Made by a program: the position numbers and the translations under genes. This document shows, one piece after another, positions 1 through 64,000 of a stretch of 64,000 nucleotides of DNA (positions within the stretch are counted from its first letter, which is position 1; every line of letters begins with the position of its first letter). This DNA is from Siphonodentalium dalli (Eukaryota; Mollusca; Scaphopoda; Gadilida; Siphonodentaliidae): assembly GCA_032622095.1 (NCBI GenBank), contig CP136061.1, positions 66,281,127 to 66,345,126 of the forward strand. The letters run 5' to 3'. The notes beneath the pieces were generated by a model. That model was not told the origin of the DNA. It saw only the letters and a list, made by a program, of their open reading frames with translations, and made no database searches.

Positions 1-202
1 TAAGTACTCATCTCGAGAACATAAGAATTTTCAAAAATCAATATCTAATAACTCTGAGCTTTGTTTGATGGGTTCCTCGACTCGAATCAAATATTTTTTA
101 CCCCCAAAGCCAAAGAAATAGTAATATAGGACCCTCTGATCGGATTGTTGTTGTTGGAATCTGTTGAGATGGGGACCCTCTTTACGGGTTGAGTACCTTT
201 AA
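1..202. mobile_element. Right half of a TTAA-flanked MITE (cut by window edge)
   Basis: This stretch is identical, base for base as far as I can read, to 26787-26988, the right half of a complete MITE. It ends in the same GGGTTGAGTACCT terminus followed by TTAA at 199-202. The left half lies outside the window. Identity over about 200 bp between two distant copies points to recent movement or recent duplication. No coding capacity is seen. A TTAA target is typical of piggyBac- or Kolobok-type elements; which one cannot be decided here. Confidence 0.8.
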
Positions 203-884
203 TAACAGAATGATGACAGAATTAATTAGCCTTATGACACTATAGGACATAATGATAATATCAACAGCGTAACAATGTTGTTCTTTGCAGGGGTAGAAGC
301 TTGGTGTGTGTGTCAGTATAATTTGTTTGCGTAATTCAAGGCATCCATGGGGTTGAACATTCGCCGACCGAGGTTGGCCTCTCGTTTAACAAGTACAATT
401 ATGACTTCCGGGTTACGCGCACCTGCCAAAAAAGGCGGATAATTTAAATTTAAAAGAAAAACGTCTTCCTGAAGATCGTCAATATTGATTGTCCGCTCTT
501 GTTTGTCACATAACTGATGATAACTCAACATTATTGAGCGATGTTAAGGTATTACAACTGCATAGTAGTGATTTAAATGCTAATGTCGGTCCCAGTTCGG
601 AGAGTCAATCAAGTTTTTCTTTAAAAATATGTTCCCTATTTTCGTGCCAAATCGTGGTGACTTTTTGAATGTTAATTTTATAAGAATGACTAAGATTTTT
701 TTAATGATGTCAGAGGTAATCGGATTCTTGTTTTACTGGGTCTATTTGAATTATCCATGAATAGGATCTTAATGATAATGTTCAACGCCACAGCCTGTCC
801 TATCATACCAAATTTGGTTACTTGGACGTATTTATCCAGATCCAGATTGTTCATACTAGTTTTACTAGTACTACCACAACACGA
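203..884. other. No supported gene
   Basis: AT-rich sequence between a MITE end and a LINE fragment. A minus-strand frame of 72 codons (313-531) is open, but I recognise no domain, and no splice or promoter context supports it. It could be a relic of a mobile element. Confidence 0.5.
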
Positions 885-1490
885 GTCAATTGTACATGTT
901 AAAGCCTAAAGGCGAACAGATCGACGCTGCACTACTCGACTTCTCCAAGGCATTCGACAAGGTACCGCATCAGAGGTTACTACAGAAGTGCGTAGGACAT
1001 GGCATAAATGACAACATCTTGGAATGGATAAAGGATTTTCTCTCAAACAGAACCCAGGCCAGAGAGTCATCTTAGAAGGTCATCTCTCCGAAGCAACATC
1101 TGTAACATCAGGAGTACCGCAAGTTATGTGACAGCTACCGGTACACCCCGCTTGTTCGCAGATGACTGCTTGCTGTACAGGACAGTAAAATAAAAAAAAG
1201 ACGCTAAACTGCTCCAGGAAGACCTTGACAACCTTCAACTTTGGGAAAAGAAGTGGCAAATCGAATTCAATGCGGACAAATGCGAGATCATATGTATAAC
1301 AAACAAAAGGAAACGAAATGTCTTGGAAACCCAGTACACCATTCATGGGAAACCACTACGATGTGTGAACTCTGCAAGGTATCTCGGTGTCAACATCAAA
1401 GAGGCAAATTCTACAACAGCCTTCATTGGAAGAAATCTAACCAACTGCAGCCCCAACATCAAGGAGCAGTGTTACAATTCCATGGTGCGT
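885..1490 (+). pseudogene. Non-LTR retrotransposon reverse transcriptase fragment, part 1
   Basis: Degenerate reverse transcriptase of jockey/CR1-like LINE type. The catalytic block A motif LDFSKAFDKVPH is at about 935-970, the SGVPQ motif near 1108-1122 and the FADD active-site motif at 1155-1166. These sit in different frames with stops between them (for example TAG at about 1073), so the gene is dead. The amino-terminal half of the ORF is missing. The reading continues to MVRPIV at about 1482-1497, where an inserted element breaks it; the next residues (EYSS) resume at 3180. LINE families with these motifs copy themselves by target-primed reverse transcription. Confidence 0.85.
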
Positions 1491-1506
1491 CCAATAGTGA
1501 TTGTCA

Positions 1507-1643
1507 GACGATTGGGACCTTGGACGATTGGGACCACGGACGATTGGGACCTTGGACGATTGGGACCTCGGACGATTGGGACCTTGGACGATTGGGACCT
1601 CGGACGATTGGGACCTTGAGTCAGGACGATTGGGACCTTGAGT
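1507..1643 (+). repeat. Left terminal minisatellite (16-bp unit)
   Basis: About eight copies of a 16-bp unit, ACGATTGGGACCTTGG with small variants (ACGG, TCGG). The last two are separated by a short spacer (TGAGTCAGG). The same unit occurs in reverse complement at 3010-3164, which makes it the terminal inverted repeat of the surrounding element. Open frames that read DDWDLGRLGP are translations of this repeat and not genes. Confidence 0.9.
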
Positions 1644-1815
1644 AATTGATTTCTTCAGTTATATATAAGAAATTATAAGTACGGTATATTAGTTTAAAAT
1701 CAAATTTTATTTAAGTAACGGAATTAACAAATATAATAATGATATAATACAAAACAATAATAACGATGGTATTTGATTATCGCATTGGTCGTTGAACTGG
1801 TGGATAGCACACATC

Positions 1816-2265
1816 TTACTGGTAGCTTGATCTCTCATTCTGCCGAACGGGTGCATATAGTTTCGAAATTTCTTTCAGCTGTGATGACGATGAAATTTCT
1901 TTTGAGTCGTAACTGTCCCACAGTTTAAAGATTCTTCCCTGCAATTCTTTAGTTTCAGCTTTTTGTCTTCGGCTCAGTTTCCCTTGTGTGCAGAGGTTAA
2001 AACTTACATATAATCCCAATTGCTGGTAATGCTTCCAGAGGGCTTGATTAAAATGGAAAGCACATCCATGTATGGTCGGGTTGACGAATACGCTTCTTAG
2101 GACGGTGAATGGATTCTTCGAGGATAGGCTCTTCTTTATCTTCTGGTTACCCTGTGACGATTGCCTGGTACTTTCAAGTGGTGGCGGAAGATCGGTGGTA
2201 ACGGTTGATTCTAAAACGGTGGTGGAGACGTGTTGAATGGAACTGACATATGTTTGGTTGGTACC
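1816..2265 (-). pseudogene. MULE-like transposase C-terminal exon (remnant)
   Basis: Minus-strand exon of 149 codons plus stop, opening after a TTTTACAG acceptor in phase 0. It holds the stretch HGCAFHFNQALWKHYQQLGL, which I recognise as the conserved block downstream of the catalytic core in MULE-type transposases of animals (GC.FHF.QA.W). The sequence before it is Ser/Thr/Lys-rich and lacks the DDE region, so the protein cannot catalyse transposition. It follows exon 2476-2670 of the same element; together they encode about 214 residues. The join at SKNPFTVLRS may mark the internal deletion. Confidence 0.65.
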
Positions 2266-2475
2266 CTGTAAAATACATATTAATTGGATTTTAGTCTCTA
2301 ACAGATCTAGAACGGGAAACGGAATATAACGGAAAATAAAACGCTCTTTATCTAACATGATCCACGAATTCTCAGTTTCGAAATTGTAAATTGAAAGTTT
2401 TTACATTATTATACTTCTGTTTTGTTTAAAGGTGTTGCATGCATATATAAATGAAGATGTTAAAAATATATATAC

Positions 2476-2670
2476 CTGTTTGGTTTTACAAGATGAACAT
2501 GACCAGTCGATATCTGAACGCTCTTTCACTGCTTGTCTGTAAACTTCTCTGCTGACACCAGTCTGACACTTGCGATGCTGCCAACGAGAACAGCCACCGC
2601 AGTTCAAACCTTCCTGCCGAGGTCGAACTTCGACACCACAGAATAAGCACTCAACGTTTTCGGAAGACAT
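2476..2670 (-). pseudogene. PHD-like zinc-finger exon of the MULE-like element
   Basis: Starts with ATG at 2670 and runs 65 codons to a donor (CAG|GTATAT), phase 0. Cysteine and histidine spacing is C8-x2-C11, C24-x2-C27, H32-x2-C35, C58-x2-C61, the C4HC3 pattern of a PHD-type finger, with a Trp (W56) two residues before the last Cys pair. It splices naturally to the exon at 2265. Zinc fingers of this kind occur at the N terminus of some invertebrate MULE transposases. Whether this truncated protein is expressed is unknown. Confidence 0.6.
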
Positions 2671-3009
2671 GTTTGATATGCCATCATTTCAGATCTGGAA
2701 ATCTTATATAGCTGTTCTTGTTTTTACAGAGCTTCGGTAACACAAACGCATACTTGATACCTACTCATTCCAACCCATTGATCACTGTTAAGAAGCTAGG
2801 TGACGATTAATCAGCGGTGATCCCTTTTAGCAATAACAACACGACCGGCACCTACTTTTAAGTAGGCTGCCGTTAAGTAAACATTGATAAACTGTACTCA
2901 CTGTGAGTCTATACTTACTAACACTAACCCAATGTAATAGTTATTTAATAGGAACATATAAATGAAATATAAACGTATATTACGGTATAAACATATATTA
3001 ACTTTAATA

Positions 3010-3164
3010 AGGTCCCAATCGTCTTGACCCAAGGTCCCAATCGTCCGAGGTCCCAATCGTCCAAGGTCCCAATCGTCCCGAGGTCCCAATCGTCTAAGGT
3101 CCCAATCGTCCAACTTAAGGTCCCAATCGTCCAAGGTCCCAATCGTCCAAGGTCCCAATCGTCT
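3010..3164 (-). repeat. Right terminal minisatellite (16-bp unit, inverted)
   Basis: About nine copies of the unit GGTCCCAATCGTCCAA, the reverse complement of the array at 1507-1643. Small length variants occur (GACCCAA, AACTTAA spacers). With the left array it would let a single strand fold into one long hairpin. Confidence 0.9.
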
Positions 3165-3179
3165 GGATACCCCAATAGT

Positions 3180-3800
3180 AGAGTACTCATCGACTGTATG
3201 GAACCCACACACAGCGGAAAACATCGAGAAACTGGAGAAAGTTCAACTGAGAGCAGCCAGAATGATCCAGAACAACTACCACTGGAGGAGCAGCCCAAAA
3301 ACGATGGTGAAAAACCTTGGATGGAAATCACTTGAAGAAAGACGAAAAGATGCCACCTTGTCTATGTTCTTCAAGTGTATCAAAGGACTGGTCATCACCA
3401 ATCAAGCTACTCCACTCGTGAAGAGCAGGACAAACGACAGATCACGAGGCCACAACCAGCGCTACACACAACATCATGTGAGAGTAGATGCATACAAATA
3501 CTCCTTCTTCCGTCTGCCATACGGATGCGGAACGCCCTATCTGAAGAGGCAGTGGCATGCACCTCCCTGGAAGACTTTCAGAAGGAGATGCTCAAAACAG
3601 GCTAGCTGAGGATGACAGAACAGATTTTTTAACTTGACTCATGATGATTTTACTTGTAATATACACAATCCTTATTTTAAATTCACCAATATTGGCTTTT
3701 AACGACATCCTCATCCGCCTGTGCGCACAAATGCGATAATATTCCTACAGAAGCCTTCTGCAGGTAGTTGCATTTTATCGGAAGAAGAAGATGTACATGC
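3180..3800 (+). pseudogene. Non-LTR retrotransposon fragment, part 2 (3' end)
   Basis: Direct continuation of the LINE broken at 1490. The frame reads EYSSTVWNPHT, then EKVQLRAARMI and the downstream thumb-like region with SLEERRKDATL. Frame changes near 3330 and 3500 show decay. The coding part fades at about 3625. The copy probably ends near 3790 with a short GAAGAAGAAGATG tail, a simple-sequence tail of the sort LINEs leave. Confidence 0.8.
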
Positions 3801-5057
3801 AAGTGGAGGAATTGGGCCAACATTGGCAACAAAATCATGGATAGGTTAGTCTCACTCTCAGTCTGTTCACAGGATTAACTGTCTCATTTTGGTGGAGTTA
3901 TTGCCCTTTTTCAACATAGAATCGTGTGACGCATCTTTTTTCCGAGTCTGTATTCAGTCATTTTCTAGTCAACTTTTTTGTCCTCAGACATTCCGTTCTC
4001 GAGCGGGTGACAAATCTCAATGTTTCCCGAGAAAAAGGGCAACAACTGTTTTGTTATCCGATTATACCACAGAAAAAAAATCCTTGCAATCCAAACGCAC
4101 GATGTTGCATTGAGTCACGAGTACTTTCTTTCCCGATTATGTATATTTTCAGTAACTACTTATCGTCCTACAGGATGTCTCTTCCATAAACGATAGTCAA
4201 GCCTTTAAGCGTTTGATAATCAGCGTTTATTTACGATCATTTTGGTGGTTAAATCGTCAATATAGGTCCATGCAATGTAAACCAATAAGCCATATAGGTA
4301 TGATATCGCCTACTGCAATGTGGCATATTCAATGTCGTCTTGTGCGCAGAATTTACTCGCCATGTTCATTTCATAGCGGTCTTCCCCGAAAGCTATTGGG
4401 AAGTTGTCGATTTCATTAATGTAAATTCATATGTGTCAGTGCTCCCAAGTACATGGCGATCCTCACACAAAATCCTTCTATGATCACATTGCGGCGGAGC
4501 GGTCTGATATCATGGATAAGCGTACAGTACCATTCATTCGCGACAAACGTATGCATTACGTTGTCCTCCAGCAAACATTTATAACCAACCAACCTCAAGG
4601 GATCCACTCTTTCAATCTTGCACGATAATGTTGACATGAACATATTGAATCGCCGAGATGTTTCGATGTAAAAAGTAAATAACAACGCTTGTCCGATAAA
4701 AGTATCAACTTAACAGTTCGAATATTAGTGTTCACTATATATATATATGCAAATTAGCAAACACCACAACTGGTGTGTTTTGCGAATCCGTGGGGTATAT
4801 AAGATCTATGATTTTAGTACGTCGTAGTGATGTGAAATAGATGAGTTACGGCAGTGTGTGTTTGAAGATATTCTTGCAATATAACTTCAGGTGGGCGACA
4901 AAAACAATGTCTCCCGGCTCAGCGGGCGACAGTGTGATTTGTCGCCCGGCACGTGACAGGACATGGGCCAATCAGAAGGGTGGAAAATAGGGAGGATAAC
5001 AATTTATTTTGATGCACTTGTTCTTGTTTCCTCATATTCAGTGCTACAGTGTTAACT
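3801..5057. other. No supported gene
   Basis: Intergenic or intronic AT-rich DNA. Several frames of 60-90 codons are open on both strands (3889-4685) but overlap one another and show no domain or splice context. A short AT microsatellite is at 4735-4750. A small patch at 4888-4945 repeats GGGCGACA in both orientations, a minor palindrome. Confidence 0.5.
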
Positions 5058-5077
5058 AGTGTAGTGGAGAAGGTTGC
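5058..5077 (+). repeat. 20-bp direct repeat, copy 1 (partner at 6810-6829)
   Basis: The 20-bp string starting AGTGTAGTGGAG occurs here and at 6810-6829; both are followed within a few bases by CAATACCATT. The two copies bracket a hAT-like element and a foldback element. It could be an old duplication caused by insertion or a local tandem duplication. Confidence 0.7.
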
Positions 5078-5106
5078 TTTCAATACCATTTTTTCCAGGA
5101 TGTACA

Positions 5107-5901
5107 TAGGGCTTCACGATATCCAGATTTTAATACCGACTACAATACTGAAAAAGATATTGCGGTATGACTAAATATCGTCACCAATAAACTTTGATAA
5201 AACTGTTTGAGCATGATACTTGTAACAAGCAGAATTTTTTTTAGAATTATTGATTTGAAATACTTGGCAATGTTGGAATCATTTGCTGATAATAATTATG
5301 AACAAATGTTGCTTTGACAGGTATACAACATAAGTAGTTAATATAAATGGTCCGGAGATTCGTTGTGTATACGACGGAGATGACTGATGTATACATGTAT
5401 TTATAAGTGACTGATGTCATTGGGAATTCCCTACCAACAGCGGGTCGCTTATAACATTAAATGAGTCAAACTGTCGCTTATGTAAATAATAACAATACAT
5501 GTATGTCATTGTCCAGATTATATAAACACCACACATTTTCCAAGTATTTAGCCAGGAAACATTCCAGCATTATTGAGATGAGATCAACCAATATAAATGA
5601 CAATTGCCACCCATTGTGTAAGGTATGCCTTCTAGATTGTCTGGAGTGTGTTGACAAATGCTTAGGGAGCAGTGAGAGTTAATTAATTTTCACACAACGC
5701 TAATCCGAATCCGTTAGCCATGGCCTTTGTCTCAGCATTAGAGGTGTTTGGGGTAATTAAATGCTGGACATTGATCGTGATATCGTCCATATCATTATCC
5801 ACACCGGTGGCTACGATGTAACGACTATTTACATAAAGTGAAACCGACTATATGGTGTAAAAATCAGTAAAGGCGATATGATTAAATAACATGAAGCCCT
5901 A
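5107..5901. mobile_element. hAT-like non-autonomous transposon with 8-bp target duplication
   Basis: The element begins TAGGGCTTCA and ends TGAAGCCCTA, a perfect 10-bp inverted terminus. It is flanked by the 8-bp direct duplication GATGTACA at 5099-5106 and 5902-5909. An 8-bp duplication and ends of this kind fit the hAT superfamily. It is 795 bp, carries no transposase domain that I recognise, and has one open frame (5461-5682) without similarity to anything known to me. Confidence 0.8.
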
Positions 5902-5929
5902 GATGTACAGTGAAATAATGCACAGTAGA

Positions 5930-6800
5930 AAATTAATGACAAATTAATTATGGCCGATGCTATTCTGCCGTATACAGCATAATAGCCAACGAGGCTATTC
6001 TGCCGTATATGTCAGAATAGCTCTAACCCCGCATATAGCTATTCTGTCGACTGCCATATGCAGAGTCTGCCATAAACATTCTGGCACTCGTTTTTGAAGA
6101 CAACGCACGCGCGACATACCGTGCGGTATGCCCTATATATACAGGTACGATCGAAACACATTGATCAAATCACATGGTATCGAACCACTTGTGGCATTTA
6201 TTCTTGCACAATGGACAATTCATACTCTTCGGCATCATAGAGTTGAATTTCTATGTTATCAACACACATGTATGGTACGGTACCGTATATGTTCTGTATT
6301 TACGATAGAATAGCGACAAGCTATACTGGCAAGCTGTGTCTATTACATGTATGTAGTAGGCCTGGTCCGATATATATGCAAATGTGATTGGTAAAATATG
6401 GTTAGGCCTATTGTATTCTGACAAGATATGTATTAATTCAAAATAGGGACAACGCCTCCATTTAGTAGAGATGGTATATATACATGTAACGTCCCGGTAT
6501 ATGCATATGTATGCCTATACCCACACCACAATACAACATCTGATCATGTAGCATGGGTATATATATAGGGCTAAATAAAAGTATCCCCGATGAAAATAAT
6601 GTGAAGATGATAGCACCATGTTTGGACGTCAGGTATGTAGAGTCGTAGACATCAAAATAGGTGCCAATTTTCGTACGGCAGAATAACCTGAGAGGCCATT
6701 CTTCCATATACGGTAGAATAGCCTCGCTGGCTATTCTACCATATAATGGCATATATTGCAGAATAGCCTTTCCGATTAATTATTCAAAATTTATCGTGGA
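5930..6800. mobile_element. Foldback element with long inverted arms
   Basis: Left arm about 5939-6025 and right arm about 6690-6785 are inverted copies built around GCTATTCTGCCGTATA and its variants, each with a GAGGCTATTCT or AATAGCCTCG core and an AATTAAT outer edge. Roughly 650 bp of AT-rich sequence lies between. There is no coding region. The exact ends and target duplication could not be fixed. Confidence 0.6.
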
Positions 6801-6841
6801 AAAATTGATAGTGTAGTGGAGAAGGTTGCCTCCATACTTCA

Positions 6842-7679
6842 ATACCATTGGTAGAACTAAACTAGTTTGAATTTTCTTGTCTGTTTGATTTGGGACATGT
6901 TAATTTCATGGGCATAGAATACCAACTTATATCAGATGTATATGTCCCTAATATACTCTGTAGTAAAGCAGTATTTACTTGCAATGACCTTTGTCATTTG
7001 GTTCATGTTTGAGCGCAAAACTACTATAAACAAGCTGAAACTGATATTGTATGTCGTAGGACATGTTTTGTCGTGTTTGGGGATAATGACCCTAGATTTT
7101 AAAGATTTTATATTTGTTAACAGGGTTTTAGCTGTGATAGCCGGACGGTTATAGGACTATGTGCTCTATTTTCACAAACTGGTTGATAATGGGTGTACAT
7201 GTAAATATGACGCCAGTTTGAGTCACATGATCATGCCAAAAATTATATGCCCGCAGATTCAATGCGGTGTCACCGTAATGAGACAGACGTGCATCGAGAT
7301 TAATGATAACTGCTTAACTAGTGCTTACTTATTTTCCATATATAAATTATACTCAGAATCCATTACTAAAATCGGAATGTATATAATTTATACAAGTGTT
7401 GTACAAGATGTTATTTTATTTCAAAATTCTTGAACTGAAGTTTCCAGACACCTTAATTTAAAGGATCAAATTAGACACCTTAATTTAAAGGATCAAATAA
7501 GCGATAGACATTGTAGACCTATACTTTATGCACTGACGGTTCGATTCGATTTGATATTAACATCGGCTTCCCAATTTGATATCTGATTTTAAATCTGCCG
7601 ATTCGCAGGGCCCTATAAAAGTGACTAATATTACAATACTAGGTGCCACATTAGCAATTTTAATAGCATAGTCAACTAC
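6842..7679. other. No supported gene; 26-bp direct repeat
   Basis: Open frames at 6936-7433 show no domain. A 26-bp sequence (AGACACCTTAATTTAAAGG and following bases) is present twice in tandem at 7446-7471 and 7473-7498, separated by one base. Nothing else is seen. Confidence 0.6.
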
Positions 7680-7980
7680 TGCAGAGAGGCAGTGCAGTGG
7701 AAACTTCTCCATGATAATTTCTGCGTGAGTTCGAATCCACCCTGGGTTGTAAAATTCAGTTCGCTGTTTCTAGACAGACCACCCAGCATATGGGAATGCC
7801 TCCCCCTAGTGCTGTGTGGAGGTCAGTGCCAGGGTGCTGTGTTGCCATCGGATCATGTGCCAACGTTATATTGGCTATCCTGTGTACTACACACACCCAA
7901 TGTAAATATTAAGTGTAAAAGAACCCTAACATGGGCAACATATCCTGAAAATACATGCACAGGAGCTATCAAATTTGAAT
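7680..7980 (+). repeat. Possible tRNA-derived SINE
   Basis: The string GAGTTCGAATCCACC at about 7726-7740 matches the RNA polymerase III B box (GGTTCGANTCC) closely. About 40 bp upstream, GGCAGTGCAGTGG is a weak A-box match. A unique-looking body of about 230 bp follows. A tRNA-derived SINE is the simplest reading. No second copy lies in the window and no cloverleaf can be drawn, so it is not a tRNA gene. Confidence 0.35.
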
Positions 7981-8019
7981 GATTTTCAATAAGAAACATG
8001 GTCACCATCAGCCATCTAA

Positions 8020-8127
8020 GTATTACTTAGACATTTCAACTTTCAGCATTTCTAATTGCCCCATTGATTGCAACACATGAAATGATCCCCTCTCCAAGTT
8101 GAGCTACATTGTCATTGACACTTTCAT
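8020..8127 (-). repeat. Fragment of the 5' end of the pearl-like element family
   Basis: The reverse complement matches the start of the elements at 20656 and 32283 (AGTGTCAATGACACTGTAGC, then TCAACTT and a CAGTCAATGGAG block). Only the outer 100 bp is present; the tandem core is absent. Confidence 0.7.
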
Positions 8128-9527
8128 GTTTTGAGAACATGGTCACGGATTATTAAAACCATTATTTATTAGCAAATTCCTTGTTTCAATTCTGCCACCA
8201 AATGCATGGCAGAATGAAAACTCCCTCAAAATCCAAATATCTGCGTGCAATATTCAGAGCACATGATTTACTGGACATAAAAGTGTAGGGGCTTCTGGCC
8301 CCTTTGTGTGGTCTGTGCACATTTTGATCTTGTAAACATTTTGATGTAAAAAGAAAATAATAACTAAATTTTTATCAAATTTGCTTGAAATTGGTCCAGG
8401 ATTCTGGGAGAACAATCGCAGATGGATGGACAGACAGATCCTACTCTTTCATATATATATACCAATTATAATGCTGATGGTAAATCTCGAATTAACTGTT
8501 GTGGTTTTGGACTGAAACTCTGCTAGAGATTAGCAAGCATTGTCAATATGGATGCGCTTGTTAAATTGTCAAGGTTGTTTTTAATTTTGATTTCTTTATC
8601 TATATTTTAACTCGCTTTCTTAATGACAAGCCTATGTGTATGTGCTACGTCATTTCTGCGTTTTATTTGCCAACAGCTGTTGGAAACCTGTTTTCAGGTA
8701 GCTGGGCAAATCGTTATAAAACAAGTAATTTTTTTTTATTTTGGCCAAAAAGATCGTCAATGGATCTTGTATTAATATCCTACCATATTAATATGTATTT
8801 TGTGCTGTAGAATAAATATACAATGATTTGAATATCGGAAGCAACAAGAAAGAAAGGCTAAGCTAGAATATTTATGCAGCTGATTTTCATAATAAATACT
8901 GCAGGGCTTGATATGAATGCGCTGAATGATGGGATACTACCTGTACTCATACTAGTACTATCTTCATACAGTGTACTAAAATTTGCCATTTGATATCATT
9001 CCACACACCTTGACCTTTAGCATTAAAGACATATTATGTACTTGTTCGGCTGCGTGAAACTGATAAGTTAGTATTCAGGTGCTATGTCAACTGGAGGAAT
9101 GTATCATTCTACTAACATCACCGAAATTCTCAAGCAAATCGACTGTACTACTCCATAGAAAACATTGTCTGAACAGACTGAACTACGCTAAATTGTAAAT
9201 ATTTACTACTCCAATCGGGACGCTTCTATCGGCGATAAACTAACGAAAACGATTTCACCATCAGCAGTCACTGCATTTAAATAATATATAAGAATGACAG
9301 TGTGTGTTGTCAATTTAGATATACTGTTTGTAAAAAATAACTTCTTTGAACAAGATTATTCTTCATTTCTATTTGATCACCCTACCTCCGTACCGGAGTG
9401 TTTCACATTACTTTAATATGGTATGACGAGGTTTACCGAGAGTATCATATCATTGAAGAAATTACCTTTGAGTATAATTTTTGGTTGATTTTGGAGAAAA
9501 GAATTGTCAAACTTGCATCTTTTTCAG
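8128..9527. other. No supported exon; LINE-like 3' tail at 8375-8462
   Basis: The first visible exon of gene 1 starts at 9528 in mid-codon, so earlier exons must exist, but none could be supported here. The segment 8375-8462 ends in GACAGATCCTACTCTTTCATA and an AT run, and the same tail recurs at 11796-11828 and 12120-12212. It looks like the 3' end of a dispersed LINE or SINE family. Confidence 0.5.
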
Positions 9528-9631
9528 AGGTACTAAACGAGGACTGTCCATCAGTGAAGATGGCACAATTCAAGTTACTGATGTTCGCAGCTCTCAATCA
9601 GACATATCTACAGCCAGCTCCTCTCCTGCAG
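9528..9631 (+). CDS. Gene 1, exon 1 of those visible
   Basis: Acceptor TTTTCAG, donor GCAG|GTATAG. Enters in phase 2 (one base finishes a codon) and leaves with one base of the next codon. Encodes GTKRGLSISEDGTIQVTDV followed by a Ser-rich stretch. An overlapping frame read through the acceptor is an artefact. Confidence 0.7.
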
Positions 9632-12600
9632 GTATAGAAGACAAACATAACACTTATTATCTGTCCAAAATGTTGAGCAAATTTGGAAATATGCAACTGT
9701 TGATCTAAAAACAACAAATTCCCCACTAATTTCTGGTTGAAAAATAAAACTATCAGAACAATTTCAACCTGTTTTTGGTGTGAAATTTCCAACTATTAAA
9801 TGTGGTGTCAGGCATGAAATTTTTCAACTGTTTTGACCAAAGTTGGGAGGGTGTGACTGACCCCCCCCCCCCCCCCCCCCCCCCATAGGGTAAAATACTA
9901 GTAAAACTTTGAAGATAGGTGAATTATATATACAGTATATAATAAATAAAGTTTCAATGATTTGACAGCTCAGAATTTTATATATATGACAAAACTCAAT
10001 TGAGAAATTTGATTTAAATATCTTTGGCAAATGTATATATTAAAATATATATTAGTATTCCATATCCTATGAATACAGATTCAGTTTTGAACTTTTCTTA
10101 TATTTATTACAGGGTCAGAGATCAGCAAGACAAGTAAGAAAAAGAAGTCGTTTGCACAGAAATCAGTACGGCGAGCCAAGATGAAAGAGAAACACCATGT
10201 CAAAAAAATAGAGAAAAGTATGTCAATATTTTGTTGTACTGTACTTATACCCATTCCGAATGTCTATTTTGTGTTTTATGTGAAGACCTATGGTTAATCT
10301 ATTTTTTAGTTACTAATTGTCTCGAACTCTCATTTATTAAATTTTATCAGGAATTCCATGGGCACCGGCACCCTGCACGTTTATTTGGGACTGCAATTAT
10401 ATTTCAGACACAAGAGTAATTTCATAATGTTCTAATAAGTAAATCTAAAGACAAATTATTCAACTATGCCACATCCTTGATTTCTTTTCTCTTCTAGATA
10501 AGCTTTCGATGGAGGATTTTTTCAGCAAACAGATTGAATTGAAGATATGGCTGTCAGAAGAGGTAACATACTGTACAAATTATTGACACAGCCACGTTTC
10601 ACAGGGTTCCTCGACCTGTGAAGCCATGAAGGCCTAGAGTAACCTGAAACAAATGACCATTCAAGTTCTTTTAATTTCCTTGTGAACCCATGGAAAGCCT
10701 TGAATTGAATTGATTTTTTGCATTTTTTGCTGAGTAATTAAATGAAGATTTTGAAAACTTAACATTGCCAATTGCATCACATTGATATAAAACATCTACA
10801 ATGTTGTCATTTATGATATAGTTCAGTACATGGTATGCACTAAAGTTCATAATTTATTATGCCTTACAGCTGTTTATATTTTTATGGTAGTTGCATAATG
10901 CACAGGAAAACGCTTGAAACTTTAAATGGAGAAACGGCCCCATTAGGTTTCATGAGATATTCCATGAACAAAACCTTGATTAATATAAAAATGCCATCTA
11001 TGCAGAAATAGATAACTCTTTTTTAATATGGACTGATTTTAAAAACATAACAGCAAAGCTATAATGGAATAAAATCACATCGCATGTGTCGGTATGTTTA
11101 TTGTTATTGGGAAAGTTCTATTGTCACCGAGTTGAAACTGAATGTCAGCAAAAAAACAAACAATGCCAATTAGACTTTGTAACAAGTCGGGTCTCTTGTA
11201 AATGTAAACACACACAATAGAAATGTGAGGTTACTTCTATTTACATGACATATTCTCTATGCATAATTTAACATAATATTTTGATTAAACTATTAATACA
11301 TCATTGTGATCATAAGATATCACTCTTTCAAATAAATATAGCATTCTGTGTTGGTTTGTACTTTGTAGGATAAAGTCGATTAAAATTGACAAAAAATCCC
11401 GCCACTGCATCTGGGTGTAATGACTGGTAGTAGAGAAATGGAACAGTGCTTTGATTCAAAACAGCACTATACCATCTGATGTATAACAAGCTGTTTTATG
11501 TTGAAGGAAACTTGGGCTAGTGGGCTATGTGCCACCATGATTGTAACTACAGATCTCTGGGCGGAAATCTCACTAAATAAGGCAATTAAAGCACTATCCA
11601 TAATTCCTTAACCCTTTGGCGGGTGAGTACGTCATATCCTTGGGTGAAAATATTTTTGCAAATAATAATAATATGCAGTAATATTATAACACTAGCTGAA
11701 ACAGGCTCCCATCCGGAGCCTTTATTCAGCATCGGAGGGGACTGTGGCCCCTGCACAAAGGGGCCAGGCCCCTGTGTGCGTTTCTCGCACATGAAAGACA
11801 GATCCTACTCTTTTATATATATATATTGATAATATTCTTATGCTACTTCAATATATCATCGGGCAAATAGGTTCATATTGACATTGGTTCATATTGGACT
11901 TATTTGGTTCTGATATAAGCCCAAAGTGGACTGATACCCGTTATTCCATTGGATGGCGTGGGTCACAGTGAAAAACATCTATAAAGAGCATACATCTGGT
12001 GCTGAAATAGGCCCACAGTGAGCATATTTGGTTTTTGTTATTAATTGAATTAAAAAAATTTAAATCAAAATTTTGAAAAAATTATGCCATTGTAATCTCC
12101 ACCAGGGTACCCGAGTCACCACACCAAATTTGGTTGAAATCGGACCAGCAGTCTGAGAGAAAAATCCAGACAGACAGATGTACAGGCAGATCCTACTCTT
12201 TTATATATACTGGTATAGTATATATCAATGTAAATAATAAAACAAATATCCATCGGCATGGTATTTATGAAAAGTTCCCATTTAGAAGAAGATTTTTTGA
12301 AGTTATTTGCACAGTAACATATTACCCTAGAACTACCGTAAACAACATAAATGTCATTCTACGTGTCAAAAGGTTAAGTATAACTAACATTGTGTTTGAT
12401 TGTTCCATCTCCTATCTTTTCTACAGAAGCAGAGAACCATGAAAGACTTGACATCTCCAAAACTGAAGGCATATTTCAAATCATTCATCAAATTGTGGAA
12501 CAAGAAGAAATTGCCTGAGGTATGTACATCTACTGTGAATAGCTTTTATTTCGTCGGCATAAATTTTCGTGGTTTCTCATAAAAAGGCCATTTCATGGGG

Positions 12601-15600
12601 AAGTGATTTCGTTGATCCCATATCGTAATTTTCCACATCATCAGGTCCTACAATAGCAGGATTGTGACATCTTTGAGTAGTCACCAGGTATTCCGGCACC
12701 GAAACGGTATCACACAATCAATGCATTAATAGCTATTGGCTTCATTTCACATGCTGGTGAGGCAGTTACTTATTGTATTATGTAGCCTGCGCAATGTGAA
12801 TCAATTATCCTTTATTAAGAAATCATTGAGCATTGTTTATACAAACGATTGTAAAATGGATCAGGAGATGTAGTATATAAATATTGTTTTTGATAATGAT
12901 TGATATTTTTATGAAATTATTATGTTTCATCGTTTCTTCCGCATTTCCCCTACCCATTTTATGACATGACGAAAATGGATGTAATGCCTGATCTTTGTTT
13001 CCATTGCGTATATTGATATTTGCCCTGCCAACTCAGAGTCACTAAATTCGTCGGATGTTAATTTTGAGGTTGGGCCAGACCATGAAATCAATGCACAATA
13101 GACCCCCATGAATTAAAATGATTTTACAGTATTTTTATTTGGATTGCTAGCTGACTGTGAACTGTAACTGTAATATGAGCGACTTATCTCCTAGTTGTTG
13201 CTGCTTATCATGGAGAGAGCTAGAGTAAGAAACTCTTTAAAATAAGTGCTCTAGATTTTCTCCAATCTTTCATATTCAGAAATACTACAAGAGTTGTATT
13301 GCTGGTAGCGCTACACCAAAGTCAAGTAGAGCAACTCAGAGATTCAGTTTTGCAGATGATCTCAATGTTGAGGAAATGTTCAAAGTTCCGGAGTTGTTCT
13401 ACGTTCAGCAAGAAGATATGATCACTCTTGATTCACCGCTATCCACATTTGGTAAAGAACCATCGGTGAAGAGCTTCAAAGTAGATTCTGCTAGCTCAGA
13501 ATATAGCTCAGTATGCTCAGTAAGTATCAATATGTCACATACCCCACATCCCCCCACAATTTCATTACAATAATAATAATTAATCTATTTTATACCATAT
13601 ACAGTAAATTATGTGTATTAATACTGTATTACACAAACTTCTATAATGTTCATATGGCATCTGCCACCATTGCTATTCTCATTTCCAATGAGTGAGCCTG
13701 CAGCTATTTACTTCATGCATCAGTATTAGAATACTAACAATAGCTATTGACTCCAGACTAGGTACTCATTTATCACATTAGTGGTGTGACACAATTGCTT
13801 TTGGAGTCACTGCCATTGGTGGTCTGAAGCATCCTGAGGTCACAGCTCTTAACATTTGGTGGATCTGACTACACATGGTGCATACCCATAATTCGACTAT
13901 AGGGAGCCTCGCATTTATAAGAGAATACATTGGCCTAACAATATTTACCATGACCTTGTAAGCCTGTGCATTATTTTATATATGCGAGGCTCCCTATTGG
14001 AGACTCGCATATATAAGAGAATGCACTGGCACATGATCTTTAATGCTGCACCAGCACATCAAATTTTATTTAGAATATTCAACAACTAATGATTTTCACA
14101 TGTTATGTGTATTTATCTATTTGTTGCAGAATCCATCAACTTCTGACATCAGTTCTGAGAATGACAAGGAATTGGATGGTTCGGAGAATAGGGTAAGTGG
14201 AACTATAAACTCAGACATGTATGTAATTGCCTGACTATACAGTATTCATATTAATGGCGTTGGAAATTAACACAGAAATATACACACATATGGCTGTTAG
14301 GATGTTGCTTAGGTGAGCAATTTTTATGATTTATATCTTTATAACACAAATTTCAATAACGGCTTACATTGAGCACCCCGTTGACTTGAGGAAATCATTT
14401 TGATCCCTTTCTATACTAAATACTCATTGACGATTAGTTCCCATGTTCATAAAATAAGGTTGTTTGTTGAACTTATTATCTGAATATTTCCCACCAATGA
14501 ATATGAATCCTTCTGCAATTATATTATATTTTCGCCTGACCTGACTGTCATCTGCTAAGGCCTAAACAAAAAAGACGTTTGTTTCCGCTAACCCGACCGA
14601 CCCTATTTTAAAACCCCGACTCTAAACTTTTTATTGCCATTGCAACAAAAAAAAAATTGGACCAAAAAAAAAAAAAATTTAATTTTTTTCTTCTTCTTCA
14701 ATTTAGGTCTTAATTCATATCATAACAAAATGCAAAACATTTATATATATTGACATTATATATATTGACATAAGAAATTTTAGTTTACAAAAAGATTTAA
14801 GTTTAACAGTTGGAATCATACTGTAAAGTATGTTTGGCTTTATCTAGCTTTCATCTGTGAAAACTTCAAATAGTTTCAGTTCAGGTTTGTTATGATTCAG
14901 CCTTCAGTATTTCAATCAAATACAGTACAGGAACATTAACAATTTGATCGAATCAACCTGGTTATCAGGTGGGATCTCATAATACCAAATGAAAAATTAA
15001 CATAGAGATTAGTACTATAAATAGTAAATACTAACTAAATAGACATTGTTTCTGTACTACATGTAGTATATTATGTATGTTTCTCACTTGAATTTTATAA
15101 AATAGCCTATTATATGAATTAGAGTGATAATGGTAAGTCTCATTTCAAGCATGATAAGCATAATCCATTGAACCAAAAGATATCTGACAATAAGTTATAA
15201 GCATTTCCAATCCATACATATATAAAAATTTCCAAAGTTATGCTTGAGAAACTTGATCAAATTGACCTCTCAGTAAAATTCAAAATACTGACTCAAAGTG
15301 CCCTAGATAGCTCTAAATGCAATGTATTTTCAAAAATTTTCAAGGGGGAGAAGTCCGGAGAACCCCCACCATCAGCAGGGGGTCACCCCTCCCAAACCTT
15401 CCTCCGCTCAGGCCTTCAGGTTATGTCTTTGGCATATCATTGCCCAAAAACAGGTGTCCCCCCAAAAATACCTAGATCCTTCACCGAATGCGGAGGAGAA
15501 GGTGGGGTTGTGAAGCCATCATTAAGAGATCGGTACAAGACGGTCACTCCAATATGTGACAGTGCAGTGGTGCTGGACTGACTCCAGTTGTTGCCAGACC

Positions 15601-18593
15601 ATATGGGAAATATTAGGATTATCAAAGACTATTAGTATATATTGAAGCATATGTAATATTGAATTGGAGTTTTTAGTTCCTCTGTCATTTGGGTTAACCT
15701 GATTGGGGCTAAGAAGTGCATAGTTTGGGTTATTGACAAGTATTATACAGTTATTTTTAAAGTTAACAAAAAAAAAAAAGTTAAGCCTACCTACCTACCC
15801 TAATTTTTTTCAGCTCGTTAGCGGAAACAAATGTATTGTTTTTTTTAGGCCTAAGTACTAAACACCCCTTAAAATGAATAATAGACTATTCCCATGTATA
15901 CCTTTATAGCTGAATCGGGGAAATCATTTAGCAAAGAATGGGTTAAGCATACTGTTATATAACGCCTATATTTGAGACTACTGGTTTTCTTTACAGGGCC
16001 ACATCTATGACCTTCCATGTACAGACATTCCGCTGACTCCAAAGCAGAACTTCGGCAGCATTTCTAGGAGGTGAGCATGTCATCACTGTTTTGATGCTCC
16101 GATGCTGGTTCATTGTCATTCAGATTTTAGTTAAAAAAAAGGGGATGTTACCTTTAACATGCACATTAGTCTAATGACTGATTATGTTTGTAATATTTTT
16201 ATTGATAGATGTTGTAATTTAGTATAGGTCCTGTTTTTAGTCATCGTGATAATGTTGTTGGCAGCCATGGCTCATGAAAAATATTAAGTTTATTACTGTT
16301 TTTTTGCCTTCAGTTATCAATTCATAGCATATGCATTATATATTTGGCAATCGACAATGGCCGTAATATCAATTCCACACACAAACTCATGATGTAATTA
16401 ATGTCACACAAAGTCATGATGTAATTAATGTCACACAAAGTCATGATGTAATTAATGTCACACAAAGTCATGTTGCAATTAATGTCACACAAAGTCATGA
16501 TGTAATTAATGTCACACAAAGTCATGATGTAATTAATGTCACACAAAGTCATGATGTAATTAATGTCACACAAAGTCATGATGTAATTAATGTCACACAA
16601 AGTCATGATGTAATTAATGTCACACAAAGTCATGATGTAATTTATGTCACACAAAGTCATGATGTAATTAATGTCACACAAAGTCATGATGTAATTAATG
16701 TCACACAAAGTCATGATGTAATTAATGTCACACAATGTCATGATGTAATTAATGTCACACAAAGTCATGATGTAATTAATGTCACACAAAGTCATGATGT
16801 AATTAATGTACCTAATTGAAACTACTATATATTTGTTTCACTTAAAAAAATAATAATAATATAATACTACAACTATTTCTTAAATTTCCAGAAACAAGCG
16901 CAGTATAACTCCATACAAGATCACAAGCTTGACATGGAATGATGATGGGAAGCTGTCATTTGGGGATTGTCCAACTAAGAAGTTGTTAGCTGTCAGAAGC
17001 GTCAGTCTCGATTGTGATGCATCAAGTTCGACAACATCATTGTCCTTATCACCTGCAACATCTAATCACTCCATGTCAACAAGTGAGACAGGTAGTAAGA
17101 GCAATGCCCTACAGATCGTCGAGTCAGTTAACCCAAATGACACAAAATCTATTAAAAATGTGCCAAACAAAAACACAGGTGTTGGTACCATGTCTGCAAT
17201 GGACAAAAACACCTTGAATGAATCTGTGTATGAATGTATGGACCAGTCAGTGTGTAGGCCTCAGAACAGTACGCAAATATCTGGTACTAGTTTCATGTAC
17301 GACCTCATGGACCAATCAGCTCTAAAGCTGGACTGTTCCGTTATCCATGAGGACCCTTCAAGACTTAGAGGTTTACCTGGAAGTGAATTGAAGAGGACAG
17401 ATATGAAGCGACCTGGTATGATGGTCCCACCATTACCACCACTTCCGACAGAGTATATAGCAATTGATAATGATGCATCAAAAAGGTTGTCTGTGGTCAT
17501 TGATGAAACAACTGAAGGTAAAAATTTTGGCCATTATCACGAACTTGAGCAGTCGACTTGTTTACCTGAGGATAAACCTTTGACGATAGCCATGAGAAAC
17601 TCTTCAGATTTGGAGCCACAGAATGTCAGCACATTCAAGCAGCCGTATCTTTATGCTGTGCCTCTCAAGAAGAAGTCTATGGAACATGTTTGCAGAGCAG
17701 TGCCTGAAAATGCTTGTTTAGCAGTACCGGAAAATGACTGTAAAACCGTTTGTTTAGCAATGGATGAAAATACTTGTGTAGCGGTATCTGAAAGTGCTTG
17801 CAAAACAGTGCATGACAATGTTTGTGAAACAGTGAATGAAGATTCTTGTGCACCTTTATCTGAAAATGATTGTAAAACAGTGCATGACAATGTATGTGTA
17901 GCAGAGGATGAAAATCCTTGCATAGCAGTATCTGAAAATTCTATGCCAGAAAATGCTTGTATAACAGTGCCTGAAAAAGCATGTGTAGAGGTTCATGTAA
18001 ATGGTAACGATGTTGAGGAAGATGAGTATTCTCAGATAAGGATGGTTTCCATGGAGACGGATGTAGAGTTGAAAGATGCCGATAACTATTTTAGGTTGAA
18101 TAAAGCTTCAGAGGAATTGGATGACACTGCGTGTAGCGTGTTGGTTCAAGGTAATATTACCTATGATGTTGATATCACTACGGAGGCAGAAACTACGCTT
18201 GATGCTCACAATATGCCTGTGTTTGACGACGATGATGATGGACTAATTAAGCGAGATGATAGAAGCCGATCTCGTGCTATGTCCAGGGATGATGAAGATG
18301 GTTTGGTTATCAACAGAAACCTACGTGAATCGAATGAGATAAACGTGTATATTGCCGAACGAGATTCTGTTGCATACAAACCAAGGCTAGAAGATTTACA
18401 ACCCATTGACATGCCGAAAATTGAAAGGATGGAGGAGAAGGAAAATATGGGTCCACTTCGACCAAAGACGCCGAAGAAACAAATAAAGATGGGGATAGGT
18501 CACTCTGTGCCTCAAATACCTGCATCGCCAAAGCCTATAGCTCCACCAAGAGTTAAGTCAATGAGAAAAAAGTTCAAAGTTACAACAGTGTGA
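9528..18593 (+). CDS. Unrecognised multi-exon protein, 3' part (8 exons)
   Basis: Spliced from exons 9528-9631, 10113-10217, 10498-10562, 12427-12519, 13280-13519, 14130-14192, 15997-16070 and 16892-18593. All junctions are GT-AG and all phases agree, giving 814 residues to the TGA. The start is missing: the first exon opens with one base of a split codon. The visible N-terminal part is Ser-rich then Lys/Arg-rich (KKKKSFAQKSVRRAKMKEKH). Next comes a short probably helical segment (IELKIWLSEE, then KAYFKSFIKLWNKKKLPE and KYY). The remaining two thirds are acidic, Ser/Thr/Pro-rich and look disordered, with a cysteine octad repeat at about residues 515-612, a DDDDD run and a KEN tripeptide near the end. 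I do not recognise the family. A nuclear or cell-cycle protein is possible but unproven. Confidence 0.75.
9861..9884 (+). repeat. Poly-C tract
   Basis: A run of 24 C residues in the first visible intron of gene 1. Similar homopolymers occur at about 40611-40623 (C) and 59525-59550 (G). Run lengths of this type are often unreliable in assemblies. Confidence 0.95.
10113..10217 (+). CDS. Gene 1, visible exon 2 (basic segment)
   Basis: Acceptor ATTACAG, donor GAAAA|GTATGT. Encodes GSEISKTSKKKKSFAQKS and then RRAKMKEKHHVKKIEK. The density of Lys and Arg could act as a nuclear localisation signal or nucleic-acid-binding patch; that is inference. Confidence 0.75.
10498..10562 (+). CDS. Gene 1, visible exon 3
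   Basis: Acceptor CTTCTAG, donor GAAGAG|GTAACA. Encodes NKLSMEDFFSKQIELKIWL and SEE. It joins exon 4 in phase 0 to form the only region of the protein that looks folded. Confidence 0.75.
10563..12426 (+). other. Intron of gene 1
   Basis: No exon is seen. It contains two copies of a dispersed 3' tail motif ending CAGATCCTACTCTTTTATA (11796-11828 and 12120-12212), and a G/C-rich patch with short palindromes (GGCTCCCATCCGGAGCC) near 11700-11780. Confidence 0.6.
12427..12519 (+). CDS. Gene 1, visible exon 4
   Basis: Acceptor CTACAG, donor CCTGAG|GTATGT, 31 codons, phase 0 at both ends. Encodes KQRTMKDLTSPKLKAYFKS and FIKLWNKKKLPE, a Lys-rich, aromatic segment that reads like an amphipathic helix pair. 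Confidence 0.8.
13280..13519 (+). CDS. Gene 1, visible exon 5
   Basis: Acceptor ATTCAG, donor TGCTCA|GTAAGT, 80 codons, phase 0. Starts KYYKSCIAGSATPKSSRATQ and ends in a Ser-rich run. Middle part: DDLNVEEMFKVPELFYVQQE. No domain recognised. Confidence 0.8.
13865..14055. mobile_element. Degenerate copy of the TTAACCCTTTCATGAC hairpin MITE
   Basis: Carries the family landmarks: GGGAGCCTCGCAT and TATAAGAGAATACATTGGCC, then AACAATATTTACC, then GCGAGGCTCCCTAT and GGAGACTCGCATATATAAG, and finally AATGCTGCACCAG. Both termini are eroded. It lies about 75 bp before exon 6 of gene 1. Confidence 0.75.
14130..14192 (+). CDS. Gene 1, visible exon 6
   Basis: Acceptor TTGCAG, donor AATAGG|GTAAGT, 21 codons, phase 0. 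Encodes NPSTSDISSENDKELDGSEN and R, an acidic Ser-rich linker. Confidence 0.75.
14402..15946. mobile_element. TTAA-type MITE (CTTTCTATACTAAATAC family) split by another element
   Basis: Left half 14402-14556 and right half 15854-15946 match the intact copy at 45817-46054: CCCTTTCTATACTAAATAC at the left, TGTTGAACTTATTATCTGAA inside, AATAATAGACTATTCC and GGGTTAA at the right. A separate 1.3-kb element lies between the halves. It sits in the intron before exon 7 of gene 1. Confidence 0.75.
14557..15853. mobile_element. DNA transposon with AGGCCTAAA inverted ends, nested in a MITE
   Basis: Left end AAGGCCTAAACAAAAAAG then TTTGTTTCCGCTAAC; right end GTTAGCGGAAACAAA then TTTTTTTTAGGCCTAAG. These are inverted repeats of about 40 bp. 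A 5-bp CTAAG may flank both sides, but the palindromic AGGCCT makes the exact border ambiguous. The interior (15240-15581) has an open frame with no known domain. Superfamily unassigned. Confidence 0.7.
15997..16070 (+). CDS. Gene 1, visible exon 7
   Basis: Acceptor TTTACAG, donor TAGGAG|GTGAGC; enters in phase 0, leaves with two bases of an Arg codon. Encodes GHIYDLPCTDIPLTPKQNFG and SISR. LTPK is a possible proline-directed phosphorylation site. Confidence 0.75.
16382..16808. repeat. 27-bp tandem array in intron of gene 1
   Basis: About 15-16 near-identical copies of TCATGATGTAATTAATGTCA plus CACAAAG. Because 27 is a multiple of three, the minus strand stays open as MTLCDINYI repeated; that frame is a by-product. 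The array ends about 80 bp before the acceptor of the last exon. Copies differ by single bases only, which suggests recent expansion. Confidence 0.95.
16892..18593 (+). CDS. Gene 1, last exon (acidic, Cys-octad region, C terminus)
   Basis: Acceptor TTTCCAG; the first base completes an Arg codon and the frame runs 566 residues to TGA at 18591. It begins NKRSITPYKITSLTWNDDGK, then a Ser-rich part. A related motif occurs twice (VYECMDQSVC and MYDLMDQSAL). A Cys octad repeat (consensus C-x-x-V-x-E-N-x) lies at 17691-17990, an acidic run with DDDDDG at about 18228, KEN at 18438-18446, and a basic tail ending RKKFKVTTV. TP and SP sites cluster in the last 50 residues (RPKTPKK, PASPK). No enzyme domain is seen. 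A smaller protein starting at the ATG at 16929 is unlikely because the exon joins upstream exons in phase. Confidence 0.8.
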
Positions 18594-18759
18594 TTTAAAT
18601 AATTCCTTACTCTGCTGTCTAGAATTACCATTTTATTCCTATTTTACTCAAATGATTGAGTATTATGATTTTGTGAGACATTGTGGTGTAGTGATGATCC
18701 AACAAATGATTAAAGATCCATGGTCCAATTTGTCACCAAATAATTCAGAATTTCCTAAG
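18594..18759 (+). other. 3' flank of gene 1
   Basis: AT-rich, presumably 3' untranslated sequence. No canonical AATAAA is seen within it, so the polyadenylation site cannot be placed. Confidence 0.4.
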
Positions 18760-19134
18760 CAAGTCTGGATATAGTGTGTCTGATATTTGCAGAATGATGT
18801 CCCCAGAGGGTGAATTTAGTAATGCTACCCCGTACAGCAGGCTAGCATCACCAAATGCACCCTCTGGAGACTTCATTCTGCTTAGGCCTCATCTTCTGGG
18901 AAGTATCTATAGTCTCAAATTAACATTGTTTTCAGTTAATTGTTCCCTTTTTCCTGTTCGGTTTCTACATGTATATCTTCTATTTTGCAGAAGATTAATT
19001 GCATAATCGAGGTGAGGCCTCAGCAGAATGAGGTTCCCAGAGGTTGAATTTGGATAACACTGAGGGATAGTATTACTAAATTCACCCTCTGGACCTCATT
19101 CTGCAAATGACAGACAGACAATATTTGCAGGCTT
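18760..19134. mobile_element. hAT-like foldback MITE (GCAGAATGAGGTCCCC family), older copy
   Basis: Left arm has ATAGTGTGTCTG, TTTGCAGAATGA and CCAGAGGGTGAATTTAGT; right arm has the inverse ending TTTGCAGGCTTG. Each arm is itself a near palindrome around GGCTAGCATCACCAAAT. About 130 bp of unrelated spacer separates the arms. Target duplication no longer visible. Other copies: 34575-34829, 48217-48658, 54386-54475. Confidence 0.8.
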
Positions 19135-20655
19135 GAATGGCTAAGACTAATTGGAGGGCCGTCAATGCACCGCATTGTCTGACAGACTCATGTTAATACT
19201 ATTATTACTGGTACCACAAGTTCCAATCGCATGTTTTTTCTGAATTTATGAAATTTCAAATGGGCAACAAAGAGGTATGCCACGAGTACAACTTTAATGT
19301 AAAGAGAAAGAATGAAAAAGGGGTTGCAACTTCTACAGAAGCAATCAAAAATTTAACCCTCGGGGGAGTTTAATATCAAAATAAACAGATCATGGTAATA
19401 ATTATAAAAAGCATTTTGTTAGTTGATAATTATATTACACTAATACATGTTTTGCATATTGATAGCAAAAGAAATTTCAAAGTTGGCTGCGGACTTAAGA
19501 AGATCAATGTTGCCCGACAACAAATTGTATACTGGTACTCATAAAATTCATGTGATGTTGAATTGCCAGGTCAAAACAGATCTGGTGTGCCATACTTTTG
19601 TGTTGAAAATCCCCTAATAATGGTTATGCTGTGCCATTTAATCATGGATTTGATAATTTTATTATTTTCATCACAATTCAACTTGAAATTATGTTTGGAT
19701 AAATTGATTGTGGTGATGCAATTTGAATATTGTATACTTGTGATTTGATCATGAATTGGCTGTCCACTAACATATTTGGCCGTATATTTCTAATTAAAAT
19801 TAATTTCTGGCATGTCATTAACTTTGTGAACTTGGTTGTAATTGAAAAGTTATAAAGAAAAAGATGGATTCTTCTTATTGCTTAACAGATTTTGAATATG
19901 TCACACCTGGTCATTTGCTGGTTAGAAATTAACTCTAGAATCTTCTTTGTATATAACATTTACATTTATAAATCATGTACATTTTATTGATTACTTTACA
20001 TCTATATATACATTATGTTACTACATATACATTTTATAATATACAGGTTGTATCTATTTATATCACATATTATAATGCTTATCAGTATGAGTGTTGTTAA
20101 ATGCCATACGGCCTTCCCTGGGTCAAACACCTACTTCAAAATGTGGTTTCGTCCCTACAATACAAGAGAAATTTTTATGAAACTTGTGTGAAGATGTTTG
20201 TATCGGGGGCCTGGGAATCCGTGGATTTACAGTCAAATCAAATTGAATCTCGAATACATGAGCCAAACCTGGGTATCAAAATACCAGGTTCAGCGAACCT
20301 GGGTAATATAATATGAGTTTTATGAACCTGAGAAATGTAGTGTCCAAAACCATGGGACAAAGAACAATTCAGCAGTATTACTATATGTGGACAAATCGTA
20401 CCCAACATTAATAACATCAGTGGAAGTGTTCTGTAATATGGCCGGGTGCTGGTTTACTGCTGTCGCTGGTTGTTTCAGGCATCGGCTGATGTATTTGCGT
20501 TAATAAAGTGGATCATAAACCACTGGTAATGACTAATGAGCACTATGTATTCAACACCAGCATAGTTCTCGGCAGTGTCATAGTTCTCAAATCGAATGCA
20601 GCAATTAATTTCAGTGTTATGAAAAGCCAAAATAGAAATGCACGACGGTTCCTAA
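19135..20655. other. No supported gene
   Basis: Intergenic between the convergent genes. Open frames at 19563-19748 and 20101-20316 have no domain or splice context. Nothing else is recognised. Confidence 0.5.
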
Positions 20656-21823
20656 ATGAAAGTGTCAATGACACTGTAGCTCAACTTGGAAAGGGAATAA
20701 TTTAATGTATTACAGTCAATGGAGCGATTAGGAATGTGGAAAGTTGAATGTCTAATACTAGTTTATAGACATGAAGAGAAAAGTAAAATCCAAGATGGCT
20801 GCTGACGGCCATGTCTTCGGCCGAATGACCTCAAAATGATTGTATCCCATCCACATGTCATCGTTAACATCCATGACACATTTTATGACGATCAGACTAA
20901 ACGTAAGACCTGTAGCCCATGCTAAAGAATTTAGTCATACAAAGAGTAAAATCCAAGATGGCTGCTGGCGGCCATGTTTTTTGGACAAATGACCCCAAAA
21001 TGACTCGTTCCAATCTACATGTCATTGCAAAGATCCATGACAAATTTTATGATGATCAGACTAAAGGTACGACCTGTAGCCTGTGCTAATGGATTGAATT
21101 TTGAAATCAAAGATTGCCACTGGCGGCCATGTTTTTCATCCAAATGACCCCAAAATGACTCGTTCCCATCTACATTCCAATTTCAACAGCCACGAAAAAT
21201 TTCATGATGATCGGACTCAAGGTACGACCTGTAGTCCGTGCTAAAGGATTTAGTCATACAAAGAGTAAAATCCAAGATGGCTTCTGGTGGCCATGTTTTT
21301 TGGCCGAATGACACCAAAATGACGCGTTCCCATCTACATGTCATTATTAACATTCATGACAAATTTCATGATCAGACTAAAGGTACGACCTGTAGCCTGT
21401 GCTAATGGATAAAATTTTGAAATCAAAGATGGCCACTGGCGGCCATGTTTTTCATCCGAATGACCCCAAAATGACTCGTTCCCATCTACATTACAATTTC
21501 AACAGCCATAAAAAAAATTATGATGATCAGACTAAAAGTACGACCTGTAGCCCGTGCTAAATGATTTAGTCATACAAAGAGTAAAATCCAAGATGGCTTC
21601 TGGTGGCCATGTTTTTTGGCCGAATGACCCCAAAATGACTCGTTCCCATCTACATGTCAATGTCAACATCCATAACACATTTCATAATAATCGGACCAAA
21701 GGTACGACCTGTAGCCCGTGCTAAAGGAAATTGTTGACGCATCACGCACACACACACTCACACACGGACGACGGATACCAAGCCATGGCACTAGCTCAAA
21801 CTTTACAAAGTAAAGTTGAGCTA
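20656..21823 (+). mobile_element. Pearl/HINE-like non-autonomous element, copy 1 (6 core units)
   Basis: The 5' end reads AGTGTCAATGACACTGTAGC then TCAACTTGG. The 3' end is a short hairpin of TAGCTCAAACTTTAC and AAAGTTGAGCTA. The core is six tandem units of about 160 bp of two alternating types. Type A opens with CAAAGAGTAAAATCCAAGATGG, split here as CAAAGAG, TAAAATCC and AAGATGG; type B opens with GATTGAATTTTGAAATC. Each unit carries an AAGATGGC and an inverted GGCCATGTTTTT. Subterminal inverted motifs, a 3' hairpin and tandem cores match what I know of bivalve pearl and Helentron-related HINE elements; the assignment is inference. Confidence 0.7.
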
Positions 21824-22456
21824 AAAAGGATTCTAATGTTATGGAACTATAACTTTCAGCAAACTTCCATAGCGTGGACAACAATCACAAAGGTTGGCGA
21901 CAACCTGCATATTTCAGGACTCGGAACAAGTTAAGCATTTGTATCATCAATCAACTCCTCATTGGTCCAATCAAGGGCGAGTGCACCTTTCTTGATAGAA
22001 ATATACAATGACGTTGCCATAAGTTCAAAGCTGCAGTTCTGCCAATTTGTAGAATATAAAATGACCCAAAGTGTAACCATGTCGCATCAAATGAATTGCC
22101 GACTGTTTGCAACATATTTGTAGTACTCATATTGCCGGAATCTCTTCGACGCGTGATCAAAGGTTAACCCCTCGGTTGTTGATTAAACTGTGCAAAACAA
22201 ACATGGTATTCAATAATACCCGGCATTTTCAAACGTCCAAATAACAGATTAATCGACAATGGTAATGGTTTTAACAAAGGCTGCGGCTCCATTTACTGTA
22301 CCCAAGATATAGCCAGGAGTCTTGAATCTGTGGTGTGACATTCTAAAAGCAAGTCTAGAATAGCCCAATTTTCTTTGTGCACAATTACTGAAACACATTT
22401 TGGATTAAATTGGATTATTCACGAGTCATTGATACTAAATTCCAAAATTCGAAGTT
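21824..22456. other. No supported gene
   Basis: Short open frames on both strands (21951-22160 minus) show no recognised domain. It lies downstream of the WDR3 stop in that gene's orientation. Confidence 0.45.
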
Positions 22457-22740
22457 TAAAGATGCACAATCCGAATTAACGCTCCCAAATTACTATTTCT
22501 TTGGGCTTCGGGGGTAAAAAGATATTTGATTCGGGTCAAGGAACCCACCCATCAAAGCTCAGGGTGATCAGATATCGATTTTTCTAAGTTTGTTATTTCT
22601 CGAGATGTGCACTTATTTGTGGCCAAGAAAAAGTTGTCAAACTGACGGACTCGGACAAAATTAGATGAATATGAGTAACTCTAAAATCAAGTAGTAATAC
22701 AGCAATAATTTTGTGAAACTCAAGTGATAATACGGCCATA
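22457..22740 (+). mobile_element. Diverged copy of the TTAA MITE seen at 26516-26984
   Basis: Starts TTTAAAGATGCACAATCCG and contains GGCTTCGGGGGTAAAAAG and CATCAAAGCTCAGG, matching the left half of the element at 26512. The right half is doubtful; a weak match (GGACCGTCTGATCTGATTG) is at about 22875. Confidence 0.6.
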
Positions 22741-23087
22741 TTTCAACGAAATGTTGATAAATAACACATTTTGGGAAATTTGATACCGACAGTGGTTAGC
22801 ATTATTTTGTAGCAATTAATCGACTGATAACTAAAAGCGTATTTTGAAGAAATGTTGTAACTTGATGACATCGGGACCGTCTGATCTGATTGATTACCTT
22901 GAAGCTACCACTAAGTAGCCTATGCGTGAGTTTGTGTACTAAGATGTGACTGAACAGGCCTGCCATTGCAACAAAGTTCAAATGCATATGGACGTCATTA
23001 TGGAGAGTTATGTGTATAGTGACAACACGGCATAAATTTAATACTCATGGCTAGATCTATAACATCGTAGATATGGACAATTTGTTC

Positions 23088-23237
23088 AACCCTTTCATGA
23101 CGGGAGCTGTACTGTTGCAGCATTAAAGATCCTCTTATATATGTGAATCTCCCATAGCGATCCTCGCATATAAGAAATGCATTGGCACAGGGGTTTTTCG
23201 GAAAATTTCAAGAAGCTCCAGTCATGAAAGGGTTGAC
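23088..23237. mobile_element. Hairpin MITE, TTAACCCTTTCATGAC family (short copy)
   Basis: Begins AACCCTTTCATGACGGGAGC and ends CTCCAGTCATGAAAGGGTT, an inverted pair. The internal GCATTAAAGATC and AATGCATTGGCACAGG blocks are present but the central hairpin is shortened. It lies just beyond the WDR3 stop codon. Confidence 0.85.
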
Positions 23238-23309
23238 AAATCCTGACACTTCAGTGAACATTTCAATATTTCACCATTGGGTGAAGAAACAAAAGTAATT
23301 TTTTAAATT

Positions 23310-23462
23310 TCAAGATTTTATTGTCAGAATAGCTTTCTTTTTTGTCTTTTTCTTCTTTCTGTTGAATCTGTCTGTTGCGTCTGCAAAGAATGATATCTCG
23401 CTATTTTCCTCAAGCTTCCTCTTCAGAAACTTGAGTCCAGCCGTGTTAAATCCGATACAGTC
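23310..23462 (-). CDS. WDR3: WDR3, last exon
   Basis: Acceptor CTCCACAG; reads [20 protein letters not shown] then [13 protein letters not shown], a Lys-rich tail and TGA at 23310-23312. This is the end of the Utp12 domain and the basic C terminus typical of WDR3. The open frame reads upstream to 23519, but that part is intron and MITE. It starts in phase 0, which does not fit the phase 2 end of the exon at 30491. Confidence 0.9.
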   Translation of the reverse strand, partial: DCIGFNTAGLKFLKRKLEENSEISFFADATDRFNRKKKKTKKKAILTIKS

Positions 23463-26400
23463 CTGTGGAGAGGAATGTTTTATATAAATTTCATATCGAT
23501 TCAATTTTAACCCTTTCATGATGGGATCTGCACTGGTGCAGCATTAAAGATCCAGCGGCAGTGCATTCTCTTATATATGCAAGTGTCTCATAGGGAGCCT
23601 CACATCTATAAGAGAATGCATTGGCTTACAAGGTCAAGGTAAATATTGTTAGGCCAATGCATTCTCTTATATATGCGAGGTTCCCTATGGGAGACTCACA
23701 GGGTTTTTGCAAAATTTCAGGAAGCTCCAGTCATGGAAGGGATAACGATGTATTCAGGTTCAAAACAACAAAGTACACAATTTACCAGTGTTTTTGCTTT
23801 GTCCCGCTGAACAATAAAAGACCAATGTGACATTTAACCCTTTCAGCTGTGCTGGTGCAGCATTAAATATACTGTGCCCATTGGGAGTCTCGCGTATATA
23901 AGAGAATGCACTGGCTTACACGGTCAAGGTAAATATTGTTAGGCCAATGTATTCTTTTATATAAGCGAGGCTCCCTATGGGAGACTCGCATATATAAGAG
24001 AAAGCATTGGCACAGGGTTTTTCGCAAAATTTCAGGAAGCTCCAGTCATGGAATGGATAAACTAGACCTATATATATACAAAAGAATGCAGGGGGGGGTC
24101 TGGAAAAAAATTGCACATATAGGGCCCAAAAAGTTTTTTTCCGACCTCGAGGGACCCACCACCCCTTTTTTGCAAAAAAAATATTTTTTTCCTCCAAAAT
24201 TTTGGGGACCCACCCCCCGTTTCTCATGTTTTTATCAAAATTTCAGAGTTTTTTTTAGCCGTTCATCAATAACTGTGTTAACTGCCTTACTAATTGGTAA
24301 ACACAGATCAGAAAAACGAAAAATATACTGTATTTCCATGTGTTTCCTGGTGTTTTCAGTATCTAACAACAATATTAATTAAGCATTGTGTAGGTACACT
24401 ATATGTCACAAATTGCCATAGACCCCATTAATATAGCCTTAATATATCGAGTGTGTTGTGTCTGACGGAGAACACTGGCCAGTGTAAATAGTGGTAAACA
24501 GGTCAGGGGTTCCACAATTATATGTGCATGATCAAAGAACTCTTTAGTCTTATCCAACGGGATGGGGTGGGGAGGGGAATTGTTTTTTGGTTAGGTATAC
24601 ACATATATATATGGTTATTATACTGCCTGATATTAGTCGGCGGGTATATAGTTGACGTCTCGAGCCGTCTGTCCGTACAAACATTTTGAATTTTAACTCA
24701 AGAGTCAGTTGTCATATTTGATGCCCTATGGCATGGTGACGGACCAGAAATGGGGGACGAATATGCATAATATCACGGGTTGTGACAACCAATGCCTACC
24801 ATAGTCATGGGCCCTGTTCGACTTTATGAAATTCAGTCCATACAAAGTTTTTGCAATATAAGTTAAGTGTCGGTTGTCAAATTTTGATGTGGTTTGGTAT
24901 GGTGATAGACCAGAATGAAGAATTGAATGTCATTTCTCAATGCATCTGAATGCATCACATTATTTCAGTTCATCTATTTGTAAGTGATAACAGTATAGTA
25001 TTTTAGTTTCGTCTTGTTGAGCAGTAAAGCTCCCAGATGAAGTTCGGAAATTCAATGAGAATAGCGTCACCTTCAGTTGGGATTGTCTGAGCAGTAAACA
25101 GTAATGTCATTCATCATAACCAATTCAGTTTTATTTGGATAATTGTTGCCAATTAACATTACTTGCAATCATTCAAGATGAGAAATAACCAGAAGGAATG
25201 AATTTGATTACATGCCAGAACAAGACAGTATTTCAGACATTAGAAATTTATGAGATACTCTTTTCAATTTCATGTTATGCAACAATCAGGTTAATGATAT
25301 CTACTAGTAGTCATCATTGAGTATTCACCATGTAGTATCCAATTTGTGATAAGAGTTTTTTTGTTTTATTACTTTTATTCAGATAATACAACTGGGTAAT
25401 ATATTAATTTGGTTACTAAATATTTCTTCCGTTGATCATACGTTTCCTGAACGTTAATACGGTGGTCCACTGTGAAGTGGTCCGGGATACTGTGAAATCC
25501 AGAATGTTGCTAAATCCGAGGCTAAAGAGTCACTATAGCTGTCTATATAGCCCTATACCAACAAGCATGGTACTAACATGCTTACAAACAACATTACATG
25601 GTCAGTACTTGTAAATTGTTTGAAAAAAACTCATTTTGGAAAATAATTACAAGCACCATTTTTTCCGCCTCTGGACCACCCACCCACCCCGGCCCTATAT
25701 ACGGAATTTTTTTGCAGACCCCCCCCTGAAGAATGTCATATTTTTTATTGAAAAAATTAGCAAAAACAATTATATCTGTCTTTCTAAAACCTCAATTAAC
25801 TATATAAAATGAAATTGTCAATAACACTGTAGCTAAACTTGGAGAGGGGATAATGCGATATATTAACAGTCAATGGAGCAATAAGGAATGCAGAACATTT
25901 TAAATATTTAAGTATTACCAGAGGTCAACCTGCTGAGATGTTTGAAGTTTGGGAGCAATTGGATGAAAAACTTGGGCTGTAGAGCATGCCAAAGTATTTT
26001 AGTCATGCAAAGAGTGACGGCAGCCATGTTTTTTATTTAATATCATTTAAATTGGGTAGATCCCATCTGGTAGTGATCTATTTTCAAAACATTTCTTCAA
26101 TAAATGTCGGCTGCAGGGTGTGCTGGCGGCCATGTTTTTCAACAAATTTTGAAGAAGATTTGATGGCTCCCATCTAGTGTTCAGCCAAAAGATCCATGTG
26201 AAGTTTGGTGACGATCGGATGAGGGATGTGGTCTGTAGTGTGTGTGTGCCAAAGGATTTAGTCATGCAAACAGTAAAATCCAAGATGGCCACTGGCTGCC
26301 ATTTTTTTCAATGAAATTCGAAAAAAAATTATGGCTCCCATCTATTAATTACCCAAAACATCCATATGAAGTTTGGTGATGAAAACATTTATGGCTCCCA

Positions 26401-29400
26401 TCTAGATCCATATAGAGTTTGGTGATGAGAAATGTGGAATGCAGGGTGTGCCAAAGGAAACTTTTGATGGACGCCAACCCATGGCAATAGCTTAAACTTG
26501 ACTTTGTCAAGTTAAAGGTACTCAATCCGATAAAACTCCTCTCAATTACTATTTCAATGGCTTCGGGGGTCAAAAAAATTTGATTCGAGTCGAGGAAGTC
26601 ACCCATCAAAGCTCAGATTTGTTAGATATCGATTTTAGAAATCTATTATTTTTCATTATCGGGAATTCTTACTGGCCCAGTACGTAGTCAATTATTACCA
26701 CTTGATTATAGAGTTATCCATCCTTGTCTGTTTGAATATAATTTTGGCGTAAAATCTCGAGCATGTTACCAAATTGACGGCAGTTATAAGTACTCATCTC
26801 GAGAACATAAGAATTTTCAAAAATCAATATCTAATAACTCTGAGCTTTGTTTGATGGGTTCCTCGACTCGAATCAAATATTTTTTACCCCCAAAGCCAAA
26901 GAAATAGTAATATAGGACCCTCTGATCGGATTGTTGTTGTTGGAATCTGTTGAGATGGGGACCCTCTTTACGGGTTGAGTACCTTTAAGCTAAAAGGGTC
27001 ATACAAAAATTGCAGACACCTGGGCTAATTTTTTTCATTTTGGCCACTTTTGGGACCCCCCAGTTTTCTACTACTTGTATTTTAAAAGTTTTTACTACAT
27101 ATTTTAGGATGCCCACCTGCTCTTTCAAGATTTTTCGCAAATACCTGCCTATAGCATATCCATCCAATGCATTACAGATGTTTATGTCTATTTATTTTTC
27201 TTATAGAAGATATTTACATAAATAGTTTTGAGCTAAAATATAATATTCAGGGTTCTGACAAGGAGAATCACAATACTCGTTACTCGCATAGTTTTATACT
27301 CATACCCTACTCATAATGGTACTACTGCAGTTGCATTATGTATATCAGTAATACATGTATGCCGTGATTGTGGAAAGCTTTGTCACAACTTGTGTGTTTC
27401 AATCTCCTATATTGAGAAGACATCTTTGAAATTGTGCCTGTTCTCGATTTTTACTTGTGGCAATCGCAAATAGTGGTGCATTATATGAGTCCATTTGAAG
27501 GGTCTAATATGGGATTTTGACACCAAACCAAGCTACTATATGACCCTATATGGCCTCAAAACAATATATATTTTGCCTAAAAATTTGTACTAATGAAGTT
27601 AAGGCCCTGATATACATACTCTTAATTCTGATACTTTATTCATTGTATTGCTCCGTAATCTGTTTATTATAGGCATCAAGACCTGATTGGATGTGATCTG
27701 GCCATGGTGTACTCTGAAATAGATGCAAAAAATGTTTTGAATGAAAATTTAGTAACAAGTTGTGATAAATTATTTCATGTATGTTTAATTGCCTCTTCCA
27801 AACTATTGGCTATTCCACCAAACAAAAAGCAATACAATAATAACAGTTTAACATACTTCGACATAAAACTATTGTTGACCTCAATGTTATGTTTTGCCAC
27901 CACAAACACACAAAAATTAAATCGAGAAGAAAGACATCGAACTCGCTTGATTTCAAGAGCTGTTGTGATGATTTTGGTGCAGATTTAACACAATGTGAGA
28001 ATAGTGCCCTGTGAATTGGCGGCCATGTTTTCCAATGAAATTTGAAACAAATTTGGTGGCTCCAATATAGAGCTCACCCAAAAGATCCATATGAAGTTTG
28101 GTGACAATTGAATGAAGGATGTGGACTGTAGGGTGTGCCAAAGGATTTAATCATGCAAAGAGTAAAATCCAAGATGGCTGCCAGCAGCCATGTTTTTAAT
28201 TGAAAGTTGTTCAAATTGGATAGCTCCCATCTAGGGGTGATCCTAAACATGCCTGTAAATTGTCAAAACTGGCGGCCATGTTTATCAATAAAATTAAGAA
28301 TTTTTTTATTGGCTCCCAACTAGAGGTCACCCTAAGATCAATATGAAGTTGGTGATGATCGGATGTGATATGCGGGCTGCAGGGTGGGACGGTAAATTCA
28401 AATTTGAAATCAAAGATGGCTGCTGGCAGCCATGATTTTAAACAAATTTTTTTCAAAATAGGAGGCTCCCACCTAGAGGTCACCCCGAAGATCCATATGA
28501 AGTTTGGTGATGATCGGATGAGAGATGTGACATGTAGGTTGCAGAGCTGAAACGGTTGACCCATTCTTCTAACCGGTTAACCATCGGGGTTAACCGGATT
28601 TCAACCGGTTAACCACTAATTTCTAGCGGACTTCTCTCACTAATTATGTCGACATTATGCCATGCTCCAGGGACAAACCTAGGTGAGAAGTAGTAGCTGA
28701 AATAAAGACCTTATTCACGGCATTTAACGATATTCAAAAACACGCATTCACTGTTCTTTTGCGTGCTCTCGTGATGGGGAATGAGCAAGTGAAATTTGTG
28801 AATGGCAGGGGAGATCGCTTATTTGCCGTGATCAGCATATGTTTGGGCATTTGTAAAACGAGTAAAATAGTATGGGTATTGGTAAAACGAGTAACAAAAC
28901 TATATATTAAAGATCTGTAATATATCATTATCATCATTGGTATATCCTCCAATGCATTATATATAAAGACAAGAAAGTAATAACTATAGAACAAAAAGGA
29001 AGGTCAGTTAGGTCAGACTCGCAGTCCTATTCAGTATTCGAGCTATTCGTCGGTATCATGATAGCGGACGCTAGTGTTGGGAGGTTATATAATTTACGTT
29101 TCGGTTTCGTTTTTTTTGGTAAAAAAAAACCTCGGTTTCGGTTTTAGTATGCAATCACTTAACATATAGCAATTACTGCCAAATTGAGTGTTAATTAGTC
29201 ACACAGGCACAACCAGGTACAGAGTAGCATGGAGCATCAATTTCCTTGATAAAAGGGAAGATTATTGAAGAAGTTTTGGGTTGCTTCAACTACAGTGTCT
29301 GTTTGGTCACTCAATTGAATTGATCATATTAAATCACAACAGGGAGGAAGAACGGGAAGAGTGAAGACATTGTGCAGCTGATCTCAATCCTCAAACTTTG

Positions 29401-32400
29401 TCGACTTACATAGTTTTTATAAACCCAACTGTAAAACAGTTTTATATAGTATGTCGTGGTGTGATTCCAATTTAAATCCATGTTGCTTCGTGCAGTATTA
29501 ACTATTAAGTTACGAAAGCACGCATTGCCACACAACGCCACTTTTACGTTGTAACTTCCTTGTGTGCATTCAGACTTGATACACAGTGACTGTACACGTG
29601 CTTTTGTCGGAAGAAAACTTCAAAGGGTCGGAATTGATTGAAGGTCGCCGACACTTCCAGACAGTTCGAGAATTGCTACTAAGTATCTGATACTACCGCG
29701 TGTACCAATTAATGCTTGCATTGCACTCTACTATCGGTGACACGGGATTTAGTATTAGTTTTGCATCATTTAACCTAATATTTTGAGGATTATTCACGTT
29801 CACATTCAACTGACAACAGGATGCGGTTACGTCCGGTTCATTTTTTCTAACCGGTTACGTCGCTAACCGGATGCTAACCGGTTAACCGTCTAACCGTTTC
29901 AGCTCTAGTAGGTTGTGCTAACAGAAATTGTTTACGGACAGACGCCAACCCATGGCCATAGCTCAAACTTGACTTCGAGTTAAAAATGTGTCAAGAGTAT
30001 GTTCATGCACAAAATAATGCAGTTTTACAGTTAATGATTAATCTTAATGTGATTTGTTATCTATTTATTTGCAGACAGATTCATGGTGTAATCATGTGAT
30101 GCCGACTAGATATCACACACCCCTCTACATTCACACAAATAGAGCCTTTAAGAATCAGTACAAATAGTTTTATCTATTTCATCATCACAATATGCAAAAT
30201 AGGCAACAATGTGTCTTATGATGGGTAAAAGTGGATATTCATGTCAGGAGTTCGGATCGGTGTCAACACCGAATCAAACAGGCGATATCAACACCGAATC
30301 ACACAGGCGATATCAACACCGAATCACACAGGCGATATCAACACCGAATCACACAGGCGATATCAACACCGAATCAAATATTCACAGGGCCCTATGTGGG
30401 GGAAAAGCATTTTTGTAAGTGATCACGCTCTCCCCATCTGATAGAACAAAATTTAATTCAGAAACAGCGACATGTTTTAACCATTCTTACCTGAGAAGAA
30501 AGAATAAGCATCTGCATGATAACTCCACCTCCCATCTTTGTTCGATGAATGAGTCGAGAACCTTCAGGAGATCCATGACGTAGTTAAACGGCAGCACTAA
30601 CAATGATTCCTCCAGCTCACTGCAACAAACAGTAATATGGTTTGTTATATATAGTGTATCTCTTCCGGGCCACAATTACAACAACAATCATTATAAAATC
30701 AGATTTCAAGACCGCAAATAGCTTTTAGTGAATAAAACACAGACAAAACAGAAGGTTGGGTATATTATTATCCATCCCTTAACTAACACTATTTCTGATT
30801 TGGCAAAAATCGCCAAGTGATAATCCGGGAAAAAGTCATATTGGACTCCCGAATGTCATATTGGACTCCCAAGTGTGCAATATGACTTTTTTATCGCGAC
30901 TCTTGTGGCGTCATGAATTAACTTTTGTGAAATGAATCGGTGAAATTGTGATGCGCGCGCAACACTGGTGGATTTAGCAGACGTTTCATTTCCACATTGA
31001 GTTTTTTTTTTTTCATTTCCGTGTTTACTGTTCCAAATCATGCTTTCTGATGATCGGAATCAGTCCATCGAATTTGGAAAACGTAGGTGCGCGATATATC
31101 GCTCAGAGCTTTTGGGATTTGCGCCCGCCTTTTTTACGGGAGCACAATTCAAATTAACATCGATGAAATGATTACTGAATAAAGACAAACACAAGTATAA
31201 TGATACACACATATTATTCCAAGTGTGGCAACTGAAACATATGTTTATATTCTACAATAGTCCACATGACAATAACATCAACAATCCGGCAATCCCGATG
31301 AATCTGATCACGATAATTAGTCGACTTCCGCGTCTGAGAGCGCATGCCCATCAGACTCGCTTAAAGTTTCAAACTCGGAAGTGGAATCCTAATCGTTACC
31401 GCAATCAGATTCACCGGAATCCGACGAGTCAACCCTCTTTCGCTTTGATAGTATCGTGGTTTCGTTACCAGTGTCGGGATCCATATAAGCGTATGGGTAC
31501 GATTATTTATTTTCAGCTAAAAAATCCCCCCTGTACGAGATTATTAGGGACCACTTCGTTTATTAATTTTCCACACAAAAAAAAAATGCATGTCCCTTGC
31601 AAAAACTAGATTTAAAAATGCGCAGATAATAATTTGAAACAAAATCGCCCGAATGAGTTGTTTGCATGCAGAATTCTGAGGATTTTCCAATTCTATTTTT
31701 AATCTGGGACAATCTGCTGATCACGTGTTATTATAAATAAGTTTCCGATTTCGTGATACTGCTCATTCGTTGGCCGATATTATTAACTGTGGCGGTTACG
31801 TGACGCAACACGACCCTCATTGGTCGATATTATTAGCTGCCTATTTTTAATGATGATGCTTGATTCCTCTTCAGTGTTCCGACTGTCCCATTGGTCAATA
31901 TCATTAGGTGCCCAGATTGAATGACGCATTGTCAAGAAGGTGGCTGTTTGTTTTCATTCATCGAGTAATAATGCGATCACAATGTATGTTACTACTAGTA
32001 GTTACCAGGTTCGTAATCAGCTTCATCACTGCTGAGAAAGATACATGGTAATAGCCTTATCAGCGTTTGACCAATGGTGTGTTGTTTGTTAAAATCTCGT
32101 TCACTGGTTGCAAATTCTGAGGTGCGCATTTGAAATTTTCGGCGTGCGCATTTAATAATTCGCCTCAAAATCGAAGGACTGCGGAATACAGGCTTTTATA
32201 GAGAATTAAGTGCCGACAAATACCAAAAGTAACCACTGAAGTTTTATTCCCAAAATTTGGATAAAAATACAGAAGAATAATAATGAAAGTGTCAATGACA
32301 CTGTAGCTCAACTTAGGTAGGGGAATAATTTAATGGTTGACAGTAAATGGAGGAATAGGAAAGGTGCTAATTGAAATGTCTAAGTAAGACTAGATGCACA

Positions 32401-35400
32401 TGTCAATATCAACATTCATGACAAGTTTCATAATGATCGGAACAGGGATGTGGTGATTATGGTGTGCCAAAGGATTTATTGATGTAAAGAGTAAATGCTA
32501 AAATGGCCACCGGCAGCCATGTTTTTTTCCGAATTACCCCAAAATTACCTGTTCCCATCTACAGCCTTTACAAATCTCATAATGATCCGACCAAAGCTAC
32601 GACCTGTAGCCTGTGCCAATGGATTTAGTCATGCAAAGAGTAAAATCCAAGATGGCTGCTGGCGGATATGTTTTTTAGCCAAATCACCCCATAATCACTC
32701 GTTCCCATCTACATGTTAATATTAACATCCATGATAAATATCATGATGATCAGACGAACAGTACGACCTGTAGCCCGTGCCAATGGATTGAATTTTGAAA
32801 TCTAAGATGGCCGCCAGCGGCCATGTTTTTTGGCCGCATGACCCCAAAATGACTCGTTCCCATCTACATGTCAATATTAACATTCATGACAAATTTCATA
32901 TGACCTGTAGCCCGCGCCAAAGGATTTAGTCATGCAAAGAGTAAAATTCAAGATGGCTGCTGGCGGCCATGTTTTTTGGCCAAACGACCCCAAAATCACT
33001 CGTTCCCATCTACATGTCATTGTTAACATCCATGACAAATTTCATGAAGTTCTGACCAAAGCTACAACCTGTAGACCGCGCCAAATAATTTAGTCATGCA
33101 AAGAGTAAAATCCAAGATGGCTGCTGGCGGCCATGTTTTTTGGCTGAACGACCCCAAAATCACTCGTTCCCATCTACATGTCAATATTAACATCCATGAC
33201 AAATTTCATGATGATCAGACGACCTGTAGCCCGCGCCAATGGATTGAATTTTGAAATCCAAGATGGCGGCCAGCGGCCATGTTTTTTGGCCAGATGACCC
33301 CAAAATGACTTGTTCCCATCTACATGTCAATATCAACATTCATGACAAATTTCATAAAGATCAGACCAAAGGTACGACCTGTAACCTGCGCCAAAGGATT
33401 TAGTCATGCAAAGAGTAAAATCCAAGATGGCTGCTGGCGGCCATGTTTTTTGGCAGAACGACCCCAAAATCACTCGTTCCTATCTACATGTCAATATTAA
33501 CATCCATGACAAATTTCATGATGATCACGAACAGTACGACTTGTAGCCCGCGCCAATGGATTGAATTTTGAAATCCAAGATGGCCACCAGCGGCCATGTT
33601 TTTTGGCCGAATGACCCCAAAATGACTCGTTCCCATCTACATGTCAATGTCAACATTCATGACAAATTTCATAAAGATCAGACCAAAGGTACGACCTGTA
33701 GCCCGCGCCAAAGGAAAAGTTGACGGACACACGCACACACAGACAGACGCACGACCATGGCAATAGCTCGAACTTACAAAGTAAGTTGAGCTAAAAATGT
33801 TATTATACAATGTTGTGTACAGTATGAGATTTTCTTGTACTCTTCCGGGTTGTGGTGAAAAGTCATATTGGACTCGACACTGCGTGTCTTGTCCAATATG
33901 ACTTTTCACCACAACCTGGACTCGTACAAAAAATCAAAATACTGTACACAACATTGTATAATAACTTTATATTATTTTCTATAAAGGCATTCTAAAGTAA
34001 AGTGACTTATTTCTGATGCAGGCGAGAAAAGTCTCTCCGAACTGAAATGACATTTGGCTTGATGGAAAGTTCTAAACATTTCTGCATGTCACCTTCTAAA
34101 TAAAATTGATATCAATTGATAGAAGCTTATCTATTATTTTATATCCTGGAATCTATAAAACATGATAGGAACACATCATCATTAAGGGTTATAGTCAGTT
34201 ATCCTCTCACCCATGTCTTTGGAGGTTTTTGTTTTGTGAAACAATGTGTATATACTTGTACTGTATGTGTATGTGAAAAGAGAAAGCAAAATTCCAAAAA
34301 AGTATGAAGAAAATTTCTGAAATTGTCATTCCACAAAGGTGTTATTTTTTGTTGTTGAAAGAATTCTGCAAAATGTTTATGACGTGACTATTTTGCAGAA
34401 AATATCTACGGAATTCCACAACACTTTTGAGACGTGCCCTAATCACTCATTTGTCCTAATATGTAATCTTTGAATACCAAATTAACCCTTACTTTGCTCC
34501 AATACTCCTTGACTAGTAGTTCCCATAAGAAATGTTCAATATTTGTTGAACTTATTACCAAAACATTTCCCATGCAAGCCTTGAAATAGTGTGTCTGTCA
34601 TTTGCAGAATGAGGGTCCCCAGAGGGTGAATTTAGTGATGCTACCCCGCATAGCAGGCTAGCATCACCAAATTCACCCTCTGGGGACCTCATTCTGCTGA
34701 GGTGTAAGCAGAATGAGGTCCCCAGAGGGTGAATTTGGTGATGCTAGCCCGCTATGCAGGGTAGCATCACTAAATTCACCCTCTGGGGAAGTCATTCTGC
34801 AAATGACAGACACACTATTTCAAGGCTTGTTCCCAGGAATGAATAGGAACTTTATTTTCTTATCTATTTGTCTATCTGCTCATATTTCCTGCACACCCAT
34901 CCATATGAATAATAGGCCACTCCGTTATATTATAGGGAGAGCTTGGGCCACAGTGAGAGATGGCAACTGACCTTGATTTGACCTTTCTGACGACTTCCAG
35001 CATATACTGGTCAGGAGTGGTTACATTAAATGCCATGAACATTGGGTGGCGAATTGGAGCTGGTAGCTATAATGAAAGAAACAAAACAATCTGAAAAACT
35101 AAGAGTAAAAGCCATGATTGCAATATAAGAATGAACATGGAACTGTTCCAGGCCTCTAAAACTTATATTAATATTTTGATTTATCCCAAAGAAGACAATA
35201 TCAGGGTTCCCACACCTGAGACAAAGCTAAATTCAAGGAGTTTTCCAGGAGTTTTCCAGGAGTTATGAGGAAAATTCAAGGAGTCAATACTAATACTAAG
35301 GTACCATATATTTTTGTTGTCACTTACAATGTTTTTAGGTGTAATGTTACACTAAACCGAAAGGGTAATAACACAGCCTGTTCTTGTTGTTGCAGTTAGA

Positions 35401-38400
35401 CCTCTGGGCCCTTATATAATAGTCAAAAAGAGACAACTTTGCAATCTTGTATGTTATACTATAACCATGGTCACCCCTCCAGTATCTTACATGGACATCC
35501 AATTGTTTTTCCTGTAGTTTCTTGTTTAGGCTTTCATCAAATAACAACACGAACACAGACTCCTTATTTATAACATCCTTCAGTAAGCCTGACAAATAAG
35601 GTGCAATGCCAAAACAGGTTAAATATTTACTCTTGGATTCTCCACATGCAAATGTTTTAGCCACCTGACTATCTGGAAACATTTTTTGGAATAACTTGTT
35701 TGTCTTTTCAGATGACCGGTACGAGTAATTGTCATCAATCATTTTCATACACCACAGTATCTCTGCCGTCAGTGTATCGGTTTTAGCTGCTGCCGCGGAA
35801 ATAGGCAATTGTGACTGCTGCGTGGGTACATTTTGATTTGTCATACTAGCATTGCTTGTGGAAGGAGTGGTACTGTTATTTGCTGAAGATGCTGGCATTT
35901 GATAATTAAAGTTGGCAAGCGTCTGCGATGAAGTCTGTCCGCCACTGGCTGTCCTGTGCTTTTTTGATTTGGTGTGGCTGACCAACGCCGATTCACCCAT
36001 ATTCGCTACATCAAACGAACTTTTGCAAAGGACACAATACGCACGATGTTTATCTGAACCATGACGCTGAACCCATAGTTTGTATTGATCCTTTGTTAGC
36101 CAATCCGGATTAAAAATACACTTCCCACCGGGCATTGTTATTGACAAAAGAATTTGACACAATTTTCACGCTTCACGCACGTGTGTAAAACACAAAAGAT
36201 ATCCCATAATTTAACTTCTTCCTGGTAAAAATATACAATAATAGATTGGGGATTTCCAGTGTTACTGCATACCCCAACTATAGTCTGTTTCATTATAAAT
36301 GCTCTGTATGTGGTAGACATAATTTGTCGCTAGATTGGCGACTACGGAAGATTCTAAATAAATATTATTAACATTAAAAGGGCATCATGAACCAATAATA
36401 CTAAAATTTAAGGAGTTTTCCAGGAGATTCATATACCTTTATATATTTAAGGAGTTTTCCAGGGCCCTTGAAAGGTTATTACCAAATTCAAGGAGTTTCA
36501 AGGAATTTCAGGAGGTGTACGAACCCTGAATATGCACAGCCATAGAAAAATTACCAATCTGTCGAAAATGCATTTTCATTCCTATTTGAGAAAGATTTAC
36601 ACGGAAAATTAAATAAATGTGCTAAAAATACACGAACTAAGGACCCTAACTCAGATAAAAGAAATTGGACAATACTGAGTTTCGACTCAAATCAAGGTAT
36701 TGTTGTGAAAGATCCATATACTAAATATGAATGAAATTGGTTGACGTTTGTACAAGTTATCGTGTTAACACACATCACATTTCTATAAATAGAAAAAGTG
36801 GCATAACTCTAGAAAAGTCAAAAGAAACAAGTGGCATAACTCTAGTTAGAAAGTCTTGGCGGACCTGATTTTCTGTGTACAGCTGACGCACATGACAATT
36901 AACTCACATACAAAAAAATTGTTAGAATCCATCAATAAATTGCTATGTTATAAAGGTTTGTTGCCACCAACCGTCCCTCGCCAAACAATGTCAAGCTCAA
37001 CTAAAAATTGACAGAAAAATATAGCAATAAAAGCTCGGACAAAGTTGCATCAATGGATGGACAAGCTGATTCCTATATACACCCCCATAACTCATTAAAG
37101 GGGGTATAATTATTAAGAAATGGAATGAACCGAGAATGCTCTTGGAATAATGAGCACAAACTGTTGTCACATTATCATGCTCATGGGAATGACTATACTA
37201 TGCTACTCCAGTTAAGATAGGAAGACAAATCATACCTCTGTGAGAGAATACTTTCTGCTTACTGACCTGTTTATCTGTGCGTTCACAATCTTCTTGGTGC
37301 TGCAACAGTTTAGCTTGCTCTTCCTTGTGTAACTCCAATGCTTCCATCAAGCGCTCAGCCTATGTTGGAGAAATATAATTATATCAAACTGAAGCCTCAG
37401 GTCATAGGAATGTATTAGGAAGAGTACAGTCGGCAATAACCTCCCCATATCTCAATAAAAACCTTACATTCGCCAACAAGTAATCAGGAGTTGCTGGCCT
37501 GTGTGTTTTTGGAAAACAATTCATCAGAAATCTATCAGTTATTTCTTTTGTGCATTTCATTTTCTTTTGCTTTGCCTTCTGTTATTATCATGTTTCGTTT
37601 TAGTTCCAATTTTCTAAATTATACTACATTCTGTTTTTTTATTTGGCCAAAAAATTCAGAAAAGTTTATATAATTGGCCAAAGGAATTTTCTGGCCAGAG
37701 TGAACCCTGAGGGAGAGGTAAATCATCAAGTTGACAAACTTATGCCCCAATTCCCTTGTATATCACTTGTATACAACAAACTATGCTTAACCCTTTGAAC
37801 CCCGATGCCCCACAGCAATCGACACCCTGACCCGGGGCTCCCCGTGGTATTTTCCATTAATTTAGATAGTGTCTTGTCGAATGATGAATTGTGATACAGG
37901 TCTGATACTTTACAGGTTTGTCCCCCCATGGATCACTATCATTATAAGATCGGGAGACTTTGCCACATGGCAACTCCTTGGTATTGGTTGCTAGGCAACT
38001 ACCCGGAATTGACTTGAAAATGCAGTTATAGCTTATAGAATTGTAACTCAAGGCCAGTGATTGCATTATCGATGCAGGTAATACCCTAATGTGAAATTTG
38101 AGAAATACCATTCCAGATTTGAAGAGTGAACCAAATTTGTTATTTTAAGATAGTAACGGTTGCTAATCAAATACCACAAATGATCGAATGACATCATTGC
38201 ATTAATCATTCAGTGGTATTTTTACCTTAAAAATGCTTGTTTTTGTGAATTATAGCCTGTGCTATGCGCATATATTCCTACCCAATACGAGTGGGCAACC
38301 ATTCCATGTATACACCCTGGCCACTGCTGAAGTGTATGGGGGCATTTAAATATAAATTAGTCGGTCTGTATAAGTACGCTATAAAATGTGAGGGTAATTT

Positions 38401-41400
38401 AAACTGAAACTATTTGTCTGAATTATGTCTGTTCTATAAACATGTGGAAGATGAAGCTATATGCCGTAAATATAGTAAATGGATTAGGGAGACTAGATTT
38501 CTATCCATTCAGCTAATTTGTGCTCAGTGAGTTTAATTTAGTGTGGAATGTGTTTCAAATGGACATATAAAATGTGTTATCACACATGTAATACAATCAG
38601 CAGGATGACAAATTTCTATGCCACATTTCAGAAAGAATAGCTTTATCTTGATCACTTTTGTCCAAGACAGTTCATTAATGACTTATTATAGGATGTATCA
38701 CATACTCACTGATTTGACAGTCTCTATTGTTTTCTTGCCAGCCATTGCAACTTCTGTAGTTGTTTCTCCAGCGACCTGCATGGGAGAAAAAGATACACAT
38801 GAATATGATTCGACTAGATTGTTTCAGCGCTGCCTATAGAAGCTATTGACCTCCAGCCAATATATAAAAAAAACTGACAAGTACATTGACACTCAGACAT
38901 CATACCTGTGCATGGAATATCAAGCCAATAGTCACCATGAATGATAAAGTAGAAATAAAATGCAATGGTAATGTAGTGTATAACATTTCTCAAATGTGTG
39001 GTCAAACAATTGTCAATTTAACTAAGAAATACTGCAGGAAAGAGAAAAATGTAAAACATTAAATATGAAACAGAGGATTCAGTGTGATATAGTTTTCATC
39101 CTATAAAACTGACAAATATGCTGAGGCTAACATTTTTCTATTATACATCCATACTGAACACAGATGTAAAATGTTATTTGTGTGCTCTAGTTCTGTACTG
39201 ATTATGGGCCTACTTCAGGGGAATTGCAGTTGTCATTGCTTTCAAGCAAACACAAATTTAGTATCTTGCAAAGAATGTGTTTAAAAGTAGGGTCGTATGA
39301 GTATTTAGTTTCCATTCAAACCGAATAACCAATAATATTCGCGAATCGAATTGATTCAGTACACATGTAATTTCGAAGTGAAGACGTTAACCTCTTGGCT
39401 GCTATACTCGGCTATCATTCAGACCTGTATAATCTCCTGTTTGCCCCATGACTCTCCCAATTTGAGGCCTTAAACCCTGCATTCCCGCAACCTCCATATA
39501 ATCTCACGGTTTGGGGAAATACATGCAATAAAAATTATTTATTTAAGAAATTTGATGACGGTAACCAGGAAGTAAATAGGCAAGTCTCTTGTACACGTCC
39601 TGCCAGTGAGATTCTTGCAATGATAGGTGTGTTTTATTGTCTATCTGATTTCAAAATCTTCCTGAAAAAGACTCCAAAACTCCTTGACAGCTAGAACAAA
39701 TCTCCTGGACAACATTATACAGATCTGCTATCATTCATGATCGGAACTAAAAAATAAGTGAACTGGAACCAGTGTATCTCAATGTTTTGAAGTATATGGT
39801 GTTCCATGATTCTGTATGATAATAACATTTGCATGAAGTCTGTTTTAGCATTTATGTGACATACTGTAATATTTTCCAATGAAAATCAGACCATAACGTC
39901 AATGATCCAGCACATGACGTCATGATGTCATTCAGAAGTGAAGAGGTTAAGAGCTTACTCACCACAGGCTGTCCATGCTGCACTGACTCTTCAAATTCTT
40001 TCTCTCTTTCCTGTTGATACAATAGTAATGTCAGTTGTAATCACAAAAGGTCTCGCTAAATGAGAATCTGAGATCATTTGTCCTTAATCTCCAGGAAGAA
40101 TTATTACATATCAAAGCACATAATATGGTGGTATAAAACTTCTACCAAATCAGCTTTATTATAATTTATTAAATGTTTTTAAGTTTTTAACTGATTAATA
40201 ACGCCTATCAATTTGCTGACATTAATTTGTAGTCTTGTTTTGCAAATTGACTGAGATCAGCATAAAAGAAATAACTCTTAAAATATATATACTTCATGTT
40301 TTCACCAATTCTGTAATAATAGAGGTGGGCTGACCCAATGGGAAAAAGGATTTTCTGCATGTTGTATACATTTTTTAGGTCGAAAAAGGGAGATAGCTCC
40401 ACACAAAAAAAGTCTGACAGACCTCATAATCGCAGATTCCCATGATAATAAATATCTGTGCCAAGTTTAAAAAAATATATAAATAAAAGCTTGGATAAAG
40501 TTGCGTCGACAGACTGACTGAGGGACACGCCGATTCCTATACACCCCCTCATTACTTGTTACGGGGGTATAACTAGAGGTGGGCTGTCCCAATGGGACTA
40601 CAGATGCCCCCCCCCCCCCCCCCATGGCAGCCAGTCTTCTACATGTTGCGAAAATATTTAAGCCGGATGACTCCCCAAAAAAAGTTGGATGGACTTCATA
40701 ATTGCAGGTGCACAGGATTCCTATATACCCCCATACCCCATAACACGTTGCGGGTGTATAATAACTAACCATTTCCCTTTCCTCATCTAATACAATAGGT
40801 TCTCTTGTTTTCTCCCACAGCCTGATGCACTTATCATTGGATGCTGAAGCCAAGTAGTTCCCGCTAGGTGAAACAGCCAAACACCAAATCTGAGAGAGAT
40901 GTCCCTAAAATACAAGAGTCAATGAAACTAATGTTAAAGATAGTCTATCTTTATCGGGTATAAAATAATAGATATGAATCAAGGACAACTGTCCGCAAAA
41001 GGTTATATCAAATAATATAAATTTTATTTAGAATTTTTTATCACATCCGAGGGACAGTTTTAAGTGCTATTTTTATATCAGAAATCCATGCGAAAATGTT
41101 CAGAGCATACCAAGAAGAACAACTCTATCGCGTTAGAGCCTCAAACACAGCAAATTGATATATAAAATACAGATTTACAACGATCTTTCTTATGCCTTTA
41201 TTGACAAATAGTGTACAGTCTTCATTTTTATCTGCATTTTATTCACAAAATAGCTGCAGATGTCCAAATAAATTGGTGTTTTGCATTTAAATATTATCTG
41301 ATGAATCAGAAGAAGTTTCATGCTGATTCAAAGACAGACGTTATGTGTACCCCAGTATTTAACCATTGGATGAATCATCATGACTGAATATTCATTGACG

Positions 41401-44400
41401 AGTATTTCATTTGGGAAATGTCCCGACTGTTTATTGAATTTATTATAATAACATTCCCTGTAATTGACTTAAAATTAGTTGTATGCCATCTACACTTTTA
41501 ATATCCCACGTGTAGATGTGGCATAGAATTCATTTCAACGGAAATTCATGATTATTGGCAATAATTAGTACCCGAGTTACAAGGTGATATGTTCGGACAG
41601 AACAAAATTAACAAATTTCCAAGTCAAACAAGGGCCGTAACTCTGGTAAAAATTAATGGGTGAAACCCGTAGTATCTGGGTATCCTTTCCCCCAGCCTGT
41701 GCTATCACCATGACAAAGGACAATGAAATCTGATAAGAAAAAACCCGAGTTACAAGGTGATATGTTCAGATGGACGAACAGAAATTTCTAAGTCAAACTA
41801 GGGCCATAACTCTGGTAAAAATGAATGGACGAAACCCATAGTATATGTGTATCATTCCCCCCCCCCAAACCTGTGCTATCACCATACCAAAGGACAATGA
41901 AATCTAATAATTAACACCCGAGTTACAAGGTCATATGTTCGGAAGGACAGACAGCCGGACGAAGCCCTCGGCTAATATGCCCCGAAGGTCGGGGGCTTAA
42001 TAAGAGGCTATTTTAATGTATTCTTTTATAACTGAATGGCAGAATACATTCAGGAAGTAAAAGGTTAACAACCAGTTCACCATTTGCCATCAACCCTTTC
42101 AGATAATAAGTTCAACGGCCACAGGCCGTTTGTTGAACTTATTATCTCAAAATTTAACTCCAGTGAATACTAATACTTCATCACTCATATTATATGTTAG
42201 TATATTTCATGAACATCCCTCCCAGATTAATAATAGACCATTCCAATGTACAGTTTTATAACTGAATGGGGGAATCTAGTTAGTAAACAAAGGGTTAAAT
42301 ATATGACCAGCAAAGTTTGTTCCAGCTTTTCATAAACCTGCTTAGAAGCAGAAGTAGATGGAGAAAAACTGGGGATTACTGTCCCAGAAATAATTACAGA
42401 TGAGGTATGTACCACAACTGCACTCAAATTTCTGGTGCACTGTGCATGTTAACAAAAAGAGCGATAATGAACTATTTCATGAATTACATATCTAGAGGCA
42501 AACTTGCATATTAGAAGTATGGTACCCCTTTCATGACTGGAACTGCGTTGGTGCAGCATTAAAGATCCTGTGCCAGTGCACTCTCTATATATCCGAGTCT
42601 CCCTCAGACAGCCTCGCATATATAAGATAATGAATGCACTGGCTTAAAAGGTCAAGGTAGATATTGTTAGGCCAATGTATTCTCTTATATATGCGAGGCT
42701 CCCTATGGGAGACTCACATATAAAAGAGAATGCATTGGCACAGGGTTTTCGCAAGATCTCAGGAATGTCCAGTCATGGAAGGGTTAAAGGCACAGGCAGC
42801 GTTCGTTGCAGAAATATTCATATTTGTTCAAATCGTCATCAACAGAAGGAATATTAAAATATATATAGTTTTGTTTATATGCCAAACATAATCAGCGTGT
42901 AAATAGTATATTGTCGTCAAAACGTACGATGGAGTACATAAACAAGAACCTGCACGTGCTACAGAAGTTTTGCTTCTGTTTACATAACACAGCGCAATTC
43001 TATAGGTTAATCACACACAAATGATATAAACGCTCTTTATTATTTCCATATCAGGAAAACAGTAGCAAATAACGCTCTTTATGTTCACCATATCCGGATC
43101 TAAACAAAAGCCAGGAAACGTAACGTTTTTTGCCTTTGTTTACATAACAAAGGAAAAACATTTGACAACTAGAATGCACTCACTGGAGCTGCCTATACTT
43201 GCGCCCATCACACATTTGGCATGTTGTGTGGTGTCTTGCCAACAAAAGTTTGAACCACGGGTGCTGGCCCCTCGTTTGAGAGATCGATAACAAAAATCTA
43301 GATATCAAATCTCTGTTCATCCATCGCTGAAATAGTTGTGTGTACGGACATAATATCCCTGTTATGATGATATGGACCCCAGTTGGCTGCATATTAGGAA
43401 CGATAACTCTATCCGATCTAATTACAGGTGAGACATATTGGTAGTGTTTTTTACCTGTTAACCAACTATCAGATTTAGGCCACTCCGATGCATGGTGTAT
43501 TATCTACATGTATATTATGTGAGGACCTTGATGGGGATAGCTTCAGTCTTGAATGTTAAAGTGACACACTGCGCTCGCTGAACGAAGTCTCTCCATGTGA
43601 ACGATGTATTATCTACATGTATATCACGTGATGACCTCGATGAACGATGGGCAGCTTCCGCCCTGAATATTAAAGGGACAAAATGCACTCAGTATTTGAA
43701 TATTAAAGGGACAATAGTCTCTCACGGGGGATGATTGTTAAAGTGACACAAGGCACTCACTATGGATGAATGTTAAAGTGACACTAGGCACTCACTGTGG
43801 GATAATGTTAAAGTGACATTCGCATTGAAAACTTCAAAAACTTCAAACGCGTTGACGTGCGCGTTACTAGGACTGACCTGCAGTTTATAAGGGTATACGT
43901 CTTGGATGGTAATTTGGCACCTATAAAAATTACTAAGTTTTTTGAAATTTGTGAAGTTTTTGAAATTTGTGAAGTTTTTGAAATTTTAGAAATTTTTGAA
44001 GTTTTTGAAATTTTAGAAATTTTTGAACTTTTTGAAATTTTTCAATATTGTTCATTTATGAACGATTTATTACCAAAATAAAACCAGATAACAATGCAAA
44101 TTAAATATATATGTGGATTTAAATTACAATCAATGCAACCATTTCATATTAGCGCATGTGGGGTACTGCGTTATGCAGTAGGTCCCTAGATTTGCGTAGG
44201 TCTCCGTAGGTCACTCAATTCGCGTAGGTCCCCGCAGTAATGCAATACATAGTAGGTCTACATGATTTATTGACTGATAAAATGGATTGATACCACTAAA
44301 TGATCATGTTAGATGTTACTTTGCATATAATTTTTATAATTAATTTCCGAAATCTGAAATTGTATGCTCTAAAAGTCACATAAATCAATGCAAAAATACA

Positions 44401-47400
44401 ATCAGTTATCCTCCAATTAATATCTGTCCACGAAGCCAGTGAGATAATCCTCTTACTTTCCGGATCAGAAATCGCGTAATTTTAGTTAGGCTTCATCCTC
44501 AAAGTATCACTAAGCAAACAAACCCATCAGATTTCGGAAATTAATTATAAAAATTATATGCAAAGTAACATCTAACATGATCATTTAGTGGTATCAATCC
44601 ATTTCATCAGTCAATAAATCATGTAGACCTACTATATATTGCATTACTGCGGGGACCTACGCGAATTGAGTGACCTACGGAGACCTACGCAAATCTAGGG
44701 ACCTACTGCATAACGCGTCACCGCGCATGTGCAGTCTTTACATTTTGTACTTCCGGAATGACGTAACATATTCACGGAAGGACAGACAACAGACAAAGAT
44801 CCGGACCGAAAACATTACTTGCGTCCAGCATGGACTGGCGCAAGTAATAACATACTGTTTATGCCATATTTCTGATTTGTATAAGAATAAAGTCTGTCTA
44901 TATTTTACTATTCTTTCTGTTTATGGCGGTTTTTGACGGAGCTGAATATTTTAACAGCATACTGACCGCCAACGCCGCCCGTATCTTTAAGACTCCATGA
45001 CACATATACTGAGTCCATGCCTCCATAAATCATATATATATATTGAATATATTATTCATGTCCAAGTCATCTGAGTCCAGTACAAATATTGAAAAATAAT
45101 ACCATACAGAAATTCATTTCATTCAATTTATTGCTTCAATGTATTGTTCCAACTTTTGCAATGCCCAAAATTATGCAACAAAAGGCATATGCCAGCAAAG
45201 AGTTGAAATTAGTGTCCCAGAAATAATTACAGTGGGATATGAATCACAACTGGACTCAAATTTCTGGTGGAAGTGTACACAAACACAATATACGGCTGCT
45301 ATATAAAGTTTTTATAGCTTTGTCTTTGTCAAGTAGGAGATGGAGACAAAGAATGTGATGGACCATGAGAGATCAAGCACCTAGCGATGCCAGAGACTGG
45401 TGATAGATTTATACTTCCTGTATCTGGGCAAACTAGAAAAATTGTTGATGATATGATAGCATCAGAAAATACAGCCTTTCCCAGAAATAACAGTTTGAAT
45501 TTTTTTTATGATACCTATTGGTGTCATCATTGAAATGTTAATATGAAACCAAGTTTGATGTAACCCTCGATTTTCAGTATATATCTAAATAAACATTGTT
45601 ATTCCAGTTTGGCAAAAGTATATATTGTAATTAAGCTAGATTATTTGTGATTAAATCCACTGATCTGAAATGCTCAATTGGAGCAGTTTGTAAATATCTG
45701 GACAAACAAAAGGATACTAATAATAGTAATACCATCTATATTGACCAACAGTTTATTGGGATGTAAAAAACTGGTTTAATCCCTATGAATGTATGAAGTT
45801 CTGATGAAAACAATAATTAACCCTTTCTATACTAAATACCCTTTGATGAGTTGTTCCTTAGGAAATGTTAAGATAATAAATAGATTGTTAAACTTATTGT
45901 CTGAAGATTTCCCACCAAAGAATATGAATACTTCTGCACTTGCATTTGCTTTTGTCTGCTTTTATTACCTGAACATCCCCCCAAATGGATAATAAACCAT
46001 TCCAATGAATACCTTTACTGAATGAGAGAATCTATTTAGTAAAGAAAAGGTTAATAAACTGATAATACCACATTTTATCCACAAACGTTGAAGCGATGAA
46101 CACAATCATGGATTAAAAATATTCGACACAAGGGGTGTGGAATAAAAACAGAACACAACTTGCGTCATAATCTAGAATATTTATGCCTCAAATCATTCGA
46201 TATAAGATTCTTGATTAAGATGCGCATTGTATTCTGTCTATTTACTAACACATTGTATTCTGTCTATGTACTAACACATTGTATTCTCTCTATGTAATAA
46301 TGTATTGTATTCTGTCTATGTACTAACACATTGTATTCTGTCTAAGTACTAACACAGTGTATTCTGTCTATGTAATAATGTATTGTATTCTGTCTATGTA
46401 CTAACACATTGTATTCTGTCTAAGTACTAACACAGTGTATTCTGTCTATGTAATAATGTATTGTATTCTGTCTATGTACTAACACATTGTATTCTGTCTA
46501 TGTACTAACACATTGTATTCTGTCTATGTACTAACACATTGTATTCTGTCTATGTACTAACACATTGTATTCTGTCTATGTACTAACACATTGTATTCTG
46601 TCTATGTACTAACACATTGTATTCTGTCTATGTACTAACACATTGTATTCTGTCTATGTACTAACACATTGTATTCTGTCTATGTACTAACACATTATAT
46701 TCTGTCTATATACTAACGCATTGTATTCTGTCTATGCACTAACGCAATGTTTTCTGTCTATGTACTAACGCAATGTTTTCTGTCTATGTACTAACGCAAT
46801 GTTTTCTGTCTATGTACTAACGCATTGTATTATTTCTATGTACTAACATCTAGAGTTTGAATCAGCTCAAAGTTATCTCCATCCCATTCCTTGATTTTCT
46901 TGTCTTTTCCTCCTGAGAAGAAATAGTGTGTCTTGCCAACAAATTGCAAACACATAATGCTGAAGAAACATAAAAGTCAGTTATTTTATCGAAGAAGATA
47001 AATGTAGGCACATAGGTCAAACTTTTATTGGATCTCCAATTGCCAGAATGATTGGTATCGATGAAAACAAGAGCATTGCTAGGGTGTGGCAAGATATCCC
47101 TGTAGTAATTTCAACAAAGGGCCATAACCAGTAATCCATATGCCAAATTTGAAAAAAAATCAGATAACTAAAACTAAAGTTATCACCAGGAAACCAAAAT
47201 AATCGGCAAATTCTAAGTCGACAAGGACCATAACTCAGGCAAAAATTGGAGGACCGAATCCAAATTCTAACTTGACGTGTATTTTGGGCTAGTAAACTCA
47301 CATACCTAGTTTCATTCCATTCAATTCAGATTTACTAAAGTTATTATCCGGAAACAAAAATCGAGTACAAATTTTTTTTTAAAAGAAGGGCCGTAACTCT

Positions 47401-50400
47401 GGTGAAAATTGGTGGGCGGAACCCGAATTGAACTTGACCTGTATTTTGTGCTAGTAAACCCACATACCAAATTTTATTACTTTCAGTTCAGACTTACTAA
47501 ACTTATCAACCGAAATGAAACATAATAAATTCCATATAAAATGGGAAAATTACCTGAGCACATTGGTATAATTGAACATATTACAGTATTTCTGATGATG
47601 GCAGTGCCAAACATTGGTGAATATTTCTAAGAAGCAGTGCAAAATATGATGTGTCTAGAATCAAATTGTGTATGCCCTCATTAACCAAGACCTGTTGTAA
47701 CAGGAACTTAATTATTACAATTAAAATAGCTTTCATGTTGTATAACTGAATAATTAAATATAGGCAAATTTTAAAGATGGACTGTTACTTCCAAGCAAGT
47801 TTTATATAGATTCAAGGGTATAAAATAATAGATATGAATCGAGGACACTGAGTAGGTTTAATACAGATTTCAGGGTATAAAATAATAGATATGAATGGAG
47901 GAAACCTGTCTAAAAAGCTTCTATCAATTAATATCAATTTTATCCAGAATTTCTTATCATGAATATGGGAGTTTTAGAAGAATAAGTACTCTAATCTTGT
48001 TAGCAGCAAATTTCAGATCTGCTAAGAGATTTACTGCGAATTACAATCAAAATAAACCACTTTATTGTGCCTTTACAAACAAATAATATACCCCATCTTC
48101 AGTTTTATCTGTATTTTATTCACTAAATAGCTATTTGTAGTCTTGAAATCTGTAATTGTGGCTCAGAAGAGATAGAGCATCTTTAACAGAGAAGGATTTG
48201 ACAGGTTACATATAATCAAGCTTGCAAATAGTGTGTCTGTTATATGCAGAATGAGGTCTCCAAAGGGTGAATTTACTGGCGCTATCCTGCACAGTGGGCT
48301 AGCATCACCAAATTCACCCCTCTAGGGACCTCATTCTGCTTAGGCCTCGACTGCTATGGGAGACCTAGAATCAGATTGAAGTTCCCCAGTTGATGTTGGT
48401 AATGTTCACTCATTAGTCACCTCGATTAAGCATTTTATCTTATGTAAATTATGGGATATAGAAACTTCCCAGAAGGGAACTATAAAAACAATGTTAATTT
48501 GAGACTGTAGATACTTCTCATAATAGGAGGCCTAAGCAGAATGAGGCCCCCAGAGGGTGAATCTGGCGATGCTAGCCCGCTATGCAATGATAGCATCACT
48601 AAATTCACCCTCTGGAAACCTCATTCTGCAAATGACAGACACACTATTTGCAGGTTTGCATATAATTCTAGTTTAGGTTGTGTAACCTACACAGAGATAT
48701 GATAATCATTGGCTACAATATTTTTCAATTGGAAAATTGAAAGGAGAAAACAACTAAACCCACCTGTCATCATGAGCAAATATAGATTTATGACAGTCTC
48801 CAAAATCCAAGCCCCAGATCTTTATGTTGCGGTCAGCTGAACCTGTTACAATCAGTGTGCTATCAGCAGAGATATCCAAACACAATACAGGCAGCTTATG
48901 TCCATATAAGGATAAGAAGAACTGGAACGAGAATGGCCAAATCAAGTTCACAAGTTGATGGCCATGCTTGGCATTTATGTGACACATGTAAGAATTGTTT
49001 TTAAATTACATCCAGAATCTAATTTGATTATTGATACTGCATACGAGCGGCATCCGTCATGGAAGAGTTTTGGACCTGTCCTATTTTTAAAATTCACAAA
49101 ATGATCTACCATCCAGTGTTGACTGACTTTGTAAAATCTTAGCCGATAATACGAAAATTATGAGCAACAACATGCAACAGTATGCGGATCAAGGGTGTGA
49201 ATGGCCAAATAAATAGCATTACATTTCAACTCTGAAGAAATAAATGTACTGCATTTCAGGCATAACAACCTTCAACAAGAGCACACCATCGGGCGTGGCA
49301 TAATACACCCGTTTCTGGAGTAGAGTGGGGCTAGGATTAATTCATTTGTTTGAAACCTTTGATTTAAGACAAAACAAGCAGTTGCAGATGGCAGTATCCC
49401 CCGCCAAATTGTGCAGTTGGGGAAGTACATTCTCACTAATGTTTGCGTTCTCAGTATGTGCTAAACAAGAGGTGGGATTCTGTCAAAAAGCCTGGCTTAC
49501 GAACTCATTTTAGGTACTGGTCATGGAACGAATATACCAAAAATCTTTTAAATCCGTTGACATTTGTGGAAATGAGCCCTGTGAAGTTGTCTATTTGCTA
49601 TTTGGTAAATTCAACAAAAATAATAAACAAAGTCTGAAAATATCCGGCCGGATCTGGTTTGCGAACTCGTTCTAGATACTGTTCATGTGAACTCTTATAC
49701 CAAAAATCTTTTAAATCTGTTGACATTTGTGGAAATTAGCCATGTAAGTCCAATAACTCCAGTAAAAATATCCGGCCGGACCTGGCTTGCGAACTCATTC
49801 TAGGCAATGGTCAGGTGAACTCATATACCAAAAATCTTTGAAATCCGTTGACATTTGTTCAAGTTACGACTTACAAATTCGGGACGCTGGACGGACGGAC
49901 GGACGATGCGACGGACGGATGGAAGTTCATCATGGAACCCATTCCTATATCCCCCGCAAATTTAATTTGGCGGGGGATAATAAAAACAAAAATAAAACAC
50001 AATAATCTGGAAACCGCAAATCAGGTAAAATTTAAGTCGAAAAAGGGGCATAACTCAGTCAAAATCATGCGGACGAAACCCATATTCGAACTTGATCTGT
50101 ATCTTGGGGTGATAAACTAATATACCAAATTTGGTTCAGTTCACTCAAATCAATCTAAAGTTATCATCCGGAAACCAAAAGCGGACGGACGGACAACCCA
50201 TTTACATAATACAACCGTTTTTTCAAACCGGCATATAAAAAGAATATTTTATGTCAGACACGCACATGAGACCTCCCATACATCGATCAGAATGAGAAAA
50301 GGCCTGGGAGTCATGATCGACAACAAACAAATTCCATAGCCATGAAAATAAAGTAGTCAACAAGGCTTACCAAACACTTGGCGTTCAAAGGAACATTTAG

Positions 50401-53400
50401 TCAAAATTATTCGAATATATTAAAAATGTTATACAACTCCATGGCGCACCCAATCCTGGAATACAGCACATAGCAGTGTCTGGTCACCAATCACAGAAAC
50501 TTGAAAGTGTTAAAAAAAGAGCAACTGGGATGGTGAAAAGACTGTCACAATTTAGCTACAGGAGTTGTTTAATTATTCTGTCTACCATCACCAGAACACC
50601 GAAGACTCCGCACTGACCTTATTGAAACATACAAGATACTTTGGAATACTACAATGTGGACAATGTTTTTCAATAAAGCTAGTTATGCAGAGTTATGATG
50701 TAAAAAGAGCTGACATTAATGGAAGTTATATCTGAAATATCAAATCCGACACTTGAGGAAATTTTGCTTCTCAAATTGGTTGTGTACCGAATGGAATAGC
50801 TTACCAGACTATGTTGTGGAGGTGCCAACAGTGCTCCATTTCATAGAATTCGAGAAAGGGCACTTATTCAACAGGAAGTTTGAAAATGACAAACAGTGTA
50901 ACAAGGACAGCCATCGAAGGGACACGTGCAAAATGTAACCATGATGTTATTTTACCTATATTCGTATATATCATATATGGAACAAAAGTGTGCAAGGACT
51001 ATTGATGATGATATCATGTTAGAATAAGGCTAAAATCTGAATAGTTACCTTTAGCGTGTCAGCGAAAAACACTTTAACTGTATTATCCAAAAGAGAAACT
51101 GCCAGCAGCCTCTGGTCAGGACTGGAACATAATTAAAAAACTTTCTTATAAAGATAAACAAAGATGAATAACTCTAGAATGGAAAATCCTAACCAAATGA
51201 TTTCATTAAGATTCGAGCACTACTGTTCAAGTTATGACATGAACAGACATCGGACAGATGTACGCAGACGAATGGATGGATGCACACACGGACGAACAGG
51301 TGCAATACAGTATACAACAAGAGCATCGCTAGGGCATGGCAAAATACGCCCTTTAGCCATTTCGAATTGTACTATCGCAAAATAAGATAATACTTTGAGC
51401 TTACATTTGAAGAAAATCTGATATACCCCTAATTTCAATGCCAAAATGTGGTCAAATTCTAAGTCAAAAATAGCCATAACTCATGTAAAAATAATTAGAC
51501 AGAACCTATATTCAAACTCGGAAACCAAAATGTTATGAAATTGGTCAAATTATAAGTTGAATAAAAGGTCGGTAGACCTCATGTCCGCCTCCAAGTGTCG
51601 GCTTGATACGACCGTTGTTTGTGCATAAAAACCTGTCTTTAGTGCTAGTAAACCTACATACCAAATTTAATTTCATTCAGTACACATTTACTAAAGTTAT
51701 CGTCCGGAAACCTCAAATTGGCAAAAATTCTAAGTAAAAAAGGGACATAACTCTGGTGAAAATTGGCGGGCGGAACCCGAATTCGAATTTGACCTGTGTT
51801 TTGCTGGGAGAAAGACACATACCAACTTTGGTTCAGATCAAATAATCCAAACTGGAGTCGGTTGGAAACCAAAAATGTTAACAGACGGTCAAATTCTAAG
51901 TCGAAAAAGGGGCGTAACTCATGTAAAAATAATTGGACGAAACCCATATTCGAACTTGGCCTGTATCTTTAGCTGGGAAATACACATACCAACTTTGGTT
52001 CAGATCAAATAATCCAAACTGGAGTTATCAGTCGGAAACCAAAAATGTTAACAGACGGTCAAATTCTAAGTCGAAAAGGGGGCATAACTCTGGTGAAAAT
52101 TGGCGGACGGAACCAGAATTCGAACTTGACCTGTCTTTTCTGCTAGTAAACCCACATACCAAATTTAATTTAATTTGGTTCACTCTAACTAAAGTTATCA
52201 TCCGGAAACCTTGGACGGACGCACGGTCGCACAGCGTGATTATAATAGTCCTCCGAACCCGTTGGGTCGGCGGACAATAAAAGGTCGGTAGACCTCATGT
52301 CTGCCTCTAAGCGTCGGCTTGATACGACTGTTGTTTTCACATAAAAATTGGCATGGGGGAACACGAAATCGAATATGATCTGTCTTTTGTGCTAGTAAAC
52401 CTACATACCAAATTGAATTTCATTCAGTACACATTTACTAAAGTTATCATCCGGAAACCTCAAATTGGCAAAAATTCTAAGTAAAAAAGGGAGATAACTC
52501 TGGTGAAAATTGGTGGGCGGAACCCGAATTCGAACTTGACCTGTGTTTTGCTGGGAGAAAGACACATACCAAATTTGGTTTAAATCTGATTAACTCTACT
52601 AAAGTTATCATCCGGACACCAACTTTTGGGGTTTTATGTGTCGGGTCGGCGGACAAAAAAGGGCCATAACTCTCGCAAAAATTATCGGGTTAAACCGAAA
52701 TTCGAACTTGAGCTGTATTTTGATATAAGTAATCCATTAAAAAACGGATTTTGCATATAAACAATCCAATATCATGTTATCATCCGGAAACCAAAAAACA
52801 GAAGAAAAACTGAATTTTCTATGTCGAAAAAAGGGGCATAACTCTGCCAAAAATGGTCGGGCAGAACCCAAGTTCGAACTTGACCTGTGTTTTGCTGGGA
52901 GAAAGTAATATACCAAATTTGGTTTGAATCCGATTAACTCTACTAAAGTTATCATCCGGAAACCAACTTTAAGGGGTTTTCTAAGTAAAAAAAGGGGCAT
53001 AACTCTGGTGAAAATTGGCGGACGGAACCAGAATTTGAACTGTACCTGTCTTTTCTGCTAGTAAACACACATAATTTAATTTAATTTGGTTCACTCTAAC
53101 TAAAGTTATCATTAGGAAACCTCGGACGCACGCACGCACTAACGTGCTGATTATAATAGTCCTCCGAACCCGTTGGGTCGGCGGACAAAATGGGCCGTCA
53201 CTCATGTAAAAATAATTGGACGGAACCCATATTCGAACTTGACCTGTATCTTTAGCTGGGAAATCCACATACCAACTTTGGTTCTGATCAAATAATACAA
53301 ACTGGAGTTATCGGTCGGAAACCAAAAATGTTAACAGACGGTCAAATTCTAAGTCGAAAAAGGGCCGTAACTCATGTAAAAATAATTGGACGGAACCCAT

Positions 53401-54769
53401 ATTCGAACTTGGCCTGTATCTTTAGCTGGGAAATACACATATCAAATAATCCAAACTGGAGTTACCGATCGGAAACCAAAATGTTAACGGACGGACGGAC
53501 AGACAGACAGACGGAAGGAACGACAGACGGACGGACGGACGGACTGATAACATAATACGACCTTTTTTCAAAAAGGGCGTATTAAAAGGGGGCATTATTA
53601 TAATCTTTATGCTCAAAGTGCCTACCTTGGTTAAACATGAAAATGATTCTATGTGCATATATTTTGTATACAGGAATGACATGTGTTGACAATAGAATTT
53701 GGGAAAATAACTATGTGAGCTTAGTCGCAGTTGTCTTAACACACACTGCTGTAAACTCATAGATTTATATAAGCGCACATCAAATTTAGCTTGCAGTACA
53801 AACTGACATTATTAGTACAGTGAGAAAAGTTACCTGTATTTTACACATAGAACATCTTCATCCATCTTCAGCACCTTTGTCTGCTGCAGTGATAACCTTT
53901 TGCTGAAGAAAATAGATACAATAGTTGGACATTTCACAGACTGGACATTTCACAGACTATTTACAATATTTATGAGAACATCATTCTATTGCACCATTCA
54001 AACCATGGCAACTAAAATAGATACTGTTGAGAAAATCACAACTCTGCAGAGATGAATTATTATAGTCATTCACTGTAGAGAGTAATGTGATGTGGTCAAT
54101 GGATTAGATTATCAGTGTCGGTTCATTCAGCACCATGGAGAGTAATGTGATGCTGTCAATGGATTAGATTATCAGTGTCGGTTCATTCAGCACCATGGAG
54201 AGTAATGTGATGCTGTCAATGGATTAGATTATCAGTGTCGGTTCATTCAGCACCATGGAGAGTAATGTGATGCTGTCAATGGATTAGATTATCAGTGTCG
54301 GTTCATTCAGCACCATGGAGAGTAATGTGATGCTGTCAATGGATTAGATTATCAATGTTGGTTCATTCAGGCCTGAAAATATGGTGCCGGATATTTGCAG
54401 AATGAGGTCCTAAATTACCCAGCACAGTGGGCTAGCATCACCAAATTCATCCTCTGGAACCTCATTCTGCATTTTCTGTATTTTGTAGTAGTGATCAACA
54501 TACCAAATTTCATTCCATTGAGTTCAGTAGAACTAAAGTTGTTCAGTTATCATCAGGAGACGAAATATGAACGGACGGACAGACAAAGCACATAAAACGT
54601 CCGGTTTTTAAAACAGGCGCATAATAAGCTGAAAAAAATCATGCCCAATAAATACAAAAAAGTATTATATCTTTTGAACTTACCTAGTCAGAGAATATGC
54701 TTCATCAGATATTAACTCAAAGCTCCAGAACTTGACATTTTTATCAGCACCTCCTGTAGCTATACCTCT
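23310..54769 (-). CDS. WDR3: WDR3 (Utp12/Dip2 homologue), 3' two-fifths of the gene
   Basis: Twelve exons on the minus strand, 5' to 3': 54769-54684, 53902-53834, 51121-51049, 48921-48764, 46959-46848, 40904-40770, 40010-39963, 38775-38710, 37359-37267, 35066-34972, 30619-30491 and 23462-23310. Phases agree from the first to the eleventh. WDR3 is a nucleolar WD40 protein of the UtpB part of the small-subunit processome and acts in 18S rRNA maturation. The sequence follows the family in order: [121 protein letters not shown] and FFADAT. The family's first eight or so WD repeats are not in the window. A short penultimate exon was not located. Introns are large and full of transposons. Confidence 0.93.
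23507..23745. mobile_element. Hairpin MITE (TTAACCCTTTCATGAC family)
   Basis: From TTAACCCTTTCATGATGGG to TCCAGTCATGGAAGGGATAA. The interior has AATGCATTCTCTTATATATG, GCGAGGTTCCCTATGGGAGAC and AACAATATTTACC-type blocks. One end is about 45 bp upstream of the acceptor of the last WDR3 exon. Confidence 0.85.
23835..24060. mobile_element. Hairpin MITE (TTAACCCTTTCATGAC family)
   Basis: From TAACCCTTTCAGCTG to CCAGTCATGGAATGGATAA. The centre can fold: GCGAGGCTCCCTAT pairs with ATGGGAGACTCGC and the flanking TATATAAGAGAA segments. Confidence 0.85.
24089..25728. mobile_element. hAT-like transposon with G-rich inverted ends
   Basis: Left end CAGGGGGGGGTCTGGAAAAA then ATATAGGGCC; right end GGCCCTATATACGG then TTTTTGCAGACCCCCCCCTG: inverted repeats of about 40 bp beginning CAGGG. 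The direct flanks are AAGAATG at 24082-24088 and 25729-25735 (7 bp; an 8-bp hAT duplication with one lost base is possible). The interior has no transposase domain that I recognise. Confidence 0.75.
25808..26998 (+). mobile_element. Pearl/HINE-like element, copy 2, interrupted by a TTAA MITE
   Basis: Starts ATGAAATTGTCAATAACACT then GTAGCTAAACTTGGAG. Holds about four diverged core units with GGCGGCCATGTTTTT, and reaches ATGGCAATAGCTTAAACTTG near 26485. The 3' hairpin is broken by the MITE at 26516-26984 and finishes as AAGCTAAAAGG. Confidence 0.65.
26516..26984. mobile_element. Complete MITE with TTAA target duplication
   Basis: TTAA at 26512-26515 and 26985-26988; termini AGGTACTCAATCCG and CGGGTTGAGTACCT. 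Both halves carry inverted versions of a common block (GGCTTCGGGGGT on the left, ACCCCCAAAGCC on the right), so arms of about 150 bp could pair despite divergence. The right half equals positions 1-202 of the window. piggyBac- or Kolobok-mobilised type. Confidence 0.85.
26999..28004. other. Intron sequence, no exon seen
   Basis: Part of the WDR3 intron between the exons at 30491 and 23462. Open frames at 27010-27225 and 27704-27988 show no family. I looked here for the missing WDR3 exon and did not find it; the frame at 26985-27167 with a possible donor does not match WDR3 in sequence or phase. Confidence 0.5.
28005..29985 (+). mobile_element. Pearl/HINE-like element, copy 3, interrupted by a hAT-like element
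   Basis: Units with TGGCGGCCATGTTTTCC, CCAAGATGGCTGCC and AAGATGGCTGCTGGC run to 28541. The hAT-like element 28542-29907 intervenes. The last piece, GGTTGTGCTAACAG to CCATGGCCATAGCTCAAAC and ACTTCGAGTTAAAAATG, ends at about 29985. The 5' end is not clear. Confidence 0.6.
28542..29907. mobile_element. hAT-like transposon with perfect 8-bp target duplication
   Basis: Ends CAGAGCTGAAACGGTT and AACCGTTTCAGCTCTA. Direct duplication GTAGGTTG at 28534-28541 and 29908-29915. Several AACCGGTTAACC palindromes crowd both subterminal regions (28590-28620 and 29860-29890), as expected for transposase-binding sites. The 1366-bp interior has no transposase domain, so it is non-autonomous. Confidence 0.88.
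30262..30384. repeat. 25-bp tandem array
   Basis: About five copies of GCGATATCAACACCGAATCA plus CACAG. As 25 is not a multiple of three, all three plus frames stay open across it; these are not genes. It lies about 110 bp beyond the donor of a WDR3 exon. Confidence 0.9.
30491..30619 (-). CDS. WDR3: WDR3, Utp12-domain exon
   Basis: Acceptor GTTGCAG, donor TCTCAG|GTAAGA. One base completes a Ser codon; reads [20 protein letters not shown], then [20 protein letters not shown] and LL. This is the core of the C-terminal Utp12 domain, which in the family mediates contacts between UtpB subunits. Leaves in phase 2. Confidence 0.93.
31317..31484 (-). pseudogene. Short acidic ORF with internal stop, possible dead transposase N terminus
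   Basis: From ATG at 31484 the minus strand reads [20 protein letters not shown] then [11 protein letters not shown], an in-frame TAG, then a further acidic run ([20 protein letters not shown]) to TAA. A basic KRKR followed by acidic Ser/Asp-rich sequence resembles the N terminus of piggyBac-type transposases or other nuclear proteins. No catalytic region follows. Weakly supported. Confidence 0.3.
31720..31910 (-). promoter_or_regulatory. Cluster of CCAAT boxes with E-box and TATA-like motif
   Basis: On the minus strand, three related 22-bp stretches with a GACCAAT or GGCCAAC box followed by ATAAT(A) spacing lie at about 31890, 31820 and 31768. Then come CACGTG (31723-31728) and TATTTATAAT (about 31730-31740). 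The acidic ORF starts 240 bp further on. The order resembles a promoter, but this is pattern only. Confidence 0.25.
32283..33798 (+). mobile_element. Pearl/HINE-like element, copy 4 (8 core units), best preserved
   Basis: 5' end AATGAAAGTGTCAATGACAC then TGTAGCTCAACTT; 3' end CATGGCAATAGCTCGAACTT and ACAAAGTAAGTTGAGCTA. Eight core units of 140-165 bp in an A-B alternation. Each has AAGATGGC followed about 10 bp later by GGCGGCCATGTTTTTTGGC and a CTCGTTCCCATCTACATG block. Units are very alike. No ORF of note. It lies in the WDR3 intron between exons 34972 and 30619. Confidence 0.75.
33799..33965. repeat. Large near-perfect palindrome (foldback MITE)
   Basis: Left arm GTTATTATACAATGTTGTGT to AAAGTCATATTGGACTC and right arm its inverse ending ATTGTATAATAAC, with a loop of about 13 bases (GACACTGCGTGTC, itself partly paired). 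Arms of about 75 bp with few mismatches. The inner CATATTGGACTC block recurs twice at 30836-30880. It abuts the end of the pearl-like element directly. Confidence 0.85.
34482..34940. mobile_element. TTAA-type MITE split by a hAT-like MITE
   Basis: Left half (TTAACCCTTACTTTGCTCC, TGTTGAACTTATTACC) and right half (AATAATAGGCCACTCCG) match the intact copy at 45817-46054. A 255-bp foldback element sits between them at a TTCCCA site. The right end is eroded and stops about 30 bp from a WDR3 splice donor. Confidence 0.75.
34575..34829. mobile_element. hAT-like foldback MITE (GCAGAATGAGGTCCCC family)
   Basis: Termini CAAGCCTTGAAATAGTGTG and CACACTATTTCAAGGCTTG are perfect inverted repeats, and each arm contains a second palindrome (GGTGAATTTAGTGATGCTA and inverse). 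Flanks TTCCCATG and TTCCCAGG give a 7 of 8 match, consistent with a hAT 8-bp duplication. Confidence 0.85.
34972..35066 (-). CDS. WDR3: WDR3, exon between linker and Utp12 core
   Basis: Acceptor CATTATAG, donor TCAAG|GTCAGT. Reads [20 protein letters not shown] then [11 protein letters not shown]; leaves in phase 2 and joins the exon at 30619 to give SELEESLL. Family members have the same stretch just before the Utp12 domain. Confidence 0.92.
35202..36528 (-). mobile_element. hAT-like element carrying a truncated transposase
   Basis: Ends CAGGGTTCCCACACCTGAG and CAGGAGGTGTACGAACCCTG are imperfect inverted repeats. Inside both ends, AAGGAGTTTTCCAGGAG is repeated several times in opposite orientations. 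The 5-bp AATAT flanks both sides; a full 8-bp duplication is not seen. It lies in the WDR3 intron in the same orientation as the host gene. Confidence 0.75.
35347..36135 (-). pseudogene. Truncated hAT-type transposase-like ORF
   Basis: Open frame of about 262 codons from the MPGGK start at 36135 (an upstream ATG at 36162 adds nine unlikely residues). The N terminus reads YKLWVQRHG and [19 protein letters not shown], then SHTKSKKH, giving C-x2-C...H-x4-H, a BED-like zinc finger. Then a Ser/Thr/Asn-rich linker and the stretch [20 protein letters not shown], later [21 protein letters not shown] recognise this layout from hAT-related proteins common in invertebrate genomes. The catalytic remainder and hAT dimerisation region are absent; it ends LCYYPFGLV then stop. 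Intact frame suggests recent origin. Confidence 0.6.
36640..37110. repeat. Dispersed repeat with GGGGGTATAATT 3' stem
   Basis: Contains GCATAACTCTAG twice and the end AGCTCGGACAAAGTTGCATC, then GATTCCTATATACACCCCCA with an inverted GGGGGTATAATT about 15 bp later. The same ending occurs at 40480-40572 and 40720-40762, and a variant at 49940-49980. Confidence 0.6.
37267..37359 (-). CDS. WDR3: WDR3, linker exon
   Basis: Acceptor AACATAG, donor AAACAG|GTCAGT; 31 codons in phase 0. Reads [20 protein letters not shown] then [11 protein letters not shown], a charged helix that follows KKTIETVK in the family. Confidence 0.92.
37360..38709. other. Intron of WDR3, no exon seen
   Basis: Holds short open frames without family. 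A patch at 37789-37850 (AACCCTTTGAACCCCGATGC) resembles the start of other TTAACCCTTT MITEs but has no visible partner end. Confidence 0.5.
38710..38775 (-). CDS. WDR3: WDR3, exon with GKKTIETVK motif
   Basis: Acceptor CATGCAG, donor AAATCA|GTGAGT; 22 codons, phase 0. Reads [20 protein letters not shown] and KS. The GKKTIETVK string is strongly conserved in WDR3 proteins. Confidence 0.92.
39387..39950. mobile_element. TTAA-bounded element next to a WDR3 splice donor
   Basis: Left terminus TTAACCTCTTGGCTGC, right terminus GTGAAGAGGTTAA: a 10-bp inverted repeat with TTAA at each edge. The sequence just outside the left end (GAAGTGAAGACG) also resembles the right end, so a more complex origin is possible. 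The right end is 11 bp from the GT of the exon at 39963. Confidence 0.55.
39963..40010 (-). CDS. WDR3: WDR3, 16-codon exon
   Basis: Acceptor ATCAACAG, donor CCTGTG|GTGAGT; phase 0. Reads [16 protein letters not shown], the acidic stretch after EEREM in the family. Confidence 0.9.
40322..40762. repeat. Two dispersed-repeat copies ending in a C5/G5 stem
   Basis: GAGGTGGGCTGACCCAATGG at 40323 and GAGGTGGGCTGTCCCAATGG at about 40575 begin two related units. They end with TACACCCCCTCATT...GGGGGTATAACT and ACCCCCATA...GGGTGTATAATA. A C run lies at 40611-40623. The second unit stops 6 bp from a WDR3 splice donor. Confidence 0.7.
40770..40904 (-). CDS. WDR3: WDR3, WD40 exon
   Basis: Acceptor TATTTTAG, donor GAAATG|GTTAGT; 45 codons, phase 0. 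Reads [20 protein letters not shown] then [20 protein letters not shown] and EEREM: a complete GH-to-LW WD repeat, the last of the second propeller. The frame continues into repeat DNA past the donor; that extension is not coding. Confidence 0.93.
40950..41275. repeat. About 310-bp repeat shared by two WDR3 introns, copy 1
   Basis: GGTATAAAATAATAGATATG at 40958 begins a stretch that aligns by eye with 47810-48130 (shared TATGCCTTTATTGACAAA-like and CTGCATTTTATTCAC blocks). Mobile element or internal duplication; ends not defined. Confidence 0.6.
41359..42068. mobile_element. Degenerate TTAA-type MITE split by a tandem repeat
   Basis: Left part TTAACCATTGGATGAATC to about 41560; right part ATAAGAGGCTATTTTAATG to AAAAGGTTAA. 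Homologous to 45817-46054. The middle is the three-unit array at 41565-41998. Confidence 0.6.
41565..41998. repeat. Three tandem units of about 170 bp (GGGCCGTAACTC type)
   Basis: Each unit reads ACCCGAGTTACAAGGTGATA, TGTTCGGA, then AAGTCAAACAAGGGCCGTAA and CTCTGGTAAAAAT, with CTGTGCTATCACCAT and GACAATGAAATCT. Starts at 41570, 41745 and 41917. Related to the arrays at 47040, 49270 and 51320. Confidence 0.8.
42091..42296. mobile_element. TTAA-type MITE with internal hairpin
   Basis: AACCCTTTCAGATAATAAG at the left, CAAAGGGTTAA at the right. A perfect hairpin, GATAATAAGTTCAACGGCC pairing with its inverse across ACA, lies at 42102-42147. Same family as 45817-46054. Confidence 0.8.
42523..42786. 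mobile_element. Hairpin MITE (TTAACCCTTTCATGAC family)
   Basis: ACCCCTTTCATGACTGG at the left, CAGTCATGGAAGGGTTAA at the right. The interior contains both CCTCGCATATATAAG and GCGAGGCTCCCTATGGGAG. Lies in a WDR3 intron. Confidence 0.85.
43545..43822. repeat. Imperfect tandem repeat around GTTAAAGTGACA
   Basis: About seven units of 30-50 bp with GAATGTTAAAGTGACAC or ATTAAAGGGACA followed by a GCACTCACT-like string. Unit length varies. Confidence 0.75.
43931..44043. repeat. 15-bp tandem repeat, GAAATTTTAGAAATTTTT type
   Basis: Seven to eight imperfect 15-bp units made of TTTTTGAAATTTGTGAAG and variants. A plus frame reads as [12 protein letters not shown] and is not a gene. Confidence 0.85.
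44161..44722. mobile_element. Foldback MITE with about 200-bp arms and 9-bp target duplication
   Basis: Direct duplication GCGCATGTG at 44152-44160 and 44723-44731. The arms (44168-44375 and about 44515-44716) are nearly perfect inverses, running from GCGTTATGCAGTAGG through GCGTAGGTCCCCGCAGTAAT to TTCCGAAATCTGA. The loop is about 140 bp. A 9-bp duplication suggests Mutator-type mobilisation. Confidence 0.85.
44732..45816. other. Intron of WDR3, no exon seen
   Basis: A 55-bp motif at 45213-45268 (CCCAGAAATAATTACAG to CTCAAATTTCTGG) recurs at about 42382-42435; both copies have inverted CCAGAAAT ends. Nothing else is recognised. Confidence 0.5.
45817..46054. mobile_element. Complete TTAA-type MITE (reference copy of family)
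   Basis: TTAACCCTTTCTATACTAAA to TTTAGTAAAGAAAAGGTTAA, 238 bp, with inverted ends (CCTTTCTATACTAAAT and ATTTAGTAAAGAAAAGG) and TTAA on both sides. Copies at 14402, 34482, 41359 and 42091. Confidence 0.85.
46205..46850. repeat. 26-bp tandem array abutting a WDR3 splice donor
   Basis: About 24 copies of TGTATTCTGTCTATGTACTA plus ACACAT, with a higher-order variant (TAATAATGTATTG) in the left part. Read on the minus strand each unit contains GTTAGTACATAGAC, and the exon donor at 46847-46846 is the first such string. The array therefore begins at the exon border. Confidence 0.95.
46848..46959 (-). CDS. WDR3: WDR3, WD40 exon
   Basis: Acceptor TTTCTTCAG, donor CTAGAT|GTTAGT. One base completes Ser; reads [20 protein letters not shown] then [17 protein letters not shown], and joins GHLSQIW of the next exon, giving the usual D-GH start of the next blade. 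Reading on past the donor meets TAG after three codons. Confidence 0.92.
47040..47520. repeat. GGGCCATAACTC-type tandem repeat, three units
   Basis: Units carry GGGCCATAACCAG, GGACCATAACTCAGGC and GGGCCGTAACTCTGGTG, each followed by ATTGG(A/T)GG and a TTGACCTGTATTTTG-like block. Begins with AACAAGAGCATTGCTAGGG, the shared 5' motif of this family. Confidence 0.75.
47810..48130. repeat. About 310-bp repeat shared by two WDR3 introns, copy 2
   Basis: GGGTATAAAATAATAGATAT occurs at 47816 and again at 47872, so the left edge is itself duplicated. The rest aligns with 40950-41275. Confidence 0.6.
48217..48658. mobile_element. hAT-like foldback MITE with perfect 8-bp target duplication
   Basis: CATATAAT at 48209-48216 and 48659-48666. 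Termini CAAGCTTGCAAATAGTGTG and CACACTATTTGCAGGTTTG. Arms as in 34575-34829, with a 190-bp spacer that begins and ends in inverted AGGCCT-type strings. Lies about 100 bp from the donor of the exon at 48764. Confidence 0.9.
48764..48921 (-). CDS. WDR3: WDR3, WD40 exon with [10 protein letters not shown]
   Basis: Acceptor GTTCCAG, donor GACAG|GTGGGT; begins in phase 0, leaves in phase 2. Reads [20 protein letters not shown], then a complete blade through [20 protein letters not shown] and IFAHDD. Near identical to the corresponding blade in WDR3 of other animals as I know it. Confidence 0.95.
49270..49985. repeat. GGCATAATACACCC / CCGGCCGGA dispersed repeat with C5/G5 3' stem
   Basis: Starts CAACAAGAGCACACCATCGG, has three units containing AAAAATCTTTTAAATC and GGCTTGCGAACTCATTC, a GGACGGACGGACGATGCGA stretch, and ends ATATCCCCCGC...GCGGGGGATAATA. 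The 5' and 3' signatures are shared with other repeats in the window. Confidence 0.7.
50286..50940 (+). pseudogene. Degenerate LINE fragment (jockey/CR1-like, 3' part)
   Basis: Scattered pieces in three frames match the region after the RT catalytic core: [10 protein letters not shown] near 50300, [15 protein letters not shown] near 50500, [15 protein letters not shown] near 50600, then [10 protein letters not shown] and [15 protein letters not shown] at 50755-50830. Many stops and frameshifts. A different family from the LINE at 885-3800, judging by WNSLPDYVV. Confidence 0.75.
51049..51121 (-). CDS. WDR3: WDR3, WD40 exon
   Basis: Acceptor GTTCCAG, donor CTAAAG|GTAACT. One base completes Ser; reads [20 protein letters not shown] and DTLK; leaves in phase 0. 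Confidence 0.93.
51320..53580. repeat. Long GGGCCATAACTC-type array (about 14 units)
   Basis: Units of 110-170 bp: (A)GGGGCATAACTCTGGTGA, AAATTGGCGGGCGGAACC, then TTCGAACTTGACCTGT, CACATACCAAATTT and AAAGTTATCATCCGGAAACC. Two CCTCCGAACCCGTTGGGTCG ends (52250 and 53160) and a final GGACGGACGGACAGACAG run mark several head-to-tail element copies. The start motif ACAAGAGCATCGCTAGGGC is at 51317. No coding potential. Confidence 0.85.
53834..53902 (-). CDS. WDR3: WDR3, WD40 exon
   Basis: Acceptor TTCTTCAG, donor TACAG|GTAACT. Reads [20 protein letters not shown] then KY between split Ser codons. Family members have the same DEDVLCV string here. Confidence 0.92.
54079..54370. repeat. 60-bp tandem array
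   Basis: About five copies of a 60-bp unit (AGAGTAATGTGATGCTGTCA, ATGGATTAGATTATCAGTGT, CGGTTCATTCAGCACCATGG), three of them identical. Lies in the WDR3 intron between exons 54684 and 53902. Confidence 0.95.
54386..54475. mobile_element. Fragment of hAT-like foldback MITE (GCAGAATGAGGTCC family)
   Basis: GCAGAATGAGGTCCTAAATT, then GGGCTAGCATCACCAAATTC and GGAACCTCATTCTGC. One arm pair only; termini lost. Confidence 0.75.
54684..54769 (-). CDS. WDR3: WDR3, first exon visible in the window (WD40)
   Basis: Acceptor CCTTTTCAG, donor GACTAG|GTAAGT. Starts on a codon boundary, reads [20 protein letters not shown] then SDEAYSLT, leaves in phase 2. In the family it follows a DAH-x-GA-x-WS blade; no exon for that was found upstream to 64000. 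Confidence 0.93.
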
Positions 54770-55424
54770 CTGAAAAGGTAAATAAACAAGAGACCGATCA
54801 CGATCCGCAGATGTTTAACCCATACCTCCAAACATACTGACTACCACAATTGAAACCATCAATCTGGAACTAAATATACACCTGTACATGAAATGTGAAG
54901 CTGATGGGAAATAGACTTTATATATGGCATAACACCATAATCTATCCACATTTGTGCTAAACGTTAAAGTACATCATCACATGTGTTAAATAGGTTTAAC
55001 ATACCTATGAGAGGTTTTTCATCATAAACTAGAATATGGAATATGAGAATGACCAGATAAGTTACTGTTTCGGATAGCATGTGTCTATATATGGCATGAT
55101 TAGAAAGGATAATATTTTCAAAAACTATCAAAAGATACTGAATCTATACAGGTGAAGAGTGTGCATGATAAATCTGGATCTGAATTACTAGTATGACAAT
55201 GATTGGGTGAAAAACTTTGTGTCTATGGAATGGGTGGACTGGATTAATATATTCAAAGGCAATCAACCAAACAATACCAAAAACAAGAGATGTGGCGATG
55301 TATCATGTTGATAATTTTGAATATGAACACAAGTAGATAAACAAGTATTGCTCTGGATAACATGTGTTCATGGCATGTATAGAATGGTTAATATTTTAAA
55401 ACTGATCATTCCTCATAAGAAATG

Positions 55425-57160
55425 TCAAGAGCGATGAGAATAATGATGTACCCCAAGAAACAAACAGGTTGAGAACTAAGCTGCCTGTCATATGTAACCT
55501 TAGGATAAATTGATATCCCTGGCGTTTACTACACACAAAGTAATGATACAGAGTGTGTGAAAGCTCCAGGTTATAACGAAAGCTAAAGACGGTTGTTGGA
55601 CTAAATGTACACTGACGTGGGTGGCAAAGTGGTAAGTTTGATGGATTTTCAGTCAATGAAGCACAATATATTAGGTTTGATAAAGATATAAAGCTGCATC
55701 TAATTCAAGCAATAATATGAGACAATGTATCCCAAGAAACAAACAGGTTGAGAACTAAGCTGCCTGTGATATGTAACCTTAGGATAAATAAATATCCCTG
55801 GCGTTTACTACACACAAAGTAATGATACAGAGTGTGTGAAAGCTCCAGGTTAAAGAGAAACCTAAAGATGGTTGTTGGATTAAATGTAAGTTTGATAAAG
55901 ATATTAAATCTGCAGCTAATTCAAGCAATAATATGAGACAATGTATCCCAAGAAACAAACAGGTTGAGAACTAAGCTGCCTGTCATATGTAACTTAGGAT
56001 AAATTAATATCCCTGGCGTTTACTACACACAAAGTAATAATACAGAGTGTGTGAAAGCTCCAGGTTAAAGAGAAACCTAAAGATGGTTGTTGGATTAAAT
56101 GTAAGTTTGATAAAGATATTAAATCTGCAGCTAATTCAAGCAATAATATGAGACAATGTATCCCAAGAAACAAACAGGTTGAGAACTAAGCTGCCTGTCA
56201 TATGTAACCTTAGGATAAATTAATATCCCTGGCGTTTACTACACACAATGTAATAATACAGAGTGTGTGAAAGCTCCAGGTTAAAGAGAAACCTAAAGAT
56301 GGTTGTTGGATTAAATGTAAACTGATGTGAATGGCACATCGTAAGTTTGATGGATTTTCAGTCAATATATTAACCCTTCCATGACTGGAGCCTCGTGAAA
56401 TTTTGCAAAAACCCTGTGCCAATGTATTCACTTGCATATTTAAGATAATAAATTGGCCTAACAATATTTATCTTGACCTTCTATTCTCTTATATATGCGA
56501 GGCTTCGTATGGGAGACTCGCATATATGAGAATGCACTGGCATCTTTAATGCAGCACCAACGCAGCTACCATCACGTAAGGGTTAAGTTTGACAAAGACT
56601 CTTATATCATCAATCTAAGTCAATCAAAGAAAGTGTACCCCAAGAAACAAACAAGTTGAGCACTAAGCTACCTGTGATATGTAACCTTAGGATAAATTAA
56701 TATCCCTGGCGTTTACTACACACAAAGTAATAATACAGAGTGTGTGAAAGCTCCAGGTTAAAGAGAAAGCTGAAAACCGTTGTTAGATCAAACATCTGCC
56801 GATGTGGAGAAAAATTGAAACATTTTCAGTTAAAGGGACCCAAGGCTTTCAAAGTGGTTTCATGCGAAATAGATAATAGATTCACTTTGCTCTTATTTTC
56901 ATTACGGTATTAATAACTCTCCAATAATGATATTTCGCACATCAAAATCATTATGTAAACATTTCTATTACATTAGAATTACCGCTAAAAATCCAATTAG
57001 TCCAATAAGATACAAAAATTTTGTTCCCCAAGTAACAAACAAGTGTGCACTAAGCTAACTGTCATATGTCAACTTAGGATAAATTAATATCCCTGGCGTT
57101 TACTACACACAAAGTAATAATACAGAGTATGTGAAAGCTCCAGGTTAAAGTAACCTCTCT
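55425..57160. repeat. 218-bp tandem repeat, six copies
   Basis: Shared blocks: CCCAAGAAACAAACAGGTTG, AGAACTAAGCTGCCTGT, CCCTGGCGTTTACTACACAC and GAAAGCTCCAGGTTA. Copies centred near 55523, 55802, 56019, 56238, 56710 and 57098. The middle three have an exact 218-bp period. A hairpin MITE separates the fourth and fifth. No exon found. Confidence 0.9.
56371..56586. mobile_element. Hairpin MITE (TTAACCCTTTCATGAC family) inside the 218-bp array
   Basis: TTAACCCTTCCATGACTGG to CATCACGTAAGGGTTAA, inverse orientation relative to 42523-42786. Internal GCGAGGCTTCGTATGGGAGA hairpin present. Confidence 0.85.
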
Positions 57161-57215
57161 CAGTAGAAAGCCATTCCAAAGGTGTCCTAGGAATGGTCTG
57201 TAAGCCATGATAATA

Positions 57216-57444
57216 TTAACCCTTTAATGACGTGAGTTGTGCTGATGCAGCATTAAAGATCCTCTGAGAGTGCATTCTCTCCCATATAGAGCCATGCATA
57301 TATAAGAGAATGTACTTAAATACTGTTAAGCCCATGTGTTCTCTTATATATGCAAGGCTCCCTTTGGGAGACCCGCATATAAAAAAAGAATGCATTGGCA
57401 CATGTTTTCGCAAAATTTCAGGAAGCTCCCTTCACAGGGGTTTA
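57216..57444. mobile_element. Hairpin MITE (TTAACCCTTTCATGAC family)
   Basis: TTAACCCTTTAATGACGTGA to CTCCCTTCACAGGGGTTTAA. Internal GCAAGGCTCCCTTTGGGAGA hairpin. More diverged than the other copies. Confidence 0.8.
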
Positions 57445-57789
57445 ATCATTGTAATTAAACTTGAATAATTGTCGCTAAAACATGCAATCTGATCTGTCGA
57501 GAACTGTTTTTAACTTCAGTTTTCAATTCAGCAGCATTGCCCGCTTCTTGGCGAACAAATTTTGAATGTAGCACATGATGGGTGCTGTTCCTAGTAACCC
57601 CATGGAAGCTAACCAGATATTTGATCACTGTAAAAAGGATACAATGTATCTCACTTCATAGTGATGCAGTTTCTTTTAAATTTTATGGTGGATTGAATTA
57701 CAATGGAGTTGAACCATTTTGTTGGATATTTGGGGATTTGGTAAGCTGGCTCGTTTACAAACTGTTTTCATGCTCAAATCCCTGAATAT

Positions 57790-58178
57790 CCAACTCAACA
57801 GACTTACGCTTACCTCCGATTCATCAACAGACTTACGCTTATCTCCGATTCATCAACAGACTTACGCTTACCTCCGATTCATCAAGTAGAATTGTAATTC
57901 AACTCAACAGACTTACGCTTACCTCCGATTCATCAAGTATAATTGTAATTCAACTCAACAGACTTACACTTACCTCCGATTCATCAAGTATAATCAGACT
58001 TACTCTTACCTCCGATTCATCAAGCATAATTATAATTCAACAGACTTACTCTTACCTCCGATTCATCAAGTATAATTCTAATTCAACAGACTTACGCTTA
58101 CCTCCGATTCATCAAGTATAATTGTAATTCAACTCAACAGACTTACACTTACTTCCGATTCATCAAGTATAATTGTAA
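57790..58178. repeat. About 50-bp tandem array carrying a donor-like motif
   Basis: About nine units of CAGACTTACGCTTACCTCCG and ATTCATCAAGTATAATTGTA (unit 30-65 bp, with CAACTCAA spacers). On the minus strand each unit reads GAATCGGAGGTAAGCGTAAG, a strong match to a 5' splice site. No exon is demonstrable. Confidence 0.9.
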
Positions 58179-59167
58179 TTTAACTTGAGTGTTTGTTCCA
58201 AAATTAGCTTTATGATCTTTCAGGATCTGATGCAAGTGAAAAGATGATATTGTCAGAAGAAATTGACATGCGGCCCTTCACTTATTTTCTTCTACATGTA
58301 TATAGAAAATGCAATGAATTTTTTAAGTCTGCAGACTTCCACATGGCGACTCTAAGGCCAATGTATGTAGCTAATCATTTCTAATGGCAGGTTATGAAAG
58401 GCTAAAAATAGCCTACAATATTTCTTTTTGCCTCGGCATTGGCCTAGGCTCAGCTGATAGTGGACACTAATTATTAGGGATGGGTCCTACCGCTGGTCCT
58501 ACGTTATGTTCTATAGGCTATTATGTGAAGATATATAACCTCATTTCTAGGTAACAGGTTACCATAGGTCATCAAACTGAATAGTACATTGTACCAGTCA
58601 TTGAATAATGTACAAAATGAAAACAATGTCGTACAAATATAAAGAATCACTGAATCTTTCTCTCCCAGATGGTAATAAACATAAGCAGCAGCATTGCTGC
58701 AAATGTGCTCAAATCTGGCTGATATTTTAAATAGGAAACATAGAGATAACAAATAACAACTGAGTAGATTACATAATTTATATTATATTTAAACATGAGG
58801 ATTACCATTACTTTTGAAATATTTTTCTGCTTCATATAAACCCAGGGGTAATAACTCAACCCCTGAAATATTTTGTATTTTTTAGAAGTTCAAACATCTA
58901 TCTATACAGTACAGAATAAACCCCAGAACTGTTCCAGTCAAGAATAATGTACAAAACAAAGATATGATGCACATATATAAACCATGACTGAATCTTACTC
59001 TCCCAGATTGTAATAAACAGATGCAGCAGTGTTACCACAAATGTGCTCAGATCTGGATGATAAATTAAAACATGAAATTTGGGAATATAATGAAGATCAA
59101 AGAAGAGTTTTCACAATACAATTTGTCTACTGCCCAGCAGAACTAAGGTTACAAAATATGTGTAATG

Positions 59168-60174
59168 CAGGGTTTCCGCTACTACGGCAGGCCAGCCATC
59201 CAGCGGCCTCGTTCCCCTCCCCAACCTTGACTTAATATTGGTCACAAAATAACCACAGACCTAGCTCAGTCCCCTTTTTACACAGGACGAGCGATCACCG
59301 ACACTGACGATTAACAGACTGCAAGGAATCCTACACTTGGTGCCTGAATAAGACATGATCAGTAGCGCGTACCACATGCAGTTGTCTACACCATCCTGGG
59401 TAATGCTTTGTCGGGCGAATATTTAGTAGTGATCAGCCTCTCGCATTTTAATTTACTGTAAATTTCTGTCAATAAGTCGCAACTTTCAGACCCACTATTT
59501 TCCCTCAAAATGTGCAATATACATTGGGGGGGGGGGGGGGGGGGGGGGGGGTTCTGAGCTACAACCATGAACACAGGTGAGTTTTGGCAGTCGCTTTTGT
59601 ATCAAAGAAATGTTTAATAAAAAAAGGAAATTTAAATTATTAATAGTTATTATCAGTGTATTTATTCTCTATCCAATGCATACAAAATTATCCATTATAC
59701 GAAACCAGCATGAGGTCATCTTTGTCTGAGGAATGGCTTTTGATTTTATCACAAATAGTTTTGATCGGTACTGTGAACAAAATACAAAGAAAGCAGCCAT
59801 GAAGAACATGTGTATAGCATGTGCTCATCTCCTTACTAACACCTGTTACTGCTAGACAGTGTGACAATGTGTCTTTTGCCAACCGCGGTAGTTTTGATGT
59901 CGGCTTTTAATATTTCTACTGTTTAAATAAAAGTCGATGTATCCATTCTATGCTGTTGTGCTTACATGCTTTTATTTCATTAACTTGATATCTAAGAAAG
60001 ACGATCTGTTTTAATTTGGTTTCTATACGAAGCTTCAATGTTCCTGCTTGTTGTCTCAAGCGCAAGGAAATGGCTACTTTTCAATAACAAACATCCAATT
60101 TTTCTCCCGACAGGGTGCCTGGTATGTGCTTCCCAAATACAGCCACATTCCGCCAACCCCTAGCGGAAACCCTG
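59168..60174. mobile_element. hAT-like element inserted in a satellite unit
   Basis: Ends CAGGGTTTCCGCTA and TAGCGGAAACCCTG, a perfect 14-bp inverted repeat. The right flank is TGTAATAG and the left is TGTAATG. Uninterrupted satellite units have ACGTGTAATAGTAG at this point, which confirms the target and shows one base lost on the left. Contains a run of about 27 G at 59525-59551 and no transposase. Confidence 0.85.
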
Positions 60175-60934
60175 TGTAATAGTAGATCTAAATCTTTAAA
60201 TCAGAACAAAACCACTTTTGGAATTTATATCCCTGCTAACTCTTGATAGAAACCCAGAATCTATTATTCAGCTTGACATATCTTGTCATCATTCTGAATA
60301 GATACAGAATAAACATGACTGTCTCAGTCATGGAATAATGCACAGAACAAAGATATAATGCACATATATAAACCATGACTGAATCTTACTCTCCCAGATT
60401 GTAATAAACAGATGCAGTAGTGTTACCACAAATGTGCTCAGATCTGGATGATAAATTAAAACATGAAATTTGGGAATATAATGAAGATAAAGAGTTTTCA
60501 CAATTTGTCTATTCCCTAGAAATTATATTTTGCCCAGCATAGCTAAGGTTACAAAACACGTGTAATAGTAGATCTAAATCATTACATCAGAACTTAAACC
60601 ACTTTTGGAATTTATATCGCTGCGAACTCTTGATAGAAACCCAGAAACTATTATTCAGCTTGATTTATCAGTCATTATTCTGCATAGACACAGAATAAAC
60701 CTGACTGTCTCAGTCACAGAATAATGCACAGAACAAAGATATAATGCACATATATAAAACATGACTGAATCTTACTCTCCCAGATTTTAATCAACAGATG
60801 CAGCAGTGTTACCACAAATGTGCTCAGATCTGGATGTGAAATGTTTAGAATATCAGTTGCTGTAATTCTTGTATAAATGTGAATATCAATGATGTCCATG
60901 CATAAACTCTGCTCTCTCTCGAATAGTTAATAAT

Positions 60935-61245
60935 AATAATAGTTTTTATATAGCGCTTTATCCCATATGGCCCAGAGCGCTTACATTCCTACTAGTACCC
61001 TGCCCTCTATCACACGTGATATACATACATCTATACACACCACATACCTATTGATATACACATACATCAAAATAATTAAACAACATCTGAGGTAACTTCC
61101 CCATAGTGAGCACAGAATAATTCACTCTTTAACAAAGTTTTGAATTCGGTCAGAGAGTTTGCAAATCTTGTGTCGTGTCTTAGTGAGTTCCAAACATTTG
61201 GCGCATACGAATCAAATGCTCTATCGCCATACATCTATAGACCTA
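60935..61245. repeat. Dispersed repeat with TATATAGCGCTTTATC motif
   Basis: AATAATAATAATAGTTTTTA then TATAGCGCTTTATCCC, AGAGCGCTTACATTCC and later GAGTTCCAAACATTTGGC and AAATGCTCTATCGCC. I have seen this type of sequence as a dispersed repeat of marine invertebrate genomes; the class is uncertain. Confidence 0.5.
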
Positions 61246-61284
61246 ATAAGTGACATTTTATTTTTTATTTGCCTGATATACTTA

Positions 61285-62037
61285 CAGGGTTGGTGATTTT
61301 TTTTATTTAAATCGATTTTTTTTATAACTGTTATGAAAATATGTAATTGTGCAATTTCTCTGATAAATGAAGGTTCTGAAAGGTGTTGTTTATTATATCC
61401 AAAGCTGGATTAATCAGAATTCTATTGTCGTATTAGTATTTAATATTTTTTGTATACCAATCAAACACAAATATTATGGCAGTATAGATATAGCGATCAT
61501 GTACTTTATGCATACACTATGGTCCATGTGGGTTTCAATGTTGTGATATCTGGAAATGTAGACCTGTGCTTAAACTTTTACTAATAAATTTAGTCAATTT
61601 TCACTGAAAACTGAATATTATCCATCACGTTTGCTCTCAGTGACAGTAATCACATCATATATCGAGTATAGACATTATAGACAACTAAAGTACTTAGATG
61701 GCAGAGTATATGGCAGAGTTACTCAGTTACCATTTACATGTATGGCAATCAGAAAAGGAAAGAGAATTAAACAGTGTAGTTGCAAACAATACTAACAATG
61801 CTAAGCGGAACGGGCCATTTGCTGGAACAGTAAATATGGTACCATGCAGAATACTTGTAGTTTATTTTGGTTTGATATTACAGTACAATTTCATATCTAT
61901 TATCCAATTTGTATACTGATTAATCATAGTCATGTTATAGTTTACAGAAACATTGTTAGATATTGCATTTCTTGACTTTTTATCATGATTTAAAAAAATT
62001 TGATATAAAAATCATTGATTTAAATCGGTCAACCCTG
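61285..62037. mobile_element. hAT-like MITE with ATTTAAATCGATTT ends
   Basis: Left CAGGGTTGGTGATTTTTTTT then ATTTAAATCGATTTTT; right AATCATTGATTTAAATCGG then TCAACCCTG. Flanks TATACTTA and TATATTTA (7 of 8) fit a hAT 8-bp duplication. The interior open frame (61698-61919) has no known domain. Confidence 0.82.
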
Positions 62038-62045
62038 TATATTTA

Positions 62046-62500
62046 TTTTCTATTTTTGTTTCAAATGTTCGTATTTTTTGCCATAAGTTTTTTCTATACC
62101 TAAGTATTTATACTAGCTGGCTGTCTTGCGCTCTTTATCTTCACCGTCTTTCAAATGGATGTTGTTTGTTATTACTATTTTGAACATTTTTCAAATCCTA
62201 AATGCATTTGAATGTCTTCATTAAATCTACTATTATTATACTTCCATGATTTAACATGGATGTATATTGAATATCTTATTTTTATTTTTTGTTTTCACTT
62301 TTCTAAATAATTTGTCTAGTTTAAAATCAGACTATATCTGAAATAGATAGAATGACAAGTGAGAGTTTTAATTGGAACAACACACTTATGAACGGGATAA
62401 CACTATCATACAGATGTGATGGTATAATCACCCAGGAATGGATAGTTCTAGTTCTACATGAAAGTATTACAACAGCTGTGGTATCTGTCAGTTTTCTGCA
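62046..62500. other. No supported gene
   Basis: AT-rich sequence between a hAT-like MITE and the resumed 386-bp array. Nothing is recognised. Confidence 0.5.
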
Positions 62501-64000
62501 CAGACACAGAATAAACCTGACTGTCTCAGTCACAGAATAATGTACAGAACACAGATATAATGCACATATATAAAACATGACTGAATATTACTCTCCCAGA
62601 TTGTAATAAACAGATGCAGCAGTGTTACCACAAATGTGCTCAGATCTGGATGATAAATTAAACATTGAAATATGGGAATATAATGAAGATCAAAGAAGAG
62701 TTTTCACAATTTGTTTACTTCCTAGAAATGATATTATGCACAGCATAACAAAGGTTACAAAACGTGTCTAAAGGTAGATCTAAAAAGATCATCACATAAA
62801 TGTGGCCCCAAGATTTCATTAAATCGAACACATAACAACTTTTTGGAATTTATATCCTTGCTAACTCTTGATAGAAACCATTAACTATTATTCAGATTGA
62901 CATATATGTCAGCATACTGCAGAATAAACCTGACTGTCTCAGTCACAGAATAATGTACAAAACACAGATATAATGCACATATATAAACCATGACTGAATC
63001 TTACTCTCCCAGATTTTAATCAACAGATGCAGCAGTGTTACCACAAATGTGCTCAGATCTGGATGATAAATTAAAACATTAAATTTGGGCCTATAATGAA
63101 GATAAAGATTTTTCACAATTTGTCTATTCCCTAGAAATGATATTTTGCCCAGCATAGCTAAGGTTACAAAACACGTGTAATAGTAGATCTAAATCATTAC
63201 ATCGGAACTTAAACCACTTTTGGAATTTATATCGCTGCGAACTCTTGATAGAAACCCAGATACTATTATTCAGCTTGATTTATCAGTCATTATTCTGCAT
63301 AGACACAGAATAAACCTGACTGTCTCAGTCACAGAATAATGCACAGAACAAAGATATAATGCACATATATAAACCATGACTGAATCTTACTCTCCCAGAT
63401 AGTAATAAACAAAAGCAGCAGTGTTACCACAAATGTGCTCAGATCTGGATGATAAATTAAAACATGAAATTTGGGAATATAATGAAGATAAAGAGTTTTC
63501 ACAATTTGTCTATTCCCTAGAAATGATATTTTGCCCAGCATAGCTAAGGTTACAAAACACGTGTAATAGTAGATCTAAATCATTACATCGGAACTTAAAC
63601 CACTTTTGGAATTTATATCGCTGCGAACTCTTGATAGAAACCCAGATACTATTATTCAGCTTGATTTATCAGTCATTATTCTGCAGAGACACAGAATAAA
63701 CCTGACTGTCTCAGTCACAGAATAATGCACAGAACAAAGATATAATGCACATATATAAACCATGACTGAATCTTACTCTCCCAGATAGTAATAAACAAAA
63801 GCAGCAGTGTTACCACAAATGTGCTCAGATCTGGATGATAAATTAAAACATGAAATTTGGGAATATAATGAAGATAAAGAGTTTTCACAATTTGTCTATT
63901 CCCTAGAAATGATATTTTGCCCAGCATAGCTAAGGTTACAAAACACGTGTAATAGTCGATCTAAATCATTACATCGGAACTTAAACCACTTTTGGAATTT

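Follow-up and report, generated by a model that had tools for sequence, protein, structure and literature searches.

A 26-bp minisatellite that begins at the first base of a WDR3 intron in the scaphopod Siphonodentalium dalli: a probable duplication of the 5' splice site region, with decoy donors that are probably mostly silent

Tandem repeats that lie across exon-intron boundaries are known from amphioxus, where such minisatellites have been called "mirage"; they were named in Adh3 (Canestro et al. 2002) and are also described from the globin genes BflGb6 and BflGb9 (PMC3087553). In a 64,000-nucleotide stretch of the Siphonodentalium dalli genome (contig CP136061.1, positions 66,281,127 to 66,345,126; hereafter the window), a 26-bp minisatellite adjoins a splice donor, and the donor motif recurs in most of its units. 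This raises the question of how a tandem array came to begin exactly at a 5' splice site and whether the many copies of that site compete with it.

The gene carrying the array was identified as WDR3 (UTP12) from profile, structure-sequence and homology matches. A 129-residue join of the array exon and its two neighbors matched the Pfam profile PF25172, the WDR3 second beta-propeller, at 226.5 bits (cut-off, 140). The same three-exon join matched residues 588-716 of human WDR3 (PDB 7mq8_LQ) at 222.1 bits in a single stretch; the many-repeat WD40 protein 2ymu ranked first by total score, but in 13 short stretches. Introns were placed by homology, not RNA, using a human WDR3 query. All 12 modeled introns are GT-AG, and the joined exons form one open frame on the minus strand that starts inside an exon near 54.7 kb and reaches a stop near 23.3 kb. 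The gene identity proposed by the first-pass annotation was thus borne out by the PF25172 and 7mq8 matches and by the frame open to the stop. Since the gene model is intact in both its 12 GT-AG introns and its frame, correct splicing is presumably achieved; the open frame across 12 introns shows only that correct splicing would yield a protein. Exons for the N-terminal half of WDR3 (up to about residue 500) were not recognized at 54 to 64 kb (54790-64000, minus strand), which suggests either an upstream intron of at least 9 kb or diverged exons. At the same end of the window, a 386-bp tandem repeat (62841-64000; 3.0 copies by TRF) runs off the window end. The parts of the gene model that bear on the array are as follows.

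46848-46959, minus strand: WDR3 exon of 112 nt in the second beta-propeller (gene model; by tblastn, residues 635-672 of human WDR3 are matched at 65.8% identity).
40905-46847, minus strand: WDR3 intron of 5943 bp with the array at its 5' end and the acceptor TTTTAG (gene model).
40770-40904, minus strand: the next WDR3 exon, whose donor is also GTTAGT and where the array is absent (gene model).
46842-46847, minus strand: 5' splice site GTTAGT, with which repeat unit 1 opens (position from homology and the reading frame rather than from RNA).

Read on the minus strand from 46959 to 46848, the exon ends in ...CAA ACT CTA GAT and is followed directly by GTTAGTACATAG, as the first-pass annotation had described. 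On homology rather than RNA, position 46847 is the sole GT from which ...IQTLD continues in phase into GHLSQIW. The array intron also holds a dispersed repeat (45821-46054), with copies at 14405-14520 (79.5%) and 42130-42298 (74.1%), and WDR3 intron 9 holds a 272-amino-acid open frame (35347-36165, minus strand, stop to stop) that by its look is perhaps derived from a transposable element.

The array itself has the following parts.

46224-46847, minus strand: minisatellite of 24 whole 26-bp units from intron position +1, consensus GTTAGTACATAGACAGAATACAATGT (TRF and unit-by-unit reading).
46224-46821, minus strand: units 2-24, with a GTTAGT decoy in 20 units and ATTATT in units 16, 19 and 22.
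46484-46691, minus strand: homogenized core of eight identical consensus units (units 7-14).
46276-46483, minus strand: units 15-22, with a three-unit (78-bp) higher-order pattern in about 2.7 repeats.

TRF placed the array at 46225-46848 (period, 26; 24.0 copies; 91% matches; 0% indels); counted in whole units from the donor, and without indels, the array extends from 46847 down to 46224. The earlier description of GTTAGTACATAG as the core of a 26-bp unit repeated about 24 times downstream agrees with the TRF copy number, and 16 of the 24 units still begin with this string. When up to one mismatch was allowed, the string occurred 21 times in the window, every time inside the array, whereas 100 shuffles contained it 0.42 times on average and never more than twice. 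GTTAGT opens 21 units, nine units are identical to the consensus, and the remaining three begin with ATTATT and have no GT at that place. The GT core that had been attributed to every unit is thus lacking from three of them, and the count of decoys, which had been put at about 24, is 20 besides the real donor. On the plus strand of 46224-46847, opposite WDR3, most units bear a branch-point-like TACTAAC, the complement of the donor core.

At its exon side, the array stops abruptly. The lag-26 match begins at intron position +1, where 46847 and the next 8 bases equal the base 26 positions further on, and none of the final three bases of the exon takes part in it. The adjoining 26 bp of exon agree with the unit at 8 of 26 positions (shuffle mean, 7.2; standard deviation [SD], 2.2), and the 26 bp past the far end of the array agree at 9 of 26 (shuffle mean, 7.4; SD, 2.2). 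The unit thus contains no recognizable exon sequence. A classical mirage arrangement, with exon bases hidden in the unit, was considered and rejected, as comparison of the unit end with the exon end, over stretches of one to eight bases, gives no more than 1/3 to 3/8 identity. Within the array, units 1-6 diverge from the consensus at 2 or 3 sites and unit 24 at 2, while unit 23, which adjoins this far-edge unit, equals the consensus. Apart from unit 23, this pattern is the usual one for interior turnover with older edges. The ending is GC in units 1-5 and 24 and GT in most interior units; because GC is common to the edge units and not the interior, it is probably the ancestral unit ending.

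Two origins had been offered for this arrangement, namely, that the donor region seeded the satellite or that the satellite spread up to the exon edge. Exchange between repeats alters their number, yet on its own it does not shift the edge of an array outward. With its edge at the first base of the intron, the array is therefore better accounted for by seeding from the donor region than by spread to the exon edge. We consider it reasonably probable that this is a mirage-like intronic minisatellite seeded by a 26-bp duplication at the intron start, with the first donor in use and the decoys mostly silent. The 26 bp at the start of the intron, together with the donor that they contain, would have been duplicated in tandem to give two copies, and slippage or unequal exchange would have raised these to 24 units and homogenized the interior. 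Such seeding predicts an ancestral intron with a single GTTAGTACATAGACAGAATACAATGC at +1, followed by GCATCTTAATCAAG. The periodicity from +1 and the whole copy number support this reading because simple duplication of a 26-bp segment predicts both, and the identity of units 7-14 supports it because recent interior expansion with older edges is expected to give such a core. The ending shared by the edge units is a further point in its favor. Against it, the start of the seed exactly at +1, without exon bases, is an unexplained coincidence.

The array might instead be an unrelated minisatellite of the intron, with an edge that came to lie on the donor fortuitously and a unit that happens to match GTTAGT. 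The window is indeed rich in arrays (44 TRF rows), and 16 of them were located in the 12 modeled introns. Under random placement of these 16, the expected number whose edge coincides with a splice junction is 0.015, or 0.030 if a distance of 1 bp is allowed. None of the other 15 intronic arrays touches a splice junction of the modeled WDR3, and the closest of them (53926-53958) comes to within 23 bp of an acceptor. Chance placement of the edge on the junction is thus unlikely, and the 0.015 expectation counts in favor of duplication, although it covers one gene and the feature was chosen by a reader seeking coincidences. GTNAGT, moreover, is expected 0.026 times per 26 bp per strand (window, with the array itself counted). 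On the other side, a 29- to 51-bp minisatellite at 57795-58185 (minus strand, the WDR3 sense) contains the strong donor-like motifs GGAG|GTAAGC and GTAAGT and a total of 17 GTAAG sites, and no WDR3 exon is recognizable there. It is possibly the boundary repeat of an unrecognized exon; as it stands, donor-like motifs without a recognizable exon mean that such motifs in repeats need not imply a donor origin. Because coincidences were sought across the whole window, an accidental origin keeps a real share of the probability, but we regard it as unlikely.

Somewhat less likely is the capture of the donor by an array from elsewhere or from deeper in the intron, which would have inserted at, or extended to, the exon so that its GTTAGT replaced the original site. 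The present donor is weak (T at both -1 and +3), as expected for a substitute. No further copy of the 26-mer was found in the window, however, where even the closest sequence outside the array differs at 7 positions, and an insertion would need to have landed exactly at the exon end. The viral_contigs set likewise gave no exact match to the 26-mer, a result that says little about an animal repeat. The T at +3 as proof of capture was ruled out, since the donor of the next exon (40770-40904) is GTTAGT as well; as no array is present there, the motif is an ordinary one in WDR3, and the +3 T needs no special cause.

The strength of the real donor relative to its copies was assessed by modeled pairing with the U1 5' end and by scores from a donor table. 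The array donor was the weakest of the 12 WDR3 donors in U1 pairing (-2.9, compared with -4.6 for the next and up to -11.4 for the others) and the second weakest on the table (0.05; lowest, 0.03). U1 pairing of the decoys was equal to that of the real donor in 15 of 20 and slightly stronger in 5 of 20 (-3.1 to -3.7), so that U1 pairing gives the real donor no edge over the decoys, a point against the duplication reading with its silent decoys. On the table, all 20 decoys fell below the real site, by 2.9 bits (15 decoys) or 3.7 bits (5 decoys), chiefly because they lack the A at -2. Among the 361 GT sites of the array intron, 25 reach the table score of the real donor, namely, the donor itself and 24 sites outside the array. 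The evidence on decoy strength is therefore mixed. RNA folding was considered as a means of hiding the decoys. In the predictions, 1, 0 and 5 of the 20 decoys equaled or exceeded the real donor in openness at flanks of 50, 100 and 150 nt, respectively, so that the advantage of the real donor is unstable and varies with flank length. Mean openness of the decoys at the same flanks was 0.27, 0.25 and 0.24, compared with 0.49, 0.44 and 0.40 at random places in the intron; the interior of the array is predicted to be somewhat folded.

Use of a decoy, or retention of the intron, would have the same consequence.

46836-46838, minus strand: in-frame TAG after V-S-T, reached on read-through or when the donor of a later unit is used.

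Translation past the junction reads D-V-S-T-stop from the exon onward, in keeping with the claim of an in-frame TAG after three codons. Every decoy lies beyond unit 1, and therefore all decoy products share this one stop. Nonsense-mediated decay would presumably remove such early-stop messages. Under the duplication reading, the spliceosome would pick the first copy, at the exon edge, with the help of the A at -2 and of exon definition, and the 20 downstream GTTAGT copies would be mostly silent decoys, any of which, if used, would give a message with an early stop. The anatomy of the array, its edge at +1, the reading frame with its stop and the motif counts are observed; the duplication origin, the use of the first donor and the silence of the decoys are all points that we infer. 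A functional rheostat is the other possibility, in which the number of decoys would set the share of decoy-using or unspliced transcripts and so tune WDR3 output via early-stop messages. The weakness of the real donor on both measures, the equal or slightly higher U1 pairing of its copies and the common TAG all favor such an arrangement, as do the nine consensus-identical units, which suggest recent turnover and hence length variation. The lower table scores of all 20 decoys speak against it. Moreover, the 24 other GT sites of the intron that score at least as high as the real donor argue that the decoys are no special rivals, and amphioxus mirages are reported, in the account of the globin genes, not to interfere with regular splicing. 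A rheostat is improbable. More doubtful still is its strongest form, in which the weak donor and 20 sites of equal U1 pairing would divert a copy-number-dependent share of WDR3 to early-stop messages, with a fast-mutating repeat setting a dose that differs between individuals. The first-pass suggestion that copy number could tune WDR3 splicing found no support in any result obtained here.

Like the amphioxus mirages as they are described, the WDR3 array is a minisatellite in tandem form that adjoins an exon-intron boundary and repeats a splice signal many times. Its unit of 26 bp lies within the 10- to 72-bp range given for Adh3, and its interior units are homogenized, a process that leaves out the edges (PMC3087553). 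According to the same account, the Adh3 data and globin RT-PCR suggest that regular splicing is undisturbed, though many repeats hold splice signals. In length and form of the repeat (24 units of 26 bp, no indels), in multiplication of the splice site (GTTAGT in 21 of 24, the first being the real donor) and in its homogenized interior and diverged edges (unit 23 excepted, as it equals the consensus), the WDR3 array agrees with the mirages. It differs in that mirage units, as described, usually span the boundary with both exon and intron bases, whereas the WDR3 unit starts at +1 and resembles the exon side no more than shuffles do (8/26 versus 7.2). As its unit has no recognizable exon bases, we treat the array as a variant of the mirage and not as a member of the class. 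Copy number also differs, at 24 compared with 3 and 6 units in BflGb6 (PMC3087553). In lancelet PGBD5, the first repeat copy abuts the 5' splice site, and a likeness to mirages has been drawn in print (PMC3902484); unlike the WDR3 array, those repeats are described as 60 and 108 bp long, overlapping exons and part of the coding sequence, with far fewer copies. In human segmental-duplication genes, boundary minisatellite variation is said to give novel introns via cryptic splice sites (PMC2812944). The internal tandem repeats of that study are, by its account, mostly exonic, in contrast to the WDR3 array, which is wholly intronic, in an intron at a homology-supported position. A search mainly of the open literature, in which WDR3 was not queried by name, brought up no earlier description of this array, nor of any WDR3 boundary repeat.

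If the array did grow from the donor, it would be a clean case of minisatellite seeding at a 5' splice site, resolved to a single base, and a type of boundary repeat first named in amphioxus would possibly occur outside amphioxus. Even if it is neutral, the array marks a likely length-variable spot in a conserved ribosome-assembly gene. It is also a natural setting in which to ask how a cell settles on one of 21 nearly identical donors, and whether repeats at exon-intron boundaries represent a stage in the origin or displacement of introns.
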